64,000 bases of DNA, taken from positions 1-64,000 of the forward strand of contig CALXLN010000127.1 of assembly GCA_944389215.1 (NCBI GenBank). The letters are read 5' to 3'. The notes under the pieces were generated by a model. That model worked only from the letters and a program-made list of their open reading frames with translations, made no database searches and was not told the origin of the DNA. The position numbers and the translations under genes were made by a program. The first letter of the stretch is position 1, and each line of letters starts with the position of its first letter. Source of the stretch: an uncultured Opitutales bacterium (lineage in GTDB: Bacteria > Verrucomicrobiota > Verrucomicrobiia > Opitutales > Intestinicryptomonadaceae). Below, piece by piece: positions 1 through 64,000 of this stretch.

Positions 1-399
1 ACCAATTAGCTCCATTAGCGCATTCCAGAGTTTCTTGTAGAGGAGAAGCCCACACCTAGCTACACCGCTCTGATAAAAAATTCCCAAGATTTTCTAGCGC
101 AATTGCGCGATTGCCTTTCGCGTCCAATTAAACTTGTTGAAACGCAGGTTTTGCAGCAATTTGGCCCCGCTAGAAAGATTGACTTTCGCACCCAGCTAAG
201 CCTGTAGAAACGCCGATGCTGCCGCAATTTAGCTCCGCAAGAAAAACGCAAAGCAAGCTTTTTTTTAGAATTCTCCCGCGCTTATCGAAAAAATTTTCCG
301 TCTGCAAGTCCAAAAAAATCCAACGATTGCAGGTTGCTGCGCGCACAAATAAAAAGCGCCCGCCACCAGATGCGCATTGCAAAAAAATCCTAGAGAAAA
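1..399. other. Non-coding spacer at window edge with degenerate repeats
   Basis: No credible gene is seen here. Short open frames on both strands have no start context or recognisable product. Positions 113-246 hold an imperfect tandem repeat (listed separately). The rest is A/T-rich with poly-A and poly-T runs and lies beyond the 3' end of hom. No clear hairpin terminator for hom was found. Confidence 0.6.
113..246. repeat. Imperfect tandem repeat, two 66-nt copies offset by 68 nt
   Basis: Copy A (113-178) and copy B (181-246) align without gaps with about 17 mismatches in 66 positions, roughly 74% identity. Both contain a CTTTCGC start, a GAAACGC core, a GCAATTT core and a GAAA end. The core TGCCGCAATTT in copy B recurs at 32766 and 32837. 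The copies carry no coding frame and no dyad symmetry typical of CRISPR repeats. Confidence 0.7.
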
Positions 400-1704
400 C
401 TAAACTTGCGAATCGAATATTCTAATCACAAAAGGTTCGCTCGACACGACCGGAAGGCTGGAAAGAGACTGGCAAGCTTTTTTTATCGCGCCCTCGGTCG
501 TTTTATGGGTAGTCATCACAATCCAAGCCTTGCCGCTTGAGTCGTGCTTGCGCTGATGCAGAAGCTTTATAGAAATGTCTTCTTTGGCTAAAACAGATGC
601 TATTGTCGCCAAAACTCCCGCCTTGTCTTCGACTTCAAAACGCAGATAGAAATCTCCGTCAACTTCGTCCAAAGTCGCCATGCGCGGCTCGGCCAGATCG
701 GCAACCGACATTTGAGCAGGAGCACCCAAAAGATACTTTAGCGCGTCGGATATGTCTGCTATGACGGCGCTTGCAGTGGCGTCCTGCCCTGCACCGCGGC
801 CTATGTGCACAGTGCGCCCGACAACGTCGCCGTTGAGGGAAACTGCGTTGTAAACCTCGTTTACATTCGCCACGACATCGGTAAGCGGCAGCAACGCCGG
901 ATATACAGAAGCAAATAGCGCGCCGTTTTCCAGTTTTCTTATAGCGGCTATGAGTTTTACGCGGCAATTAAAGTCGCGCGCCCAAATCATATCCTCCAAA
1001 CGTATTCCGCGAATGCCTGTAACCAGCATTTTATCGGTGCCTATCCAACATCCGTGGGCGAGATACGCTAAAATTGCAATCTTGTGCGCGGCGTCCCATC
1101 CGTCTATGTCAAGCGATTCGTCCGCCTCAACATATCCCAGCCTTCTTGCATCTTTTAAGATGGTTTCGTACGTGGCGTTTTCGCGCTCCATGCGGGTCAA
1201 AATGTAATTGCAGGTTCCGTTGAGAATTCCGTATATTAGCGAAAACCTGTTTGCTATAAGCCCCTCGCGCAAGACTTTTATTATTGGAATCCCGCCGGCT
1301 ACGCTAGCCTCAAAAAAATACGCTCCGCCGCATTTGCGGGCCTCGGCAAAAATCTCCGCGCCGTGGCTGCATATTACAGCCTTGTTTGCGCTCACTACGA
1401 CCTTGCCGGCGCGGAGAGCCGCAAGCGTAAGCTCTAAAGCTTTGCCCGTGCCGCCCATTAACTCGCAAACTATGTCAATGGACGGATCGTTTATTATCTC
1501 GTATGGATCCTGGGTCAATTTGGATTCGGGAATTTCCACGGCGCGCCGCTTTGAAATGTCGCGCACGCACGCCTTGGCAAGCTCAATCTCGCCGCCCAAA
1601 CGCTGCCGCATTATTTCGCGGTTGGCCTGAAGATGTTTCCAAACACCCTGCGCGACGGTTCCCATGCCAAGAAATCCTATCCTAAAAATTTTGCCTGAAT
1701 CCAT
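400..1704 (-). CDS. hom: Homoserine dehydrogenase
   Basis: A 434-aa monofunctional homoserine dehydrogenase, which reduces aspartate semialdehyde to homoserine with NAD(P)H in the threonine/methionine branch. The N-terminus has the Rossmann motif GFLGMGTVAQG (about residues 9-19). The family signature YGILNGTCNYILTRM lies near residues 155-170, and the catalytic region contains EADESLDIDGWDAAHK. The last ~85 residues form an ACT domain (FEVEDKAGVLATIASVL), the usual site of threonine feedback. It is the last gene of a minus-strand group, 32 nt after plsY. The partner genes lysC and thrC are about 19 kb away rather than linked. Start ATG at 1704. Confidence 0.95.
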   Translation of the reverse strand: MDSGKIFRIGFLGMGTVAQGVWKHLQANREIMRQRLGGEIELAKACVRDISKRRAVEIPESKLTQDPYEIINDPSIDIVCELMGGTGKALELTLAALRAGKVVVSANKAVICSHGAEIFAEARKCGGAYFFEASVAGGIPIIKVLREGLIANRFSLIYGILNGTCNYILTRMERENATYETILKDARRLGYVEADESLDIDGWDAAHKIAILAYLAHGCWIGTDKMLVTGIRGIRLEDMIWARDFNCRVKLIAAIRKLENGALFASVYPALLPLTDVVANVNEVYNAVSLNGDVVGRTVHIGRGAGQDATASAVIADISDALKYLLGAPAQMSVADLAEPRMATLDEVDGDFYLRFEVEDKAGVLATIASVLAKEDISIKLLHQRKHDSSGKAWIVMTTHKTTEGAIKKACQSLSSLPVVSSEPFVIRIFDSQV

Positions 1705-1736
1705 AAATCTGCGCGCCGATGAAACGGCAAGTAAAG

Positions 1737-2345
1737 TTAAAATCTGTTTTCCGTGCCCTTTATAAGGCGCGATATATTGCTTCTATGCCTATATATTATA
1801 ACTGCCGCAATCGCCAGAGAAAGATAGACATGCACTCCAGGGCAACCGTACAAGAACGCGGCCGCAACCGGCATTGATATAGCCATTGCAATCGACGCCA
1901 AAGAAACGTAGCGCGTCGAATAAAAAACAACCACCCATACTACAAGAGCTATTAAAATTGCCTCCCACATAACTGCGAGCAAACCGCCAATGGAAGTCGC
2001 CACACCCTTTCCACCCCTGAATTTTATAAATATGGAAAAGCTGTGCCCTATTATAGCCGATACAAGACCGACATAGCATAACGATTGGGGATCGGAGAGC
2101 TGTATCCCAAAAAATTCCGAATGGAACACCCAGAAAGTCGCCAAAAAGCCCTTTGCGGCATCCAAAATGAAACAAATGTTTCCCGCCCATTTGCCGCATG
2201 AGCGCTTGACGTTTGTCGCGCCGGGATTGCCGCTGCCGACTTTGAAAATATTTACCCCGCATATGCGGGCAATAATCACGGCGAACGGGATTGCCCCCAA
2301 GAGGTATCCCGTCGCCGCAACTATGATGAAATCCAAAAAGTCCAT
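1737..2345 (-). CDS. plsY: Glycerol-3-phosphate acyltransferase PlsY
   Basis: A 202-aa polytopic inner-membrane enzyme that transfers an acyl group from acyl-phosphate to glycerol-3-phosphate, the first committed step of phospholipid synthesis. Family motifs are visible: GSGNPGATNVKR near residues 37-48 and FRGGKGVATSIGG near 108-120. Hydrophobic helices begin at residue 5, and the length is normal. It starts 6 nt after the serA stop, so the two are almost certainly co-transcribed. PlsX is not in the window. Confidence 0.95.
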   Translation of the reverse strand: MDFLDFIIVAATGYLLGAIPFAVIIARICGVNIFKVGSGNPGATNVKRSCGKWAGNICFILDAAKGFLATFWVFHSEFFGIQLSDPQSLCYVGLVSAIIGHSFSIFIKFRGGKGVATSIGGLLAVMWEAILIALVVWVVVFYSTRYVSLASIAMAISMPVAAAFLYGCPGVHVYLSLAIAAVIIYRHRSNISRLIKGTENRF

Positions 2346-2351
2346 AACAGG

Positions 2352-3953
2352 CTATTCGAAATCGACAACACGAACAACGTTTACGTTGTCCAAAGCATTT
2401 AACTCCGCAACAGCGTCGGCGGACGGAGTTGTGTCGAGTTCGTAAATGCTCAATGCAACGGAACCGTCCTCGGCGCGGCTGAGCGTCATATTGGCTATAT
2501 TGCAGCCGTATTTGCCGATGATAGTGCCGATTGTCCCGACCATTCCGGGCTTGTCGTCGTTAAGAAGCAAAATAACGCATTTGCTGAGCGGATTCAACTC
2601 GACATTGTGCGCATTTATGCGCACTATGCGCGGTTTTGCGCTCTTGCCCATGACAGTTCCCGCCGCGCCGTGGGTTGCGCCGCTTTCGCAGGTGGCGGTA
2701 ACTTCCACAAGTTCGGAATAGTCGGTTTCGGCGTTGCTGTTTATGCTTTCTACCTCAATTCCCAAATGCTTTATCTTAGCGGGAGCGTTTACGTCGTTTG
2801 CGTTTTCGGAAATCTTGCTCAAATATCCCTTTTGGACTGCGAGAGTCAAAAGCTTGTTGTCTATATTGCCCAGCTTTCCAAAGTATTTAATTGTAAGTTT
2901 CTTTACCCTTTCCTGGGAAATCTGCTGGACGAACAAACCCAACTTTTCGCAAAGAGTTATATACGGGGAAATCTGCTTCATGGATTCCGCGTCGATGCTG
3001 GGCTTGTTGATGGCGTTGCGTATGGCGCCGCCATTGAGGGCGTCGGCGATAACTTCGGCGACCTCTATGCCGCAGCTTTCCTGAGCCTCTTTTGTGGAAG
3101 CGCCCAAATGCGGCGTAAGCACCAGATTCGGGAAATCGCGCAAGGGGCTGTCTTTTGCCAAAGGCTCGGATTCGTAAACGTCGAGACCCGCGGCCGCTAC
3201 TTTTCCGCTCTTTAGGGCTTCAACCAAAGCGGACTCTTTAATTATTCCGCCGCGGGCGCAATTAAAGACGCGCACGCCTTTTTTCATCATTTCAAAGGCT
3301 TTTTCATCAAGCATATACTTTGTAGCTTCCGTGAGCGGCATATGCACTGTTATATAATCCGCGCGCTTAAATGCGTCTTGCAGTTCTACCATCTCAACGC
3401 CCAAAGTCTTTGCGCGGGCTTCCGTCAAAAATGGATCGTACGCCAAAACTTTCATTCCAAACGCCATTGCGCGCTTGGCGACTTCGGCTCCGATTCTACC
3501 CATTCCAAGAACCGCTAGTGTCTTATTTTTAAGCTCGGAACCCTTGAACGACTTTCTGTCCCAAACTCCGCTGTGTATTGAGGCGTTTGCCTGGGAAATC
3601 GGGCGCGTTCCGCACAGCATATGCGTAAACGTAAGTTCGGCGGTTGCTATCGTATTTCCGGTGGGAGTGTTCATTACCACAACCCCCTTTTCTGAAGCCG
3701 CCGGAATGTCTATGTTATCGACACCCACGCCCGCTCTGCCGACTGCTTTCAGCTGCTTGGCGCAAGCCAGAACGTCGGCGGTAATCTTCGTTTCCGAGCG
3801 GACAATTACCGCATCCGCGTCTTTTATCAGCTCTTTCACCTGTTCGGGAGTCGAGCCGTAGGCTTCGACAGTTTCGAAGCCCTGATTTTTCAACAATTCA
3901 ACGCCTTTTGGCGAGATTGGATCTGCTACCAGTACTTTTAATGTTTTTTTCAT
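2352..3953 (-). CDS. serA: D-3-phosphoglycerate dehydrogenase, long form
   Basis: A 533-aa enzyme oxidising 3-phosphoglycerate to 3-phosphohydroxypyruvate, the first step of serine synthesis. The NAD-binding motif is VLGMGRIGAEVAKRA. Catalytic Arg, Glu and His lie in NCARGGII, the following substrate loop, and LTPHLGAST. It has the type-1 architecture: catalytic and NAD domains, an intervening ASB domain (about residues 320-450) and a C-terminal ACT domain (LNDDKPGMVGTIGTIIG). An upstream in-frame ATG at 3986 would add 11 residues, but the family begins at MKKTLKVLVADP, so 3953 is chosen. It leads the serA-plsY-hom group. Confidence 0.95.
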   Translation of the reverse strand: MKKTLKVLVADPISPKGVELLKNQGFETVEAYGSTPEQVKELIKDADAVIVRSETKITADVLACAKQLKAVGRAGVGVDNIDIPAASEKGVVVMNTPTGNTIATAELTFTHMLCGTRPISQANASIHSGVWDRKSFKGSELKNKTLAVLGMGRIGAEVAKRAMAFGMKVLAYDPFLTEARAKTLGVEMVELQDAFKRADYITVHMPLTEATKYMLDEKAFEMMKKGVRVFNCARGGIIKESALVEALKSGKVAAAGLDVYESEPLAKDSPLRDFPNLVLTPHLGASTKEAQESCGIEVAEVIADALNGGAIRNAINKPSIDAESMKQISPYITLCEKLGLFVQQISQERVKKLTIKYFGKLGNIDNKLLTLAVQKGYLSKISENANDVNAPAKIKHLGIEVESINSNAETDYSELVEVTATCESGATHGAAGTVMGKSAKPRIVRINAHNVELNPLSKCVILLLNDDKPGMVGTIGTIIGKYGCNIANMTLSRAEDGSVALSIYELDTTPSADAVAELNALDNVNVVRVVDFE

Positions 3954-4132
3954 ATTGTATATGTCAATCGCGGGACTGTTTTCCAACTCGATTAACAGCG
4001 GTAAAACCTGACACGCCCCGAAATTTTGTCAAGCCGAAACGGGGAAATGCCACTCCGCCTGCAAATCCGCGCTTTGAATGTTTTTTGCCCGTGCGGGCAA
4101 AAGAGCAAAAGCCCCCGCCTTTTATTTGGGCG

Positions 4133-5458
4133 TCATTTGCCCTTCATTTGCCTTTTCCACTCCTTGATCTCCTCAAGCCGGGCTTTATATTTTTTCTCCA
4201 GCCCCTCTTCAGTCGGGCGGTAATATTGCCTGCCCTCGAGAGAATCTGGCAGGCACTGCATATCGGCAAGCTTGTCTTTCATATTATGGGCGTATTTGTA
4301 GCCTTCGCCATATCCAAGCTCTTTCATAAGGCGAGTCGGGGCATTGCGGATTACGAGGGGAACGGGTTCTGCAAGCTGTTTTAGCGCGTCGCTTTTGGCG
4401 CTTTCATAAGCCATATACAAGGCGTTGGACTTTGGAGCCATAGACATATACACAACAGCGTGAGTTAAATGTACGGAACATTCCGGCATGCCTAGGAAGT
4501 GGCATGCCTGGTACGCGTCGACTGCAACTCCCAGCGCTTTTGAATCCGCAAGCCCGACATCTTCGGAGGCAAAACGCACAACCCTGCGCGCAACATACAG
4601 CGGATCCTCGCCCGCCTCCAGCATTCTGGCGAGCCAATAGACCGCGGCGTCGGGATCCGAATTGCGCATGGACTTGTGGAGCGCGGATATTAAATTATAA
4701 TGCTCCTCGCCGGATTTGTCGTATAAAAGCGATTTTTTAGACGTGCACTGCTCCAATATTTCCGGAGTGATTTCCACGCTTCCGTCCCCGCGGGAAATTC
4801 CGTTTAGAACCAACATTTCAAGCGTGGAAAGCGCGGTGCGCGCATCGCCGTTTGCAAATACGGCTATGGCCTCCAGCATTTTATCCGGCATTGAAATTTT
4901 CATTCCGCCGAATCCGCGTTCATCCGCAATGGCGCGGGACAAAAGCTGCGCAAGCTCTTCTGTCTTTAGCGCGTTTAAAACAAATACCTTGCACCGCGAG
5001 AGAAGCGCTCCGTTTATTTCAAACGACGGATTTTCGGTTGTAGCGCCTATCAATATTATGCTTCCCTTTTCGACAAACGGCAGAAAAGCGTCTTGCTGGG
5101 CTTTGTTAAAGCGGTGGATTTCGTCCACAAACAAAATTGTTTTGCCGCCGAAGTTGCCGTTTTGTTCGGCGCTTTGCATAACGGACCGTATTTCTTTTAT
5201 TCCGCTTGTAACCGCCGAAAAATCCACAAATTCAGAACGCGTCCTGTTTGCTATGATTCTGGCGAGCGTAGTCTTGCCGACCCCAGGCGGCCCCCAAAAC
5301 ACCATAGACGAAATCTTATCGCTCTCTATAATATTATAAAGGACCTTTCCCTTGCCAAGCAAATGGGTCTGCCCGACGAACTCCGACAAATCCCGCGGAC
5401 GAAGCCTTGCCGCAAGAGGCTGCGATTGTCCGCCGTCGGAAAAAGACATTTGTCGCAT
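4133..5458 (-). CDS. rarA: Replication-associated recombination ATPase RarA/MgsA
   Basis: A 441-aa AAA+ ATPase of the clamp-loader-like RarA/MgsA/WRNIP1 family, acting at stalled replication forks. Visible motifs are Walker A GPPGVGKTT (about residues 56-64), Walker B ILFVDEIHRF and sensor 1 region GATTENPSFEINGALLSRC. The C-terminal part has the family tetramerisation region, including GYGEGYKYAH and the motif QYYRPTEEG near the end. It is monocistronic by spacing: 179 nt separate it from serA downstream, and a divergent gene lies upstream. ATG at 5458; a second ATG three codons in is also possible. Confidence 0.95.
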   Translation of the reverse strand: MRQMSFSDGGQSQPLAARLRPRDLSEFVGQTHLLGKGKVLYNIIESDKISSMVFWGPPGVGKTTLARIIANRTRSEFVDFSAVTSGIKEIRSVMQSAEQNGNFGGKTILFVDEIHRFNKAQQDAFLPFVEKGSIILIGATTENPSFEINGALLSRCKVFVLNALKTEELAQLLSRAIADERGFGGMKISMPDKMLEAIAVFANGDARTALSTLEMLVLNGISRGDGSVEITPEILEQCTSKKSLLYDKSGEEHYNLISALHKSMRNSDPDAAVYWLARMLEAGEDPLYVARRVVRFASEDVGLADSKALGVAVDAYQACHFLGMPECSVHLTHAVVYMSMAPKSNALYMAYESAKSDALKQLAEPVPLVIRNAPTRLMKELGYGEGYKYAHNMKDKLADMQCLPDSLEGRQYYRPTEEGLEKKYKARLEEIKEWKRQMKGK

Positions 5459-5626
5459 AATAACTATCCTTTCAAAACATTTCCTTAAATTTTATTTTGC
5501 CCCGCAAAACGCGGCATTCAAGACTTTAGTTTTGATTGCGCAAGTTTTGGCAAAAAAAACCGCGCTTTTTGGGGATAAGCAATGAAGCGTTGACAAGAGC
5601 AAGGTTGGGCAATTATAAATCCGCCT

Positions 5627-7960
5627 ATGAAAAAGATTTTCGCCGCAGCCTTCATTTTATTGTTTTATTATACCTTAAATGCCGAAATTGAAACCGTACA
5701 AACCGGATTTCCCGAAGCCCGCATTGTAGATGCTTCCTCGAAAATCTCGGAAGACTCATCAAAACTGCATGTAAAGACCTCGCACGTCGGGTGGAATACC
5801 GCCTATTCCACAAAGCCCGGAATTTTCACCCCCCAAACAGATTACGTCATATATTTCGACGCCAAGCGGCTGGACGATTCGGAAGAATCGTTTCTACACT
5901 GCCTGGTCCGCAAATCCGGCAGCATACATCCCGACAACGACCTTCTTCAAAAAAATATATATCCTTCAAAAAACAAAAGAACCTATTCCCTTAAATTCTC
6001 CACGCCCGCCGTTTGCGACGCATACGCCTTTCAAATACACACTGCAACCCCGTCCAATATCGAAATAGACAACTTTAAAATATGCGTCGGCAACACAGAC
6101 AAATTTATTCCGCTGGGATCGGATGTAAAATCCGAAGCGGCAACCCCTCCGCCGCTTCCCACGGGCGCAAAAGAATTTGAGGTACTGCTTCCCGAAAATC
6201 CAGACAGGCTCGTGGTAAACGCCGCCGATTTTGGGGCCTCGGAAGACTGCCCAGACCTGCCCAAAGCGCTCAATGCCGCAATAGCCCATTGCAAAGAAGT
6301 AAACGCAAGCAAGCTTGTTTTAAACAAGGGCAGATACAAAATAACGTCATCCCAAACGATTCATTTCGTCGGACTGCAAAACTTTGTTTTCGACGCGTGC
6401 GGATCAACTTTCGTCTATAACAAGCGCAGGGGGGACAACGTGAGAATCTCCGACTGCCAGCGCGTAGAAATCAAAAATTTAAACATCGATTGGGACTGGA
6501 AGAACGACCCGCTTGCGTCTCTCGGCAAAGTTGTCGGCGAGGACAAGGGAGCCCAAGAGTGCAGTTTTGACGTCGAATTTTTCACCTACGAGCAACACCC
6601 ACTTTACGGCAAGCCAATACGCTTTGCAATGCTCACCCCGTACGACCATAAAAGAAAGAAGCTGGGCTTTGAAGGCTGCTGCGGATTGATTTCAGTGGAC
6701 CAGACAACCCCGAAAGAAAAATACTGCAAGACAGAATGGCTGACCCCAAATACGGTAAGGGTCTACGACAATAAGGGCGGCATGCGCGCAAAAATGAAAA
6801 AGGGCGACTACTTTAGAATCCAGCACTATTACTACGACATGACATGCTTCTACGTGCGCGACAACACGCACCTTACCCTGCGCAATATCAACATTTACTC
6901 CTGCGCCGGGCATGCCGTGCTGTGCAGCGGGCAGCAGTCCTACTGGCAGCTGGTAGACTTCAACATCGCCACTAAAAAATCCGTGGAAAAGCGGCCTATT
7001 ACCACCACTGCCGACCATATCCATTTTGCGCGTTCGTGCGGATTTCTAAAAATGATAGGATGCGAAATCTCGCGCGGCGCCGACGACTGCGTAAACTTCC
7101 ACGACTGCTCTGCGGTCGTCAAGAAAATCGGGCCGCGAAAGCTTCGCAGCATACAGCGCAGAAACATCGAAATGTTCGCCAAGGGAAACACTGTGGAACT
7201 TTTGCAATTCGACTTTGAACGAATCGGCGCCAAGGCAAAATCCGTATCCGTAAAGAAGCTCGACGATGGGAACTGGGAAATCGAAACCGAATCAGACCTC
7301 CCTGAACAAACCGGAGACTGCTTTGTGGCATTCTCGCCCCAATACGACACGCGCAATATAATCCTGCGCGACTGCTACTTCCACGACAGCTCCTCAAACG
7401 GGCTGCTTCTGCTTGCCCGCGACATCACTATTGAAAACTGCATACTGCGAAACAACCTTCTATGCGCCATAAAGCTTCTGACAGGCTATACCTATAGAAG
7501 CTGGTGCGAGGGTTACGGCGTGGACAACGTCGTAATAAGGAATTGCCTTTTGGACGGCCCAAATCCGACAAATAAATCCAACAACGGGAAAGTCGCCGAC
7601 ATATTCGCCGCGGCATACATGCGCGTTGATCCATCTGAAGAACAGTCCATGCGCGCCCCAATTCGCAATGTGCTGATAGAAAACAACAGGTTTGTAGGCA
7701 CAAAAGGGCTAATCGCCTACATAGCTTCGGCAGACAATTTCACAATACGCGGCAACACCTTTGAAATAAAATCAAAACCGCTTCCCGACTTTAAATACCG
7801 CGGAGGATTTTTCATAACGCATTCCTCAAACGTCAATATTAGCGGCAACAAATACATAACCGATTTGCCGCTCGAAGGCGCCGGAGTCTATTACACGCCG
7901 GAAACCGTGTCAAACTTGACGTTCTCAGACAACACAGTCGAGCGCGAAAAAAAAGAGTAA
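5627..7960 (+). CDS. Secreted right-handed parallel beta-helix protein, likely polysaccharide-active
   Basis: A 777-aa protein with a clear signal peptide (Lys-rich start, hydrophobic core, cleavage probably after LNA near residue 19). Residues ~20-170 form a separate beta-rich domain resembling a carbohydrate-binding module. From about residue 195 the pectate-lyase-superfamily entry motif appears (VVNAADFGASEDCPDLPKAL), followed by many short beta-helix rungs (FVFDACGSTF, IRNCLLDG, VLIENNRFVGTKG). An acidic cluster RGADDCVNFHD near residues 483-493 sits where GH28/GH110-type helices carry catalytic Asp residues. The exact glycosidase or lyase family cannot be assigned by eye; GH110-like is one possibility. 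No Shine-Dalgarno is evident before the ATG. Confidence 0.75.
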   Translation: MKKIFAAAFILLFYYTLNAEIETVQTGFPEARIVDASSKISEDSSKLHVKTSHVGWNTAYSTKPGIFTPQTDYVIYFDAKRLDDSEESFLHCLVRKSGSIHPDNDLLQKNIYPSKNKRTYSLKFSTPAVCDAYAFQIHTATPSNIEIDNFKICVGNTDKFIPLGSDVKSEAATPPPLPTGAKEFEVLLPENPDRLVVNAADFGASEDCPDLPKALNAAIAHCKEVNASKLVLNKGRYKITSSQTIHFVGLQNFVFDACGSTFVYNKRRGDNVRISDCQRVEIKNLNIDWDWKNDPLASLGKVVGEDKGAQECSFDVEFFTYEQHPLYGKPIRFAMLTPYDHKRKKLGFEGCCGLISVDQTTPKEKYCKTEWLTPNTVRVYDNKGGMRAKMKKGDYFRIQHYYYDMTCFYVRDNTHLTLRNINIYSCAGHAVLCSGQQSYWQLVDFNIATKKSVEKRPITTTADHIHFARSCGFLKMIGCEISRGADDCVNFHDCSAVVKKIGPRKLRSIQRRNIEMFAKGNTVELLQFDFERIGAKAKSVSVKKLDDGNWEIETESDLPEQTGDCFVAFSPQYDTRNIILRDCYFHDSSSNGLLLLARDITIENCILRNNLLCAIKLLTGYTYRSWCEGYGVDNVVIRNCLLDGPNPTNKSNNGKVADIFAAAYMRVDPSEEQSMRAPIRNVLIENNRFVGTKGLIAYIASADNFTIRGNTFEIKSKPLPDFKYRGGFFITHSSNVNISGNKYITDLPLEGAGVYYTPETVSNLTFSDNTVEREKKE

Positions 7961-7997
7961 GGGTTATTAGCATCCCTGCGAGTTAACGCGCAAAAAA

Positions 7998-8184
7998 AAG
8001 ATAATTTTGCGCCCGCGCGCCTTCCACTCGGCGGTCGAGAATACGACTGCAATCGCTTACCGTCAGTCGGTCTGAAGTATGTCCAAAACGCACAAGATAA
8101 TTTTGCGCCCGCGCGCCTCCACTCGGCGGTCGAGAATACGGCTGCAATCGCTTACCGTCAGTCGGTCTGAAGTATGTCCAAAAC
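7998..8184. repeat. 95/96-bp direct tandem duplication of a gene 3' end
   Basis: Copy 1 (7998-8093) and copy 2 (8094-8184) abut directly. They differ by one inserted T and one A/G substitution over ~90 aligned bases. Copy 2 holds the last codons and stop of the DUF218 gene (8158-8160). Copy 1 repeats the same codons and stop (8063-8065), so a vestigial VLDILQTD-stop is preserved. The near identity suggests a recent event. It lies in the spacer between two converging genes. Confidence 0.95.
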
Positions 8185-8775
8185 CGCCTTCACGCGCGCA
8201 AGCGACTCCCTGCCCAAGTTGCGGATGCGAGTCGGGGTGTTTGCGGTATCTTTGGCAGCAAAAGCCTGAACGTCTTTCATTCCCAAATTGCTCGCCAAAA
8301 ACAGCGCGCGGCGGCAGTGAAAGGCCTGAGAAATAACAACCGGAGATTCCGCCCCGAATATGTCCCTGCACCGCCTTACGGAGTCGTAAGTCCTAAGGCC
8401 TGCGTTGTCTAGAATAATATCCGCCGCATTCACGCCAGATTTCACCAAATCGTCCCGCATGTTTTTTGGCTCGTTGTAATAGCGGGTAGAGTAATCGCCG
8501 CTTGCAATTATTTTGCGGATTTTTCCAGCCTTGTAAAGTTTGGCAGCGGCGGCTATGCGTCCTTGGTAATAAAGATTGGGAACGTTTTTTGAAAAGTACT
8601 TGGATGTTCCCAAAACCAGCCCGTATTCTGCGGGCCTTATATCGTCGACTTTGCGCGACACGGGAATCGTCTCAAAATACACGTACGTGGACGCAACCAA
8701 CGCAGCCACCGCCGCAAAAACCGCCGCAAGCGCCCCACACGCAATCTTAAAAACCCTGAGCACGCCAAGTTTCAT
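8158..8775 (-). CDS. SanA-like DUF218 membrane protein
   Basis: A 205-aa single-pass protein of the DUF218/YdcF-SanA family, linked in other bacteria to envelope barrier function and vancomycin exclusion; the biochemistry is not settled. A transmembrane helix spans about residues 6-30. The family core follows: YGLVLGTSKYF, YYQGRIAAAAKLYKAGKI, IIASGDYSTRYYNEPKNM, DNAGLRTYDSVRR and VVISQAFHCRRALFLA. The ATG at 8775 is preferred; an upstream non-ATG extension would add seven residues before the membrane helix. The 3' end is part of a tandem duplication (7998-8184). Its promoter must lie between 8776 and the divergent gene at 8911. Confidence 0.85.
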   Translation of the reverse strand: MKLGVLRVFKIACGALAAVFAAVAALVASTYVYFETIPVSRKVDDIRPAEYGLVLGTSKYFSKNVPNLYYQGRIAAAAKLYKAGKIRKIIASGDYSTRYYNEPKNMRDDLVKSGVNAADIILDNAGLRTYDSVRRCRDIFGAESPVVISQAFHCRRALFLASNLGMKDVQAFAAKDTANTPTRIRNLGRESLARVKAVLDILQTD

Positions 8776-8860
8776 AAATCCGACGCACAATAACACCTTT
8801 TACCGCAAAATTTGCAAGCAAAACACGGAATGACGCCAAGTGTTACGGGCGTTAATGAGC

Positions 8861-8890
8861 TTGACTTTTTTTGGATAATCATAATAATAT
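8861..8890 (+). promoter_or_regulatory. Candidate sigma-70 promoter for the 1396-aa beta-helix gene
   Basis: TTGACT (8861-8866) and TAATAT (8885-8890) are separated by 18 nt. Transcription would begin about 14 nt before the ATG at 8911. No purine-rich Shine-Dalgarno lies in that short leader, so initiation would be leaderless-like or depend on A/U-rich sequence. Confidence 0.4.
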
Positions 8891-8910
8891 TTATTATCTA
8901 TTTTTCAAAA

Positions 8911-11900
8911 ATGAAATCCGCCTTTTTATTTGCATTGTTATCCTTATTGCCCCATTTTCTATTTGCCGCATCCAGGTATTATGTTGCGGAAACTGGAAAC
9001 GACTCAAACGACGGACTCTCTTGGCAGACTGCATTCGCCGGCGTTCAAAAGGCGATAGACGCCGCAGCGGCCGCCGCCACGGAAGAATCCCCTTCTGAAG
9101 TATGGGTGGCAGCAGGCACCTACAAGCACGGCTCGCCAATGGCGATGAAAAACAACGTGCTAATTTACGGCGGATTCGCAGGGACGGAAACGGAACTGTC
9201 GGAGCGCGACTTCCTAAAAAACATATCTGTTTTAAGCGGAGAAGATTCCTATCAAATCTTTGTAAATGCCTATACCGCCGAATCTCCCTTGACCGGCTCC
9301 GCGTCTTTGGACGGTTTTAGGCTCGAGGGAGGAAAGTCCGATTCTTTTGGAGGGGCAATGCAAAACACACACTCGAGCCCTCTAGTTTCCAACTGCGTTT
9401 TCATTGGCAATAAAACAACCGCTCCTTTCTCAAAATTTTCCGCAGGAGGCGCAGTATCAAACTTAAATTCATCGCCGATATTTCGCAGCTGCGTATTCGC
9501 CGAAAATAAATGCGAGCAAACATACGGTTCGTCCTCAATATATCCGGGTATTTTTTTCCCGGCGGAAATGGGAGATGATTTTAGTATTTATCCTATAGAG
9601 ACGGAGGACGCGCCGATATTGATTCAAGACACTGAATTAAACGAAGATTTCGTGTTTTCCAACGACAGCTTCAATTCAACTTTCTACTTTAGCGCAGGCG
9701 GCGCAATCTACAGCGCTTCAAAATCCTCGCCCGCCTTTTTGTTTTGCGCATTTTACGACAACTACGCAACCTCCGTAAATTCTATCCTGCTGTCTGAATC
9801 TGAGTGCGAAATTGTAAACTGTACATTTTATACAAAAACCAGCTATAAAGGCATAGAAATGCGCGCCGCCGACATAAGCGCGTCAGATTCCTCCTCTCTG
9901 AAAATAGCAAACAGCATATTTTACCAAACATCCCCAAGCGACAGCATATTCCAAAGCGGCGACTCGCAAGTATTGGCGCATAATTGCATCATGTCCGTTC
10001 CATATGCGGGCGAGAAAATAAGCGGGGATTCTCCGCGATTTATGGCCTACGGCAATTATGCAGGTTATCCATTTAAGTTTACCCCGCTAAAATGCGACTC
10101 GCCGGCAATAGGGGCTGGACTTTCGCAAGCGGCCCTCAAAGAAAAAGGCTTTAAAGCAACGCTTCTGAAATTCGATTTGCTGCAAAATCCCGTGGCGGAA
10201 AATCCGGCAATCGGCGCATTTGAATACGTTCCCAACCTTGCAGGGGAAATAATGGCACAAAACGGCTTAAAATACGCCGCAGGCAGCACAGCAAGCCTCT
10301 CTATGGAGTGTTCTTCAGAAGAATACATAGTGCAATACTTCAAAGACGGCATTCCCTACGCAGAGGAATTTTCTTGGAGCGGTTGCGAGCTTCCGATGGA
10401 GTTTGAAATTTCTGAAACTGCTTCGTATTCCGCAAAGCTGACTTTTCCGGACGGAACATCTGTGCAAACGCCGACGGTTACATTGGAAGCCCTTCCGGCA
10501 GTCGTTTACCTGTCGCCGGCCGGAAACGACTTGAACGACGGATACTCTTGGCAAAATGCAAAAGCCACATTCGGCGCCGCTCTAAGCGCATGCGCGTACG
10601 GCGCCACAATAAAGATGAACCGCGGAGTCTATAAAACAAGTCCCGACGGTTACATTGGAGCAAAAGGTATCCGCGTGTGCGGAGGTTTTGATGCGGCTGG
10701 GCCCGATTCTCAAAATCCGTCCAACCGCTCGATAATATCATTTCCCCTGTCGCTGGTGGGAGCCTGGCTTGAATTTGATGCGGTTACATTTACAGGCAAC
10801 AACAAGCTGTATTTTGAAGAGTCGACTTTGGCGTTTTCAAACTGTTCATTCCAAGACATAAGCATAGAATCTTTCAACTCCGAAGCCTCGTACGAAAAAT
10901 GCTCTTTCTATCGCTGCGGGGGAGCTTCGATAAAATCTCCAATTTCCCACAGCTCAACCAGCGCGCGATTCGCCAATTGCACATTCCAAGAAAATTTGGG
11001 AAGGGATTCTGCGGCTATATACAGCTACAATTCCTCCGACGTTTCCATAATCCATTGCACGTTTTTAAACAACGCCCTTTCCTCAAACGGCGCATACAAT
11101 GCCGTTTTAAACTCAAGCGCCTCGCGCGCGACAGTTGTAAATTCCGCTTTCTATTCAATATACTCCTCAAATTCCTCCCACATACAATCCGACTCGTCGT
11201 CGCTTGAAACAATGCTTTCAAACGCTCTGCTCGGCGCCTCGGACTTTAGCGGGGCTTTCTATTTTCGGGCAAACTATGGAGGATTCGCAAACATCTGCAT
11301 CTATCAAGGGGCCGCGGGAATATCCCAAGAAGATGCGCGCACTTTCGTTCCGGAAATCGAGCTGCCTTCAAACGACGCACTCGGAATACCCTACACTTCC
11401 GACAACCGCCTAATCGGCGCCGTGTCAAAAGGAAAGTTCCTAGGAATCTACCTTGACGATTACAAAGACGAATATTCTGTGCCGCTTGTCGTGCTTCGGC
11501 CTAATTCAAAATTTGCAAAGGACTGCCTGCTTCCAATACGCCTATGCTGCAATATGGAACTGTCTTCGCAAGCGTCGATAAAGTGGTACAAAGACGGCGC
11601 GCAAATTGAAGGCGTTCTGCCAGCCATAGACGTGGCGCAACCGGAAGATACAGCATCCTACCGCGCAGAAATAACAGACGGCGCGGAAGTATTTTCTACT
11701 CCAGAGCTTGAAGTATCAACCTGCCCCTCCATAATACGCGTTTCTCCCGGCGGCGACGACTCAAACGACGGCGCTACTTGGGAATCTGCCAAAAGAACAA
11801 TCTCAGCCGCCTTTGAAGACGCCGGCGTATGCACAAGAATATGGATTGCCGAGGGCAGCTACGAAGAATGCGGATTTAAACTTCTGCAGGCTATGGAAGT

Positions 11901-13101
11901 TTACGGCGGATTCCGCGGAACAGAAAACAATCTTCAAGAACGGACGAGCGGCGCGCGCACAATAATCTCGGCCGACGCCTCGCCCGCTTTCGACAACAAC
12001 TATTCATCTACTTGCCCGCTTGCAAGCGCGCTTATTCAAGACATTTGCTTTGAGGACTCGAAACAAGACGTTGTCAGAAACTTTTTTGCAAACGTCAGCA
12101 TTCTAAATTGCACATTTAAAAATAACCTTTGTGAAAACGGGGCTATATACAACTATCAATCCGCCCCGTACATCGCCAACTGCTCCTTTTTTAACAACAA
12201 ATCAACTTCCGACTTTTTATTTGCAGCAAGCGAAGTTTCTGCAGCACCTCTCACTACTTCCCTTTTATCGGAAGGCTCCACAACAATCATCAATCCGGAT
12301 TTCTACAGATATACCGACGACATATACTCGATGGAAGGCGCGCCGTGCATCGTAAACTGCACCTTTGTAAGGGCCCAACCTTCATCGTCGCACTACCAAG
12401 TTTACAGCAGTTCAGCGGACTCCATCCTTGCGAACTGCCTATTCTGCGGCAGCGAAACTTCTTACAAGAGCCCCAACTGCGCCAATAACGCCGTATACTC
12501 CGGCCCCACGCCAGTTCCCGCAGACAATGGAGGATTTGCCGATACTTTCGCGGTGGAATTTGGAACAAATGCAATCTCTGCTGGAATATCCCAAGACCAA
12601 GTGCAATACCCGATTCCTACCTCGGACGCAAGAGGAGTCGCGCGCGCAAAAAAAAGCACGATTGGAGCCTACGAATACGTTCCCCAAGCAGGATACGAAA
12701 CTTGGGCGGCAAAGAACGACCTCTTTGGAACCGAGACTGCACCGGCGGCGATTACGCAAAACGACGGCATTACAAATGTTGAAAAATACGCTTTCGGGCT
12801 TCCCTGCGACAAGCCTGCAACCTATTTCGACAATTCCCTTTTTTCTGTATCAGCAAGCCGCCAATCCGAAACAATGGCTGACGGCAATTCTGCCGGCGGA
12901 CAACTAGTAATGACGATGAAATACCCCGTTAATTCGTCGGCAACCGACATAAGCGTGAAGGCCTACAAGTCGTACGACCTTTTGGAATGGTCTCCGGCAC
13001 AAGCTCAACCAGACGGATTTGCCGACGGCTACAATCTATTCCGGGTAGACGAAACAGTCCCAAACGGCGGAAAAGTATTTCTAAAATTAGTCGTTGAATA
13101 A
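8911..13101 (+). CDS. Large secreted protein with three beta-helix modules
   Basis: A 1396-aa exported protein. The signal peptide covers residues 1-19 (MKSAFLFALLSLLPHFLFA), which places the start at 8911 rather than further upstream. Three modules open with the same motif, [GD]xDxNDGxxW: near residues 20, 531 and 940. Each continues with a beta-helix rich in NCTF/NSIFY/FANC rungs and YGGF motifs, typical of polymorphic-outer-membrane-protein or DUF1565-like adhesins. Between modules lie Ig-like stretches (YKDGxxI...ASYxA). The last ~110 residues form a separate beta-domain. It is probably surface-displayed or released, binding or acting on glycans. The function is not established. Confidence 0.75.
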   Translation: MKSAFLFALLSLLPHFLFAASRYYVAETGNDSNDGLSWQTAFAGVQKAIDAAAAAATEESPSEVWVAAGTYKHGSPMAMKNNVLIYGGFAGTETELSERDFLKNISVLSGEDSYQIFVNAYTAESPLTGSASLDGFRLEGGKSDSFGGAMQNTHSSPLVSNCVFIGNKTTAPFSKFSAGGAVSNLNSSPIFRSCVFAENKCEQTYGSSSIYPGIFFPAEMGDDFSIYPIETEDAPILIQDTELNEDFVFSNDSFNSTFYFSAGGAIYSASKSSPAFLFCAFYDNYATSVNSILLSESECEIVNCTFYTKTSYKGIEMRAADISASDSSSLKIANSIFYQTSPSDSIFQSGDSQVLAHNCIMSVPYAGEKISGDSPRFMAYGNYAGYPFKFTPLKCDSPAIGAGLSQAALKEKGFKATLLKFDLLQNPVAENPAIGAFEYVPNLAGEIMAQNGLKYAAGSTASLSMECSSEEYIVQYFKDGIPYAEEFSWSGCELPMEFEISETASYSAKLTFPDGTSVQTPTVTLEALPAVVYLSPAGNDLNDGYSWQNAKATFGAALSACAYGATIKMNRGVYKTSPDGYIGAKGIRVCGGFDAAGPDSQNPSNRSIISFPLSLVGAWLEFDAVTFTGNNKLYFEESTLAFSNCSFQDISIESFNSEASYEKCSFYRCGGASIKSPISHSSTSARFANCTFQENLGRDSAAIYSYNSSDVSIIHCTFLNNALSSNGAYNAVLNSSASRATVVNSAFYSIYSSNSSHIQSDSSSLETMLSNALLGASDFSGAFYFRANYGGFANICIYQGAAGISQEDARTFVPEIELPSNDALGIPYTSDNRLIGAVSKGKFLGIYLDDYKDEYSVPLVVLRPNSKFAKDCLLPIRLCCNMELSSQASIKWYKDGAQIEGVLPAIDVAQPEDTASYRAEITDGAEVFSTPELEVSTCPSIIRVSPGGDDSNDGATWESAKRTISAAFEDAGVCTRIWIAEGSYEECGFKLLQAMEVYGGFRGTENNLQERTSGARTIISADASPAFDNNYSSTCPLASALIQDICFEDSKQDVVRNFFANVSILNCTFKNNLCENGAIYNYQSAPYIANCSFFNNKSTSDFLFAASEVSAAPLTTSLLSEGSTTIINPDFYRYTDDIYSMEGAPCIVNCTFVRAQPSSSHYQVYSSSADSILANCLFCGSETSYKSPNCANNAVYSGPTPVPADNGGFADTFAVEFGTNAISAGISQDQVQYPIPTSDARGVARAKKSTIGAYEYVPQAGYETWAAKNDLFGTETAPAAITQNDGITNVEKYAFGLPCDKPATYFDNSLFSVSASRQSETMADGNSAGGQLVMTMKYPVNSSATDISVKAYKSYDLLEWSPAQAQPDGFADGYNLFRVDETVPNGGKVFLKLVVE

Positions 13102-13438
13102 TTTCAAAAGGGCTTCCAATAAAAATCCAACCGCCCAAATGCACAGATTTGTTTTGGGAATAGAAAATTTTTACGTTTAACGCAGCACAATGCAAGGCTG
13201 GTTTTTGCATATGCAAATTGTAAGATTTGCCGCAACCTTTGAAAAAAGTGAAGGTCTTAAATTGCAAATTTAAAAAGAAACCAAATACAAAACTTGCGCC
13301 ATCTTCGCGCGGATGGCGGACTGCAACGCAAACACTCCGCCAAGAGGCAAATCGCGCAAAAATACAAAAAGCCCATAGAGCGCAAAATAAAAACAACCCA
13401 ACCGCAACCATGCGAACTGTCGCCTAAAACGCTACAGT

Positions 13439-13534
13439 CTGCAAAACAAGCTCACTGCAGCGCAAGGAACCTTAAAAAAGACGTATTGCGATGTTCGGAA
13501 ATAGGCTGCAAAACAAGCGCGCCGCCGCGCAATG
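13439..13534. repeat. 29-bp imperfect direct repeat, offset 67 nt
   Basis: The segments starting at 13439 and 13506 share CTGCAAAACAAGC followed by a GC-rich stretch ending in GCGCAA, with about 5 mismatches in 29. The second copy runs straight into the duplicated helicase 3' end at 13534. Confidence 0.55.
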
Positions 13535-13647
13535 CCGCCCTATTTGTTCCTGTTGCAATGGCGCTTTACCTCAGCCAGAAAATCTCCGCCAACGCGATGA
13601 TTTTTGACGCCGCCCTATTTATTCCGGCGGCGATGGCGCTTTACCTC
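13534..13647. repeat. 39-bp duplication of the helicase gene 3' end around a 36-bp insert
   Basis: 13534-13572 and 13609-13647 match at 34 of 39 positions. The second copy contains the helicase stop codon (minus strand, 13615-13617) and its last codons. The first copy keeps a stop and a similar EVKRHxxRNK tail. The two copies are separated by 36 bp of unrelated sequence. Confidence 0.85.
13575..13609 (+). pseudogene. Coding fragment related to the N-terminal region of the giant prepilin-like gene
   Basis: These 35 nt match 33553-33587 inside the 1941-aa gene at 31 positions. Translated on the plus strand, the fragment reads QKISANAMIFD against QRISANAMIFD. Three of the four differences are synonymous third-position changes and one is Lys/Arg. 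That pattern points to an origin in a coding paralogue rather than to chance. There is no surrounding open gene. Confidence 0.6.
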
Positions 13648-15174
13648 CTCGACTAGAACGGGCTCGTGCCGGTAGTCGAATCCTTCGAGTTTGCGGCGCT
13701 CTATCTTTGCGTTTATAAACGCCTCTATGCGTTTCAGAAATTCCGTTTCGTCCGACGAAAACAGTGTTATGGCAGTACCATCCCTATTTGCCCTGCCGGT
13801 ACGCCCTATTCGGTGGACGTAATCTTCGGAATGTTCGGGAACGTTGTAGTTTATCACATAGCCAACGTTGGAAATATCCAGCCCGCGCGAGGCTATGTCG
13901 GTGGCAACTAAAATGTTGGTGCGGTTTTCCTTAAAATCTTTCAGCGCCTTGTCTCGCTCGCGCTGGGTGCGGTCGGAGTGGAGAGTCGAGACTTTATAGT
14001 CGTGCGCCAAAAGCCATTCGCTTATTCTGTCGGCGTCTATTCGAGTGCGTGTAAAGACTATTAGGCTGTCAAAAGTTATGCCCTTTAGAATTTCTATAAG
14101 CAAATCGTATTTTTGTATTCCGTCGACCGGATATACAAAGTGCTCTATCGTGTCGGCGGGACTGTGCATTATTCCCGATTCCAAAAGCTCAGGATTGCTC
14201 AAAGCCCACTTTGAAAGCCTCATTACCGCGTCCGGCATTGTGGCGGAGAAAAACAGAGTTTGGCGTTCTTTGGGGCAGTAGCGTATTATATTGCTTACGT
14301 CTTCTATAAATCCCATATCGAACATTCTGTCGACTTCGTCCAAAATAAGATAGCCAATTGCTTTCAAATCCAATACCTTTTGGCGGATTAAATCCAAGAG
14401 CCTGCCTGGAGTTGCGACTACAATGTCGACGCCTTCTGCTATTGCGTCTATCTGCGGCTGCATAGACACTCCGCCTTGAACCAGCACGGTTTTCAGCGAA
14501 GTGTATTTTGAAAAATTCTCAAAAGCCTCCGCCGTTTGCGAAGCCAATTCGCGAGTGGGGCTTAGAACCAATACGCGGGGCTTTTCTTGCGCTTCGCCGA
14601 GCTTGTCAACAATTGGAAGGGCAAAAGCCGCCGTTTTTCCGGTTCCCGTCTGCGCAGTTCCTATGACATCGCGCCCAGCTATAACAAACGGAATAGCCGA
14701 CTTCTGAATGGGGGTTGGAGAAACATACCCCATATCCGCCACAGCAGAAAGGACTTTATTATTCAAACCCAGCGCGCAAAATTCTGGAATTTTTTCCTTG
14801 AGGCTTTCGGCATCCAATGCTTGCGGAACTGCCTTCGGCTTGCGGTTGCGCGACGGACTTTCCTCTCTAGAAGAATTTTCCGATTTAAAGCGCCCGCCGT
14901 TTTCGCCAATGCGGCGGCTGCGCAGTTTTTCCGAGTTTTTTCCGGAACGCCCACCGCCGCGCGAATCTGCAAAACCGCCGCGCCGCGGTTTACCGCCCGC
15001 GTATTTCTCCGCCGGTGTGCCGCCGCTGCCCAAAGGGCGGGATGACGTTTTCTTTCGCCCGCCAGTCTTTATCTTTAGACCTTGCTTGCCGCCGGATTTT
15101 TTTTTGTTATCCGCGCCGGTTTTCTTTTTAGACAAAAGCCCGCCAAGGGTAAGAATTTTCTTTAAGAGTTTCAT
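13615..15174 (-). CDS. DEAD-box RNA helicase, RhlE-like
   Basis: A 519-aa ATP-dependent RNA helicase. The first ~120 residues are a low-complexity basic tail rich in Lys, Arg, Gly and Ser. Next comes the Q-motif region (FCALGLNNKVLSAVADMGY, PTPIQKSAIP). Motif I is AQTGTGKTAA, motif Ia PTRELA, DEAD-box motif II appears as DEVD (DEVDRMFDMGF), motif III is SAT, and motif VI is HRIGRTGRA. The DEVD variant of DEAD keeps the catalytic Asp-Glu pair. It is likely involved in ribosome assembly or RNA decay. It lies 101 nt after the TRIC-like gene, so it may have its own promoter. Its 3' end is partly duplicated downstream. Confidence 0.93.
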   Translation of the reverse strand: MKLLKKILTLGGLLSKKKTGADNKKKSGGKQGLKIKTGGRKKTSSRPLGSGGTPAEKYAGGKPRRGGFADSRGGGRSGKNSEKLRSRRIGENGGRFKSENSSREESPSRNRKPKAVPQALDAESLKEKIPEFCALGLNNKVLSAVADMGYVSPTPIQKSAIPFVIAGRDVIGTAQTGTGKTAAFALPIVDKLGEAQEKPRVLVLSPTRELASQTAEAFENFSKYTSLKTVLVQGGVSMQPQIDAIAEGVDIVVATPGRLLDLIRQKVLDLKAIGYLILDEVDRMFDMGFIEDVSNIIRYCPKERQTLFFSATMPDAVMRLSKWALSNPELLESGIMHSPADTIEHFVYPVDGIQKYDLLIEILKGITFDSLIVFTRTRIDADRISEWLLAHDYKVSTLHSDRTQRERDKALKDFKENRTNILVATDIASRGLDISNVGYVINYNVPEHSEDYVHRIGRTGRANRDGTAITLFSSDETEFLKRIEAFINAKIERRKLEGFDYRHEPVLVEEVKRHRRRNK

Positions 15175-15275
15175 TTATAGTCGGTCGATTATTGGATATT
15201 TTTTGCGATAATCAAGGAATCTGTTTACGCGCCACCATTTTAATTCGGCAAATAGATTTTGCCAAAAAACTAAAT

Positions 15276-15863
15276 TTAGCTTATCAGCGATATCTTGTAT
15301 TTTATGGCGAGAGCGCGCAGAATGAATATCGATGCGAAAGCAAGAAGAACATTGTTTGAAAACGCAAAAATTATAAGCCCGAAAATCGCCGCCGAGGCGT
15401 AAATTTCGCCCCTAAATATAAACGGCTGCCGGTTCATGCAAATGTCGCGCAGAAGCCCGCCGCCGCATCCCGTAATAACGCCCATAATAACGGCTATTTC
15501 GCTGTTGTAATAAACGCTCATAGATATGATATAACCCTGGACAGCAAAAAGCGCAAGCCCCAGTGCGTCGAACCAGTTAACTATGTTTTCGCGCTTGTCG
15601 ATGTGCTTAGAAGCAATGAAAGTCAAAACGGAAGTAAGAATGCATATATTCAGCGAATAACAATAAGAGTCGTAAAGCCAAAATACGGGCCTATCCAAAA
15701 TCAAGTCCCGGACAGTTCCCCCGCCTATGCCAGTAACAGTCCCGACTATAATGTAACCAATTATGTCCAAATCCCGTTTGAATGCAGCAAGAGCTCCGGA
15801 TATGGAAAAAGCCACGAGCCCCAATATCTCAATTATCAAAACTATAACGGGACTTATATACAT
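15276..15863 (-). CDS. TRIC/UPF0126 family membrane channel
   Basis: A 195-aa protein with about seven hydrophobic helices in two homologous halves. Each half has the glycine-rich signature: GTVTGIGGGTVRDLIL in the first and GVITGCGGGLLRDICMNRQPFIF in the second. These identify the UPF0126/YicG family, prokaryotic homologues of trimeric intracellular cation channels. The physiological ion is unknown. It starts one nucleotide after the stop of the acyltransferase fusion, so the two genes are translationally close and co-transcribed. Confidence 0.9.
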   Translation of the reverse strand: MYISPVIVLIIEILGLVAFSISGALAAFKRDLDIIGYIIVGTVTGIGGGTVRDLILDRPVFWLYDSYCYSLNICILTSVLTFIASKHIDKRENIVNWFDALGLALFAVQGYIISMSVYYNSEIAVIMGVITGCGGGLLRDICMNRQPFIFRGEIYASAAIFGLIIFAFSNNVLLAFASIFILRALAIKYKISLIS

Positions 15864-15864
15864 A

Positions 15865-17742
15865 TTATTTTCCCGTAGATTTTGCGTCGTCGGGCGGCAG
15901 TTTTGTCTCTACGCCGTGGTATTTGCGATACTCCATCATCTGACGCTCTCCCATATAAGACTTCAAAAGTTTGGGATCGGTCTTTAACATATCAACCATA
16001 ATCAATCCGTCCACGCAACTGCCGAAATCCGTGTCGACATTGAACGCCAAAAGTTCTCCGTTTAGTTTGAGATAATGCTTAAGTAAAGTCGGTATTCCTT
16101 TATTGTCGAACTCTATTTCTGAAACGAGCGCGGATATGTGGTCTATATCGTGCGCGCTCCTTAAAAGAGCCCGCTTGTCGGCGGTTTTCAGCCTGACTTT
16201 CGGCGGCTTCTTCGCCTTTACAAATCTCGCCAGTTCTTCAGACGTCTTGTGCTCGGTAAGGAACTGCACAATCAAATCCTTGGAAATAGAGTTGTACTCG
16301 GTGCTTATGCTGACAGGCCCGTACAACGTTCGATAGTGGGGATTGCGGTACAAATATTCGCCTATTCCACGCCATAGAATTGCAAGCGTAGAGCGCTTCT
16401 TTTGGTATTCGCTTGTAACAAACGAGCGCCCCATCTCCAAAGCGGGCGAAATGCGCTCCAAGAGTTCTGGGCGTATTTTAAACAAAGTGGAAACATACAA
16501 CCCCTGCACTCCGAGAGAATTTATAATTTTGTCGGTGCGACCGATTCTGTATGCGCCGGCAATGCGCTTATTTTCGGCATCCCACATAAACATATGCAGG
16601 TAGTACTGGTCGAATTCGTCATTGTCTATACTCTTGCCAGTTCCCTCCCCGACCTCGCGAAACGTCTTTTCGCGCAACCTGCCGATTTCCAAAAGCGTGG
16701 AGCTTATCTGCCACGCCTCGGCGCAATACACGGAAATCTTTTCCCCCTTTATCATGCAAGCGGACTCTGGCAATGCGGCAATTTCGCGCGCCATAATTTC
16801 GGGATCTATCGGCAGTATGAGCTCCTGCATTTCCTTGTGCATCATTGGGAAGATTTTTGACAGGCTCTTTTGTATATTGCGGATCTGCCAGTAATCCTGG
16901 GCTTCTCCGCGCTTATTGCGGCCGCCGAGTATATAGGAGTTTATGCGCAACCAGGAAATCAGTTCTTCGTCGGTTTTAAATTCTGAGATGTTGCGCGCGG
17001 ATATTACGGAGCCTATGTGCATGCGAACAGGAGCCTTGCGCGCGGTTCTAAACATCTCTCTAACCAACAGCAATGTCCTTAGGCTTGGGTGTATCAGCCC
17101 CGACAAATAAAACAACAATGAATTTCTGCCCTCGAAGAAAACCGGAATGATATTTGCACCTGTTTTACGGGCAATCTGCGCGATATTTGCGTTCCATTCA
17201 GGATCGCTTATGCAACAGTCTTTTATATGCAGATACGAGACCGTGCCCGACGGAAAAGTTCCCACGCATCCGCCGTTTTTCAAATGGCGGATTGTTTCTT
17301 TCATTGCGGCTATATTTTGCACTGTGGCAGATTTTCCGCCAAAAGGATTTACCTCTATGACAAACTCCTTAATTTCCTCCATGCGCGCAAGCAGGGAGTT
17401 TACTATGACTTTTGCGTCCGGACGCGCGCGCAACAAAGCCGCGCCCATAAGAATTCCGTCAAGCCCGCCAAGGGGATGGTTTGAAACTATTATGAGAGGC
17501 CCTTGGGAGGGTATTTTTTTCAGTTCATCCTCGTCGACTTCATAATTAACGCCTATTGCATGGATGGCGCGTTCGAAAAAGTTTCCGTGCTCCGGATGTT
17601 TCCGCAAATAAACATACGCCGCATTGAGTTTCCTTATCCCCAAAAAGCCTTCGAGAGCGGGCGCAAGCAGCGAGTACGCCGCGCGCAATGCCTTGTTGCG
17701 TATGGCGGATTTTATATCCACCAATTTTTTTTCCGACTCCAT
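15865..17742 (-). CDS. PlsC-type acyltransferase fused to GNAT N-acyltransferase, likely aminolipid synthesis
   Basis: A 625-aa two-domain protein. Residues ~60-270 are a lysophospholipid-acyltransferase domain of the 'putative hemolysin' type, with SNHPLGGLDG (His-X5-Asp spacing) and FPSGTVS. Residues ~330-560 resemble the OlsB/GlsB acyl-ACP N-acyltransferase fold, with LREKTFREVGEG, FDQYYLHMFMWD, RSFV and GPVSIS. Separate proteins of these kinds make ornithine or glycine lipids in other bacteria, and a fused OlsF has the domains in the opposite order. The inferred role is synthesis of an amino-acid-containing membrane lipid. The amino acid cannot be deduced from sequence alone. Confidence 0.8.
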   Translation of the reverse strand: MESEKKLVDIKSAIRNKALRAAYSLLAPALEGFLGIRKLNAAYVYLRKHPEHGNFFERAIHAIGVNYEVDEDELKKIPSQGPLIIVSNHPLGGLDGILMGAALLRARPDAKVIVNSLLARMEEIKEFVIEVNPFGGKSATVQNIAAMKETIRHLKNGGCVGTFPSGTVSYLHIKDCCISDPEWNANIAQIARKTGANIIPVFFEGRNSLLFYLSGLIHPSLRTLLLVREMFRTARKAPVRMHIGSVISARNISEFKTDEELISWLRINSYILGGRNKRGEAQDYWQIRNIQKSLSKIFPMMHKEMQELILPIDPEIMAREIAALPESACMIKGEKISVYCAEAWQISSTLLEIGRLREKTFREVGEGTGKSIDNDEFDQYYLHMFMWDAENKRIAGAYRIGRTDKIINSLGVQGLYVSTLFKIRPELLERISPALEMGRSFVTSEYQKKRSTLAILWRGIGEYLYRNPHYRTLYGPVSISTEYNSISKDLIVQFLTEHKTSEELARFVKAKKPPKVRLKTADKRALLRSAHDIDHISALVSEIEFDNKGIPTLLKHYLKLNGELLAFNVDTDFGSCVDGLIMVDMLKTDPKLLKSYMGERQMMEYRKYHGVETKLPPDDAKSTGK

Positions 17743-17774
17743 ACACCGAAAGCTATGATATTATAAAAAATAAA

Positions 17775-19349
17775 TCAATCTTCTTTAGACAGTTTATATT
17801 CGATTGAATCTTTTAGGGCCTCCCAAGAAGCGACTATTATATTGTCTGAAGCCCCTACCGTTCCCCACATTGATTTGTCGTCTTTTGTCTCTATATGCAC
17901 GCGCGTTACTGCATTTGCGCCTGCCTCGCTATCTATTATACGGACTTTAAAGTCGGCAAGTTCTATATTTTTCAATTGCGGGAACCTCTTTACCAGCGCT
18001 TTTCTTATCGCCAAATCCAAAGCAGCGACAGGGCCGTGCGCCTCGGCTACGGTATGCTCTATTGTTCCATCTACGTCGAGCTTTACTGTAGCCTCAGATT
18101 TCGTGGTGCGCGCAAACTCGTCGCGCTCAACTATTACTCGATAGCCGCGCACTTTGAAATGCTCCTGGTTTTTTTTCAGAAATTTTGAAAGGAGCAGGCT
18201 GAACGAAGCGTCGGCGGCCTCGTACTCGTACCCGCGAAACTCCAAATTCTTCAATTCGTCGAGAAAGTCTTTTATGGCGGGATCTTTTGAATCCACATCC
18301 ACCCCCATATCCCGAGCCTTCATCATCACCAGCGCCCTGCCGGACATATCGCTTACAAGAACGCGCGTTTTGTTGCCGACAAGCGACGGGTCGATATGCT
18401 CGTAACTGCGCTTTACCTTGTTTGCGGCGTCGGCATGGACGCCTCCCTTGTGGGCAAACGACGATGACCCCACGTAAGGCAGGCGCGTATTGCTGCGCAA
18501 ATTTGCCATCTCGTCAAAGAACAGAGACAAGTCGCGCAAACTTTTAAGGTGCGGCGCGCAATTCAGCTCGCAGCCCATTTTTAAAATTAGATTCGGGATT
18601 ATCGAACAGAGATTCGCATTGCCGTTGCGCTCTCCGACGCCGTTAAGCGTTCCCTGGACCATGGTAGCGCCGTTGCGCACGCATTCCAAGGTCAGCGCCA
18701 CTCCTAGTTCGCAGTCGTTGTGGCAATGTACTCCCACAGGGGTGCCGTCCATTTCTCCGACCACGCGCGCGACAATTTCACCTGCCTCGAACGTCATCGT
18801 ACCGCCGTTGGTATCGCACAAAACTATAAATTCAGCCCCGCCGCGCTTTGCCGCATGCAATGTTTTTAAGGCGTAGTCGGGATTGTCCTTATAACCGTCG
18901 AAAAAATGTTCCGCGTCGTAAATAACCTTGCGGCCGTTTGCGCAAAGATAGCGGACGCTGTCTTCAATCATTTTCAAATTTTCTTCGGGGGTAGTCTTAA
19001 TTACATCGGTAACATGCAAAAGCCACGTCTTGCCGAAAATAGTGATATATTCGGTCCCAGCGCGCAGAAGCAACGCTATTTGCACATCGTCCTCAACCGT
19101 GACGCCCGCGCGGCGCGTAGAGCCGAATGCGGAAATTTTCGCATGGGCTAGCTTGACATTCTTTATCTGCTCAAAAAAAGCCATATCGCGCGGATTTGAC
19201 CCCGGCCATCCGCCCTCGATAATGTCGATTCCAAAAGAGTCCATTTTTTCAGCCATGCGCAGCTTTGCGGCGGCCGACATTGAAACTCCCTCGCATTGCG
19301 TGCCGTCGCGCAAAGTGGTGTCGTAAACAATTACTTTTTTAGGGTCCAT
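17775..19349 (-). CDS. cimA: (R)-citramalate synthase
   Basis: A 524-aa enzyme condensing acetyl-CoA and pyruvate to citramalate, a threonine-independent entry to isoleucine. It belongs to the HMGL-like/2-isopropylmalate synthase superfamily. The motifs are DTTLRDGTQ (residues ~9-17), IEGGWPGSNPRD, which is typical of the CimA subgroup, HCHNDCELGVA and GVGERNGNANL. The C-terminal ~130 residues match the LeuA dimer/allosteric domain. It follows thrC by 5 nt, so a threonine-forming and a threonine-bypassing enzyme share one transcript. Confidence 0.92.
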   Translation of the reverse strand: MDPKKVIVYDTTLRDGTQCEGVSMSAAAKLRMAEKMDSFGIDIIEGGWPGSNPRDMAFFEQIKNVKLAHAKISAFGSTRRAGVTVEDDVQIALLLRAGTEYITIFGKTWLLHVTDVIKTTPEENLKMIEDSVRYLCANGRKVIYDAEHFFDGYKDNPDYALKTLHAAKRGGAEFIVLCDTNGGTMTFEAGEIVARVVGEMDGTPVGVHCHNDCELGVALTLECVRNGATMVQGTLNGVGERNGNANLCSIIPNLILKMGCELNCAPHLKSLRDLSLFFDEMANLRSNTRLPYVGSSSFAHKGGVHADAANKVKRSYEHIDPSLVGNKTRVLVSDMSGRALVMMKARDMGVDVDSKDPAIKDFLDELKNLEFRGYEYEAADASFSLLLSKFLKKNQEHFKVRGYRVIVERDEFARTTKSEATVKLDVDGTIEHTVAEAHGPVAALDLAIRKALVKRFPQLKNIELADFKVRIIDSEAGANAVTRVHIETKDDKSMWGTVGASDNIIVASWEALKDSIEYKLSKED

Positions 19350-19354
19350 TTTAT

Positions 19355-20716
19355 CTACCTTATCGCATTAGCCTCTATATATTCGCGCACATCCCGCGCC
19401 GAGGCCCGCATCAATTTCTTTACGATTTTTTTCGATTTCAAAATTTCTAGCGATTCCGCTTTGGGCGACACTCCAACAGCCTTTTCTATTAGAGCCGGAA
19501 ATTTCGCCGGATGAGCAGTCGAAACCACGACTTTCGCGCCGGAACCAGACAAATCTTTAAACGCGCACGCCGTATGCGGGTCTATGACTTCGCTGTATTT
19601 TTCATATACCTCTTTTATCTTTTGCGGAATCTCCGAGTCGTCCATTTTGGAAGCGGAAAAACCTTCCGCTTTAAAATTGTCAAAGACCCATTTTCCATTT
19701 GCCTTAAAGCCTGCCATTATTTCGCGGACTTTTGCTGAATCGCCTTTCTCTGCAAAATATATGAAACGCTCGAAATTAGACGCGACCTGTATGTCCATAG
19801 ACGGCGCATAGCTAGGCTTTACAGCGGAAACTTCGTATATCCCGGTTTTAAATAAGCGGTAAAGAATATCGTTTTGATTTGTGGCGACCCTAAAGCCCGC
19901 AGCAGGCATGCCCATTTTCCAAGCCATCCACCCTGCGAGAATATTCCCGAAATTTCCAGTCGGCACTATAAAGGTCGGATTGGAACGCTCCGGCTCCGGG
20001 AGGCGCGTCCATGCGTAAACATAATAGACGCATTGAGCCAGAATTCGCGCCAAGTTTATGGAATTTACAGCCGATAAATTCCACTTAGACTTAAAAGCAT
20101 TGTCGCCAAAAAGCTCTTTTACAATTGCCTGGGCGTCGTCGAAAGTACCGTCGATGGCGACGGGGAAAACATTGTCCGCGCCCGTGCATGTCATCTGGCG
20201 CTCTTGAAGCGGCGATATTCTGCCCTCCGGATACAAAATGAATATATTTACGTTTTTCTTGCCCAAAAGCCCGTTGATTGCGGCGCTTCCCGTGTCGCCG
20301 CTGGTAGCGCCCAATACGTTTATTTTGCGCGAGCTCTTTGACAATAAATACTCGTAAAGATTGCCCAAAAATTGCAGGGCAAAGTCCTTGAACGCCAGCG
20401 TTGGCCCGTGAAAGAGCTCAAGCAGATAGAGCCCGCTTTCTAATTTTTTTAGGGGCGCTATTTGCGGAACGTCGAATTTTGTGTACGATGCATTTACAAT
20501 AGAGCGCAAATCCTCGTCGGGAATATCGTCGGCGAACAAGCGAAGGAACTCGAAACACACACCGGCGTAATCGAGTTTTTCCCAATCCCGAATTTTTCCG
20601 GAAATATCGGGCATAATTTCAGGAACATACAGCCCTCCGTCTGGAGCCAACCCTTCGGATACGGCTTCTGAGAACGTCAGCTTTTTGCTTTGTCCGCGCG
20701 TGCTTACATATTTCAT
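19355..20716 (-). CDS. thrC: Threonine synthase
   Basis: A 453-aa PLP enzyme converting O-phosphohomoserine to threonine. The start MKYVSTRGQ matches the family N-terminus. The PLP lysine lies in GPTLAFKDFALQFLGN, followed by GATSGDTGSAAINGL and PEGRISPLQERQMTC. It belongs to the longer class of threonine synthases with the extra helical insert. It sits between lysC (142 nt upstream) and cimA (5 nt downstream). Confidence 0.95.
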   Translation of the reverse strand: MKYVSTRGQSKKLTFSEAVSEGLAPDGGLYVPEIMPDISGKIRDWEKLDYAGVCFEFLRLFADDIPDEDLRSIVNASYTKFDVPQIAPLKKLESGLYLLELFHGPTLAFKDFALQFLGNLYEYLLSKSSRKINVLGATSGDTGSAAINGLLGKKNVNIFILYPEGRISPLQERQMTCTGADNVFPVAIDGTFDDAQAIVKELFGDNAFKSKWNLSAVNSINLARILAQCVYYVYAWTRLPEPERSNPTFIVPTGNFGNILAGWMAWKMGMPAAGFRVATNQNDILYRLFKTGIYEVSAVKPSYAPSMDIQVASNFERFIYFAEKGDSAKVREIMAGFKANGKWVFDNFKAEGFSASKMDDSEIPQKIKEVYEKYSEVIDPHTACAFKDLSGSGAKVVVSTAHPAKFPALIEKAVGVSPKAESLEILKSKKIVKKLMRASARDVREYIEANAIR

Positions 20717-20746
20717 AATCGACTAGAATATATCCGCATACAAAGA

Positions 20747-20778
20747 GATCGGGCAAGATAAAAAACATCCGCCCGACC
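20747..20778 (-). terminator. Possible hairpin in the lysC-thrC spacer
   Basis: In minus-strand RNA, 8-nt arms (20778-20771 and 20754-20747) pair with one G-U wobble around a 16-nt loop. A short U-rich run follows, but not a proper U tract. It could attenuate or process the lysC-thrC transcript. Confidence 0.25.
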
Positions 20779-20858
20779 TCAAAAATCCCAACAGGCACGA
20801 CTTTCCGCACGTACGCGCCCGCGATAAAACGCAAAACGCGAAAAATCCGCCCCTATGT

Positions 20859-22073
20859 TTATTTATCGAGCGCAAAAGCCGCATGCAGGGCGTTTGCAGC
20901 CAAATCCGCATCTTCGAGAGATATGCCGACGGAAATCTTTATTTCGCTTGTGGTGATAACTTGAATATTAATGTTGTTTTCAGCCAAGGTCTGGAAGAAC
21001 TTTGCTGCTACTCCGCTGTGGGAACGCATTCCCGTGCCTATCACCGAAACCTTTGCAATATCGCCCGTTACGGAGACTTCGCATCCCTCCAAAGACTTGC
21101 AAACTTCAGAAAGCACTTTTTCGGCTTTTTTAGCATCGTCTTTGGAAACGGTAAATGTAAGGTTCGCCTTGCCGCCCCTGCCGATATTTTGGACAATCAT
21201 ATCCACTACAATTCCGGCTTCGCCAAGCTCGCGGAAAATTTCCGCGGCGGTACCAGGCTTGTCGGGCAGGCCTGAGAGCGTAACCTTTGTCTGGTTTCTG
21301 TCTATGGCCACGCCGCTAATTACTACGTCTTCCAATGATGGTGATTCCGATTTCACGATTGTTCCGGGTTCGTTGTTAAAACTTGATCTTACTTCAAATA
21401 CCACGTTGTGTTTTTGCGCGAACTCCACGCTGCGCGCTTGCATTACTTTTGAGCCCAACGACGCCATTTCCAAAAGTTCCTCATACGACATCTGCGGAAT
21501 TTTTCTGGCGTTTTTCACGACGCGCGGATCGGCGGTGTAAACACCGCTGACATCGGTATAAATTTGGCAGATATCCGCCTTTAAGGCCGCCGCGAGCGCT
21601 ATTGCCGAAAGGTCGCTGCCGCCCCGCCCCAAGGTAGTTACGTTCCCGTCGCGGTCAACCCCTTGAAATCCCGCTACGATAACAACCTTGCCTTCGTCTA
21701 AGCACTTCTTTATGTCGCCGCCGGTAATTTCGGTGATGCGCGCGCGGGTGTGTTCAAAGTCGGTAAAAATGCCAGCCTGCGCGCCGGTGCGCGAAACCGC
21801 CTTTACGCCAATGGCGTCGAGCGCCATCGCAGTCAAGGCTATTGTCTCCTGTTCCCCGACAGCCAACAGCATATCCATTTCGCGTTCGTCGGGCTCCGGA
21901 TTAAGCGTTTTAGCGCGGGCGATAAGGTCGTTTGTAACGCCGCTGCGGGCCGATACTACAACGACAACGCTGTTTCCTGCCTCGACAAAAGATTTTATTC
22001 TTTTTGCGACGTTCATGATTCTGTCGGTGTCGCCTACAGACGTCCCGCCATATTTTTGTACGATAAGCGCCAT
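20859..22073 (-). CDS. lysC: Aspartate kinase
   Basis: A 404-aa monofunctional aspartokinase that phosphorylates aspartate to start the lysine/threonine/methionine pathway. The N-terminus MALIVQKYGGTSVGD carries the catalytic Lys at residue 7. This fixes the start at 22073, although the frame stays open 63 codons upstream. The signature GFQGVDRDGNVTTLGRGGSDLSA is present. Two C-terminal ACT domains (PGTAAEIFRELGEAGI and VAAKFFQTLAENNINI) suggest feedback by lysine and/or threonine. It heads the lysC-thrC-cimA group. No lysine riboswitch was recognised in the 185-nt upstream spacer. Confidence 0.95.
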   Translation of the reverse strand: MALIVQKYGGTSVGDTDRIMNVAKRIKSFVEAGNSVVVVVSARSGVTNDLIARAKTLNPEPDEREMDMLLAVGEQETIALTAMALDAIGVKAVSRTGAQAGIFTDFEHTRARITEITGGDIKKCLDEGKVVIVAGFQGVDRDGNVTTLGRGGSDLSAIALAAALKADICQIYTDVSGVYTADPRVVKNARKIPQMSYEELLEMASLGSKVMQARSVEFAQKHNVVFEVRSSFNNEPGTIVKSESPSLEDVVISGVAIDRNQTKVTLSGLPDKPGTAAEIFRELGEAGIVVDMIVQNIGRGGKANLTFTVSKDDAKKAEKVLSEVCKSLEGCEVSVTGDIAKVSVIGTGMRSHSGVAAKFFQTLAENNINIQVITTSEIKISVGISLEDADLAANALHAAFALDK

Positions 22074-22258
22074 ATAAAAAAGCCCTTGATAAATTATTGA
22101 TAAACTGCCTATGAAAAAATAGCTCTCAATTAAAATATTAAAGGTAAAGGATGGCATCTCCGCCGCGTTAGTCAACAAAACTCCGCAAAAAAAACAACGC
22201 GCCCCCGAAAAAATCACAGCCAAACCGCGTAAAACATTTTTCGCTTGCCGAAAAACGA

Positions 22259-23071
22259 TCAATAAAAAACTTTTTCCAGAGTAAGCCCCTTAGCGGGAGC
22301 TGCTTGGAATAAATTCGAGCGCTTTTTTAAATCAAGCGCCCGCGCGACATCGGCTTCCGAAAGCCTTCCCCTGCCGACTTCTACAAGTGCGCCCACAATC
22401 ATGCGCACCATCTTGTATAAATAACCGCTCCCTTCGGTCGATATTTTTATCTCCCTGCCGCGCCGGACGACCTCTAATTTTCGCAAGTCCTTCACAGGAT
22501 TATCCTTGTATTCCGCCCCGCGATTGGCGCTAAAGGCGGTGAAATCGTGCGTGCCAATTAAGATTTTGGCAGCGGAATTCATAGCCTCCAAATCTAGCTC
22601 CATCTCCCCTAGAGACCATCTGTACCGCGCAATTTTTGGGGTTGCCCGCCCCAAGTAAATCCTATAAACGTACCGCTTCCCTTTTACTGAATACCTTGCG
22701 TGAAAATTCTCCGGCACTTTTGACACCTTCAAAATCTGCAACGAATCCGGATAGCCGCTGCGCAATGCTGCCAAAAGAGCGTCAGATGAATGGCGCCACG
22801 GGGCGTCGAAATGAAAGACTTGCGCATCCGCATGGACCCCGGCGTCGGTGCGACCGCTGCCGTGTATGCGGATCTTGCGCTTGAAAATCGCCTCCAGCCT
22901 GCGTTCAATAAAGTCCTGTACGGAATTGCCTGTAACTTGCGACTGCCAACCGCAGAAATCGGTTCCGTCATAAGCGCACACGCATTTGAAACGCGACATT
23001 CCGCCGCAAATTCCACCGCCGCGATCCTTGCCAAAATTGTTTTCAAGAGCATGCTTGTCGGAATCGTTCAT
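22259..23071 (-). CDS. truA: tRNA pseudouridine(38-40) synthase
   Basis: A 270-aa TruA that modifies U38-40 of the tRNA anticodon stem. The catalytic Asp lies in GSGRTDAGVHADAQVFHF. Family features are also seen in RFKCVCAYDGTDFCGWQ, HDFTAFSANRG and GSGYLYKMVRMIVGALVEVG. The ATG at 23071 overlaps the ruvX stop as ATGA, a coupling junction that supports this start. It gives ~25 extra residues before the usual family start, which corresponds to the internal ATG at 22999. Confidence 0.93.
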   Translation of the reverse strand: MNDSDKHALENNFGKDRGGGICGGMSRFKCVCAYDGTDFCGWQSQVTGNSVQDFIERRLEAIFKRKIRIHGSGRTDAGVHADAQVFHFDAPWRHSSDALLAALRSGYPDSLQILKVSKVPENFHARYSVKGKRYVYRIYLGRATPKIARYRWSLGEMELDLEAMNSAAKILIGTHDFTAFSANRGAEYKDNPVKDLRKLEVVRRGREIKISTEGSGYLYKMVRMIVGALVEVGRGRLSEADVARALDLKKRSNLFQAAPAKGLTLEKVFY

Positions 23072-23517
23072 AAAGTCGCCTTCCCGCCGCAATCAAGATA
23101 CTCCTGCAAAAACAAAGCTGCAGCCCTGGAATCTATATCCCCGCTTCTGCGGTACTTTTGCCTGGCGGCAACCGACTTTCCCGTTTTGCCGCCCATTGAA
23201 TAGAAATCGTGTTCGGCCTGGTATGAGCTCAAGCGTTCGTCGGTCTTTTCGACCGGCAAGCCGAACAGCTCCCGCAGCTTAAAAATATACGCTTCGACTT
23301 CCTTCGCCTTTTCGCCGACAGACCCGTCCATATTTAGCGGATAGCCGATTACAATTTTTTCGATTCTGCGGTTTTTGATTTCCGCGGCTATGTGCTTAAT
23401 CCGTTCTTCGGAGGATGATTCCACCGCGGCCGGGATGGGCACGGCCACTCCAAGTTCGGAATCGGCGTAAGCCAGTCCAACCCTCTTGTGCCCGTAATCG
23501 ACAGCTAAAATATTCAT
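23068..23517 (-). CDS. ruvX: RuvX/YqgF pre-16S rRNA nuclease-like protein
   Basis: A 149-aa RNase H-fold protein of the YqgF/RuvX family, implicated in 16S rRNA 5' maturation and annotated as a putative Holliday junction resolvase. The first strand LAVDYGHKRVGLAYAD carries the catalytic Asp. GYPLNMDGSVGEKAKEV and DERLSSYQAE are conserved family blocks, and a DSRAAALFLQEYL motif lies near the C-terminus. It is coupled to truA by an ATGA overlap. The gene at 23589 is divergent, across a 71-nt spacer. Confidence 0.93.
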   Translation of the reverse strand: MNILAVDYGHKRVGLAYADSELGVAVPIPAAVESSSEERIKHIAAEIKNRRIEKIVIGYPLNMDGSVGEKAKEVEAYIFKLRELFGLPVEKTDERLSSYQAEHDFYSMGGKTGKSVAARQKYRRSGDIDSRAAALFLQEYLDCGGKATL

Positions 23518-23588
23518 AATAAATTTTCTGCATTTTCAACAAAACGCGCAGAAAAATCAAAAATATAATTGCCAATGCTAGAAGAAAT

Positions 23589-24305
23589 TTGTCTAATAAA
23601 AATGTGAACTCGCCAATATCACTTTTACTTGCCCTACAAGACAAGGACGTGAAGCTTGCAGCCATAAAAGCTAAACTTGCTTCCGCACCGATAGAGATTC
23701 AAAACATATCCAAAGAAATAGAATCCGCCGAAAAGCGCTTTGAGGAGCATAAAGCGGAATTTAAGTCTTTGGAGGCAAAAGCCGCAAATATGCGCGCCGA
23801 GCGCAAACAGCTCGAGGAAAAAATCGCCAAATATCGCAAGCAAATGCTCGAGACAAAAAAGAACGACGACTACCTTGCCCTCAACGACGAAATCAACCGA
23901 ATGTCCGCAAAAGTTTCGGATATGGAGAGTGTTGAATTGCAGGCAATGATGGACATAGACGTCGGGCGGGAGACTTTAGAGGAACACAAGGCCGAATGCG
24001 AACACGATATCGCAATTCTAAACGGCAGAATCTGGGAGATAAAAGAGCAGCTGGCGCGCCTTGAGAGTGAATATGAGGACGCCCAAGAACAAGTGGCAGA
24101 AGCTGAGGGAAAATTGCCCGAAATTTTTTTGCACGCTTACAGCAAAATAAGAAATAGCGGCAAAAAGTTCCCCATTGTAGTAAAATACGACGGCGAAAAA
24201 TGTTGCGGATGCTTTTTAAAAGTTTCCCCGGAAGTTGCGTCGAAATTTTCCGACCCCGACCAACCAGTGCTCTGCGAGCAATGCGGCAGAATTATGTATA
24301 CTTGA
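23589..24305 (+). CDS. C4 zinc-ribbon coiled-coil protein (DUF164/CdsZ-like)
   Basis: A 238-aa protein: residues ~10-180 form a long charged coiled coil, and the C-terminus is a zinc ribbon with two CxxC pairs (KCCGCFL near residue 203 and LCEQCGR near 230). This is the architecture of the conserved zf-RING_7/DUF164 family. It has been linked to nucleic acid or flagellar/secretion functions in other bacteria, but no general role is agreed. The start is a TTG at 23589; a GTG five codons later (23604) is the alternative. A strong bidirectional terminator follows at 24332. Confidence 0.85.
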   Translation: MSNKNVNSPISLLLALQDKDVKLAAIKAKLASAPIEIQNISKEIESAEKRFEEHKAEFKSLEAKAANMRAERKQLEEKIAKYRKQMLETKKNDDYLALNDEINRMSAKVSDMESVELQAMMDIDVGRETLEEHKAECEHDIAILNGRIWEIKEQLARLESEYEDAQEQVAEAEGKLPEIFLHAYSKIRNSGKKFPIVVKYDGEKCCGCFLKVSPEVASKFSDPDQPVLCEQCGRIMYT

Positions 24306-24331
24306 TATTCCGCCCCTTTCTTTAATTGACA

Positions 24332-24369
24332 AAAAAGCGCGGTTTACCCTATGGGAAACCGCGCTTTTT
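24332..24369. terminator. Bidirectional intrinsic terminator
   Basis: An A-rich left flank, a GCGCGGTTT/AAACCGCGC stem with a small A bulge and an inner CCC/GGG pairing, then a T-rich right flank. It serves both the zinc-ribbon gene (plus) and the STAS gene (minus), which converge here. Confidence 0.85.
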
Positions 24370-24414
24370 ATCGCCGGGCAATCCGGCTACAAGTCTATTG
24401 GAAATAAATTTCCG

Positions 24415-24747
24415 TTAAAAAGCCTTCAAAGCTTCGTCGCGGGTTGCGTAGATTGGGAATATGCTTGTAAAGCCTGATATTTCAAAGACCTGTTTCACAT
24501 TCTGGCTAAGCCCAGCCAACATAATCTGCCCCGACACTTTATTGTACTGTTTGGCAGCCGTAAGCAATACGCGCAAGCCCGCGCTGCTGATATACTCCAA
24601 CTCGCGGCATTCTACCAACACTTTATTTTGATTTTCGTCCAGTAGTTTTGTAAAAACTTGCTCAAGGTCGGAAGCCGTCGTTACATCGAGTCTGCCTTTA
24701 AGTTCCACAATGGCCACATCGTTTACTTTTTCCTGCGTTATTTCCAT
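24415..24747 (-). CDS. STAS-domain anti-sigma factor antagonist
   Basis: A 110-aa single STAS domain of the SpoIIAA/RsbV type. The start MEITQEKVNDVAIVELKGRLDV at 24747 matches the family. The switch region ELEYISSAGLRVLL has the conserved Ser pair whose phosphorylation by a partner kinase controls binding in known systems. Neither an RsbW/SpoIIAB-like kinase nor a PP2C phosphatase gene is nearby, so its partner is elsewhere. It is apparently monocistronic. Confidence 0.9.
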   Translation of the reverse strand: MEITQEKVNDVAIVELKGRLDVTTASDLEQVFTKLLDENQNKVLVECRELEYISSAGLRVLLTAAKQYNKVSGQIMLAGLSQNVKQVFEISGFTSIFPIYATRDEALKAF

Positions 24748-24902
24748 TTTATTAGCCTGTCTGTTAAATTCTTTTAATATGCGCAAGATAGTGACTTGTT
24801 TTACGCTGAAATCAATCTTTTTTTAAAGATCCCAATGCCGCCTCCGGCAAATTAATTCGGATTTTTTTGAACGAAACAACAAAAATTACTTCTAAGGCAA
24901 AT

Positions 24903-25619
24903 ATGAAAAAATTAATCGCAGCAGTTCTAATATGCGCAAGCCTTATAATATGCGCTCTCATTCTTGTTAAGCCCAATATTGTACTGCGAAACGCCAAAGG
25001 GATTAGCGTAAAAGGATACGCAGTAGAACGCGTGCAATCAGACGCCGCAACTTGGGACGCGTCTATATCGGCCACGGAGAAGTCCGAAACCGAAGCCTAT
25101 GTAAAAGTAAAGAAAGCTGCGGAAACTGCAAAAGATTTTCTTATAAAAAACGGAGCAAAGAAGGACAAATTGGTATTTTCCGCCATTACCGTTACGCCAA
25201 AATATAAGATGTCCAACGGCAACCTCACAAACGAAGTTGAAAATTATTGCGCAAGAGCCGCGATATCATACTACGACACCGACGTCGACGCGGTTAAGAA
25301 AATCGCCGAAACAGCCCCCGAGCTCATAGAACAAGGCGTGTCCATATTTTCGCCACAACCGGAATTCTATTACACAAAACTTGAGGACTTAAAACTGTCG
25401 CTGATAGAAAAGGCCGCCGCCAATGCCAGGATGCGCGCGGAGCGCCTTACCTCAGGCACAAATTCAAAACTTGGAAAAATTTTATCCGCATCGCAGGGAA
25501 TATTTCAAATTACGCGCCCGCTTTCCAACGAAACTAGCGACTGGGGAATTTACGATACGTCTTCGCGCGAAAAGGACGTAAGGTGCGTGGTAACGATTGA
25601 ATTTGCAGTAGAAAAATAA
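24903..25619 (+). CDS. SIMPL-domain (DUF541) periplasmic protein
   Basis: A 238-aa protein with an N-terminal signal anchor (residues ~3-22) and a SIMPL/DUF541 domain of the kind seen in BP26-type periplasmic proteins: ISVKGYAVERVQSDAATWDASI, ENYCARAAISYYDTDVD and AAANARMRAERLTSGTNSKLGKIL. The molecular role of the family is not well defined; some members form oligomeric channels or relate to oxidative stress. The ATG at 24903 precedes the Lys-Lys/hydrophobic segment. A non-ATG start at 24867 would add 12 residues. Confidence 0.85.
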   Translation: MKKLIAAVLICASLIICALILVKPNIVLRNAKGISVKGYAVERVQSDAATWDASISATEKSETEAYVKVKKAAETAKDFLIKNGAKKDKLVFSAITVTPKYKMSNGNLTNEVENYCARAAISYYDTDVDAVKKIAETAPELIEQGVSIFSPQPEFYYTKLEDLKLSLIEKAAANARMRAERLTSGTNSKLGKILSASQGIFQITRPLSNETSDWGIYDTSSREKDVRCVVTIEFAVEK

Positions 25620-25659
25620 GCATCAAGTTTTTACCCCCCCAAAAAAAACAAGATAAAAA

Positions 25660-25695
25660 GAAAGCCGCGCGGGCACTTGAATCCGCGCGGCTTTC
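25660..25695. terminator. Intrinsic terminator after the SIMPL gene
   Basis: Perfect 13-bp stem GAAAGCCGCGCGG/CCGCGCGGCTTTC with a 10-nt loop (25660-25672 and 25683-25695), followed by a short pyrimidine-rich CCTTTTA run on the plus strand and A-rich DNA on the other side. Confidence 0.8.
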
Positions 25696-25794
25696 CCTTT
25701 TATGAAAGAGCAAAAGGCCGCAAGAACGCCTGCGCACTTGGCGCGCCGCGCGGCAAATTGCGCATTCGGGGGGATTGCCGGTCTTTTTCAAGTT

Positions 25795-25827
25795 AAAAAA
25801 ATTCGCGCGCAAAATTCTTTGCGCGCG
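25795..25827 (-). terminator. Intrinsic terminator for fprA
   Basis: Perfect 10-bp stem CGCGCGCAAA/TTTGCGCGCG (25804-25813 and 25818-25827) with a 4-nt loop. In minus-strand RNA it is followed by a U-rich tract. Confidence 0.8.
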
Positions 25828-25851
25828 GGAATGCTTGATTTCTTTTAACAA

Positions 25852-27009
25852 CTAGAACTCTGCCAAAATCGCCGAGCACAAAGAATCCAGCGCCGCAAAG
25901 TCCGATGCCGAAGGCTTGCCCTTGGCAATTGCCGCGCCCAAATTTTTAGGTTTAAAAAGCGTAAACATATTGTCTATGGGCGCGGATAAGTTGCCTCCCC
26001 ATCCGTATGATCCTACAATGGCGTAAAATTTCGCCTTCGGCCGCAGGATGTTTGCCAAATACGCAGCGTAGACCGACTTAGGATGGGGTCCAGTAAGAAC
26101 CATAGAAGTTCCGAAAACAATTCCCGCCGCGTCAACGAGCTCCATAGCCAACTCGCCTTCGTCAGCCTCCATTAAATCCGCCGCAACAACATTTACCCCG
26201 GCATCGCGCAATTTTGCTGCAAGATAATCAACCATAATGCGCGAGTTATCATACATAGACACATAAGGCACAACCACCTTGCGCGCCACGGACGGAGATG
26301 TCCACGAATCGTAAAGATTTAGAATAAACTCCGGATTGTCGTATACCGGCCCGTGGCTGGGCAACACAACTTTGGGAGCAATCTCCCGAACGCGCGCCAA
26401 ATATTTTGCGCAAAAACTTCTAAACGGCATCATTATTTCCGCATAGTAGCGTTTTGCCGACTCCGCAAGCTCCGACGAACAATCTGCCCAAAGCTCGTTT
26501 CTGGTATAATGCGCTCCAAGAAAGTCGCATGTAAATAGATAGTTGTCCTCGAGCAAATGCGTAAACATAGTGTCGGGCCAATGCACCCACGGAGCCAGAA
26601 TGAATTTCAACGTCTTTCCGCCCAAATTCAGCTCGTCGCCGTCTTTGACAGCCTCGATTTTATCGGCTGGTATATGCAGCATATTTTGCAAATTCTCCGA
26701 ACATTTTGGGCTGCAAAATATCTTGGCATTGGGAAATAATGAGAGCAGTTGCGGCAATACGCCGGTATGGTCCGGCTCGGCGTGGTTGCAAACAATATAG
26801 TCGGGACATACGTTTGCCGCCTTTATCATATCTATGTACGCGCTAGAAAACTTTACATACATTGTATCCACGAGCGCGCATTTTTCAGAACCCCGCACTA
26901 GATACGAATTATAAGTTGTCCCCTGGGGCAAAGGAACAAGCTGGTCGAATATTTTGCGATCATAGTCGTGGAGCCCCAAATAATAAACGCCTTTTGAAAT
27001 CTCTTTCAT
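25852..27009 (-). CDS. fprA: A-type flavodiiron protein (oxygen/NO reductase)
   Basis: A 385-aa cytoplasmic flavodiiron protein reducing O2 to water and/or NO to N2O. The N-terminal metallo-beta-lactamase-like domain has diiron ligands in CNHAEPDHTG, plus downstream His/Asp positions (WVHWPDTMFTH, CDFLGAHY, PSHGPVYDNP). Residues ~245-385 form the flavodoxin domain, starting VPYVSMYDNSRIMV. Its electron donor is very likely the rubredoxin encoded just upstream on the same strand. This pair is characteristic of anaerobes protecting themselves from oxygen. Confidence 0.93.
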   Translation of the reverse strand: MKEISKGVYYLGLHDYDRKIFDQLVPLPQGTTYNSYLVRGSEKCALVDTMYVKFSSAYIDMIKAANVCPDYIVCNHAEPDHTGVLPQLLSLFPNAKIFCSPKCSENLQNMLHIPADKIEAVKDGDELNLGGKTLKFILAPWVHWPDTMFTHLLEDNYLFTCDFLGAHYTRNELWADCSSELAESAKRYYAEIMMPFRSFCAKYLARVREIAPKVVLPSHGPVYDNPEFILNLYDSWTSPSVARKVVVPYVSMYDNSRIMVDYLAAKLRDAGVNVVAADLMEADEGELAMELVDAAGIVFGTSMVLTGPHPKSVYAAYLANILRPKAKFYAIVGSYGWGGNLSAPIDNMFTLFKPKNLGAAIAKGKPSASDFAALDSLCSAILAEF

Positions 27010-27029
27010 ATTCTTTACGAAATTTTCCT

Positions 27030-27064
27030 AAAAAAACGCCGCAACAAAACTTATGATTGCGGCG
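27030..27064 (-). terminator. Hairpin with U tract between rubredoxin and fprA
   Basis: 8-bp stem CGCCGCAA/TTGCGGCG (27037-27044 and 27057-27064) with a 12-nt loop and a 7-nt U tract in minus-strand RNA. It sits between the rubredoxin stop and the fprA start, so it may attenuate fprA relative to rubredoxin. Confidence 0.65.
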
Positions 27065-27075
27065 CACAAAATAAA

Positions 27076-27240
27076 TTAATCTTCGCTTTCTACAAACTGG
27101 TCTTTGCCGACGCCGCAAAGTGGGCAAACCCAATCTTCGGGAATATTTTCAAAGCTGGTGCCCGCAGGAACTCCGTTGTCTGGATCGCCGACTTCAGGGT
27201 CGTAAACATATCCGCAAACTTCGCATTTGTATTTTTTCAT
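27076..27240 (-). CDS. rub: Rubredoxin
   Basis: A 54-aa one-iron electron carrier. The four Cys ligands are in [18 protein letters not shown] and [11 protein letters not shown] (CxxC...CxxC), with the conserved Tyr, Pro and Trp core. The start at 27240 follows an AAAGGA-type Shine-Dalgarno. It is upstream of fprA and is its probable electron donor. Confidence 0.95.
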
Positions 27241-27331
27241 ATTATTGTATCCTTTCTTTAATGGGAGAGATTGGCAAGGAACCGGCACCTATGCGCGATT
27301 GTCCCAAGGCTTATACCTCTTAATCGACTTT

Positions 27332-27361
27332 ATATTTCATTGCCGCACTCAAACAAGTCAA
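27332..27361 (-). promoter_or_regulatory. Candidate promoter for rubredoxin-fprA
   Basis: On the minus strand, TTGACT (27361-27356) and AAATAT (27337-27332) are spaced 18 nt apart, giving a leader of about 85 nt before the rubredoxin ATG. The -10 box is imperfect. Confidence 0.3.
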
Positions 27362-27833
27362 CTTTTAAATCGGAATAATCTCTATTTTTACAAAAAAAAT
27401 ATAATTTTTTCGAATGCCGGCATTCGATTGGCGAGTTTGGATTTGCCTAAGCAATCCTGTGGGCTAAAAGTTTCCGCTTCTTCCAAAAGTCTCCTGTTTT
27501 TTGCAATTCGCGACTCTTTTTCTATAAAATTCCTCCCTCCCCGTTTCGGGCGTTTTGTACAGACGTCTCGGCATGTCCGCCAAAACGTTCGCAGAATTAA
27601 ATCCTCCGCAATTTACATCCGCCCAAAACTCCGCCGCCTAAAATCCCGCTGCGCAGCGCAAAATTTCAAACCTCTTTTTAGGAAAAGAATACCCCTAATC
27701 CCGCCTGTTCGCTGCAAAATAATAATTCGCCAAAAATTAACCGCCATTTTTTTTTGAAAATAAAGACGCGGTTTTTTTGCGCAAAACCGATGCCGCCGCG
27801 GGAATCCAAGCAAGAAGAATTTTTCGGCGGAAC

Positions 27834-27863
27834 AAAAAAAAGACGCGCGTTTTTCAACGCGCG
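27834..27863 (-). terminator. Intrinsic terminator for rpsA
   Basis: 8-bp stem CGCGCGTT/AACGCGCG (27844-27851 and 27856-27863) with a 4-nt loop, and a U tract of about eight in minus-strand RNA, 27 nt after the rpsA stop. Confidence 0.85.
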
Positions 27864-27889
27864 CCTTCGATAAAATAATGCTTTCTTTC

Positions 27890-29551
27890 TTAGTCCTTCG
27901 TGGCTTCGTCGAGAAGGTCTCCCAAAGAAGTGAGGTCTTGGTCCTTGCGGATTTTTTCGAAAGCCGCAACTTCTTCGGCAAGCTTGTCGGCGTCGTACTG
28001 GGCCGCCTTAATCGAAAGACCTATGCGGCGTTCGTCGCGGTCGATTTTAACGACGCGGGCTTTGACTTCGTCGCCAACCTTGAGGTGGTCCTTGATTTTC
28101 TCAACGTGGTCTTCGCTGATCTGGCTGATGTGGACCAATCCGTCGATGTCATTCTGCAATTCGATAAACGCGCCGTAATTTGTAATTTTGCTGACTTTGC
28201 CAGTTACCAAATCGCCAATCTTGAACAGAGAATCTATCTCTTCCCAAGGATCGACCGTAAGCTGTTTGAGGCCCAAAGATATGCGCTGGTTTTCAGGATC
28301 GACAAGCAGAACTATCGCGTCGACTTCGTCTCCCTTCTTAAGCATTTCGCTCGGATGGTTTATCTTGCGAGTCCAGCTCATATCGGATACGTGGACCATT
28401 CCGTCGATACCCTCTTCGAGCTCTACAAACGCGCCGTATGTCGTCAAATTGCGAACCTTGCCGCGGACGTGCGCGCCAACAGGATAGTTGTGGACGGCCA
28501 TCTCCCACGGATTTTCTTCAAGCTGGCGCAATCCGAGAGAAATCTTCTGCTCTTCCTTGGCGATATTGAGAACAACAGCCTCGACTTCGTCGCCGACCTT
28601 GAGAACTTCGGACGGCTTTGTGATGCGCTTTGTCCAAGAAAATTCAGTAATGTGGACCAAACCTTCAACGCCTTCCTCAAGCTCGATGAACGCGCCGTAA
28701 TTGACCAAGTTGACAACCTTGCCGCGGACGTGCGCGCCAACCGGATACTTGCGCTCGATATTCTCCCAAGGATTGGAAGTAGTCTGCTTGAGGCCCAAAG
28801 ACACGCGCTCGCGCTCGGTATCGACTTCAATTATCATAACCGAAATTTCCTCGCCGACTTTTACCATTTCGCTCGGATGGGAAATTCTGCCCCAGCTCAT
28901 GTCGGTTATGTGCAACAAACCGTCCAAACCGTCGAGATCGATGAACGCGCCGTAGTCGGTGATATTCTTCACGATGCCCTTGCGAATATCTCCGGGCTTG
29001 ACTTCGGAGAGAAGCTTGCGGCGTTTTTCGGCACGCTGTTCCTCGATAAGTTCGCGGCGCGAAACCACTATATTTTTGCGTTCAACATTGATTTTTACAA
29101 CCTTGAAATCGTAGGTCTGGCCAACATACTGGTCGAGATTCTTAGGCGGCTGAACGTCGATTTGCGACGCAGGCAGGAATGAATCCACGCCGATGCTCAC
29201 TATGAGACCGCCCTTGACTTTGCTCTTTACGCGGCCTGCCAAAATTGCGCCTTCCTTGCAGTTTGCAAGTATTTCTTCCCAGTTCTTCTTCTGCTGGGCT
29301 TTATCGTATGAAATTACGGGATTGCCTTCGCGGTCTTCGAGCTTTTCAAGAAGGACTTCTATCTCCTGCCCCACTTGGATGTCGTTTATGTCGATAAATT
29401 CGCTTACCGGTACGACTCCTTCGCTCTTTCCGCCTATGTCTACCACGACCTCATTCTGGCGGATTTCGATAATTTTGCCCTTTACTATAGAGCCTTGTTT
29501 TAATTCGGCGAAACTGCTGTTGGCCAGCAATTCTTCCATTACGTTGTTCAT
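27890..29551 (-). CDS. rpsA: 30S ribosomal protein S1
   Basis: A 553-aa protein with six S1 RNA-binding domains, the full-length form of S1 that recruits mRNA to the 30S subunit. Domains start near LKQGSIVKGK, CKEGAILAGR, VKPGDIRKGI, YPVGAHVRGKVVNL, YPVGAHVRGKVRNL and FKIGDLVTGK. The ATG at 29551 follows an AAGGA Shine-Dalgarno 5 nt upstream, so it is preferred over a TTG 21 codons earlier. Domains 4 and 5 are closely similar in DNA as well as protein. It stands alone, with a terminator behind it and 436 bp ahead. Confidence 0.96.
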   Translation of the reverse strand: MNNVMEELLANSSFAELKQGSIVKGKIIEIRQNEVVVDIGGKSEGVVPVSEFIDINDIQVGQEIEVLLEKLEDREGNPVISYDKAQQKKNWEEILANCKEGAILAGRVKSKVKGGLIVSIGVDSFLPASQIDVQPPKNLDQYVGQTYDFKVVKINVERKNIVVSRRELIEEQRAEKRRKLLSEVKPGDIRKGIVKNITDYGAFIDLDGLDGLLHITDMSWGRISHPSEMVKVGEEISVMIIEVDTERERVSLGLKQTTSNPWENIERKYPVGAHVRGKVVNLVNYGAFIELEEGVEGLVHITEFSWTKRITKPSEVLKVGDEVEAVVLNIAKEEQKISLGLRQLEENPWEMAVHNYPVGAHVRGKVRNLTTYGAFVELEEGIDGMVHVSDMSWTRKINHPSEMLKKGDEVDAIVLLVDPENQRISLGLKQLTVDPWEEIDSLFKIGDLVTGKVSKITNYGAFIELQNDIDGLVHISQISEDHVEKIKDHLKVGDEVKARVVKIDRDERRIGLSIKAAQYDADKLAEEVAAFEKIRKDQDLTSLGDLLDEATKD

Positions 29552-29987
29552 TGTTTTCCTTGGATCGTTCCCTCGCGGGAACGGGTTGATTGTTATTGTA
29601 TTAGTCTCCCCCAAAACGAACCGCCGCTTTGGGTTAAATCTAAAATAAAGATTTAAAAGCTACTGTTTTATCTTTGGCACGCAAGCATTTTTTGCAGTAT
29701 TTTTACGAAAGAAAAAACTTCTCCTTCCAATATGCCGGCACATTTTGTCAGGCTGTTTATAATATGCTTAAAACAGAACAACCACCTTTGCTTTGCATCC
29801 GGATTAATCAGCCAGAAAACAATTTTCACGGATTACGCAGAACCTATGCCCCATAACAATTAAAAAAAGCTTCTTAGCCGAATGCGAACCCCGCGGGCAA
29901 TAAAATACCGCTTTTTTAGATAACTGAGATAAACATAATTGCGGCAAAAGAAAAAGCGCGCCCATTAGCGCGCCTTTGCATCATACG
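29552..29987. other. 436-bp spacer upstream of rpsA
   Basis: No gene is seen. The left part must carry the rpsA promoter and leader. The sequence is A/T-rich, with no clear paired -35/-10 boxes. The RRM-gene terminator is at the right end (29946-29974). Confidence 0.5.
29946..29974 (-). terminator. Intrinsic terminator for the RRM-RGG gene
   Basis: GCGCGC/GCGCGC stem (29956-29961 and 29968-29973) with a 6-nt loop and a U-rich run (UUUUUCUUUU) in minus-strand RNA. Confidence 0.8.
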
Positions 29988-30539
29988 TTACTTTTCTTCA
30001 AAATCTTCGCCATAGTCTTCATCGTCGCGGTCAAAATTTTTTCCGCGGAATCCGCCACCGCGATTCTTGCGAAAATCCCCGAAACGCCCGCGGCGAAATT
30101 CTCCGCGCTTTTGGCGAAAATCCCCCCGGCGCCCGCCGTTTTCAATGTCTGCATCTTCAATGCCGCCGCTTTCGGAATCGCTTCCACCTCGTCCGTCGCC
30201 TCCAAATTCCTTGCGGGGCCTGGAACGGGCACTGCCGAAATTTCCTCCGCCACGCCGGCTGCCGCGGAATCCTCCGCCGAAACCGTTAAAGCGCCTCACG
30301 CGTTCGCGGCTTCTGTCGACCCTCATCGGACGCCCTCCCAATTCCACATTATTCAAGGCCTCTATCGCCGCATTAGCCTGTGAATCGTCGGGCATTGTAA
30401 CAAACGCTATGCCGCGAAATCTGCCGGTTTGCTTATCCTTGAGCATCTTGACAGCAGATACCTCGCCATGTTTTGCGAAAGTATCGATAATTTCCCGCTC
30501 AGTAATATTAAAGGGCAAATTGCCCACGAAGATTTCCAT
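29988..30539 (-). CDS. RRM RNA-binding protein with RGG-rich tail
   Basis: A 183-aa protein. Residues 1-80 form one RRM with RNP2 IFVGNLPF and RNP1 RFRGIAFVTM. Residues ~85-183 are a low-complexity tail of FRGSRRGGGNF/RGGGFRGK-type RGG repeats with an acidic end (DRDDEDYGEDFEEK). This matches the Rbp family of small bacterial glycine-rich RNA-binding proteins, often cold-responsive. The ATG at 30539 follows AGGAAAACAA and begins the RRM exactly. The frame stays open 45 codons further upstream, without a family match. Confidence 0.9.
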   Translation of the reverse strand: MEIFVGNLPFNITEREIIDTFAKHGEVSAVKMLKDKQTGRFRGIAFVTMPDDSQANAAIEALNNVELGGRPMRVDRSRERVRRFNGFGGGFRGSRRGGGNFGSARSRPRKEFGGDGRGGSDSESGGIEDADIENGGRRGDFRQKRGEFRRGRFGDFRKNRGGGFRGKNFDRDDEDYGEDFEEK

Positions 30540-30962
30540 TTGTTTTCCTATATAATGTTTTAGATTAAAAGCACTGTCTATATCGGCTAAAAAATTTCCT
30601 GGTAGCTCGATTATAGATTTAACTGCAACAACATCTTTTCTATTGTAATACAAGCCAATCTTTTCGATTTTCACACTGAAAATCCCATTCGCATAAATAA
30701 TTTTGCATTAATAAATGTAGCCGAAATACAAATTATCCCCGCAACTCGCGACCAATTAAAACTGATTGCCGCTTGTTTTGACAGCTAAATAAAATAAAAG
30801 TTTCCAAATTCTGCGCTCTTAACCGAAACAACCTTTGCCAATGCAATTTTCTCCTTCTGCACAAAACAGCATAAAAAAAGGCCGGCGCGCATTTACCGCT
30901 ATGCCGACCATAAGATACAATAAGACTTGCCGAAGCATAAACAACACCCCGGCTGCCTTCTG
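30540..30962. other. 423-bp spacer between L28 and the RRM gene
   Basis: No gene is seen. It would hold the RRM-gene promoter and a possibly long leader, as is common for cold-responsive RNA-binding protein mRNAs, though none can be shown here. The rpmB terminator is at 30873-30909. Confidence 0.45.
30873..30909 (-). terminator. Probable terminator for rpmB
   Basis: In minus-strand RNA, GGUCGGC pairs with GCCGGCC (one G-U wobble) across a 16-nt loop, followed by seven U residues. Confidence 0.6.
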
Positions 30963-31193
30963 CTAAGCCTTTTCAACCAAACCAGCCTTGAGGGCTTTAG
31001 CCGAAACCCATACGCGCTTGACGGCGCCTGTAGCCGTGCGAACGCGAACGCGCTGAACGTTAGGCTTGAAAGTGCGCTTAACTTGCTTTACGAGCTGAAG
31101 CCCGATTCCGCCGCTCTTTTTGCTTTGCCCTTTATGAATGATGGTACGACCGCTTACCGGACGTTTGCCTGTTACTGAACATACTCTTGCCAT
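30963..31193 (-). CDS. rpmB: 50S ribosomal protein L28
   Basis: A 76-aa bL28. The N-terminus MARVCSVTGKRPVSGRTI and the internal TFKPNVQRVRV are family hallmarks. The usual partner rpmG (L33) is not adjacent. A small basic gene lies 146 nt upstream on the same strand. Confidence 0.95.
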   Translation of the reverse strand: MARVCSVTGKRPVSGRTIIHKGQSKKSGGIGLQLVKQVKRTFKPNVQRVRVRTATGAVKRVWVSAKALKAGLVEKA

Positions 31194-31339
31194 AATAAAA
31201 TCCCTTATGCTTCAAAAAAATAAAGTGTATGACGATAGCGGAAATTTACCGCATTGCAAGTTTTTTTTAACGCGCCGTACGCCGGCGGGCATAAAATAGA
31301 CTCTGCAACGCTTTCAGAACGCCGCAATCCGTCGCTCCA

Positions 31340-31513
31340 TTACTTCTCGACCGCAACTTCGCGGAGCTTTCTGGAAGCTTTTACAGCGCTCGCGTGTATT
31401 TTGCGCTTGCGGGCCGCCAAAAGCCTCTGCCTGCGTGGATTGGGCTTTGCGCCGGGTTTTTTCTTCAAAGGTTTGCGCTTTGCGCACGAAGACCATTGTA
31501 CTAGTCCGCTCAT
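31340..31513 (-). CDS. Small highly basic protein of unknown function
   Basis: A 57-aa predicted protein with 19 Lys/Arg, beginning MSGLVQWSSCAKRKPLKKKPG. It has no membrane segment or recognised domain. Its size, charge and position next to rpmB, in a block of translation genes, suggest a ribosome-associated or nucleic-acid-binding protein, but it matches no ribosomal family I can recall. The start at 31513 has a weak AGAAAGAAA upstream; the frame continues 28 codons further without improvement. It could be spurious. Confidence 0.45.
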   Translation of the reverse strand: MSGLVQWSSCAKRKPLKKKPGAKPNPRRQRLLAARKRKIHASAVKASRKLREVAVEK

Positions 31514-31647
31514 TTTTATTTCTTTCTGTTGCTTATTTGTAAATTTAAAACGAAGCAAGTTAAGACTTTTTTTGCGGCAATCCAGCTTTTTTTTCATTTT
31601 TTTTTCGAGCCTGTGAAACTATGCGAAGTGCGGCGGGTTTATCAGAT

Positions 31648-31676
31648 TTGACAATTGTCCGACAATTTTTAAATTT
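31648..31676 (+). promoter_or_regulatory. Candidate promoter for the ECF sigma gene
   Basis: TTGACA (31648-31653) with an A/T box (AAATTT, 31671-31676) at 17-nt spacing, 15 nt before the sigma ATG. The -10 match is weak. A perfect dyad (31653-31667) overlaps the spacer. Confidence 0.35.
31653..31667. promoter_or_regulatory. Operator-like dyad in the sigma-gene promoter
   Basis: AATTGTC-C-GACAATT, a perfect 7-bp inverted repeat with a 1-nt centre, located between the candidate -35 and -10 boxes. It is the size of a small dimeric repressor site. The protein that would bind it is unknown. Confidence 0.4.
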
Positions 31677-31691
31677 TACGTCGATAAAAAA

Positions 31692-32294
31692 ATGCAAATG
31701 GCAGAAAAAATCGAAAACCCACCCAATTCCGCAGACGAAACCTTTTCCTCAGACCGCTCGGATGAGGATGCCGTTTTGATGCTGCAAGTTGCGGAAGGGT
31801 CCGAGCACGCACTGAGAATGATTATAGAAAAATGGAAAAATCCATTGGCGAATTATTTCTACCGCTCCACCGCGAACCGCCACTCCGCCGAAGACCTTTG
31901 CCAGCAAACATTCGTTAATCTTTATAAGGCCAGAAACTCGTACACTCCAAGGGCTAAATTTTCAACTTACCTGTTTTTTATCGCCCGGCGCGTACTGATA
32001 AACGAGCACCGAAAAAACGCGCGCAGGCCTTCTGACGCTACAGATCCGTCGGAAATGGATTGCCCTGTAAACGGGCGTTCTGATTTGGAAATGTCGGAAC
32101 TGGAGGAAATATTCTACAAAACGCTCGAATCCATGCCGGAAAACCAAAGAACCGCCATTCTGCTTTTAAAGCAGCAAGAACTTTCATACGAAGAAATCGC
32201 AAGTATAATGAACGCCAAAGTAGCTGCCGTAAAAACGTGGCTACACCGCGCAAGGCAAACTTTGCGCGAAGCTTTAGAATTGGTAAAATCATAA
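31692..32294 (+). CDS. ECF-type RNA polymerase sigma factor
   Basis: A 200-aa sigma-70 family protein of the extracytoplasmic-function class. Region 2 covers about residues 55-115 (WKNPLANYFYRSTANRHSAEDLCQQTFVNLYK, then FSTYLFFIARRVLINEHRK). Region 4 covers about 140-195 (LESMPENQRTAILLLKQQELSYEEIASIM with the helix-turn-helix VAAVKTWLHRARQTLR). The downstream gene, 28 nt away, encodes a small single-pass membrane protein that may be its regulator, and the giant prepilin-like gene follows. Its targets are not known; the adjacent locus is the obvious candidate. Confidence 0.93.
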   Translation: MQMAEKIENPPNSADETFSSDRSDEDAVLMLQVAEGSEHALRMIIEKWKNPLANYFYRSTANRHSAEDLCQQTFVNLYKARNSYTPRAKFSTYLFFIARRVLINEHRKNARRPSDATDPSEMDCPVNGRSDLEMSELEEIFYKTLESMPENQRTAILLLKQQELSYEEIASIMNAKVAAVKTWLHRARQTLREALELVKS

Positions 32295-32322
32295 TTCCCC
32301 CACCCCAAAAAAAGCAGCAACC

Positions 32323-32760
32323 ATGAAAAATTCAACTGACCGCATCATAGACGCTTTATTGAAATCATCCCCGTTTTCAACATCGGCGGACTTTACAGAA
32401 AAAACAATGTCCGTCATAAAAAGCACGTCTCGAAACGCCGAATGCATAGCCAGAAGCTCCACGATAGACAGTCTGTTGGCCCGGCGCGACATGGTTCTAG
32501 GAACGTCTTTCACCGACAAAACCTTGGTTTCCATAAGGCAATATAGGATTTTCCGGCACGCGCTGTCGGTCGTTGCGGGATTGTCTGTCGCCGCCTGCGC
32601 AATTTTCGCGATAGGAACAGTAATAAAGAACGGCCCGTCGGCACACTCCGCGCGTCCGGCACTAACGGATTACGCGCAGATGATGGAAATTTCGGAAGAA
32701 ATCAACGCGCTCTCAGCGTTAATAGTCCAAGAGGAATTCCTGGATTACATGCGGCTCTGA
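32323..32760 (+). CDS. Small single-pass membrane protein, possible anti-sigma factor
   Basis: A 145-aa protein with an N-terminal cytoplasmic part (~80 residues), one transmembrane helix (ALSVVAGLSVAACAIFAIG, about residues 80-98) and a short external tail. It has no recognisable zinc-binding anti-sigma motif (no HxxxCxxC). The assignment rests only on its position 28 nt after an ECF sigma gene and on its topology. The 3' end, including the stop codon, is duplicated about 70 nt downstream. Confidence 0.6.
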   Translation: MKNSTDRIIDALLKSSPFSTSADFTEKTMSVIKSTSRNAECIARSSTIDSLLARRDMVLGTSFTDKTLVSIRQYRIFRHALSVVAGLSVAACAIFAIGTVIKNGPSAHSARPALTDYAQMMEISEEINALSALIVQEEFLDYMRL

Positions 32761-32859
32761 CGTTTTGCCGCAATTTGCAAAAAATCAAAGGGTGCACTCG
32801 ATAAAATCATTGCAAGCCGCGCCTGCCCTGACGCTTTGCCGCAATTTGCAAAAAATTAA
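32757..32859. repeat. 32-bp duplication spanning the stop codon of the sigma-linked gene
   Basis: 32757-32788 and 32828-32859 match at 30 of 32 positions. Both contain CTGACG, then TTTGCCGCAATTTGCAAAAAAT. The first copy includes the gene's TGA stop (32758-32760). The copies are separated by 39 bp. Confidence 0.85.
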
Positions 32860-33304
32860 ACGGGCCGCAACGAAAACTTGCAGGTTATTTTTTAGGCGAG
32901 GCTAGTTTTTTATGCGTATTCCCAAAACTGACAGACACTTGAAAAACCAGATTGCAACGCCGCGCAATACCGCGTAAAAAAACCGAATACGGCTTATAAA
33001 AATCCGACAAATTCCGATATTACAACTTGGGATTGTCGAAACATTTCAACGCTGAATTGGAAACAATCCCTACCCCAACAAACACACAACACTCAACTAA
33101 AAACGCAACAGAGTCGGCGCCAAGCCAAATATCTAATCGGCCAATCGGCGGATTTTTTTAGAAAAGCGGATATTTCCTCCTTGCGGGGAACGGGAACAAG
33201 ACAAACAACGGTTGTTTTTTCAACCTTTTATTTAAACTAAATTTTAAAAGTTGGCGTTAATTTTGCTTGCGTTGCTTGGAGGCTGCTGTTAGCAGTTTAA
33301 TCAT
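32761..33304. other. 544-bp spacer ahead of the giant prepilin-like gene
   Basis: No gene is seen. It contains the 32-bp duplication at its left end, a pair of GGAAC boxes (33187-33191 and 33193-33197) of the kind recognised by some ECF sigma factors, a 7-bp dyad (33203-33217), and the Shine-Dalgarno/hairpin leader of the next gene. Its length suggests that the giant gene has its own promoter. Confidence 0.5.
33203..33217. promoter_or_regulatory. Operator-like dyad upstream of the giant gene
   Basis: AAACAAC-G-GTTGTTT, a perfect 7-bp inverted repeat with a 1-nt centre. It has the same geometry as the dyad at 31653-31667, but a different sequence. It lies 6 nt after a GGAAC box. Confidence 0.35.
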
Positions 33305-33307
33305 ATG
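33278..33307 (+). promoter_or_regulatory. Strong Shine-Dalgarno separated from the start codon by a hairpin
   Basis: GGAGG (33278-33282) is 22 nt before the ATG at 33305, too far for normal initiation. Immediately after it, CTGCT-GTT-AGCAG (33283-33295) forms a perfect 5-bp hairpin. Folding would leave about 9 nt between Shine-Dalgarno and ATG, near the optimum. An in-frame TAG at 33290-33292 excludes an earlier start. Most neighbouring genes lack a Shine-Dalgarno this strong. Confidence 0.55.
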
Positions 33308-36300
33308 AAACTCCCATATAAATTTAGAGAGACCCCATCCCTAAAAAATGGCAAAAAAAGAAAGGCGTTTGCGCTGGTGCTGGCGTTGGCGCTTATGGGC
33401 TTTATGGTTCTATTGATCGTATCGCTTGCGACAATGGTTCAAATGCAAATGCGCCTCAGCAGGCAATCACTCAACGACTTTAAAGCCAAACAGGCCGCTA
33501 AATACGCGGCTTATCAGGCGATGGGGCAAATCCAATCCACTCTGGGCCCGGACCAGAGAATCTCCGCCAATGCTATGATTTTCGACGACGCGGTAACGGA
33601 TGAAATAACGTCGCTTGAAACCAACGCATCTTACGACTGGTGGGTATCCCCGGTATCTCTCACTCGAGAAGATGTCGCGCAAATTAACGATATAGCGCTT
33701 TCGCAAAACCGCTACTGGGTCGGGGTATGGGATTCGTCCTTGGGCAAGGCCCCCAGCAAGCAGGGACAGAACCAAGAGCGCAACGAATACGTCCAAAATA
33801 CTGTAAAACAAGCTCTGACATGGCTGGTTTCCGGAAACGGGATAAGAGGGGAATCCGACAAGGAAGGCACAAGCGTCAAGTATAAGCCCACCGAATCTCT
33901 CGAAGCGGGCAAATATGTGCGCGCAGTCAGCTCCGGATCGTCCACAGACTCTTACGGATCGGCGTCGCCAAGCACGGACGTTTTGGCTCCGATAGTAACC
34001 CTTGACAAAGACCCCGATCCGCTGACCGGCGAAGTGAGAAGCACCGGCAAGGAAACCCGCATAGCCTGGTGGGTGTCCGACGAAGGGCAAAAAGCGTCGC
34101 TCAACGCTGTGGCGTCGAAGCAATACTTTGAGCATGCGGAATCCATCAGATACCGCAAACAAAGCCTGCCGTTCTACTCCGGAATACATGGGCTTACCCT
34201 CCCGACCGGAGGAACGGGAAGCTCCGTCTTTGACTTGGACTTCGACGACAGCGAAGATTCGAGTTCTATGAACCGAATCAGAAACCTGGACGACGTAAAA
34301 CAAATAGATATCCTCAAAGGATCCAGCGTACCCGAAAACCTGATACTATCAAAACTGTTCTTCCATGACGTTACCTTTGGGACAAAAGGCCTGCTTGTCA
34401 ACGTCCGCGACGGCGGCTTGAAAAAAGACCTGTCGCTCGGATTGACAAAAAAAGATTTTTCAAACGAAAATCCGACAGAAAAAGGGAAAACCACAAAACC
34501 CGAATATTTCGAGCGGCCGTACGGCATAGGCGGATACGACTTTAAAACGTCGGCCTATCCCCTTATTCCCAGCAATTTTAAAGACGACCGCAAAATCCGT
34601 GCGGATAAAAGCCTGAAAGGCATGGGGCATATATTCGGGCCCCAGATGTACGGGCACGAAGACCTTTCGAGCGGAATCGGTTTTCAATCGGCGTCGTCAA
34701 TCGCCATCCTAAGCCAACTGTTCGACGACAGGTTCCTTTGGAAAGACACCGGAGGCCCCTTGTGGGACCAATTGCGCTCGTACTACAATATGCGCGCGTC
34801 CGACAATGAGGAAGGTATGACGCAAGTAGTGCAAACCGACGACAGAATTGGGCTAAAACCGGTTGTAAAACGCTTCCAAGTGTTTTTCGTGCCGTGTTTT
34901 ACTAGATATGACGCGGATTTGTATGGTTTGAGGCTAAACATAGTCCCCATGATGGTTCTATGGAATCCCTACGACGTAAAAATAGGCGGCAAGGAGAAAA
35001 CTTATTACGCGATTCGCGTTTACAGCTACTTTAAGAATTTCATAGGTTCTTTCAGATTTGCAATCGGATATGAAAGCGCCGGAAGATTCCAGTGCCTCCG
35101 CGACCTATTTACAGAATTTATGCCTTGGTATGGAGACGATCCGCTAAATACCGGAAACGCTATTAAGCTTCATACAAGAAACAATACGTCCGCCCTTAAA
35201 GCTTATGCGTTTAGGCTGTCTCAATACGGGCGTTGGGACGGAACGCTTGACTATGACTTTGGTATTTCTTCCATAACAGCGCCAAGTTCCAACGCCATAG
35301 GTCCAATGATGTCCAGAAAAACGGCTTTCTACGGACCAACCCTCGACGCGGAAAATTTGGGTTCAAGCATAGAAAACAGCTTAAATGCCTCCGACTATAA
35401 ATTATTCTATCCATTGGGATACGGCTCTATCGCTCCCGCCCGTTTTGAAACGGAAGGCGGTTTCATAAATCTTTCCGAAGACTCAATCGGAACGTTAAGA
35501 AGCATAGTTTCGGAATCCAATCTAGTGCCAAGTTTCAGAGACGCATTTGGTTATTCCGGAAGCATGAGAACAGATGCGGGCAGAAGCTGGACCGCGCGTG
35601 TGGCAAAGATACCGCTGTATCTCAACAATTTGCTAATAAGCGTAGCCCACGGTTCGACAATGAGTATGTCAAAATCCGGCGGCGACAGCTACCTGTTCTA
35701 TCCCCAGCGCGAAATCGACGCCTTCAACCCGACTTCAACCGCCATGACCGGACACAATAGAGACACCATGAGCGGCAACTTGCATTTCCTTGCGGTTGAC
35801 GAAAACGGATTGGAACCGGGCGAAGCCAAGTTATTCGTCATGGAAAACATTATAAACTACCTTGGCGACCCGACCTTAAAATCCAACCATCTTGACGCAA
35901 AAGGCAACAACGGCCCCAACGGAGTTATCGAATATAAGACCAGCTCCACTTCTCCATACGAGAACAAAGGCGCTCTGATGAAGCCGTATTCCGGCGGCAT
36001 AGGTTGCCTCTATCTTGATGTTCCACACGCCGAAACGGAGCACCAAACAAAATACGACGGCGCAAATTACAGGCCTTGGTGGGGCGCAAAATTAGTTCCC
36101 GGGAAAAACCAAAGAAAGTTCCGTTACGCCCTGTTTGATTTGGGTTTGATTAGAACATACAGAAACGATTTGATAGATCCGCAAATGCAGTATCCCCCGA
36201 CAAACATAAATAATTATATGATAGATATGGAGGATATTGTAGGCGTAAATATACCCCATGTGGAAAATATGGCACATACCGCTTTTTATTCCACTTTGAA

Positions 36301-39130
36301 TATGACTCCAATCGGTTACGGCCTTGTAACTTATTTCCCGCAATACTTGTCGAGCCAGGGTTGGGTTGACGGCGTAAGAGCCGGAGAAACCGGGATTGAG
36401 AAATATTTCGCACAGCACCGCGAATCAGCCACATATTGGGAACTTGAACTCGATGTGTGGATGTGGGATAGAGAAGGATTCAGATTCTCTGAAATAACCA
36501 ACAGCGAAAATATAACGACTAGGTCGATGAAGCCGGCGCACGCTCCAATGATAGCGTATATGCGCGGATACAGATTCTCAATGGGAGAATGGGCGCACAG
36601 CTTCCCGGATCCGAGCGTTACAATGAATATTACCGCAACGAGCATCAATGAATCCACAAACGCCCCGTATAACGGGCATTCTCCGGGATTGGCTCTGACA
36701 ACAGGCGGACAGCAAATGTACCTCGCAGCGGTTCCTTTTTATAAAAACTACAAAGACATAGAAGAAGGCTATCTTGCCGCGGACGGAGACTCCGGAAATA
36801 CAATCCAAGGCGCAGCCGGAAAGAATCCGCAGGAAGAATACAAAAACTTCGCAGATGATGTATTCGACGAAGATGGCAAGATTAGAGAAGACGCTGTGAT
36901 AGGCAATGGAACTAGCGGCAATACATTTGAGTTTAGATTGCGCTATTACTTAAACTGGCTCGGAATAAACTCTCGCCGCCATTCGGCAAACTCTTGGATG
37001 TTATACGGAAGAAAATCGACGATTCAAACAGGAGATTTAATAGACGCCGCGCCGCGAGCCATAAAACGCCCCCTAATTGTCGAGGCAAATAGCAACACCT
37101 ACATGGACCAGCTTGCACAAGACTTGGCCTCGGAAAGCGATACGGACAACAAAGTGCCGTACGGCATTGTATTTGCCCAGTCATATCCGAAAGCAAATCT
37201 CGGCTTGCAGGGATTCTTCAATAAGAAGATGTTCGTAAACGGAAATGTTTTGGCGACAGCTTTTGAATCCGACAACAATGCCCAAGACATGACAAACGGG
37301 ACGCTAAAAGACTTCGCCAACAGTTTCGGGCGACTCCAAAAGACAGCCCAGGCGCTTACCCAAGTATGGGGAACAAACGGAGACGGCATTTCCAAGCTTG
37401 CGTATAAGATCAACCACCGCAGCGGAAACGTTAGAGTCGGTATCGACGATGAAAACGGCAACGCCTACAACGCCCCCGTATACCACGTTTTGCGCGAAAC
37501 GGAAGTTGTTTCGAATCCGGCAAACTTGGCCGGAGCGCAACTTTCATTCGGATCAGGCAAGTATGAATTGACAACTTGGAACGATCCACCATCATTAGCT
37601 ACCGGAAGAGGATCGCCTTTCTATCGCTCGTACGGTGTCGGATATCCTGAATCACTGAACGCAAGTTTCCCGATAGGAAATTCGCTATGTCCTTCGCGTA
37701 TAGTTCCGGACAGATCTTTCCAAGTTACTTGGATAGACGGATCTTCCAAGATATTCTATACAAGAGGCGGCAACTATGATAGCGGACAAAAAGACGGCCA
37801 AAGAGAGCCAAGTTGGAACGAAGACAAAAATACCATTTACGACATGTCCTGGCACCTCAACAACGCGCTCTGGGACGAGTATTTCTTCTCCACCCTGCCC
37901 TATCGCAACGACGATTATGAAAACCCTGTGGATTCGGAAATCGCAATGCCTTTGAATCCGCGCATACAATACTGCAATTCTTCGCCCAGAGCCATAAAAG
38001 ATTCCACTATGATAAAGTTGGACCACTCCTCTCTGCGCGACTCCCCGGAAGACCAGTATTATGAAAATGCGGCGAGATTCTGGATCAACGGTCCGTTCAA
38101 CGTAAACTCCACAAGTGTAGACGCATGGAAAGTAGTGCTCTCAACATTCTACGGAAATCAAGTTGAAGGCTACGACGACACTACCGGTTCGACAAACGAC
38201 CGCGCGTCGTTCCATCGCTACGCCGCGCCCTACTCCGCAGCAAATCCGGTTACAGAAAGTACGAGCATAGACGAAGACGGCACGTACATGAAGAGCTTCA
38301 GGGCTTTGAGCATGGATGAGATAGAGGAGCTGGCACTCTCGATTGTGGAACACATAAAAGACCGCGGTCCATTCTATTCAATGTCCCACTTTGTAAACCG
38401 CGTCGTAGGCAATCCATCGGCGGAAGAGCGCTATACTGACGCGTTGGGAAATAATCTGTTGCCCCTCTATAAAGAAGGCGAAGACCGCAGGAATCTTGCC
38501 CAAGAATATAAGGACAACGGCGGTACATACAAGATACGCCATATGCAAAAAGGCGTACTGCAAGACGCCATCGACAGAACTTCCATCAACCGCCAGTTCC
38601 ATACGGATCCGGATTACATAATAAGCGTAGACAACGGCCGTAATATAACTGAACTTTTTGAAGACGACAACAGAATGAACCTTCTGAAAGACCCGCGCGA
38701 TGTCTGGGAAAATTGGCGCGGAGCTGTAGGTCCACAGATTATGGGAGCCCCCGGCTACCTAATGCAACAGGATATTCTTGCCCGCTTGGGCTCATTCTTG
38801 ACTGTGCGTTCTGACACTTTCAAGATCAGGGCTTACGGAGAAGTCAGAAATCCGATTTCAGGAATTGTTGAAGGAAAGGCGTGGTGTGAAATGGTAGTCC
38901 AACGCGTTCCCGAGTATATCGACCAAACTGAGCAGGACCAGGAAGCATGGCGCATATCCGGCCGCGAAGCTGAAATTGGATCTCAAAACGGCGCAAATGT
39001 AACAATCGGCGAAAACAAGCTTCCGCTCGACGAGATTGTAGACGAACTCGTATCATCGGACGTTAACAAGACGCTTGGCCGCAGGTTTAAGATTGTGTCA
39101 TTCAAATGGCTTAACGAGAAAGAAATCTAA
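33305..39130 (+). CDS. Giant prepilin-like protein, Verru_Chthon cassette A-like
   Basis: A 1941-aa protein. A short basic N-terminus (KNGKKRKAF) precedes a prepilin-like hydrophobic helix ALVLALALMGFMVLLIVSLA (about residues 23-42), then the conserved segment GPDQRISANAMIFD (about 79-92). The Lys-Ala-Phe junction replaces the usual Gly-Phe cleavage site, so processing is uncertain. A GspK-like region lies near residues 1660-1700 (MDEIEELALSIVEHIKDRGPF, SHFVNRVVG). The C-terminal block TVRSDTFKIRAYGEV...CEMVVQRVPEY is typical of this verrucomicrobial family as I recall it. The middle ~1500 residues are large and Tyr/Asn/Gly-rich. The expected small prepilin partners B, C and D are absent nearby. 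The likely role is in an envelope or pseudopilus-like structure. Confidence 0.75.
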   Translation: MKLPYKFRETPSLKNGKKRKAFALVLALALMGFMVLLIVSLATMVQMQMRLSRQSLNDFKAKQAAKYAAYQAMGQIQSTLGPDQRISANAMIFDDAVTDEITSLETNASYDWWVSPVSLTREDVAQINDIALSQNRYWVGVWDSSLGKAPSKQGQNQERNEYVQNTVKQALTWLVSGNGIRGESDKEGTSVKYKPTESLEAGKYVRAVSSGSSTDSYGSASPSTDVLAPIVTLDKDPDPLTGEVRSTGKETRIAWWVSDEGQKASLNAVASKQYFEHAESIRYRKQSLPFYSGIHGLTLPTGGTGSSVFDLDFDDSEDSSSMNRIRNLDDVKQIDILKGSSVPENLILSKLFFHDVTFGTKGLLVNVRDGGLKKDLSLGLTKKDFSNENPTEKGKTTKPEYFERPYGIGGYDFKTSAYPLIPSNFKDDRKIRADKSLKGMGHIFGPQMYGHEDLSSGIGFQSASSIAILSQLFDDRFLWKDTGGPLWDQLRSYYNMRASDNEEGMTQVVQTDDRIGLKPVVKRFQVFFVPCFTRYDADLYGLRLNIVPMMVLWNPYDVKIGGKEKTYYAIRVYSYFKNFIGSFRFAIGYESAGRFQCLRDLFTEFMPWYGDDPLNTGNAIKLHTRNNTSALKAYAFRLSQYGRWDGTLDYDFGISSITAPSSNAIGPMMSRKTAFYGPTLDAENLGSSIENSLNASDYKLFYPLGYGSIAPARFETEGGFINLSEDSIGTLRSIVSESNLVPSFRDAFGYSGSMRTDAGRSWTARVAKIPLYLNNLLISVAHGSTMSMSKSGGDSYLFYPQREIDAFNPTSTAMTGHNRDTMSGNLHFLAVDENGLEPGEAKLFVMENIINYLGDPTLKSNHLDAKGNNGPNGVIEYKTSSTSPYENKGALMKPYSGGIGCLYLDVPHAETEHQTKYDGANYRPWWGAKLVPGKNQRKFRYALFDLGLIRTYRNDLIDPQMQYPPTNINNYMIDMEDIVGVNIPHVENMAHTAFYSTLNMTPIGYGLVTYFPQYLSSQGWVDGVRAGETGIEKYFAQHRESATYWELELDVWMWDREGFRFSEITNSENITTRSMKPAHAPMIAYMRGYRFSMGEWAHSFPDPSVTMNITATSINESTNAPYNGHSPGLALTTGGQQMYLAAVPFYKNYKDIEEGYLAADGDSGNTIQGAAGKNPQEEYKNFADDVFDEDGKIREDAVIGNGTSGNTFEFRLRYYLNWLGINSRRHSANSWMLYGRKSTIQTGDLIDAAPRAIKRPLIVEANSNTYMDQLAQDLASESDTDNKVPYGIVFAQSYPKANLGLQGFFNKKMFVNGNVLATAFESDNNAQDMTNGTLKDFANSFGRLQKTAQALTQVWGTNGDGISKLAYKINHRSGNVRVGIDDENGNAYNAPVYHVLRETEVVSNPANLAGAQLSFGSGKYELTTWNDPPSLATGRGSPFYRSYGVGYPESLNASFPIGNSLCPSRIVPDRSFQVTWIDGSSKIFYTRGGNYDSGQKDGQREPSWNEDKNTIYDMSWHLNNALWDEYFFSTLPYRNDDYENPVDSEIAMPLNPRIQYCNSSPRAIKDSTMIKLDHSSLRDSPEDQYYENAARFWINGPFNVNSTSVDAWKVVLSTFYGNQVEGYDDTTGSTNDRASFHRYAAPYSAANPVTESTSIDEDGTYMKSFRALSMDEIEELALSIVEHIKDRGPFYSMSHFVNRVVGNPSAEERYTDALGNNLLPLYKEGEDRRNLAQEYKDNGGTYKIRHMQKGVLQDAIDRTSINRQFHTDPDYIISVDNGRNITELFEDDNRMNLLKDPRDVWENWRGAVGPQIMGAPGYLMQQDILARLGSFLTVRSDTFKIRAYGEVRNPISGIVEGKAWCEMVVQRVPEYIDQTEQDQEAWRISGREAEIGSQNGANVTIGENKLPLDEIVDELVSSDVNKTLGRRFKIVSFKWLNEKEI

Positions 39131-39183
39131 TTGCCGCGACAAAGGTTATCGAATGGCGACAACCCTATAAATTCGACAATACG

Positions 39184-39912
39184 ATGATAAGAAAATTAAT
39201 TTCAATAATAACATCGCTCTTTATATTTTTACCGCTTGTCCATGCTCAAGAAGACATGGTTGACATGAAACTAAGCATATATAGGTGGGGATTTTCAAAT
39301 TCCATGAAAATCCCCGACCTTGAAACCGGCAGAGTTTCCCAGATAACTTCTGGAGCGGCAAATGCAGAGTTGTGGTATAAAACCAACGATCAATGGAAAT
39401 CCCTCAACATAACCGCCGGAGAGCGTTCAAAGGTAATACAATATAACGGGCCACGCCTGATGATATTCTATAGCCGTTCAAAGGACAAGGATGGCAAACC
39501 GGTATATAAAGAAAACTCAAGAATGCTCCTGCCTGCGAATGCGAGCGAATCATTCGTTCTTATGTTTAAAACCGGCAGCACCGCCAAGTTTTATCCGATG
39601 AACGTGTCTCCACAGCGCCTCCCCAAAGAAAAGTTGGCAATCATGAATATGACAATACATCCGGCGGGAGTCGTTGCAGGCGGCGATGCAAAGATACTCA
39701 AACCCGGAGCTTTTACCATATTTACGCCTAAAAAGCGCGAGAAAGACGGAATGGAAGTCAAACTGGCAAAATTCGACAAGAATCTGAATAAATGGCGCCA
39801 AGTGTACGACAACGCCGTAACTATTCCCGACAATAAACGTTGCTTGATGCTTCTATACGATCCGTACAACTCAAAAACTCCAAAATTCACAATTCAGATC
39901 TTAACTCTGTAG
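39184..39912 (+). CDS. Secreted protein of unknown function, partner of the giant protein
   Basis: A 242-aa protein with a signal peptide ending at LVHA-Q (about residue 21). The mature part is beta-rich, with no recognised domain. Segments such as ELWYKTNDQWKSLNI and DKNLNKWRQVYDNAVTI look like two internal related halves (a 'K...W...L/V' pattern). It begins 53 nt after the giant gene and is closed by a strong terminator, so it is the last gene of the unit. It may be a periplasmic or surface cofactor of the giant prepilin-like protein (inference from position only). Confidence 0.6.
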   Translation: MIRKLISIITSLFIFLPLVHAQEDMVDMKLSIYRWGFSNSMKIPDLETGRVSQITSGAANAELWYKTNDQWKSLNITAGERSKVIQYNGPRLMIFYSRSKDKDGKPVYKENSRMLLPANASESFVLMFKTGSTAKFYPMNVSPQRLPKEKLAIMNMTIHPAGVVAGGDAKILKPGAFTIFTPKKREKDGMEVKLAKFDKNLNKWRQVYDNAVTIPDNKRCLMLLYDPYNSKTPKFTIQILTL

Positions 39913-39974
39913 CGCGGATTTGCAGAGCGCCAAAATCGCCGGTTACAATCAATTGGATACGGATTTATCTTATG

Positions 39975-40006
39975 AGGGAGGCCTTAAAAAGGCCTCTCTT
40001 TTTTTA
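39975..40006 (+). terminator. Intrinsic terminator of the prepilin-like unit
   Basis: 11-bp stem from AGGGAGGCCTT with AAGGCCTCTCT (one G-U pair), AAA loop, then a run of T residues. Confidence 0.9.
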
Positions 40007-40080
40007 TGCCATAAACAAAAAAAAGCTTTTAATTTTTTTTAGGAAGTATTTTCTTTATTTCTCTTCTATTTTATAGGGAA

Positions 40081-41181
40081 ATGCAGGATTTTTTTGAACT
40101 TAAGAACATAGTAAAATCCTTCGGAGAGAATCGCGTCGTAAAAGGGGCGAACTTCGGAGTGCGCTGCGGCGAAGTATTTTCCCTGTTGGGCCCGAGCGGT
40201 TGCGGCAAAACCACGATTTTAAGAATCGCGGGGGGATTTGAAGATCCGGATTCCGGCTCCGTGCATTTGGACGGCAAAGACATAACTGACATGCCGCCCA
40301 ATAAACGCAAAATAAATACCGTCTTTCAAAATTACGCGCTGTTTCCGCATATGACGGTTTACGACAACATAGCTTTCGGGCCCAGAACCGCCGGAATGGA
40401 AGAAAAGAAAGTGGCGGAAATGGTCGATGAAATGCTTAAAATGATACGCCTTGAAGCCCATGCGGCAAGCAAGCCCGACACGATAAGCGGCGGACAAAAA
40501 CAGCGCGTTGCAATAGCCAGAGCCCTAATAAACCAGCCCAAGCTGCTGCTGCTCGACGAACCCCTAGCGGCTCTCGATTTAAAATTGCGCCAATACATGC
40601 TTCTTGAACTCGACAGGATACACGACGAAGTCGGCACAACATTCATATACGTTACCCACGACCAAAGCGAGGCGATGAGTTTAAGCGACCGAATCGCCGT
40701 AATGAATAACGGCGTTATAGAGCAAATAGGAACTCCCGCTGAAATTTACGAAAATCCTCGCACAAAATTTGTAGCCTCGTTTATAGGGGACACAAACTTC
40801 TTTAACGCCAAGGTCGGAGAGTTGCTGGATGGCGAATATTGCAAAGTCGACATGTTCGGTCTTGGCGAATTCCCTTCCTACAACGAGCACAAGCTAAATG
40901 CCGGCGCAAAAGTAACTGTAAGCATACGCCCCGAAAAATTCAGAATTTTTGACAAAAAGCCTGAAACCGACCTGAACTCTTTTGAAGCCGAAGTCATAGA
41001 CATAGTATATCAAGGCGCGCAAACCCGCTATTGGGTAAAGGCAAAGGACCACCGCATAAATATAGTAACCCAGCACAATCGCTGCTACCTGGACTATAAA
41101 CAGCCGACTTGGGGCGACAAAGTCTGGGTTGCGTGGCATCGGGACGACGTTACAACTCTGCCGGAAGAATCTCCACATTAG
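40081..41181 (+). CDS. potA: Spermidine/putrescine ABC transporter ATPase
   Basis: A 366-aa ATPase of the polyamine importer. It has Walker A GPSGCGKTT (residues ~39-47), Q-loop NYALFPHMT, signature ISGGQKQRVAIARAL, Walker B LLLLDEPLAALD and H-loop VTHDQ. The C-terminal TOBE domain covers about residues 245-360. It is the first gene of a four-gene potABCD operon with gaps of 6 nt, a 4-nt overlap, and 20 nt. Confidence 0.93.
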   Translation: MQDFFELKNIVKSFGENRVVKGANFGVRCGEVFSLLGPSGCGKTTILRIAGGFEDPDSGSVHLDGKDITDMPPNKRKINTVFQNYALFPHMTVYDNIAFGPRTAGMEEKKVAEMVDEMLKMIRLEAHAASKPDTISGGQKQRVAIARALINQPKLLLLDEPLAALDLKLRQYMLLELDRIHDEVGTTFIYVTHDQSEAMSLSDRIAVMNNGVIEQIGTPAEIYENPRTKFVASFIGDTNFFNAKVGELLDGEYCKVDMFGLGEFPSYNEHKLNAGAKVTVSIRPEKFRIFDKKPETDLNSFEAEVIDIVYQGAQTRYWVKAKDHRINIVTQHNRCYLDYKQPTWGDKVWVAWHRDDVTTLPEESPH

Positions 41182-41187
41182 GTTAGA

Positions 41188-42105
41188 ATGAACAGCCAAC
41201 AAAAGTCGGAAAAACACATTCGCGGCGGCTCGACAGTTGCCGAATATTTGTTGACGATACCTTCGTTCGTATGGCTGTGCATTTTCTTTTTAGTTCCAAC
41301 AATTCTTGTATTCGCAATAGCTTTTAGAACAGCCGATCCGTTTGGCGGAATAGACTCGGGCTGGACGCTCGAAACAATAGCAAACGTTCTAAGAGCCGAT
41401 TATGTATCCGTATTTTGGCGCACAATCTGGGTGAGTTGCGTTGTTACAGCAATATGCCTGCTGCTTGGAATTCCGGTAGGATACTGGATAGCCCAGCAAA
41501 ATCCAAAATACCGTTATTGGTATTTATTGGCTGTCATAATTCCGCTGTGGACAAATTTTCTCATACGAATTTTTGCGTGGCGGGTTCTGCTGCATCCGGA
41601 GGGATTTTTGCGCCGGACACTTCTATGGCTGGGACTAATTCCCGAAGACCTCTTTCTTCTCAACAATATGGGCGCGGTAATTATCGTAACTGTATATACC
41701 TGCCTGCCCTTTGCAATTCTTCCGATATACGCGGCGGCGGAAAAATTCAATTTTTCTTTAATAGAGGCGGCAAGAGATTTGGGTGCGTCGCGATTTTACG
41801 CGTTCCGCTCCATATTCCTGCCAGGGATAAAGAGGGGAATCATAACGGCAATTCTCGTAGTTTTCATTCCTGCCATGGGCTCGTACGCAATTCCAGACTT
41901 GGTTGGCGGAGCGGACGGAGAATTGTTGGGCAATAAAATAGCAATAAGAGCCTCCGCCAACAGAAACCTTCCTGAAGCGGCAGCTTTGGCTGCGCTGCTC
42001 TCGCTTATAATAACTGTGCCTGTACTGGTTGCTTTTCTAAAGCAGAAGCGCGTATTCAGGATAATAACGAACCTTAGGCGTTCCGCGGGAGACTCCACAA
42101 AATGA
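41188..42105 (+). CDS. potB: Polyamine ABC transporter permease PotB
   Basis: A 305-aa inner-membrane permease with about six helices. The EAA loop that contacts the ATPase is EAARDLGASRFYAFRSIFLPG near residues 195-215. The long hydrophilic N-terminus before the first helix (~25 residues) is common in PotB. The stop overlaps the potC start as ATGA. Confidence 0.92.
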   Translation: MNSQQKSEKHIRGGSTVAEYLLTIPSFVWLCIFFLVPTILVFAIAFRTADPFGGIDSGWTLETIANVLRADYVSVFWRTIWVSCVVTAICLLLGIPVGYWIAQQNPKYRYWYLLAVIIPLWTNFLIRIFAWRVLLHPEGFLRRTLLWLGLIPEDLFLLNNMGAVIIVTVYTCLPFAILPIYAAAEKFNFSLIEAARDLGASRFYAFRSIFLPGIKRGIITAILVVFIPAMGSYAIPDLVGGADGELLGNKIAIRASANRNLPEAAALAALLSLIITVPVLVAFLKQKRVFRIITNLRRSAGDSTK

Positions 42106-42875
42106 AATCGCGCTATACGTCGCTTCTTGTTACGTTGCTAGTGTTGGCGTTTATGTACATGCCGATTGTAATGCTCGTGTCGCAATCATTTAACGCGTCA
42201 AGATACGGCGGGAAATGGACCGGATTTTCACTGAAATGGTACGAGGCGCTTTTTAACGATTACAGCGTAATAAACGCAGCCACAAATACGATTGTCATAG
42301 GTCTGGCAGCGACATTGTTTGCAACAATAATAGGAGCGTGCGCGGCTTGGACTTTAAACAAATACAAACGCTCCAAACTGCAGACTTTGCATTACGGACT
42401 AGTTTACGCCCCGCTGGTAGTTCCAGATGTGCTTATGGGAATAAGCCTACTGCTTATGTTCGTAAGCATGAAAGTCGATTTGGGCCTAACGACAGTAATT
42501 CTTGCGCACATAACATTCTGCGTGAGTTTTGTAACGTTTACAGTGCTTGCACGCCTCCAGGACTTCGATTTCAACTTAATCCAGGCAGCGGAAGATTTGG
42601 GGGCGGGCAACGCGAGAATATTCCTAAAAATAATACTTCCCCTGCTTGGGCCGGGAATAGCGGCGGGAGCAATGATGGCTTTTACCCTTTCCATGGACGA
42701 TTTCGTGGTAACGTTTTTTGTGGGAGGTCCGGGCAGCACGACGCTCCCTGTAAAAGTGTACAGCATGATGAAACACGGTCCGCCCGCAATAATAAACGCG
42801 CTCTCAGTCATCTTTATGGCTTTGACTTTTACCGTTGCCATCGCAGGACAATTTTTAACACGCAAAAAATTCTAA
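42102..42875 (+). CDS. potC: Polyamine ABC transporter permease PotC
   Basis: A 257-aa second permease with about six helices. The start MKSRYTSLLVTLLVLAFMYMPI is typical of PotC, and the EAA loop is QAAEDLGAGNARIFLKIILPL near residues 163-183. It forms a heterodimeric channel with PotB. It overlaps the potB stop by 4 nt, a translational-coupling arrangement. Confidence 0.92.
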   Translation: MKSRYTSLLVTLLVLAFMYMPIVMLVSQSFNASRYGGKWTGFSLKWYEALFNDYSVINAATNTIVIGLAATLFATIIGACAAWTLNKYKRSKLQTLHYGLVYAPLVVPDVLMGISLLLMFVSMKVDLGLTTVILAHITFCVSFVTFTVLARLQDFDFNLIQAAEDLGAGNARIFLKIILPLLGPGIAAGAMMAFTLSMDDFVVTFFVGGPGSTTLPVKVYSMMKHGPPAIINALSVIFMALTFTVAIAGQFLTRKKF

Positions 42876-42895
42876 CAACCAATAAGACTTCAATA

Positions 42896-43939
42896 ATGAA
42901 AATCTATAAAATTATCTCCACCGCAGCAATTGCGCTTGCGGCATTAATGCTTTGGGGCTGCGGCCCGTCAAAACCGATTTTAAACGTGTATATGTGGTCC
43001 GACTACATAGACCCGGAACTCGTGCAAGACTTTGAAAAAGCCCACAACTGCAAAGTGGTAATAGATATTTTTGACTCCAACGAATCGATGTACGCCAAGT
43101 TAAAGGCCGGAGGGTCCGGATATGATGTAATTCTGCCCACAACATATATGGCAAAGATTATGTCAGATCAAAAAATGATAGACAACCTAGACCACGCCAA
43201 GCTGCCAAACTTAAAATATATCTCCAAAAGCTACCTCAACGATTTGGCTCTGGATAAACAGATGAAATATAGTGTGCCGTATATGATTGGATACACGTGC
43301 GTAGCCTACAACAAGGAAAAACTGGGCGAAATAGAGAATTCGTGGAATATATTCGGAAACGAAGCCCTGAAAGGCAGAATGACCCTTCTAAACGACTTGC
43401 GCGAAACCATTGGAGCCGCATTATTTTTCCAAGGCAAAAGCATGAACACCACAGACGACGCCTCCCTTGAGGCAGCCAAGCAGCAGGTCATAAAATGGAA
43501 GAAAAACTTGGCTAAGTTCGACAACGAAGTTTACAAAGTCGGAATACAATCGGGAGAATTTCTAGTAGTCCAAGGATACAGCGGAGACCTGTTCCAAGTG
43601 CTAGACGAGACCCCTGCACTTGCCTATATGTGCCCCAAAGAGGGAATATCCATGAGCTGCGACGATTGGGTTATTCCAACCACCGCAAAGAATAAAGATT
43701 TGGCTTACGCCTTTATAAACTTTGTGTGCGACCCGAAAAACGCTGCAAAAAACATGGAGTTTACCTGTTATAGCTCACCAATTCCGGAGGCGCGCCAATA
43801 CGTTTCGGAAGAAAACAAGAACCATCCCGGAATGTTTATACCAGACGACCTTTACAAACGCGGCGAACTCATAAGAGACCTCGGCGAAGACAACGCAAAA
43901 TACATAAAAATCTGGGACGAAATTAAATTGTCGCAATAA
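42896..43939 (+). CDS. potD: Polyamine-binding lipoprotein PotD
   Basis: A 347-aa periplasmic solute-binding protein. A lipobox (ALMLWGC, Cys22) suggests it is a lipoprotein, unlike the soluble E. coli PotD. The mature N-terminus ILNVYMWSDYIDPELVQDFEK is a strong PotD/PotF hallmark, followed by YDVILPTTYMA, VPYMIGYTCVAYNKE and MTLLNDLRETIGAAL. The ATG at 42896 is chosen because it opens the signal peptide; the same frame is open far upstream inside potC but is not coding there. Spermidine versus putrescine preference cannot be read here. Confidence 0.93.
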   Translation: MKIYKIISTAAIALAALMLWGCGPSKPILNVYMWSDYIDPELVQDFEKAHNCKVVIDIFDSNESMYAKLKAGGSGYDVILPTTYMAKIMSDQKMIDNLDHAKLPNLKYISKSYLNDLALDKQMKYSVPYMIGYTCVAYNKEKLGEIENSWNIFGNEALKGRMTLLNDLRETIGAALFFQGKSMNTTDDASLEAAKQQVIKWKKNLAKFDNEVYKVGIQSGEFLVVQGYSGDLFQVLDETPALAYMCPKEGISMSCDDWVIPTTAKNKDLAYAFINFVCDPKNAAKNMEFTCYSSPIPEARQYVSEENKNHPGMFIPDDLYKRGELIRDLGEDNAKYIKIWDEIKLSQ

Positions 43940-43962
43940 ACGCGATTTTTATATCTTTAAGG

Positions 43963-43991
43963 ACGCGCCGCACAACCCGGCGCGTTTTTTT
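43963..43991 (+). terminator. Intrinsic terminator of potABCD
   Basis: Perfect 8-bp stem ACGCGCCG/CGGCGCGT (43963-43970 and 43978-43985), 7-nt loop, followed by a T7 tract. Confidence 0.9.
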
Positions 43992-44045
43992 ATCGGCTTG
44001 CGTTTTATTTCAGCCGGCTTAGATTCCAATAAAGCAGAAATAGAT

Positions 44046-45698
44046 ATGAAGCTTTCAAATTTTTTACCATTGATATTGATACTTGCCTTACTATCCGGGG
44101 GATGCTCGACATCCCCGGATTATTCCGAAGGCGCAAACCTTGTTCCTGAAAGCCCATCCGGCACTCCAAACGTCTGGTGCACATGGCGCGCGCAAACAAG
44201 AATGGCCGAAGCCGCAAAAATTGCGAAAACAAAGGCAAAATTTGCCGGCGACCAAGGCGGCGCGGCCTATGGCGCGCGCGACAATATGAACGAACGCATA
44301 ATTTTCGGAGAAAACGGACAGGGAGGTTTTGCCGAACATTACCCCGAAGTCCGCTCGGATATGTTTCTGCTTTTCGACGACGGTTGGGACGTGCCGTTTA
44401 AATCGTCAAATGCCGACGACATTGCGCGCTTTGGCTCTTTGGTCTTAAACGAAGACAGGTTTCCGTCTTTCACAGGCACTCCGCGCGAACGCCTAAAAAA
44501 GCTCAACGACGCTGTAATAGAGCGTGGATGGCGCGGAGCCGGTCTTTGGATTGCCGCGCAAAAGGTCGGAGAAAAATGGAATTCAGACAAAGTTCCCGCA
44601 GAAAGCCAATACGAATATTGGAAAGAGCGCGTGCTCTGGTGCAAATACGCTGGAATAAAATACTGGAAAGTGGACTGGGGCGCGCATTTAGACGATATTC
44701 AATTTCGCAAGATGTTGACTGACATCGGCAAAAAATACCATCCGGATTTGATAATAGAGCACAGCATGCCCTCAAGCCCTTTAAACGGGCTCGTTCTCGA
44801 CGCTAAGACCTCTGAACCTACGGGAGGCGGCAGAATGAAAGACTGGAACGACAAGGCTTTTCTGTCGGACTTGGAAAAACTCATACCGCTTGTAGATTGC
44901 ATTAGAACTTACGATGTAATCGGCCATCTGGAAAATGCAACTACTTTCGACAGAATAGCCTATTATCTTGAGAAAGGAAAGCGTTCAAACTCATCCGCAA
45001 TCCTGAACGGAGAAGACGCTCTATATATGTGCGCAACGCTTGGATTGTCTTGCGGAGTCATGAGAACTCCGCTTTATCCTCCAAAAGAAAACGGAAAAAT
45101 TATGGACGGCAGCGCCGAGGTTGCGCGCGCTGTGCGCTGGCATAGAATCGCGCCGGCCTTTGCCTTGAATGCTGCCGATATCAATGTGTCAGGCGAAATT
45201 CTAAAAGACACCCAGTTCTTTCCCAAAGGCTCTACATGGTGCACAACAGCCGACGGGAAAACCGTCTGGCAATGCGCGCCGGCTGCAATTTCGCGCGGGC
45301 TACCTCTGCCGGAAGTCAAGGCGGACGGCGAAAAGCCTTTTGTCGCCGCGTCTAAAAACCCCAATGGCGCCATTGCAGTCGGAGCGTTCGGAAGAGTTTC
45401 AGCCAAGGATGGATTCCGAACTCCCGCCGCAGACGTGTTTGTTGACGCAGATATATCCGACACAATAGCGGGTATTTTTGGAAACTTTAAAAGCGTTACG
45501 TTCAAAGTCTCAAAGAATATCGCAAAAGTTCTCGCGCAGGATTTGGCGGCAAATAAAGCCGTAGATATAACAAACCGCGTTAAAATCGGCAACGGTAAAA
45601 TTACAATCAGCGGGGACGTGTTGCGCTCGCTATGTCCGCCAAAGTCGGGGAATGACGCATCCGAACCGGGAGTTGCGGTTCTGGCTATAAGAAAATAA
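44046..45698 (+). CDS. Lipoprotein glycoside hydrolase, clan GH-D-like
   Basis: A 550-aa protein with a lipoprotein signal (LSGGC, Cys20). A TIM-barrel pattern follows. FLLFDDGWD (about 107-115) resembles the DDGW strand of GH27/GH36 enzymes, and GIKYWKVDWG (about 203-212) carries an Asp where clan GH-D has its nucleophile. TYDVIGHLENA and the C-terminal beta-sandwich complete the fold. It probably acts on alpha-galactosides or related alpha-linked sugars at the outer membrane, but the exact family needs a profile search. The start at 44046 opens the signal peptide. It is followed 21 nt later by an SGNH hydrolase gene. Confidence 0.65.
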   Translation: MKLSNFLPLILILALLSGGCSTSPDYSEGANLVPESPSGTPNVWCTWRAQTRMAEAAKIAKTKAKFAGDQGGAAYGARDNMNERIIFGENGQGGFAEHYPEVRSDMFLLFDDGWDVPFKSSNADDIARFGSLVLNEDRFPSFTGTPRERLKKLNDAVIERGWRGAGLWIAAQKVGEKWNSDKVPAESQYEYWKERVLWCKYAGIKYWKVDWGAHLDDIQFRKMLTDIGKKYHPDLIIEHSMPSSPLNGLVLDAKTSEPTGGGRMKDWNDKAFLSDLEKLIPLVDCIRTYDVIGHLENATTFDRIAYYLEKGKRSNSSAILNGEDALYMCATLGLSCGVMRTPLYPPKENGKIMDGSAEVARAVRWHRIAPAFALNAADINVSGEILKDTQFFPKGSTWCTTADGKTVWQCAPAAISRGLPLPEVKADGEKPFVAASKNPNGAIAVGAFGRVSAKDGFRTPAADVFVDADISDTIAGIFGNFKSVTFKVSKNIAKVLAQDLAANKAVDITNRVKIGNGKITISGDVLRSLCPPKSGNDASEPGVAVLAIRK

Positions 45699-45719
45699 TT
45701 CAACCAATGGTCGCATCCT

Positions 45720-46556
45720 ATGAAGATATTAAAATTTGCAATACTCGCCATAGCTTTCTCAACTTTTTCATACGCCGCCGCGCTTTTTGCCGAAGACTGC
45801 AAATCCCCGCCTGCAAGCGCGCACGCCTCGCATTGGCAGTCAAAAAAAGTGGCGTTTCTGGGAGACTCAATAACCGACAAAATCCATGTGGGCACTAAAA
45901 AGAACTACTGGCAGTACCTCTCTGAAACTATGGGAATAGTTCCCTATGTTTATGCTGTAAACGGCAACACTTTTAAAGACATTTTAACCCAGGCAAAAAA
46001 GCTAAAAGGCGATTTAGGCGGCGATATAGACGCTATAATTGTTTTTGCAGGGACAAACGACTACAACGGAAGCGTTCCCCTTGGAGAATGGTACAACTAC
46101 CAAAATGCCCAAGCCGAAATCTCAGGAGGAGGTTCGGAAACCAGAAAGCGCAGAACCGCCTCAATGGATTCCTCCACTTTTAAAGGCAGAATCAACATCG
46201 CCCTAGCCTACCTAAAGGAAAATTTTCCAGACCAGCAAATAATCCTATTGACGCCGATTCACAGAGGATACGCAAAATTCTCCGACACAAACGTCCAACC
46301 GGACGAGACTTTCCCCAACAGGATTGGGCTTTACATAGACAGCTACGTAAACGCCGTAAAAGAAGCCGCCAATGTATGGGCGGTCCCGGTGATAGATTTA
46401 AATTCGCTTTGCGGGCTGTTTCCAAATACTCCGTCGCACGCTAAATTTTTTGCAAACCCCAAGACCGACCTCTTGCATCCAAACGCAAACGGACATAAAA
46501 GAATGGCGGAAGTTTTAAGGCGTTCTCTTGAAAATATGCCTTCGGACTTTAAGTAG
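45720..46556 (+). CDS. Secreted SGNH/GDSL-family hydrolase
   Basis: A 278-aa exported protein with a signal peptide of about 25 residues. Block I is VAFLGDSITD (nucleophile Ser), block III is IVFAGTNDYNG, and block V is DLLHPNANGHKRMAEVL (catalytic Asp-His). These residues suit a carbohydrate esterase or lipase of the SGNH superfamily. It lies directly behind the GH-D-like lipoprotein, and de-esterification of a polysaccharide is the most natural reading. Confidence 0.85.
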   Translation: MKILKFAILAIAFSTFSYAAALFAEDCKSPPASAHASHWQSKKVAFLGDSITDKIHVGTKKNYWQYLSETMGIVPYVYAVNGNTFKDILTQAKKLKGDLGGDIDAIIVFAGTNDYNGSVPLGEWYNYQNAQAEISGGGSETRKRRTASMDSSTFKGRINIALAYLKENFPDQQIILLTPIHRGYAKFSDTNVQPDETFPNRIGLYIDSYVNAVKEAANVWAVPVIDLNSLCGLFPNTPSHAKFFANPKTDLLHPNANGHKRMAEVLRRSLENMPSDFK

Positions 46557-46884
46557 ACATCTTTAAAATTCTCGTTTAAAGGCAAATTTTCGCGGCAACC
46601 GAGACCCCTCGGAGACAAGGCGGCAATGGTTCTTCGCATTTCAGAATTTCGGGAAATAGGAGAATAAAAATTGGCGCGCAAAGGGTACTGCCATTTAGAA
46701 TTTTGAAATGAAAAATTTTCGCTGCCCCCCAGCCCTGTAGGATTTTTTCGGAAACGCGCAAAAAAACACCCTTTACTCAAATGCGCAATCAAGGGCAATT
46801 ACACAAAAACCTCCCTTGAAAGCTCGCGCATATGATTTTATCTAAAATCAAGGAGAAATAACTAGCAGCCCAATCCGCGCGCGC
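46557..46884. other. 328-bp convergent spacer with weak internal repeats
   Basis: No gene is supported. Three loosely similar segments begin with CAT(C/T)TT near 46558, 46637 and 46692 and continue through an AATTTT-rich core to a GC(G/T)GC end. Identity is low and the alignment needs gaps. No strong terminator is apparent. Confidence 0.35.
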
Positions 46885-48192
46885 CTAGCGCGTCGGCATA
46901 GGAGCTGGCTTTCCGCTTTTAAGGAGTTTCTTAAAGTTCCCCGCCAAAAATAGATAATGGTCGGGAGGCAATCCTTCGGTATCGAGCATCGGAACGCCAT
47001 CGGCGCGGGGCGGATTGGGTTCAAGCTTAAAAATTGCGGTCGATTCGTCAACCTCGTCAAACATTGCTATATAAAGAGTCTCCGCGCCCGCCTCCGCGGC
47101 TCCGGAAGCGACATTCCAAAAAAACCTTCCTTTTGCGCGCGGAGTGTGGTTGAACTTTGTGCATTTGATATGCTCGTGCATTTTATTGTACCAGGAAAAT
47201 CCCGGATATACTACGGGCATGTAGGTTATATTGTTGGAATCGCACCATTGCTTGTCGGCTTTTGTCTCATTAACATAATCCATTCCGCCCCTTAAAATTT
47301 TGCCGTCGCCAAGCATTTCAAGACGCCCGACAGTCCATGGAGAAAGCACATCGACTTGCTCTTTTATAAACTTGTGAAAGTCCGGATTTGGGACGCAATC
47401 CCTGTCGAGGGTGCGCCAATAGGTGGGAACGCCGACCATAATGGAGCATCCCCCGTAAGTCTTGTCGTTTTTCAGAAAATCGAAAAACTTTAATATATCG
47501 CTGTCGGCGGGAGAATAATGGCGGTCGTTAAACCCTATTCCCCATATGCAGACAAGAGGCTTGCCGTTGTGGAAAAGATATGGCGTATTTTTGCCGCCGG
47601 TAAGATTCAAAGAATCCACAACCATTTTAAAATCGGCAATGAGGCCGTCGGCAACTTCTCCTTTGGGCATCCCAGAAATATCGTACATAAGAATTATCCC
47701 CACACCGTATTTTTTCGCCGCCTTGAGGCAGTGCTCAAGAACTTTCACAGTGTGCGGACGCGCAACAGCGTTTTTTGTGTAAGAATAGAAACGCTGGAGA
47801 AACGCAGCGTCAATTCCGTATTCTTTCATCCATTTAAAGTGGACGTCAACAGTGCTTTCATCGTAAGAACTGAAAACGCAAGCCGCAGAACCGTCAGGAT
47901 TCTTAAAGTTTGTGGGATACACTTTTGGATATTCCTTCGTATATGGCCATATGTCGATAGTGCAATGAGACTCGCCGAACTCTTGCCCCCGGCTTCCCCA
48001 ATGCCCCCAATTAGAACCGTTGGCGCCGGAGCCGTCGCCGGGAAAGCGAAACCAGCCCTGATATCCCGCAACGACTTTTCCTTTGCAACCGTCAAACATT
48101 GGAGAATCTGAATGGCGGGATTCTCCAAATGACGCCGCGCATGCGCCTAAAAGACTCAAAATAACTATCGTTGCATTAATATAGATTTTCAT
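46885..48192 (-). CDS. Lipoprotein glycoside hydrolase, GH71/GH99-like
   Basis: A 435-aa protein with a lipobox LLGAC (Cys18). The N-terminal sequence KVVAGYQGWFRFPGDGSG and the following VFSSYDESTVDVHFKWMKEYGIDAAFLQRFY match the GH71/GH99-like hydrolases of Bacteroidetes and Verrucomicrobia. Acidic residues in GIILMYDISG and IAMFDEVDESTA could form the active site. The substrate is unknown; alpha-linked glucans or mannans are the family's usual targets. It is convergent with the SGNH gene and divergent from the permease at 48413. Confidence 0.75.
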   Translation of the reverse strand: MKIYINATIVILSLLGACAASFGESRHSDSPMFDGCKGKVVAGYQGWFRFPGDGSGANGSNWGHWGSRGQEFGESHCTIDIWPYTKEYPKVYPTNFKNPDGSAACVFSSYDESTVDVHFKWMKEYGIDAAFLQRFYSYTKNAVARPHTVKVLEHCLKAAKKYGVGIILMYDISGMPKGEVADGLIADFKMVVDSLNLTGGKNTPYLFHNGKPLVCIWGIGFNDRHYSPADSDILKFFDFLKNDKTYGGCSIMVGVPTYWRTLDRDCVPNPDFHKFIKEQVDVLSPWTVGRLEMLGDGKILRGGMDYVNETKADKQWCDSNNITYMPVVYPGFSWYNKMHEHIKCTKFNHTPRAKGRFFWNVASGAAEAGAETLYIAMFDEVDESTAIFKLEPNPPRADGVPMLDTEGLPPDHYLFLAGNFKKLLKSGKPAPMPTR

Positions 48193-48412
48193 ACTGCCCT
48201 TTTAGCTTAAGATTGAAAATTAGTCCACAAGAATTAAAACTATTGCGCTTATTTCGCGCAGTAATGCGAGTTCCAAACGCGCAATAAAGTTTAAGCGACA
48301 AAAAAAGCATTTTCACAAAAAAAAGCTCGCCTTAAAGCGATTTCGGTTTTGTCTATAAAACACCTTGCCGCGGCAAAGCGCGCGCAATAGCCAAGCCCGC
48401 AAAAATTCCGAT

Positions 48413-50251
48413 ATGCCAGAAAACAACCTCATTTTGACTCTCGCGCTTCTTTTAATCTGCATAATTCTTTTCGCAAGCAGAAAAGTAAGGCCGGATTTCG
48501 TGGCGATAATGGCGCTTGCGGCAATTTCGCTTTCAGGGGTGCTGACATTTCACGAAGCTTTGGAAGGCTTTTCAGAACCGGTCATTATGATGATTGCGCT
48601 TATGTTTGTCATAAGCGAAGGCTTCTACAGAACGGGAATATCGTGCCGCGTCGGAGAATGGATTTACGGGAAGTCCGGCAACAGCGTCCCTGGGGCAATG
48701 GTGTGGCTAATGATTTCGGTGGCGCTGCTTGGAAGCATCATGAGCACGTCAGCTATAATGGCAATATTTTTGCCGATTACCTTAAATCTTTGCCACAGAC
48801 TAAAGGTATCCCCGTCAAAGCTTTTAATGCCCGTCGCGTTTGCAGGAATCATAAGCGGAATGATGACGCTTGTGGCGACAACCCCAAATATGATTATGAG
48901 CGCATTGCTCGAAAATGCCGGAAGCAAGCCTTTCGGATTTTTTTCGATAACACCGCTCGGACTGCTCGTATTGGCAATGGGAATCGCATACATGCTTTAT
49001 GTGTATAGATTTTTAGGCAACTCAAAAGAGCCTGAAACCTCCGCCAAAGCCAGAAAGAATCTTGCCGACTACATACGAGACTACCAGCTTAAGGAACGCG
49101 GTTGCATCCTGCGCGTAAGCGCAAAATCGCCTTTAATAGGAATGACGCTAAAGGAATCTAATTTGCGCACAAGCCACTCTTTAAACGTCATTTGCATAGA
49201 GCGCAAAAACGGCAAACGGAGCGTATTGTTAAATCCGTCTCCGGATACAAGCATAACGGAAGGCGACATACTGTACGCAGATATATCAACAAGGCGCGAA
49301 CGCATACCATCGATATGTTCCGACTTAAAAGTAGAAACAGACAGCCTTCATGGGAAAAATCTATTGGATAAATCAATGCAAATGGGGATGGCTGAAATTT
49401 CCGTCTTGCCGGAATCGGAATATACAGGCAGAACGCTTTCAGAAATAAGGCTTAGAAACGAATTTGGGCTGAACGCAATCGGGCTGCGCAGAAACGGAAA
49501 ATCCATTAACGGAGATATTTCCAGCGTAAAATTGAAGGCTGGCGACCTGGTATTGGTCGTCGGTCCCCAGAATCTTATAAAAAGGCTGTTTTCCGGAGAT
49601 ATCGGATTTGCCGTAATCGGCGTGCCAGCGGAACTTTCGGATATGGCAAGCGCCCCCGATAAGGCGCCATATGCGCTTCTTAGCATGGGAGTGATGATAG
49701 TGCTTATGGTATTTAACATAGTCCCGCATGCGTTGGCGGCGCTAATCGCCTGCATTATGATGGTGGCGTTTAAATGCCTTAGTTTAGAATCCGCATATAA
49801 GTCAATCAGGCTTCAAACCGTAATTTTAATAGCTTGCATGATGCCCTTTGCAACTGCGCTCGAAAAGAGTGGCGCGGCAAAGCTTGCAGTTGATGCGCTA
49901 TTTAATATATGCGGAGGCGGCGGCCCGCATTTGGTGCTGGCAGGGATTTTTGCTCTCACTATGTTTGTAGGCCTTTTTATGTCCAACATAGTTACGACAA
50001 TCCTTATAGGCCCCTTGGCAATAAGCACGGCGGCTGTTTTAGGAGTATCGCCAACCCCGTTTGCTATGGCGGTCGCAATGGGAGCTTCGACCGCGTTTAT
50101 GTCGCCGCTTTCGACTTCCGTAAGCCTTATGGTGTGGGAGCCCGGGCGTTATGGCTTTGGGGATTTTATGCGGATAGGATTGCCTTTTTCCCTAATTGTA
50201 ATGGCGGTATGCGTGGCAATCATACCTATGATATTTCCGTTTTACCCCTAA
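48413..50251 (+). CDS. SLC13-type permease with two TrkA-C domains
   Basis: A 612-aa membrane protein. N-terminal helices (residues ~8-200) and C-terminal helices (~415-610) flank two TrkA-C (RCK_C) domains at about 215-275 and 320-395 (GMTLKESNLRTSHSLNVICIER and GRTLSEIRLRNEFGLNAIGLRR). This is the SLC13/DASS-like 'citrate transporter' architecture of the YfbS/SLC13 family. The substrate is an anion such as sulfate or a dicarboxylate, not deducible here. The start at 48413 is the ATG just before the first helix. Confidence 0.88.
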   Translation: MPENNLILTLALLLICIILFASRKVRPDFVAIMALAAISLSGVLTFHEALEGFSEPVIMMIALMFVISEGFYRTGISCRVGEWIYGKSGNSVPGAMVWLMISVALLGSIMSTSAIMAIFLPITLNLCHRLKVSPSKLLMPVAFAGIISGMMTLVATTPNMIMSALLENAGSKPFGFFSITPLGLLVLAMGIAYMLYVYRFLGNSKEPETSAKARKNLADYIRDYQLKERGCILRVSAKSPLIGMTLKESNLRTSHSLNVICIERKNGKRSVLLNPSPDTSITEGDILYADISTRRERIPSICSDLKVETDSLHGKNLLDKSMQMGMAEISVLPESEYTGRTLSEIRLRNEFGLNAIGLRRNGKSINGDISSVKLKAGDLVLVVGPQNLIKRLFSGDIGFAVIGVPAELSDMASAPDKAPYALLSMGVMIVLMVFNIVPHALAALIACIMMVAFKCLSLESAYKSIRLQTVILIACMMPFATALEKSGAAKLAVDALFNICGGGGPHLVLAGIFALTMFVGLFMSNIVTTILIGPLAISTAAVLGVSPTPFAMAVAMGASTAFMSPLSTSVSLMVWEPGRYGFGDFMRIGLPFSLIVMAVCVAIIPMIFPFYP

Positions 50252-50290
50252 AAAAGGTTTGCGCGCCAATAGCCCCGCCCAAAATTCCCG

Positions 50291-50755
50291 TCAATCGAAA
50301 TCCGGTACCCAGGGCCGCTTTCGCGGAATCCATCTGCCTACATTGCGAGAGTAATCGAAATACATTCCCCCGAAACGTTTCGCCATGCGAGGTTCTTCGA
50401 AAACTGCTAAGTACGCGTTTTTTAGGGAAAAATATATACTAACCCACAATAAAATCCATGCGCTTTTAAAGAAAATTGTTTCTCCCAGCAACATTGCCAC
50501 AATCGCAATTTCCACCGGATTTCTTACATAAGCATACACTCCAGACACTATTAATTTGCGCGGCTCTCCCGATGAATCCGTTCCGGCCTCGCATTCCTTT
50601 ACAAACGTGCGCAAAGCCGCCACCAAAAGAGTGGCGCCGGCAAAAAAAAGCCCCAACCCCAGATAGAACGCTATTTCATCCGGATTGGCGAAATTGAATT
50701 CGAGCAGGGCCAGAAAAGAGGGGACCAACCCTACAATCACAAAAGACCTTATCAT
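50291..50755 (-). CDS. Isoprenylcysteine methyltransferase-like membrane protein
   Basis: A 154-aa protein with three to four helices and the C-terminal signature of the ICMT/PEMT family: GVYAYVRNPVEIAIVAMLLGE, then FEEPRMAKRFGGMYFDYSRNVGRWIPR. These residues bind SAM in the family. Bacterial members methylate small or lipid substrates that are mostly unknown. The gene stands alone between two plus-strand genes. Confidence 0.8.
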   Translation of the reverse strand: MIRSFVIVGLVPSFLALLEFNFANPDEIAFYLGLGLFFAGATLLVAALRTFVKECEAGTDSSGEPRKLIVSGVYAYVRNPVEIAIVAMLLGETIFFKSAWILLWVSIYFSLKNAYLAVFEEPRMAKRFGGMYFDYSRNVGRWIPRKRPWVPDFD

Positions 50756-50889
50756 TGCCGCTCTAAAATTTTCATATTTTTTTAATATCGTAAAAAATCC
50801 GGCGCCTTTAACCTTTAATATTCCGGCGCGCAGACACCTCCTAAAAATGCTTGAAATCCAGCCGCATTTGTAAAAAATAACTCTTCTTT

Positions 50890-51513
50890 ATGAACGAATT
50901 CTTTTCAGACGATTTCTACGACCCACAAATGCCGCTGGGATGGTCGGAAAAGGATTGGTTTGCCTATTTAAAAAAATCCAATGCTGAAATCGTAAAATTC
51001 GCCTCTCTTTATTCTCTAAACAGGAGCAAAGGAGCAAGCCTTGAAGACATCGCACAAATTGCTGGATGGGCGTTCCCGGACGGCGAAGACGATTGCGCCG
51101 ACGAAGACGAAGATTCCGAATTTTCCGACGAACCTTGGACGCTCCTAAACCATCCCCTTTACATAATAACGCGGGGCTTGTTAAAGTGCCTGCAGGAGCA
51201 TTTGGGCAGAGTAATAGAGGAAACGCAAATAGCGCCCATGCACGTATGGGAAATGTCCAAAGTAATCACCCAGATTTCAATGTTCATATCGCTGGCGGTA
51301 AACTCCACGGATTTGAGCGAAGATTTGCTTGCCAGATGCAACTACAAAATGACTTCGCTTATGCTCAACGATTTCATTGCCAAAGTCGCACAAATTCCTA
51401 TGCCCGACTCCGAACAAGGCCGCGAGCGCATGCGGCGCATAAACTACATAATCTTTGATTTGCGGCAATTGTGCCTGAATCTTGCAGAGCGCTCCGCAAT
51501 CGAAAAGAAATAG
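50890..51513 (+). CDS. Conserved-looking hypothetical protein
   Basis: A 207-aa cytoplasmic-looking protein with no recognised domain. It is mostly helical, with an acidic low-complexity stretch at about residues 59-76 (DGEDDCADEDEDSEFSDE). It has no signal peptide or membrane helix. It begins ATGAACGAATTC and ends 5 nt before the PhoD-like gene, so the two are probably co-transcribed. Codon use resembles its neighbours. Confidence 0.6.
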   Translation: MNEFFSDDFYDPQMPLGWSEKDWFAYLKKSNAEIVKFASLYSLNRSKGASLEDIAQIAGWAFPDGEDDCADEDEDSEFSDEPWTLLNHPLYIITRGLLKCLQEHLGRVIEETQIAPMHVWEMSKVITQISMFISLAVNSTDLSEDLLARCNYKMTSLMLNDFIAKVAQIPMPDSEQGRERMRRINYIIFDLRQLCLNLAERSAIEKK

Positions 51514-51518
51514 AATTT

Positions 51519-52847
51519 ATGAAAAAGCACATACTCCCGTTGTTAATATTACTTTTCTCGCTTCAAATTTCGCATGCGGCAAGCAGTTCGGTAGGCGCCG
51601 TAGATATGCGCGAGGCAAAAATCAATGTCTGCCTTCCGGACTCGTTAGAAACTCAACCGCAGGCGGGCGACTTGCGCGCTTGGTGCCATCCGGAAGGCAA
51701 ACCAGAATCCAAGAAAACCGCCTATTCCGTGCGCACTCCATCGCCGCTAAACGGAAATACAACGGAATGCGTTTTTGAAGGACTTTCCCCCAATACGCAA
51801 TATACATATGTTGTGGAAGACGCAAAAGGGCAAAAACTTTTCTCTGGCTCTTTTAAAACAAAACCTGACTACAAAGATAGAACACCCCCGCCAGACTTTA
51901 CCTTTGCAGTTCTGGGGGCAAACTACGTAAACGACAAAAACTTTGACCCTCCGTTTAGAACTCCCGGAGCAGAATACGAAATTTACGAAGCCCTGAAAAA
52001 CGCAAAGCCTGATTTCGCAATTTGGGCCGACGGACTCAATGTTTTGCGCAACGCCGATGTCGGTTCCCGCAGCGGAATATTTTCGCGCTACCGTTCCGCG
52101 CGCAACTTTGAAAAAATAAACGCCGCACTAGAGTCGCAAGCCAATTATGCGGTTATGTCGGCTTCAAACTTCGGCAAAAACAACCCCGACTCTGCCTCTG
52201 CAAGCAAATCCGCAGCAGTAGACGCTTTCAAGTCGTTCTGGGCAAATCCCGAACCTTCAGTTGAAGGAGTCCAAGCGTACACGTTTGAATATTCAGACGC
52301 CCAATTCTTTGTTTTGGACGACTGCTCTGCGCGTTCCAACTTGGACTACAAACAAGATAAACCCTATATGCTCGGAGCGGCACAAACAAGATGGCTTAAA
52401 GACGCCTTGGAAAACTCGCAGGCAAAATTTAAAATAGTCGTAATAAATTCGCCGTTTGCCAATCCGGTCAAGTCCAAATCAAACTTCACATTTGCCGCAG
52501 ACGAGCGCAAAGAAATTATGGACTTCCTGCTGGCGAAGAAAATCGGCGGAATTGTATTTTTATCCGCAAATAAAGGGTACGGCGAAATTACAAGACTTGT
52601 GCGCGCCGGCGCCTATCCTATTGTCGACGCCACTACCGCTCCTCTAACAAACCGCCCTGCTGCGGAAATAGAAGAGCTAAATTACTTTAGGATGCCTGGC
52701 AGCGGAATCACTAAAAGAGCGTTCCTCCAAGTAAAAATAGACGGTACTGAAAACGAACGCGCAATATCATTTACCTTTATTGACTCAAAAGGAAAACCGC
52801 TTTTTTCCACGTCAATAAAAGAGGCTGAATTGTATAAATTCGAATAA
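51519..52847 (+). CDS. PhoD-like secreted protein, apparently lacking the metal ligands
   Basis: A 442-aa protein with a signal peptide (residues 1-20). An Ig/Fn3-like domain follows (about 25-115), then a metallophosphatase-like domain (125-442). The scaffold follows the PhoD-like alkaline phosphatase family (PDFAIW, SGIFSRYRSARNFEKI, AFKSFWANP, FFVLDD, RWLKDALENS). At the family's metal-binding positions, however, it has WADGLNVL (about 169-176) in place of WLGDNVYL, MSASNFG (213-219) in place of WDDHDFG, and SANKGYG (349-355) in place of TGDRHHT. A hydrolase that needs these ligands would be inactive. It may bind a phosphorylated or other ligand instead. The start at 51519 opens the signal peptide. 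Confidence 0.75.
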   Translation: MKKHILPLLILLFSLQISHAASSSVGAVDMREAKINVCLPDSLETQPQAGDLRAWCHPEGKPESKKTAYSVRTPSPLNGNTTECVFEGLSPNTQYTYVVEDAKGQKLFSGSFKTKPDYKDRTPPPDFTFAVLGANYVNDKNFDPPFRTPGAEYEIYEALKNAKPDFAIWADGLNVLRNADVGSRSGIFSRYRSARNFEKINAALESQANYAVMSASNFGKNNPDSASASKSAAVDAFKSFWANPEPSVEGVQAYTFEYSDAQFFVLDDCSARSNLDYKQDKPYMLGAAQTRWLKDALENSQAKFKIVVINSPFANPVKSKSNFTFAADERKEIMDFLLAKKIGGIVFLSANKGYGEITRLVRAGAYPIVDATTAPLTNRPAAEIEELNYFRMPGSGITKRAFLQVKIDGTENERAISFTFIDSKGKPLFSTSIKEAELYKFE

Positions 52848-53185
52848 CTGCTACTTCTGTATTCGCGCATAAAAAAACTTCTATATAGTTTTGAAAAAAA
52901 GCAGACTTGCGCAGGCGGAAGTTGATTGTTTTTCAACGCGCGCGAATACTTTTATTTCGGGAAAAACGGCTTGTATATTTTACCCTGCGTGGGCGAAACC
53001 ACCCAGCACCTGCGCCTAATAATGGCAATATATAGCGCAGCCCGCTTAAAATAATTCGGAGGCGGCAATTCTTGCGACGCCAGTCTGTTTGGCAAAACCG
53101 CAAGAACATTTTTTGAACTGCGCGGCAAAGAAAAATTCATACCCCAATTATTCCTAAGGAAACTATATAAATTTTATAGCAGAGA
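52848..53185. other. 338-bp convergent spacer with an inverted-repeat-bounded segment
   Basis: Positions 52859-52868 and 52940-52949 are a perfect 10-bp inverted repeat (GTATTCGCGC/GCGCGAATAC) enclosing 71 bp. A 62-codon minus-strand frame (52952-53140) has no family match or good start. No strong terminator is visible. Confidence 0.45.
52859..52949. repeat. 91-bp segment bounded by 10-bp perfect inverted repeats
   Basis: Ends GTATTCGCGC and GCGCGAATAC. A smaller hairpin GTTGA...TTCAAC lies inside, near 52921-52937. It could be a long-loop RNA structure behind the PhoD-like gene or a small mobile-element relic. No target-site duplication was found. Confidence 0.4.
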
Positions 53186-54481
53186 CTAGGATTTTTGCCC
53201 ATTGGGAGTGGCGGAAATTTCGCCGTCGGAAAATCTTACCTTTATAACATCAGCCCCAGCCGCAGTCGACGACGATGTTATCGACTTTCCGCAAGAATCC
53301 GACACAAGCGCAAATCCCCTGCGGAGCGTACTTTCGATTCCAAGGATTTCAAGCTGCCTTGAGCAAGCCTCAAGATGCTGGCGCATAGCCTCAATGCGGC
53401 GCGCAAGCGAAACTTTTTCAAGGCGCATTTCAAAAGCGTGTTTTCTGGTTTTCAAGTCGAAAATTCTTCCCTTGAAAGCCGACGCCGCCCTATGAGACAA
53501 ATCGTCGACGCGCACCATAAGCGCGTTTACTTTTGCTCGCGGAGAATTTAAGCGCAATCTTTCGCAGGCACCTTCGAGAATATCAAAAAAATACTGCAAA
53601 CGATATGCCGCCGCCCTGTTGATTGACTCAGCAAGATTCTCCACATTGCCGAGGATTTCCAAATATGAACTCGACACGTATTCCGCCGCCGCGCTTGGAG
53701 TTTCAGCGCGCAAATCCGCGGCAAAATCCGAAAGAGTAAAATCTATCTCGTGCCCCACGGCGGATATCGTAGGCAAGCTGCAATCGGCGACCGCGCGCGC
53801 CACGATTTCCTCGTTAAAGCTCCACAAGTCCTCCAAGCTTCCGCCGCCGCGCATCACGACCAAAAGGTCGAACCTTGAACCGTCGCAAAAAACATAGTTT
53901 TGAGCCGCCTTTACACGTTCGGCAATCTCCGCCGCCGAACCTGCGCCTTGAACTCTCGACGGCAGAATATAAACCGCGCCACGCCATCCCCTGCGCTTTA
54001 AGATTCTGCAAAAATCCCTAATCGCCGCACCGGTCGGAGACGTTACGACGGCTATTTTTTTTGGAAGGCGCGGAATCTGTTTTTTGCGCGACGCATCAAA
54101 AAGCCCCTCGCCGGAAAGTTTCTTTTTTAGCTCCTCAAACCTGCGGGCAAGATCTCCCGTGCCGTCAGGCAAAGCGGCCTTTACCACCATTTGGTATGAG
54201 CCGCGAACTTCGTAGACGGCAATTTCCCCATAGAGAAGGACCTTCATTCCTTCGCGCAACGGGAAAGAAACCGCCTTGGAATATCCCTTGAACAAAACGG
54301 CCGATATAGCCCCTTCTTCGTCTTTGAGAGTAAAATACGTGTGCCCGCTGGAATAGGTTTTTAAATTGGAAATTTCACCCCGCAACCATAGCTCTGGCAC
54401 GCAGGTTTTCACAAGCATTTTAAAGCGCCTGGAAAATTCCCCGACGCTTAAAATTTCGTCACTTTGTTTTAGAAACTCCAT
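53186..54481 (-). CDS. xseA: Exodeoxyribonuclease VII large subunit
   Basis: A 431-aa (from 54481) single-strand-specific nuclease subunit. The N-terminal OB fold shows in LWLRGEISNLKTYSSGHTYF and DEEGAISAVLF. The core has PKKIAVVTSPTGAAIRDF, RVQGAGSAAEIA, VMRGGGSLEDLWSFNEE and SAVGHEIDFTLSDFAADLRAETPSAAAE, all strongly conserved. A long coiled coil follows. The start at 54481 has AAGG before ATG and overlaps the VTT gene; an upstream start at 54523 is possible. The small subunit xseB is not adjacent. Confidence 0.95.
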   Translation of the reverse strand: MEFLKQSDEILSVGEFSRRFKMLVKTCVPELWLRGEISNLKTYSSGHTYFTLKDEEGAISAVLFKGYSKAVSFPLREGMKVLLYGEIAVYEVRGSYQMVVKAALPDGTGDLARRFEELKKKLSGEGLFDASRKKQIPRLPKKIAVVTSPTGAAIRDFCRILKRRGWRGAVYILPSRVQGAGSAAEIAERVKAAQNYVFCDGSRFDLLVVMRGGGSLEDLWSFNEEIVARAVADCSLPTISAVGHEIDFTLSDFAADLRAETPSAAAEYVSSSYLEILGNVENLAESINRAAAYRLQYFFDILEGACERLRLNSPRAKVNALMVRVDDLSHRAASAFKGRIFDLKTRKHAFEMRLEKVSLARRIEAMRQHLEACSRQLEILGIESTLRRGFALVSDSCGKSITSSSTAAGADVIKVRFSDGEISATPNGQKS

Positions 54482-55184
54482 CCTTGTTCCCGCCGCGAAG
54501 CTTGTATCCGTAGCGTTTGTCAAGCATCCTAGCTATCACCGCAATTACAAGCAAAATACTCGTTCCAAGCATCAATTTAGAAAGCCCCCCCTCAAAGACT
54601 CCTTCTCCAAAATAAACATACGCGGCTATTTGGACATATTGAATTGGCAAAGACACCAAAACGTATTTATTGAACGGTATGTTTGCAGCCCCTAGCACAT
54701 AGTTTTGAACCGCCAGCGGATTGCCGGGTATCATTCTCATCAAAAAAGTTAGCTCATACTGCTCGTAGGACGGAATTTCGGGAATATTTATGCCGCGTTC
54801 GGAAAGTTTACGGCGCAAAAATATGCCGAATTTGCGCGATATGAAATATGAAGCGACAATATTTAACGTAACTCCAAGCCAACAATACGCGAGAATAGCC
54901 GCATACGGTTCCGGACGCGCCGACGCCAAAATGAAAACAGGGGTAATGGGAAGAAAAAATATCGGAAGAACAAATATGACAAGGCTGTAGCAAATTAGCG
55001 GAACGCCGTCCAAAAAGTGCACGCTGTCGCGGAAATATACGCTCATTTCAGCGAGAAGCACCTCGATATCCTTGTGCCATATCCACAAGCTCCAAAGGCA
55101 TACGAGCAAAACCGCAGCCGCGCCGAAAACCGCCAACTTCACCCTCCTGTTTTTTAATTTTTTCATAAACGGTTTTAAGCCCAT
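54459..55184 (-). CDS. TVP38/TMEM64 (VTT/SNARE-associated) membrane protein
   Basis: A 241-aa polytopic protein of the DedA-related VTT superfamily. After the first helix (about residues 20-40) come FFLPITPVFILASARPEPYAAI and YFISRKFGIFLRRKL. The conserved re-entrant block is FLMRMIPGNPLAVQNYVLGAANIPFNKYVLVSLPIQ, a recognised family signature. It probably moves or scrambles lipid-related substrates. The start at 55184 overlaps mqnB by 10 nt and the stop overlaps xseA, so it belongs to the mqn transcript. Confidence 0.88.
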   Translation of the reverse strand: MGLKPFMKKLKNRRVKLAVFGAAAVLLVCLWSLWIWHKDIEVLLAEMSVYFRDSVHFLDGVPLICYSLVIFVLPIFFLPITPVFILASARPEPYAAILAYCWLGVTLNIVASYFISRKFGIFLRRKLSERGINIPEIPSYEQYELTFLMRMIPGNPLAVQNYVLGAANIPFNKYVLVSLPIQYVQIAAYVYFGEGVFEGGLSKLMLGTSILLVIAVIARMLDKRYGYKLRGGNKDGVSKTK

Positions 55185-55741
55185 ATTCCTTCGCAATCGG
55201 CAAGGCGGTCGCGCAATAAAGTTATATTTTCGGAGATGTCGCAATTCTCGGAAAAATCGGTAAGCATTTTAACAATCTCCAGTTTCTTGCCGAAAAGCTC
55301 TGCGGCTCTGGCGATGGCATATCCCTCCATATCTACAAGCTGCCCGAATTCTCCCGCGTACTCGCGCTGTTTTTGCGTAGATACGGGACGGCTTGAAGTA
55401 ACCAAAGTTGCGCCTTCTTCCGCCAGTTCAAATTGGCCGAAGTTATAGGGTTCCAAACATTTTACTTTGGATATCTTGAAGAACTTTCCGCAAAGGTCTT
55501 TGGAATTTTCGAGAGCCGAAGTCGCGCCGGCGGCTCCGATATTTAAAGCGCTGTCGAAATCCAAATTGCCAACCGCCCATGAAAATGCAAGAGATGCGTT
55601 TACAAGGCCTATTCCCGTTATTATAAGAGTGCGAGTGTCGTTTTTCCAAACCTCAAAAGGTTCGGAATAAATCCGGCGGTAACCGAACTCGGCACGCTCG
55701 ACAGCAACAGCCTCTTTTTGTGATGCAACAAGTATCAACAT
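55175..55741 (-). CDS. mqnB: Futalosine hydrolase / nucleosidase
   Basis: A 188-aa nucleosidase that removes the purine base from futalosine (or acts on aminofutalosine) in the futalosine menaquinone pathway. The start MLILVASQKEAVAVERAEF at 55741 begins the domain. ITGIGLVNASLAF, NIGAAGA, VDMEGYAIARAAE and the active-site Asp region KMLTDFSE match the family. It overlaps mqnD by 7 nt. An MTAN-type nucleosidase is the alternative label, but the mqn context favours MqnB. Confidence 0.9.
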   Translation of the reverse strand: MLILVASQKEAVAVERAEFGYRRIYSEPFEVWKNDTRTLIITGIGLVNASLAFSWAVGNLDFDSALNIGAAGATSALENSKDLCGKFFKISKVKCLEPYNFGQFELAEEGATLVTSSRPVSTQKQREYAGEFGQLVDMEGYAIARAAELFGKKLEIVKMLTDFSENCDISENITLLRDRLADCEGIWA

Positions 55742-56496
55742 AGGGCCATGTTCTCCAAAAGTTTTTCGCGGATTTGAGATATGTCCTTTGAATACCCGTT
55801 GACAAACGCATAGATATGTTTTTTCAAAACATCGTCGTCCAAATACTGCGCGTATTCGCGAACAAAGTCGTACGTGGCTTCGGGGCAAGCAAATGCGGCG
55901 TCTATGCTGGAGCGGATAAGAGACTCTATCTCCGCCTTGCGCGCGGAAAAATCGCGGCGCACACAAATGCAGCCAAGCGGCACTGGCAAACCGGTTTTTT
56001 CGGTCCAATACGCGCCCAAATCCGCTACGATGCGCATTCCCATATCAGCGCAAACAAACCTGCCTTCATGTATCAGCACGCCGGAATCAAACTCTCCCGT
56101 TCGTATTTTTTCGATGATGTCGCGGAAATAGACGGGACGCATATCCGCGTCTTTGCGGAGAAAAAACTTCAGCAAAAGCGCGCCTGTAGTGTTTAGTCCC
56201 GGTACGGCAACCGGCTTGGAAGCGTCGAAATCCCTGCCGTTTGCGGTTACAAGCACCGGGCCCGTGCCGACACCCAAAGCCGCCCCCGCGTCTAGAAGTT
56301 CGTATTTGTCCCAGTTGCGCATAAACGCTGCAAACGACATTTTCGTAACGGGATATTCTCCCTTTTCCGCCGATAGATTCAAGCCTTCGATGTCGTCGAA
56401 CACGAATTCAAAATCTGAATCCAACGCCTTTGTTATCAGCGCGTGGTACGAAAACGTGTCGTTTGGGCACGGTGTGATTGCAAATTTAAGAGCCAT
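55735..56496 (-). CDS. mqnD: 1,4-dihydroxy-6-naphthoate synthase
   Basis: A 253-aa MqnD producing 1,4-dihydroxy-6-naphthoate from cyclic dehypoxanthine futalosine. It has the periplasmic-binding-protein-like fold without a signal peptide. KFAITPCPNDTFSYHALI at the N-terminus, VTKMSFAAF, PGLNTTGALLLK and SGVLIHEGRF are family features. The start at 56496 opens the domain and overlaps mqnC by 11 nt. Confidence 0.94.
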   Translation of the reverse strand: MALKFAITPCPNDTFSYHALITKALDSDFEFVFDDIEGLNLSAEKGEYPVTKMSFAAFMRNWDKYELLDAGAALGVGTGPVLVTANGRDFDASKPVAVPGLNTTGALLLKFFLRKDADMRPVYFRDIIEKIRTGEFDSGVLIHEGRFVCADMGMRIVADLGAYWTEKTGLPVPLGCICVRRDFSARKAEIESLIRSSIDAAFACPEATYDFVREYAQYLDDDVLKKHIYAFVNGYSKDISQIREKLLENMALC

Positions 56497-57559
56497 TTTT
56501 TTCAAAAGTTTTGATAGTTTTATAAAGCCCGTCGCGCTCGCGCGGCACAAAACCAGCGCAAGTTATAACCCTTCTCATATTGGCGGGAGTGGCGCGGTTG
56601 TCTATGCCCGCAGCGCGCACGACCATCTCGTCTATAAGGACGCCTCCGACGTCGTTTGAGCCGAAATGCAGGGCTATTTCCGCAACTTTAAGCCCCTCCG
56701 TAAGCCATCCCGACTGAACATACTCTATATTGTCTAAAAATATTCTCGAAACCGCAAGCGTCCTCAAGAAATCTACCGAACCCGCGCGCTCCACAACGCC
56801 CTCCAAAAGAGTGTTTTCCGGCGACACGGGCCACGCAATAAAAGCCTTGAAGACACCCGTTTCATCCTGCAAGTCGCGCACGACTTTCAAATGCTCCAAC
56901 CGCTGTCGGAAAGACTCTCCCATTCCGAACGTCATCGTAGCCGAAGAATACATTCCAAATTTTCTCAGCGCCCGCATTACCTCCGCCCATTCTTCGACCG
57001 TGCATTTGTTTCCGCAAAGTTCCCTGCGGATTTCAGGAACCAGCAAATCCGCCGCCCCAGGAACTGAATCGATTCCCGCGCTTTTGAGCCTGCGCACGCA
57101 CTCCTCCACGCCCACGCCCGCCCCGCGCGCAAACCAGACTATTTCGGAGGGGGAAAAAGCGTGGAGCCAAAGAGACGGGAACGCTTCTTTTATGCGCCTC
57201 AAAATCCCTTCCGCCCATTCCAATGTGAAATCCGGATGCAATCCGCCTTGCAGCATAATTTGAACCGCCCCGCGGGCGGAGGCGTCGGAACACAAATTAA
57301 AAATTTCATCGTCCGACATTCTAAACGGCGCAACTTTTCCCGCCTTTGCGTGATAGGCGCAAAATTTGCAGCGCGCCATGCACACATTGGAGTAATTTAT
57401 CATCCTGTTTACAATGTATCCGACTTTATCCGGCTCGGTAAAAGTCTTTCTTCGCGCATCAGCCGCGCGGGCAAGTTCGTACAGGATGCAATTTTCCAAT
57501 TCCACAGCCTGTTCAAGACTTATGCGCCCTCCGGAGGATATTATTTTAAATGTGTCCAT
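56486..57559 (-). CDS. mqnC: Cyclic dehypoxanthine futalosine synthase (radical SAM)
   Basis: A 357-aa radical SAM enzyme forming cyclic dehypoxanthine futalosine. The iron-sulfur cluster motif is CMARCKFCAYH (CX3CX2C), preceded by the family motif MINYSNVC. IMLQGGLHPDFTLEWAEG, LHAFSPSEIVWFA and DSVPGAADLLVPEIR are typical of MqnC. GSNDVGGVLIDEMVVRAAG lies near the C-terminus. The start at 57559 overlaps mqnA by 14 nt. Confidence 0.95.
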   Translation of the reverse strand: MDTFKIISSGGRISLEQAVELENCILYELARAADARRKTFTEPDKVGYIVNRMINYSNVCMARCKFCAYHAKAGKVAPFRMSDDEIFNLCSDASARGAVQIMLQGGLHPDFTLEWAEGILRRIKEAFPSLWLHAFSPSEIVWFARGAGVGVEECVRRLKSAGIDSVPGAADLLVPEIRRELCGNKCTVEEWAEVMRALRKFGMYSSATMTFGMGESFRQRLEHLKVVRDLQDETGVFKAFIAWPVSPENTLLEGVVERAGSVDFLRTLAVSRIFLDNIEYVQSGWLTEGLKVAEIALHFGSNDVGGVLIDEMVVRAAGIDNRATPANMRRVITCAGFVPRERDGLYKTIKTFEKNGS

Positions 57560-58307
57560 TTTCTTCAACAAAAGAAAAACTTTTTTTAAAGGTTGCGTCG
57601 TCAAACTTGAACTTCAGGCAATTGTAATAACGATCCAATTCGCGGCGCGGAAAGTTTATAGACTGTCCATCATCCAAAATCCTCTTGGCCTCGGAAATCC
57701 ATCCGGCTCTATTGTTGGCAAATTCGCCAAGGGACTTTTCCAAATACGCGCGCAAAAGTGGCTCGAGCAACTCTAATACATTGTTTCTGACTACAAACAC
57801 CGCATAAATCATGGGCAGCGAAAATTCCTCTTTCCACATTGAGCCCAAATCGTACGCGTGCTCAAAATCCGAACCGTCAAACGCCAAAGCCTGATTGCCG
57901 ATAAGAAGCACCGCGTCGGCCTCCGATATGCTTGCGCATCTGCGCTCAAACAAATCAAAACCGTATTTTCTTCTGCACAAATACGCAAAAGCGCGCGAAG
58001 AAGTTCCCGTTTGTTCGGTTATAAAGATTTTTTTGCCGCCAATACGGGCAATGTCCGTCTTTGAAAATAATTTGACCGACATAATCTCGCCGTCGCCCCC
58101 GATGCAATAATTAGGCAAAACAGAGTATTTTTCCGACACTTTTGAATACTCCCACCTGGAAATCAGGCAGGCGTCAAATTCTCCCCGCATGGTTGCAGCA
58201 TTGAGCAATGATGGATACGCGCTGACGATTTCAAAATCCGGCGGCGGCTCCGCGCAAAATAGCGGAATGCTGTTTATATAAGAAACTCTGCCAATTTTAA
58301 ACGCCAT
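57546..58307 (-). CDS. mqnA: Chorismate dehydratase
   Basis: A 253-aa MqnA converting chorismate to 3-(1-carboxyvinyl)oxybenzoate, the first futalosine-pathway step. The family start is visible as KIGRVSYINSIPLFC, then GEFDACLISRWEYSK, ITEQTGTSSRAFAYL and LLIGNQALAF. It overlaps mqnE by 11 nt and mqnC by 14 nt, so all these proteins are translationally linked. Confidence 0.94.
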   Translation of the reverse strand: MAFKIGRVSYINSIPLFCAEPPPDFEIVSAYPSLLNAATMRGEFDACLISRWEYSKVSEKYSVLPNYCIGGDGEIMSVKLFSKTDIARIGGKKIFITEQTGTSSRAFAYLCRRKYGFDLFERRCASISEADAVLLIGNQALAFDGSDFEHAYDLGSMWKEEFSLPMIYAVFVVRNNVLELLEPLLRAYLEKSLGEFANNRAGWISEAKRILDDGQSINFPRRELDRYYNCLKFKFDDATFKKSFSFVEENGHI

Positions 58308-59340
58308 AATTAGAAGTTCCCTTTACCGGCTTAAAGCCCGCGGCAATTATGGTCTTGCGCATAAAATCCTCCGTGCGGTTTAACCGCATTGCGCCCGCGG
58401 CAGCGGCGACTTCCTCGTACCAATGGGTGCCTCCAATGTCATCCGCGCCGAAATTCAACAATATTTGCGCCATCCTGTCTCCGAAATGTGGGATAGGAAC
58501 GCGAATATGGGAAAAGTTGTCCAAAACCAAGCGCGCAATAGCGCAAATCTTCAAATCATACACTCCCGAACCCTTCGACTCTATATCGCTAGCCCCCTTG
58601 CGAAACGGCAACGGCACAAACGCCTTGAACCCTCCGGACTTGTCCTGCTGCCCGCGCAATTTAAACAGGTGGTCGACAACAGCCTCGGGAGTCTCGATAT
58701 GGCCGTAAAGCATTGTGGCGTTAGTGCGCAGCGAATGTTCATGCGCAACCTGCATTGCGCCAAGCCATTCAGATGCGGTCAATTTGTTTGGGGATATCTT
58801 TTTTCTGATTGATTCGTCAAAAATCTCGGCGCCTCCCCCCGGAAGCGCGTTGACCCCCGCCTCAAGAAGCATATCTATGACTTCGCCCAAACTCTTTCCC
58901 GATACGCGCGACATTAATACGCACTCCGAAACCGTAAAAGCCACCAGATTTAAATTTTTATCTGCCGCTTTAACCGCCCTGGCAACGTCCAAATAATATT
59001 CCAAAGGAAGTTTGGAATACATTCCCCCTATTATGTGGATTTCCTGGGCGCCTTTTTCCGAAAAGGCCTTTGCGCGTTCAAAAACTTCGTCCGCCGTAAG
59101 AAGATATGCGCCCGGCGCACCCTCTTTTCTGGAAAAGGAACATATAGGACAAAGCGCCTCGCAAATATTGGAATACGTTATCGCGGCGTTCACAGCGTAA
59201 TGCGCCTTGTCTCCGTGAAGTTTTGCGCGAACGCTGTTTGCGGCTTCGCCCAATTCAATGGGAGACGCATTTTTTAAAAGTTCGAGAGCCTCGGATTTTG
59301 AAAGTCTTCTCGAACCCGTACTATCCGCCAAAAAGTCCAT
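58297..59340 (-). CDS. mqnE: Aminofutalosine synthase (radical SAM)
   Basis: A 347-aa radical SAM enzyme joining the MqnA product to SAM to give 6-amino-6-deoxyfutalosine. The cluster motif is ICEALCPICSFSR (CX3CX2C). It has EIHIIGGMYSKLPLEYYLD, NALPGGGAEIFDE (a strong MqnE signature) and GHIETPEAVVDHLFKLR. It is first in the minus-strand mqnE-A-C-D-B operon. The start has AAGG directly before ATG. A TTGACA (59374-59369, minus) lies about 30 nt upstream without a good -10 box. Confidence 0.94.
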   Translation of the reverse strand: MDFLADSTGSRRLSKSEALELLKNASPIELGEAANSVRAKLHGDKAHYAVNAAITYSNICEALCPICSFSRKEGAPGAYLLTADEVFERAKAFSEKGAQEIHIIGGMYSKLPLEYYLDVARAVKAADKNLNLVAFTVSECVLMSRVSGKSLGEVIDMLLEAGVNALPGGGAEIFDESIRKKISPNKLTASEWLGAMQVAHEHSLRTNATMLYGHIETPEAVVDHLFKLRGQQDKSGGFKAFVPLPFRKGASDIESKGSGVYDLKICAIARLVLDNFSHIRVPIPHFGDRMAQILLNFGADDIGGTHWYEEVAAAAGAMRLNRTEDFMRKTIIAAGFKPVKGTSNYGV

Positions 59341-59474
59341 CCTTACGAAGATGGAACAACGGGCGCTTTTGTCAACTTTCTTTACCTCTTTATCTTTATT
59401 TCCTTTTCCAGCACCTGTTTCCCAAGCAATAAAAATGGTTGCGCTTGGGGCGCGCTTTTTAGAATATTGGAAAA

Positions 59475-60344
59475 ATGAAATTTTTTAAAAGCGCAAAAGC
59501 ATATTCGGAACTGATAAAATTGGGGCATACGCTATTCGCCCTCCCCTTTGCATTGTCCGCGCTCTGTTTGGCCTATATAAACGGATACTCTATAACCCCT
59601 TCGCGTTTTATTTGGATTGTGCTAGCCTTCGCGGCTGCGCGCTCCACGGCGATGGGATTCAACAGATTCGCCGACGCCGACATCGACATACTCAATCCTC
59701 GCACTAAAAACAGACCCAGCGTAACCGGCAAAATATCCCTGCGCGACGTAAAAATTTTTACTGCCATCTCCGCCGCAATTTTCGTTTTTTCCGCGTTTAT
59801 GATAAACGAACTTTGCTTTTGGCTTTCGTTTCCGGCCTTGTGCGTACTGCTGGGATACTCTTGCGCCAAGCGGTTTACGGCGGCGGCGCATTACATTTTG
59901 GGAGTGGCGCTCGCGCTTGCTCCTATAGGCGCGTGGATAGCTGCAACCGACGGATTTTCGCCACGCATACTGTGCCTTGGCGGAGTGCTTTTTTTCCATA
60001 TATCGGGATTCGATTTAGTGTATTCTCTGCAGGACAGAGAATTCGACATCGCCCATAATTTGCACTCCGTGCCCGCAAGGTTCGGCCGCCGCGCGACGCT
60101 CTTTTTTGCTGCATTTTCATTCGCGGCTGCGGCGGCGCTTCTATTTCTTACCGGAATGCTGTTCGAGCTAAACTTCGCATTCCACGCTTGCGCGGCAATT
60201 ACCGCCGTATTATACGCGGGAGGATATATGACGATAGAAAGATGCGGAATGCGCAAGGTAAATTTGGTGTTTTTCTACGAAAACGTCGCAGTGTCGGCTT
60301 TAATCCTTTTGGGAACGGCCGCAAACGCAATAGGACACATATAA
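59475..60344 (+). CDS. mqnP: UbiA-type prenyltransferase, likely MqnP
   Basis: A 289-aa polytopic prenyltransferase of the UbiA superfamily. The two Asp-rich motifs are NRFADADIDILNPRT (about 62-76) and LQDREFDIAHNLHSVPARFG (about 178-197). In this context it most likely adds the isoprenoid chain to 1,4-dihydroxy-6-naphthoate. It is divergent from mqnE over a 134-nt spacer, so the two halves of the pathway may share a regulatory region. Assignment as MqnP rather than UbiA/MenA rests on the neighbourhood. Confidence 0.85.
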   Translation: MKFFKSAKAYSELIKLGHTLFALPFALSALCLAYINGYSITPSRFIWIVLAFAAARSTAMGFNRFADADIDILNPRTKNRPSVTGKISLRDVKIFTAISAAIFVFSAFMINELCFWLSFPALCVLLGYSCAKRFTAAAHYILGVALALAPIGAWIAATDGFSPRILCLGGVLFFHISGFDLVYSLQDREFDIAHNLHSVPARFGRRATLFFAAFSFAAAAALLFLTGMLFELNFAFHACAAITAVLYAGGYMTIERCGMRKVNLVFFYENVAVSALILLGTAANAIGHI

Positions 60345-60348
60345 TAAT

Positions 60349-60978
60349 ATGCAAAACCACACTTCAGAAAAAAAGCGCGCGGTGGTTGCCGTTACGGGAG
60401 CGTCCGGAATCATTTACGCCCTGCGCCTGCTAAAGGTTTTAATGGACAACAACGCCGAGATATTCTGCATAGCCACAAATTCGGCAAAAGAAATTCTTCC
60501 GTGCGAAACCGGCGGCGCAAAAGACATCTACGGCGCCCTTTTAAGAGAATGCCCCAAAGAGTACGCCGAAAAAATTGAAAACATAAGTTTTTTCGACGAA
60601 TCCGATTTTTCCGCCCCACCCGCCAGCGGTTCGTTTTTTTTCGACGCAATGGCGGTAATACCTTGCTCAATGAAGACACTGGGCAAAATTGCCAATTCCA
60701 TAGCCGACAATCTAGTTGTTCGCGCGGCGGAAGTGGCATTGAAGGAAAGAAGAACCCTCGTGGTCGTTCCGCGCGAGACGCCGCTTGCGCTCACACATTT
60801 GCGCAACATGTGCTCGCTTTCCGAAGCGGGCGCCTCAATTCTTCCCGCCTGCCCCGCCTTTTACCAAAAGCCGAAAAGCGTAGCCGATATCGCAGATTTC
60901 ATAGCCGCACGCGCGGCTATGGCTATGGGATTCAAGCAAAATATTTTTAAGGAATGGGGATATGAAGAAAAGTTATAA
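60349..60978 (+). CDS. ubiX: Flavin prenyltransferase, UbiX family
   Basis: A 209-aa flavoprotein that makes prenylated FMN, the cofactor of UbiD-type decarboxylases. The start region AVVAVTGASGIIYALRLL and the block PCSMKTLGKIANSIADNLVVRAAEVALKERR, followed by VVPRETPLALTHLRNM, identify it. Its stop overlaps the ubiD start by 17 nt, which fits a cofactor-maker/enzyme pair. Confidence 0.93.
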   Translation: MQNHTSEKKRAVVAVTGASGIIYALRLLKVLMDNNAEIFCIATNSAKEILPCETGGAKDIYGALLRECPKEYAEKIENISFFDESDFSAPPASGSFFFDAMAVIPCSMKTLGKIANSIADNLVVRAAEVALKERRTLVVVPRETPLALTHLRNMCSLSEAGASILPACPAFYQKPKSVADIADFIAARAAMAMGFKQNIFKEWGYEEKL

Positions 60979-62737
60979 GGACCTGCAAGAATTTATCGAA
61001 GCATTGGACCGCGCAGGAGAATTAAAGCGCGTATCCGCCCCCGTGTCTCCGGAAATCGAAATTTCAAAAATAACCGACGCCGAATCAAAAAAGCCCGGAG
61101 GCGGTAAGGCACTCTTTTTTGAAAACGTCGTCGACCGCGGCAAAAAATCGTTTCCCATAGCCACAAACCTCTTTGGAAGCAGCCGCAGAATGGCGATGGC
61201 GCTGGGTTTGGAAAATCTGGACGACGCCGGGCGCGAAATAGAGGAACTTGTAAATATGGCGCCGCCGCAAAATATTTCCGAGCTTATAGAGACCGTAAAA
61301 AAAGCCCTTCCGCTTGCGCGCATAGCGCCAAAAAAATTTCGCGGCAAACCGCCCTGCCAGGAAGTTGTGCAAACCGGCGGCGACATAGACCTTTCGGAAA
61401 TTCCAGTTCTGAAATGCTGGCCGCACGACGGCGGAAGATTTGTAACGCTGCCTTTGGTTTTTACAAAATCTCCGGATGGCAAAAAGCGGAACCTGGGAAT
61501 GTACCGACTGCAAATATACGATAATCGCACAACCGGAATGCACTGGCACATACACAAAGACGGCTCGCATTATTTTAAGGAGCATGCCGCCCTGAACAAG
61601 CGCATGGAAGTAGCCGTAGCCATAGGGGCAGACCCCGCCACAATATACGCGGCGACCGCCCCAATGCCGCGCGGCGTGGACGAACTGCTTTTGGCGGGGT
61701 TCTTTAGAAAAAAAGGCGTTCCCATGGCCGACTGCGTAACTGTAAACCAACAAGTTCCCGCCGACGCCGAATTTGTCCTTGAAGGCTATGTGGATTGCCA
61801 CGAACGCCGCCTTGAAGGGCCTTTCGGAGACCACACGGGCTATTACTCGCTGGCAGATATGTACCCGGTTTTCCACCTGACGGCGATAACCCGCAAAAAA
61901 AAGCCCGTATATTGCGCGACTATCGTGGGGCCTCCGCCAATGGAAGACTGCTACATGGCAAAAGCCACAGAAAGAATTTTTCTTCCGCTTCTAAGAACGG
62001 TAATGCCGGAAATTCGCGACTACTTTCTTCCGTGGGAAGGCGTTTTTCACAACGCTGCAATAGTGTCCATAAACAAGGAATATCCGGCGCACGCGCAAAA
62101 GCTCGCAAGCGGCTTATGGGGCCAGGGACAAATGAGCTTTTGCAAATCAATCGTAGCAATAGACGCCGACAAAGACCCGTCGGATTTGCAGCAAGTCTGG
62201 AAATTGTTTGTGGAAAATTTCGATCCCACCTTAGACATAATATCGGGATACGGAGTTCTTGACGTTCTCGACCATTCGTCGCCCAATCCCTTTATGGGCT
62301 CAAAAATAGCATTCGATTTAACATCGCGCATAAACGGCGAGACTCCGCGCCACATTTCGAAATTTGACGATTTAACAGAAGACGACTTCAAAAAATTAAA
62401 TGCCGCAATCCGCGAAATCGACGAAGATGCAACCGCAAACTTCGCCGATAAATTTTGTGCTATCGCCTTGAAAAAAGGTGAAAGGTGCGGAGCGGATATT
62501 CTGGGTGCGCTAGAATCCAACAGCTTGTTTACAAAGCACTTTCGCGCAGTGGCGATTTTCGACTCCGACATCGACGTAAAAAACCGCTCAAAACTTTTGT
62601 GGAAGATATTTAATAATACCGACCCTTCGCGCGATATAAAAGTATGCGCCCAAACCTGTTTCATAGACGCCTGCAAGAAAAACAAGGCGGACGGACATGC
62701 GCGGGAATGGCCGGACGACCTCGACTTTAATAAATAG
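60962..62737 (+). CDS. UbiD-family decarboxylase, likely menaquinone pathway
   Basis: A 591-aa prFMN-dependent decarboxylase. Conserved blocks are VVQTGGDIDLSEIPVLKCWPHDGGRF, NLGMYRLQIYDNRTTGMHWHIHKDG, EGPFGDHTGYYS (catalytic Glu-rich loop) and KATERIFLPLLR. The longer size and adjacency to ubiA/ubiX-type genes and the mqn operon suggest removal of the carboxylate from prenylated dihydroxynaphthoate (MqnL-type). UbiD-like enzymes also act in other pathways, so this is context-based. Confidence 0.9.
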   Translation: MKKSYKDLQEFIEALDRAGELKRVSAPVSPEIEISKITDAESKKPGGGKALFFENVVDRGKKSFPIATNLFGSSRRMAMALGLENLDDAGREIEELVNMAPPQNISELIETVKKALPLARIAPKKFRGKPPCQEVVQTGGDIDLSEIPVLKCWPHDGGRFVTLPLVFTKSPDGKKRNLGMYRLQIYDNRTTGMHWHIHKDGSHYFKEHAALNKRMEVAVAIGADPATIYAATAPMPRGVDELLLAGFFRKKGVPMADCVTVNQQVPADAEFVLEGYVDCHERRLEGPFGDHTGYYSLADMYPVFHLTAITRKKKPVYCATIVGPPPMEDCYMAKATERIFLPLLRTVMPEIRDYFLPWEGVFHNAAIVSINKEYPAHAQKLASGLWGQGQMSFCKSIVAIDADKDPSDLQQVWKLFVENFDPTLDIISGYGVLDVLDHSSPNPFMGSKIAFDLTSRINGETPRHISKFDDLTEDDFKKLNAAIREIDEDATANFADKFCAIALKKGERCGADILGALESNSLFTKHFRAVAIFDSDIDVKNRSKLLWKIFNNTDPSRDIKVCAQTCFIDACKKNKADGHAREWPDDLDFNK

Positions 62738-62832
62738 TCTTGTTAAAATATAAAAAACAACTTTAATAAAATAATCGAAAGGAAAATTCCTGCCGCGCCG
62801 CATTCGGCCAGAAGCAAGAACAACCCAGCAAT

Positions 62833-63435
62833 ATGAATTCCACCATAGATTTAATCGCCCAAAAAGTTTCCGAGGCAATACTTTTCACCGCAAAGTTCCT
62901 AAAGACTGCCTGGGAGCAACCTAATGCTCCGGAGTTTTTAGGAATAGCTTTGGCGGCGTTTATTTTGCTGATAATATTGCGCAAAGTAAAGAACTACCGC
63001 AAGCCGATTAAACTATTCGACAACCGCGTCGGCGTGGTGGAAGTATCCCGCAAGGCTCTCGACGAACTGGTTCAAAGCGTATGTTACAGCTTGGGCGCCC
63101 TCAACCGCCCAGACGTCGACATTTATACGCGCCGCGGAAGGCTTTGCATGAGCGTTTCGCTCAAGCTTGAATCCGGGCAAAAGCTCACCGACGCCACGGC
63201 GGAAATTCAAAGCGCCTTGACATCGGCGTTCCGCGAACATCTCGGAGTGGAAAAGCTCGGCAGAATAGACGTTAGGGTTTTAGGTTTTAAAGGGTTAATT
63301 TATAAACCTGCCACAAAATTCCTCCCCCCTGCACCTGAAATCGACGACGAAGATACGGACGTGCTGTTTTCCGAAAAAAATCCCGTTATAAACTCCGTCG
63401 ACGACTCGAAGCGCGAATCGGAAGAAAAATCCTAA
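62833..63435 (+). CDS. Membrane-anchored Asp23/AmaP-like protein
   Basis: A 200-aa protein with a transmembrane helix near residues 35-50 (LGIALAAFILLIILR) and an alkaline-shock-protein-23-like domain (about 65-155: NRVGVVEVSRKALDELVQSVCYSLG, DVDIYTRRGRLCMSVSLKLE, GRIDVRVLGFKG). An acidic disordered tail follows. AmaP/Asp23-type proteins support envelope stress tolerance in Gram-positive bacteria; the role here is unknown. It is followed 7 nt later by thiE. Confidence 0.75.
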   Translation: MNSTIDLIAQKVSEAILFTAKFLKTAWEQPNAPEFLGIALAAFILLIILRKVKNYRKPIKLFDNRVGVVEVSRKALDELVQSVCYSLGALNRPDVDIYTRRGRLCMSVSLKLESGQKLTDATAEIQSALTSAFREHLGVEKLGRIDVRVLGFKGLIYKPATKFLPPAPEIDDEDTDVLFSEKNPVINSVDDSKRESEEKS

Positions 63436-63442
63436 ATTTTCC

Positions 63443-64000
63443 ATGGGGAAGCTTTCGGAACGCCTTAAAGACGCGCAATTTTACGGAATACTCGACTCCG
63501 GATACGTTCCGCGCGCCGACATGTATTCAAAATGTTCGCAGCTCATAAACGCCGGAACAAAAATCATACAACTGCGCGCTAAGCTCCAAACGCATTCCCA
63601 GAGGCGCGAAATCGCCCTTGAGATTCTTCCGCTTTTTCAAAGGGAGAACGCCCCGTTTTTCATAATAAACGACGACGCCGAACTCGCTGCCTCGCTGCCC
63701 GGCGCCGGCTTGCATATCGGGCAGGACGATATTCCCGCCGCAGACGCGCGCAAAATGATAGGCGAAGACCGCGTGCTTGGACTTTCAACGCATTCAATCC
63801 AGCAGGCTAAATCCGCAGACGCGCTGAATGGAATCCTAGACTATTTTGCAGTCGGCCCGGTGTTTGCCACCAACACCAAGCCCGGACGCCCTGCCGTGGG
63901 GCTGGAATTAGTTTCCGCAGTGGCGTCTTTCAAGCCCCGCCTTCCCTGGTTTGCGATAGGCGGAATAAACAAAAAAACGGCATCGCAAGTGAGCGCGGCG
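63443..64000 (+). CDS. thiE: Thiamine-phosphate synthase (partial, runs off the window)
   Basis: The first 186 codons of a ThiE TIM-barrel protein that couples HMP-PP and THZ-P to thiamine phosphate. FYGILDSGYVPRADMY, IIQLRAKLQ, FFIINDDAELAASLPGAGLHIGQDDIP, VLGLSTHS, and YFAVGPVFATNTKPGRPAVG are family motifs. GGINKKTASQV lies near the truncated end. The start ATG at 63443 is 5 nt after the preceding stop region. No THI-box riboswitch is seen upstream, as expected for a downstream cistron. Confidence 0.92.
   Translation, partial: MGKLSERLKDAQFYGILDSGYVPRADMYSKCSQLINAGTKIIQLRAKLQTHSQRREIALEILPLFQRENAPFFIINDDAELAASLPGAGLHIGQDDIPAADARKMIGEDRVLGLSTHSIQQAKSADALNGILDYFAVGPVFATNTKPGRPAVGLELVSAVASFKPRLPWFAIGGINKKTASQVSAA

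Follow-up and report, generated by a model that had tools for sequence, protein, structure and literature searches.

The Verru_Chthon cassette, represented by the family models TIGR02600 (A), TIGR02598 (B), TIGR02599 (C) and TIGR02596 (D), combines a giant A protein with small prepilin partners, and at 15 canonical loci these genes mostly form one block in the order B-C-A-D; no paper naming the cassette was found in the literature searched. In the type II secretion system (T2SS), GspK/XcpX, a protein of about 300 aa that belongs to the HIJK tip complex, is a cap without Glu5, and the absence of this residue is a mark of tip-capping subunits (review PMC10191384). Large heads at the tip of type-4 filaments are known from the modular pilins PilB/PilC of S. 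sanguinis and from the PilC/PilY1 tip adhesins (PMC10191384). Within the order Opitutales, a report on Verruconatronum gives 67 PulG-like copies, one of them in an alginate-induced cluster (PMC13274419).

Here we describe a locus from an Opitutales gut lineage that shares features with each of these systems. It encodes a giant A protein with the ALVL-type start and W..DE..K motif of the Verru_Chthon cassette, and other parts of the genome encode small prepilin partners of the B and D type and a C-like prepilin whose length matches. In contrast to the canonical cassette, A is paired with a 242-aa protein, here called P4, the A-P4 pair is split from a set of pilin genes (G-G-D-B-C) and separately amplified, and all members score below the curated cut-offs. 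The giant and its homologues differ from GspK in size (about 930-2000 aa), in occurring in several copies per genome in relatives, and in having P4 as a partner. Unlike the heads of the modular pilins and PilY1, the large head would be inserted inside a K-type cap, being neither grafted on nor a separate non-pilin protein. As in Verruconatronum, many pseudopilin-like copies are found at polysaccharide loci, and the consulted part of that report describes neither A-P4 pairs nor a shared cassette that lacks A (PMC13274419). We conclude that the system is probably a distant Verru_Chthon-type filament in which the cap gene is separated from the core pilins and, in relatives, multiplied. Genome-wide statements below rest on searches of genome assemblies.

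Layout and conservation of the locus

The window, i.e. the whole 64,000-nucleotide stretch of DNA that was analysed, carries four genes on the forward strand, as described in the initial annotation: an ECF sigma factor (200 aa; 31692-32294), a small membrane protein with one helix (145 aa; 32323-32760) 28 nt 3' of the sigma gene, the giant (1941 aa; 33305-39130) and P4 (39184-39912), which has a signal-peptide-like N-terminus. The strong terminator that had been noted is real (12-pair stem, loop of 3, T tract) and closes the A-P4 unit, but it sits past the locus end first assigned, at 39974-40000 on the same strand. The order of the four genes is kept in most species of the same genus. A sister genus shows it in two genomes, in one of which a 145-aa protein was read behind the sigma gene, and 12 giant proteins can be aligned along their length with 38-51% identity; the locus is therefore not a chance arrangement. 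B, C and D genes are absent from the window locus.

Several neighbouring features were also recorded. Divergent to the sigma gene lies a gene for a 57-aa basic protein (MSGLVQWSSCAKRK...; 31340-31513, reverse strand), whose place is kept in relatives including G001 (L255:6280-6453), and between the two is a T-rich conserved element (TTCCAGCTTTTTTTT..ATTTTTTT; about 31573-31610). After the terminator, ABC transporter genes (40081-45698) encode an ATPase with a TOBE domain, two permeases and a further ORF, and they stay downstream of P4 in the relatives L049 and L057. Two large right-handed beta-helix proteins of 777 and 1429 aa are encoded at 5627-7960 and 8812-13101.

The sigma factor and its putative anti-sigma factor

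According to Pfam the ECF sigma factor consists of regions 2 and 4 only (Sigma70_r2, 1.7e-16; Sigma70_r4_2, 3.1e-16), and it is 43-63% identical to 11 relatives. The 145-aa protein carries a pair of N-terminal repeats (IDxLL...FxD), a single TM helix and a conserved C-terminus (DYAQMSxI..EI), and no Pfam anti-sigma domain was detected in it. In relatives its gene is likewise found 3' of the sigma gene, even in G001, where the sigma gene has moved, and we regard the protein as a putative anti-sigma factor.

The sigma gene is preceded by a conserved ECF-type promoter (31612-31643, +; core 31616-31639) of the form G[AC]AACTTT-N13-[CGT]GTT, which has the same spacing throughout (12 species, and also G001 and G012; 14 in total), with one or two changes in the window and two other species. 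The window's site scores 22.2, the best in the window (next 15.0), and 13.1 in a leave-one-out model, the site having been part of the full model. This promoter is probably autoregulatory, judging from sequence comparison. Before the giant the motif is not clearly above chance (two of 14 sites, both marginal), and the same holds before the pilin cassette (one of 11); for a regulon across the whole genome the motif was too weak. The giant gene has its own conserved promoter-like element (TTGCTTGC ... TGTTAG; 33263-33292, +), the TTGCTTGC-like box of which recurs at a similar place in 12 of 14 relatives and is unlike the sigma promoter, and TTGACA-like boxes were seen by eye before the cassette. 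Given this lack of a clear sigma motif and the element of the giant's own, direct control of the giant by the ECF sigma factor is unsupported.

Twelve genomes have the sigma gene and the giant as neighbours. G001 (three contigs, 96% complete) is different: 1.29 Mb separates the two genes, and the sigma/anti-sigma pair is still intact together with its promoter. The linkage at first looked broken in G011 and G012 too, but these were set aside, since either break could be due to a contig end and G012 contains another copy of A. The initial annotation took a dedicated sigma factor to suggest a self-regulated envelope or pseudopilus-type system; neighbourhood in 12 genomes and a probably autoregulatory promoter speak for a dedicated sigma factor of a self-contained system, but the lack of a clear motif at the giant and the arrangement in G001 leave it unproven. 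A stronger version, in which sigma, anti-sigma, giant and P4 make up one regulon and the giant or P4 sends a signal that is released through the anti-sigma factor, would fit the four-gene order kept in most of the genus (g1) and in the sister genus (g2) as well as the conserved promoter of the sigma gene. We consider it unlikely, because this promoter was not clearly found before the giant or the cassette, the giant has a promoter-like element of its own, the sigma unit survives apart from the giant in G001, and A-P4 loci outside the family have no homologous sigma gene beside them.

The giant is a distant relative of Verru_Chthon A

The N-terminus of the giant (...KKRKA|FALVLALALMGF) has the form of a class III prepilin start in which position +5 is Leu in place of Glu. 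A search with TIGR02600, as the initial annotation had proposed, left the giant below the curated cut-off of 332.3 bits, with no match at E up to 1, and yielded none in its own genome; relatives in the order match the model at positions 1-63 only (18-27 bits), and the class holds many Verru_Chthon-like proteins. With hhalign the giant family aligned with canonical Verru_Chthon A in the N-terminal block (E 2.7e-12) and at the common W..DE..K motif (E 1.3e-5), in keeping with the resemblance noted in the initial annotation, and the C-terminal 'LTxRSxTF' block was suggestive only in the profile comparison. Taken at the level of sequence profiles, the giant is thus a distant relative of Verru_Chthon A.

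When the C-terminus was compared by hhalign with Verru_Chthon A and with the GspK of the genome, neither match was significant, and the giant had no match to a GspK family model in NCBIfam or Pfam; neither the giant and P4 nor the profiles built from them had a useful match in Pfam, NCBIfam or PDB sequences. The GspK-like core covers about aa 17-300 and 1490-1941, and between these parts is a lineage-specific insertion of about 900 aa in which no fold was recognised. A second giant A copy of 1982 aa occurs in L056 (G012:C126) without a P4 neighbour; the next gene there encodes a protein of 425 aa with AAYRRRRK at its C-terminal end.

The pilin cassette is split from the giant

Elsewhere in the same genome, contig C57 carries five prepilin genes (here named G225, G208, D234, B208 and C367) plus one for a 237-aa non-pilin protein. 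Glu5 is present in all five prepilins, and the cassette contains no cap gene. Best matches, all below the cut-offs, were TIGR02598 for B208 (1.9e-6; 28.2 of 51.4 bits), TIGR02596 for D234 (7.5e-8; 32.7 of 70 bits) and GspG for G225 and G208; C367 did not match TIGR02599. The cassette adjoins obg, and in the sister genus (L006/L007) both parts are found in one locus with the order sigma-giant-P4-galM-obg-G-G-D-B-C-F. In the closed genome G118 D-B-C-A-P4 are contiguous, and G025 has the order D-C-A-P4. The C57 cassette, the sister-genus linkage, the shared obg neighbour and the G118 arrangement together identify the giant as the predicted A/K member of a split cassette. The giant is consequently not the orphan A protein that it was first taken for: B-, C- and D-like prepilins and two GspG-like pilins are encoded apart from it in its own genome, a result that the initial annotation had named as refuting its view, and the same set is linked to it in the sister genus.

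All five cassette genes recur throughout the window's genus, and the C gene, which was tested in 36 relatives, occurs in all giant-bearing members of the genus except G013, where its absence is probably an assembly effect. After the cassette, a non-pilin protein of 145-237 aa (L134:5812-6525 and relatives) has a conserved N-terminus (xSxEQ...RFLIDDL). The one-contig genome G010, listed in the same genus, had no match for A, C, the prepilins or a T2SSE ATPase; it may truly be without type-4 filaments or be unlike the other genomes, and we treated it as uninformative.

The genome also encodes a prepilin peptidase, several T2SSE-type ATPases and, on contig C115, a separate and complete GHIJK set of T2SS pseudopilins. 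It could be argued that the giant caps this ordinary T2SS, or a T4P filament, while G-G-D-B-C has another role, and in many relatives within the order A-P4 indeed lies away from any pilin gene. We find this improbable: a GspK (6.6e-14) is already part of the T2SS set, linkage of A with D/B/C genes is seen in the sister genus, G118 and G025, and the cassette is without a cap gene where it was inspected in the order.

Predicted folds of the giant's homologue and of P4

The relation to GspK was settled by a fold search. An AlphaFold model was made for a homologue of about 1000 aa from G025 (29-sequence alignment; mean pLDDT 63, only the core being confident); its elements are an N-terminal helix of 62 residues, a domain made up of helices and a sheet at the C-terminus. 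Its best structural match was GspK (3ci0_K; Z 13.6, 239 of 280 residues, rmsd 3.1), which covers model residues 35-949 with the helical insertion domain included; XcpX followed with Z 13.4, and the next unrelated match had Z 6.2. Foldseek alone also placed GspK at the top, weakly (E 0.12). The GspK-like features pointed out initially are thereby seen as a GspK fold in the homologue, and on this predicted fold the giant would be a K-type cap. Glu5 is absent in 31 of 31 giant homologues, all with a prepilin-type start, and as cap subunits likewise lack it this points to a cap-like protein.

The AlphaFold model of P4 has two beta-sandwich domains (pLDDT 87). Matches to PepT2, AlgF and a cytolysin domain (Z 8-9) reflect a widespread fold, the beta-sandwich, and were given no functional meaning. 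In a profile search P4 was found beside nearly every A of the order and at none of the 15 canonical Verru_Chthon loci of other orders. A neighbourhood survey of P4 had been suggested; in G231 (one contig) an A gene adjoins P4 at 20 of 20 loci, compared with 0 of 20 control regions.

One cassette and many probable caps in Opitutales

P4 is present in 61 of the 103 genomes sampled from the order, with up to at least 27 copies. Twelve genomes, mostly multi-copy, have one full-length C gene each, and the 14 regions inspected carry G-G-D-B-C or a part of it without A, i.e. a headless cassette. Opitutales genomes with one such cassette have from one to at least 27 A-P4 pairs. As A-P4 is amplified in free-living Opitutales while G-G-D-B-C stays single, the caps probably share one filament.

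Among the neighbours of A-P4 in G231 are sulfatases (6 of 79), LacI (5) and GntR (3) regulators and GDSL esterases (4) as well as the glycoside hydrolases GH42 and GH43 and porphyranase; in the G231 control list none of these families had two or more members. In the window, no obvious polysaccharide operon is seen immediately beside the A-P4 locus. We tentatively propose, with somewhat less than even confidence, that Opitutales assemble one core type-4 filament with a single headless G-G-D-B-C operon and equip it with interchangeable giant GspK-like caps, each with its P4 and often in polysaccharide-utilisation loci, the tips being swapped with the food, and that the window's gut lineage has kept one enlarged cap next to the ECF sigma pair. 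That the giant is instead a membrane-anchored surface adhesin or enzyme outside any filament, reusing a prepilin-type anchor, would suit the large part of it that lies outside the GspK-like core and the at least 27 copies against one pilin cassette, but it is the least probable of the readings considered, given the linkage with pilin genes and the retention in the homologue model of the whole GspK fold, far C-terminal strands included, across the insertion, which a mere anchor would not need.

Proposed mechanism and significance

Our preferred reading, which we hold to be likely, is that the giant serves as the K-type cap at the tip of a type-4 filament or pseudopilus of the Verru_Chthon kind, together with the D-B-C minor pilins, the two GspG-like pilins and P4, and that caps probably share the filament. 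The mechanism is read from the genes, their linkage and copy numbers, homology, the missing Glu5 and the fold of the homologue. Prepilin peptidase would cut the prepilin-like start of the giant, which, lacking Glu5, would join the minor pilins D, B and C (GspH-, GspI- and GspJ-like) along with the GspG-like pair and sit at the filament tip, carrying its very large inserted head. P4, predicted to be an exported double beta-sandwich protein, would work with the head as a chaperone, a ligand-binding or an anchoring partner. The sigma/anti-sigma pair would be an autoregulated unit of its own, found beside the giant in most species, that may or may not control it. Different caps would use a common filament, each of them being adapted to one polysaccharide or to the enzymes acting on it, and in the gut species the cap may serve in surface or glycan binding.

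Verrucomicrobiota play a major part in the breakdown of complex and sulfated glycans. If our reading is correct, A and P4, which belong to no Pfam or NCBIfam family and occur in about 60% of the Opitutales genomes that were sampled, would be given a concrete role, and a single filament carrying many swappable giant tips would link secretion or substrate capture with diet in a new manner.
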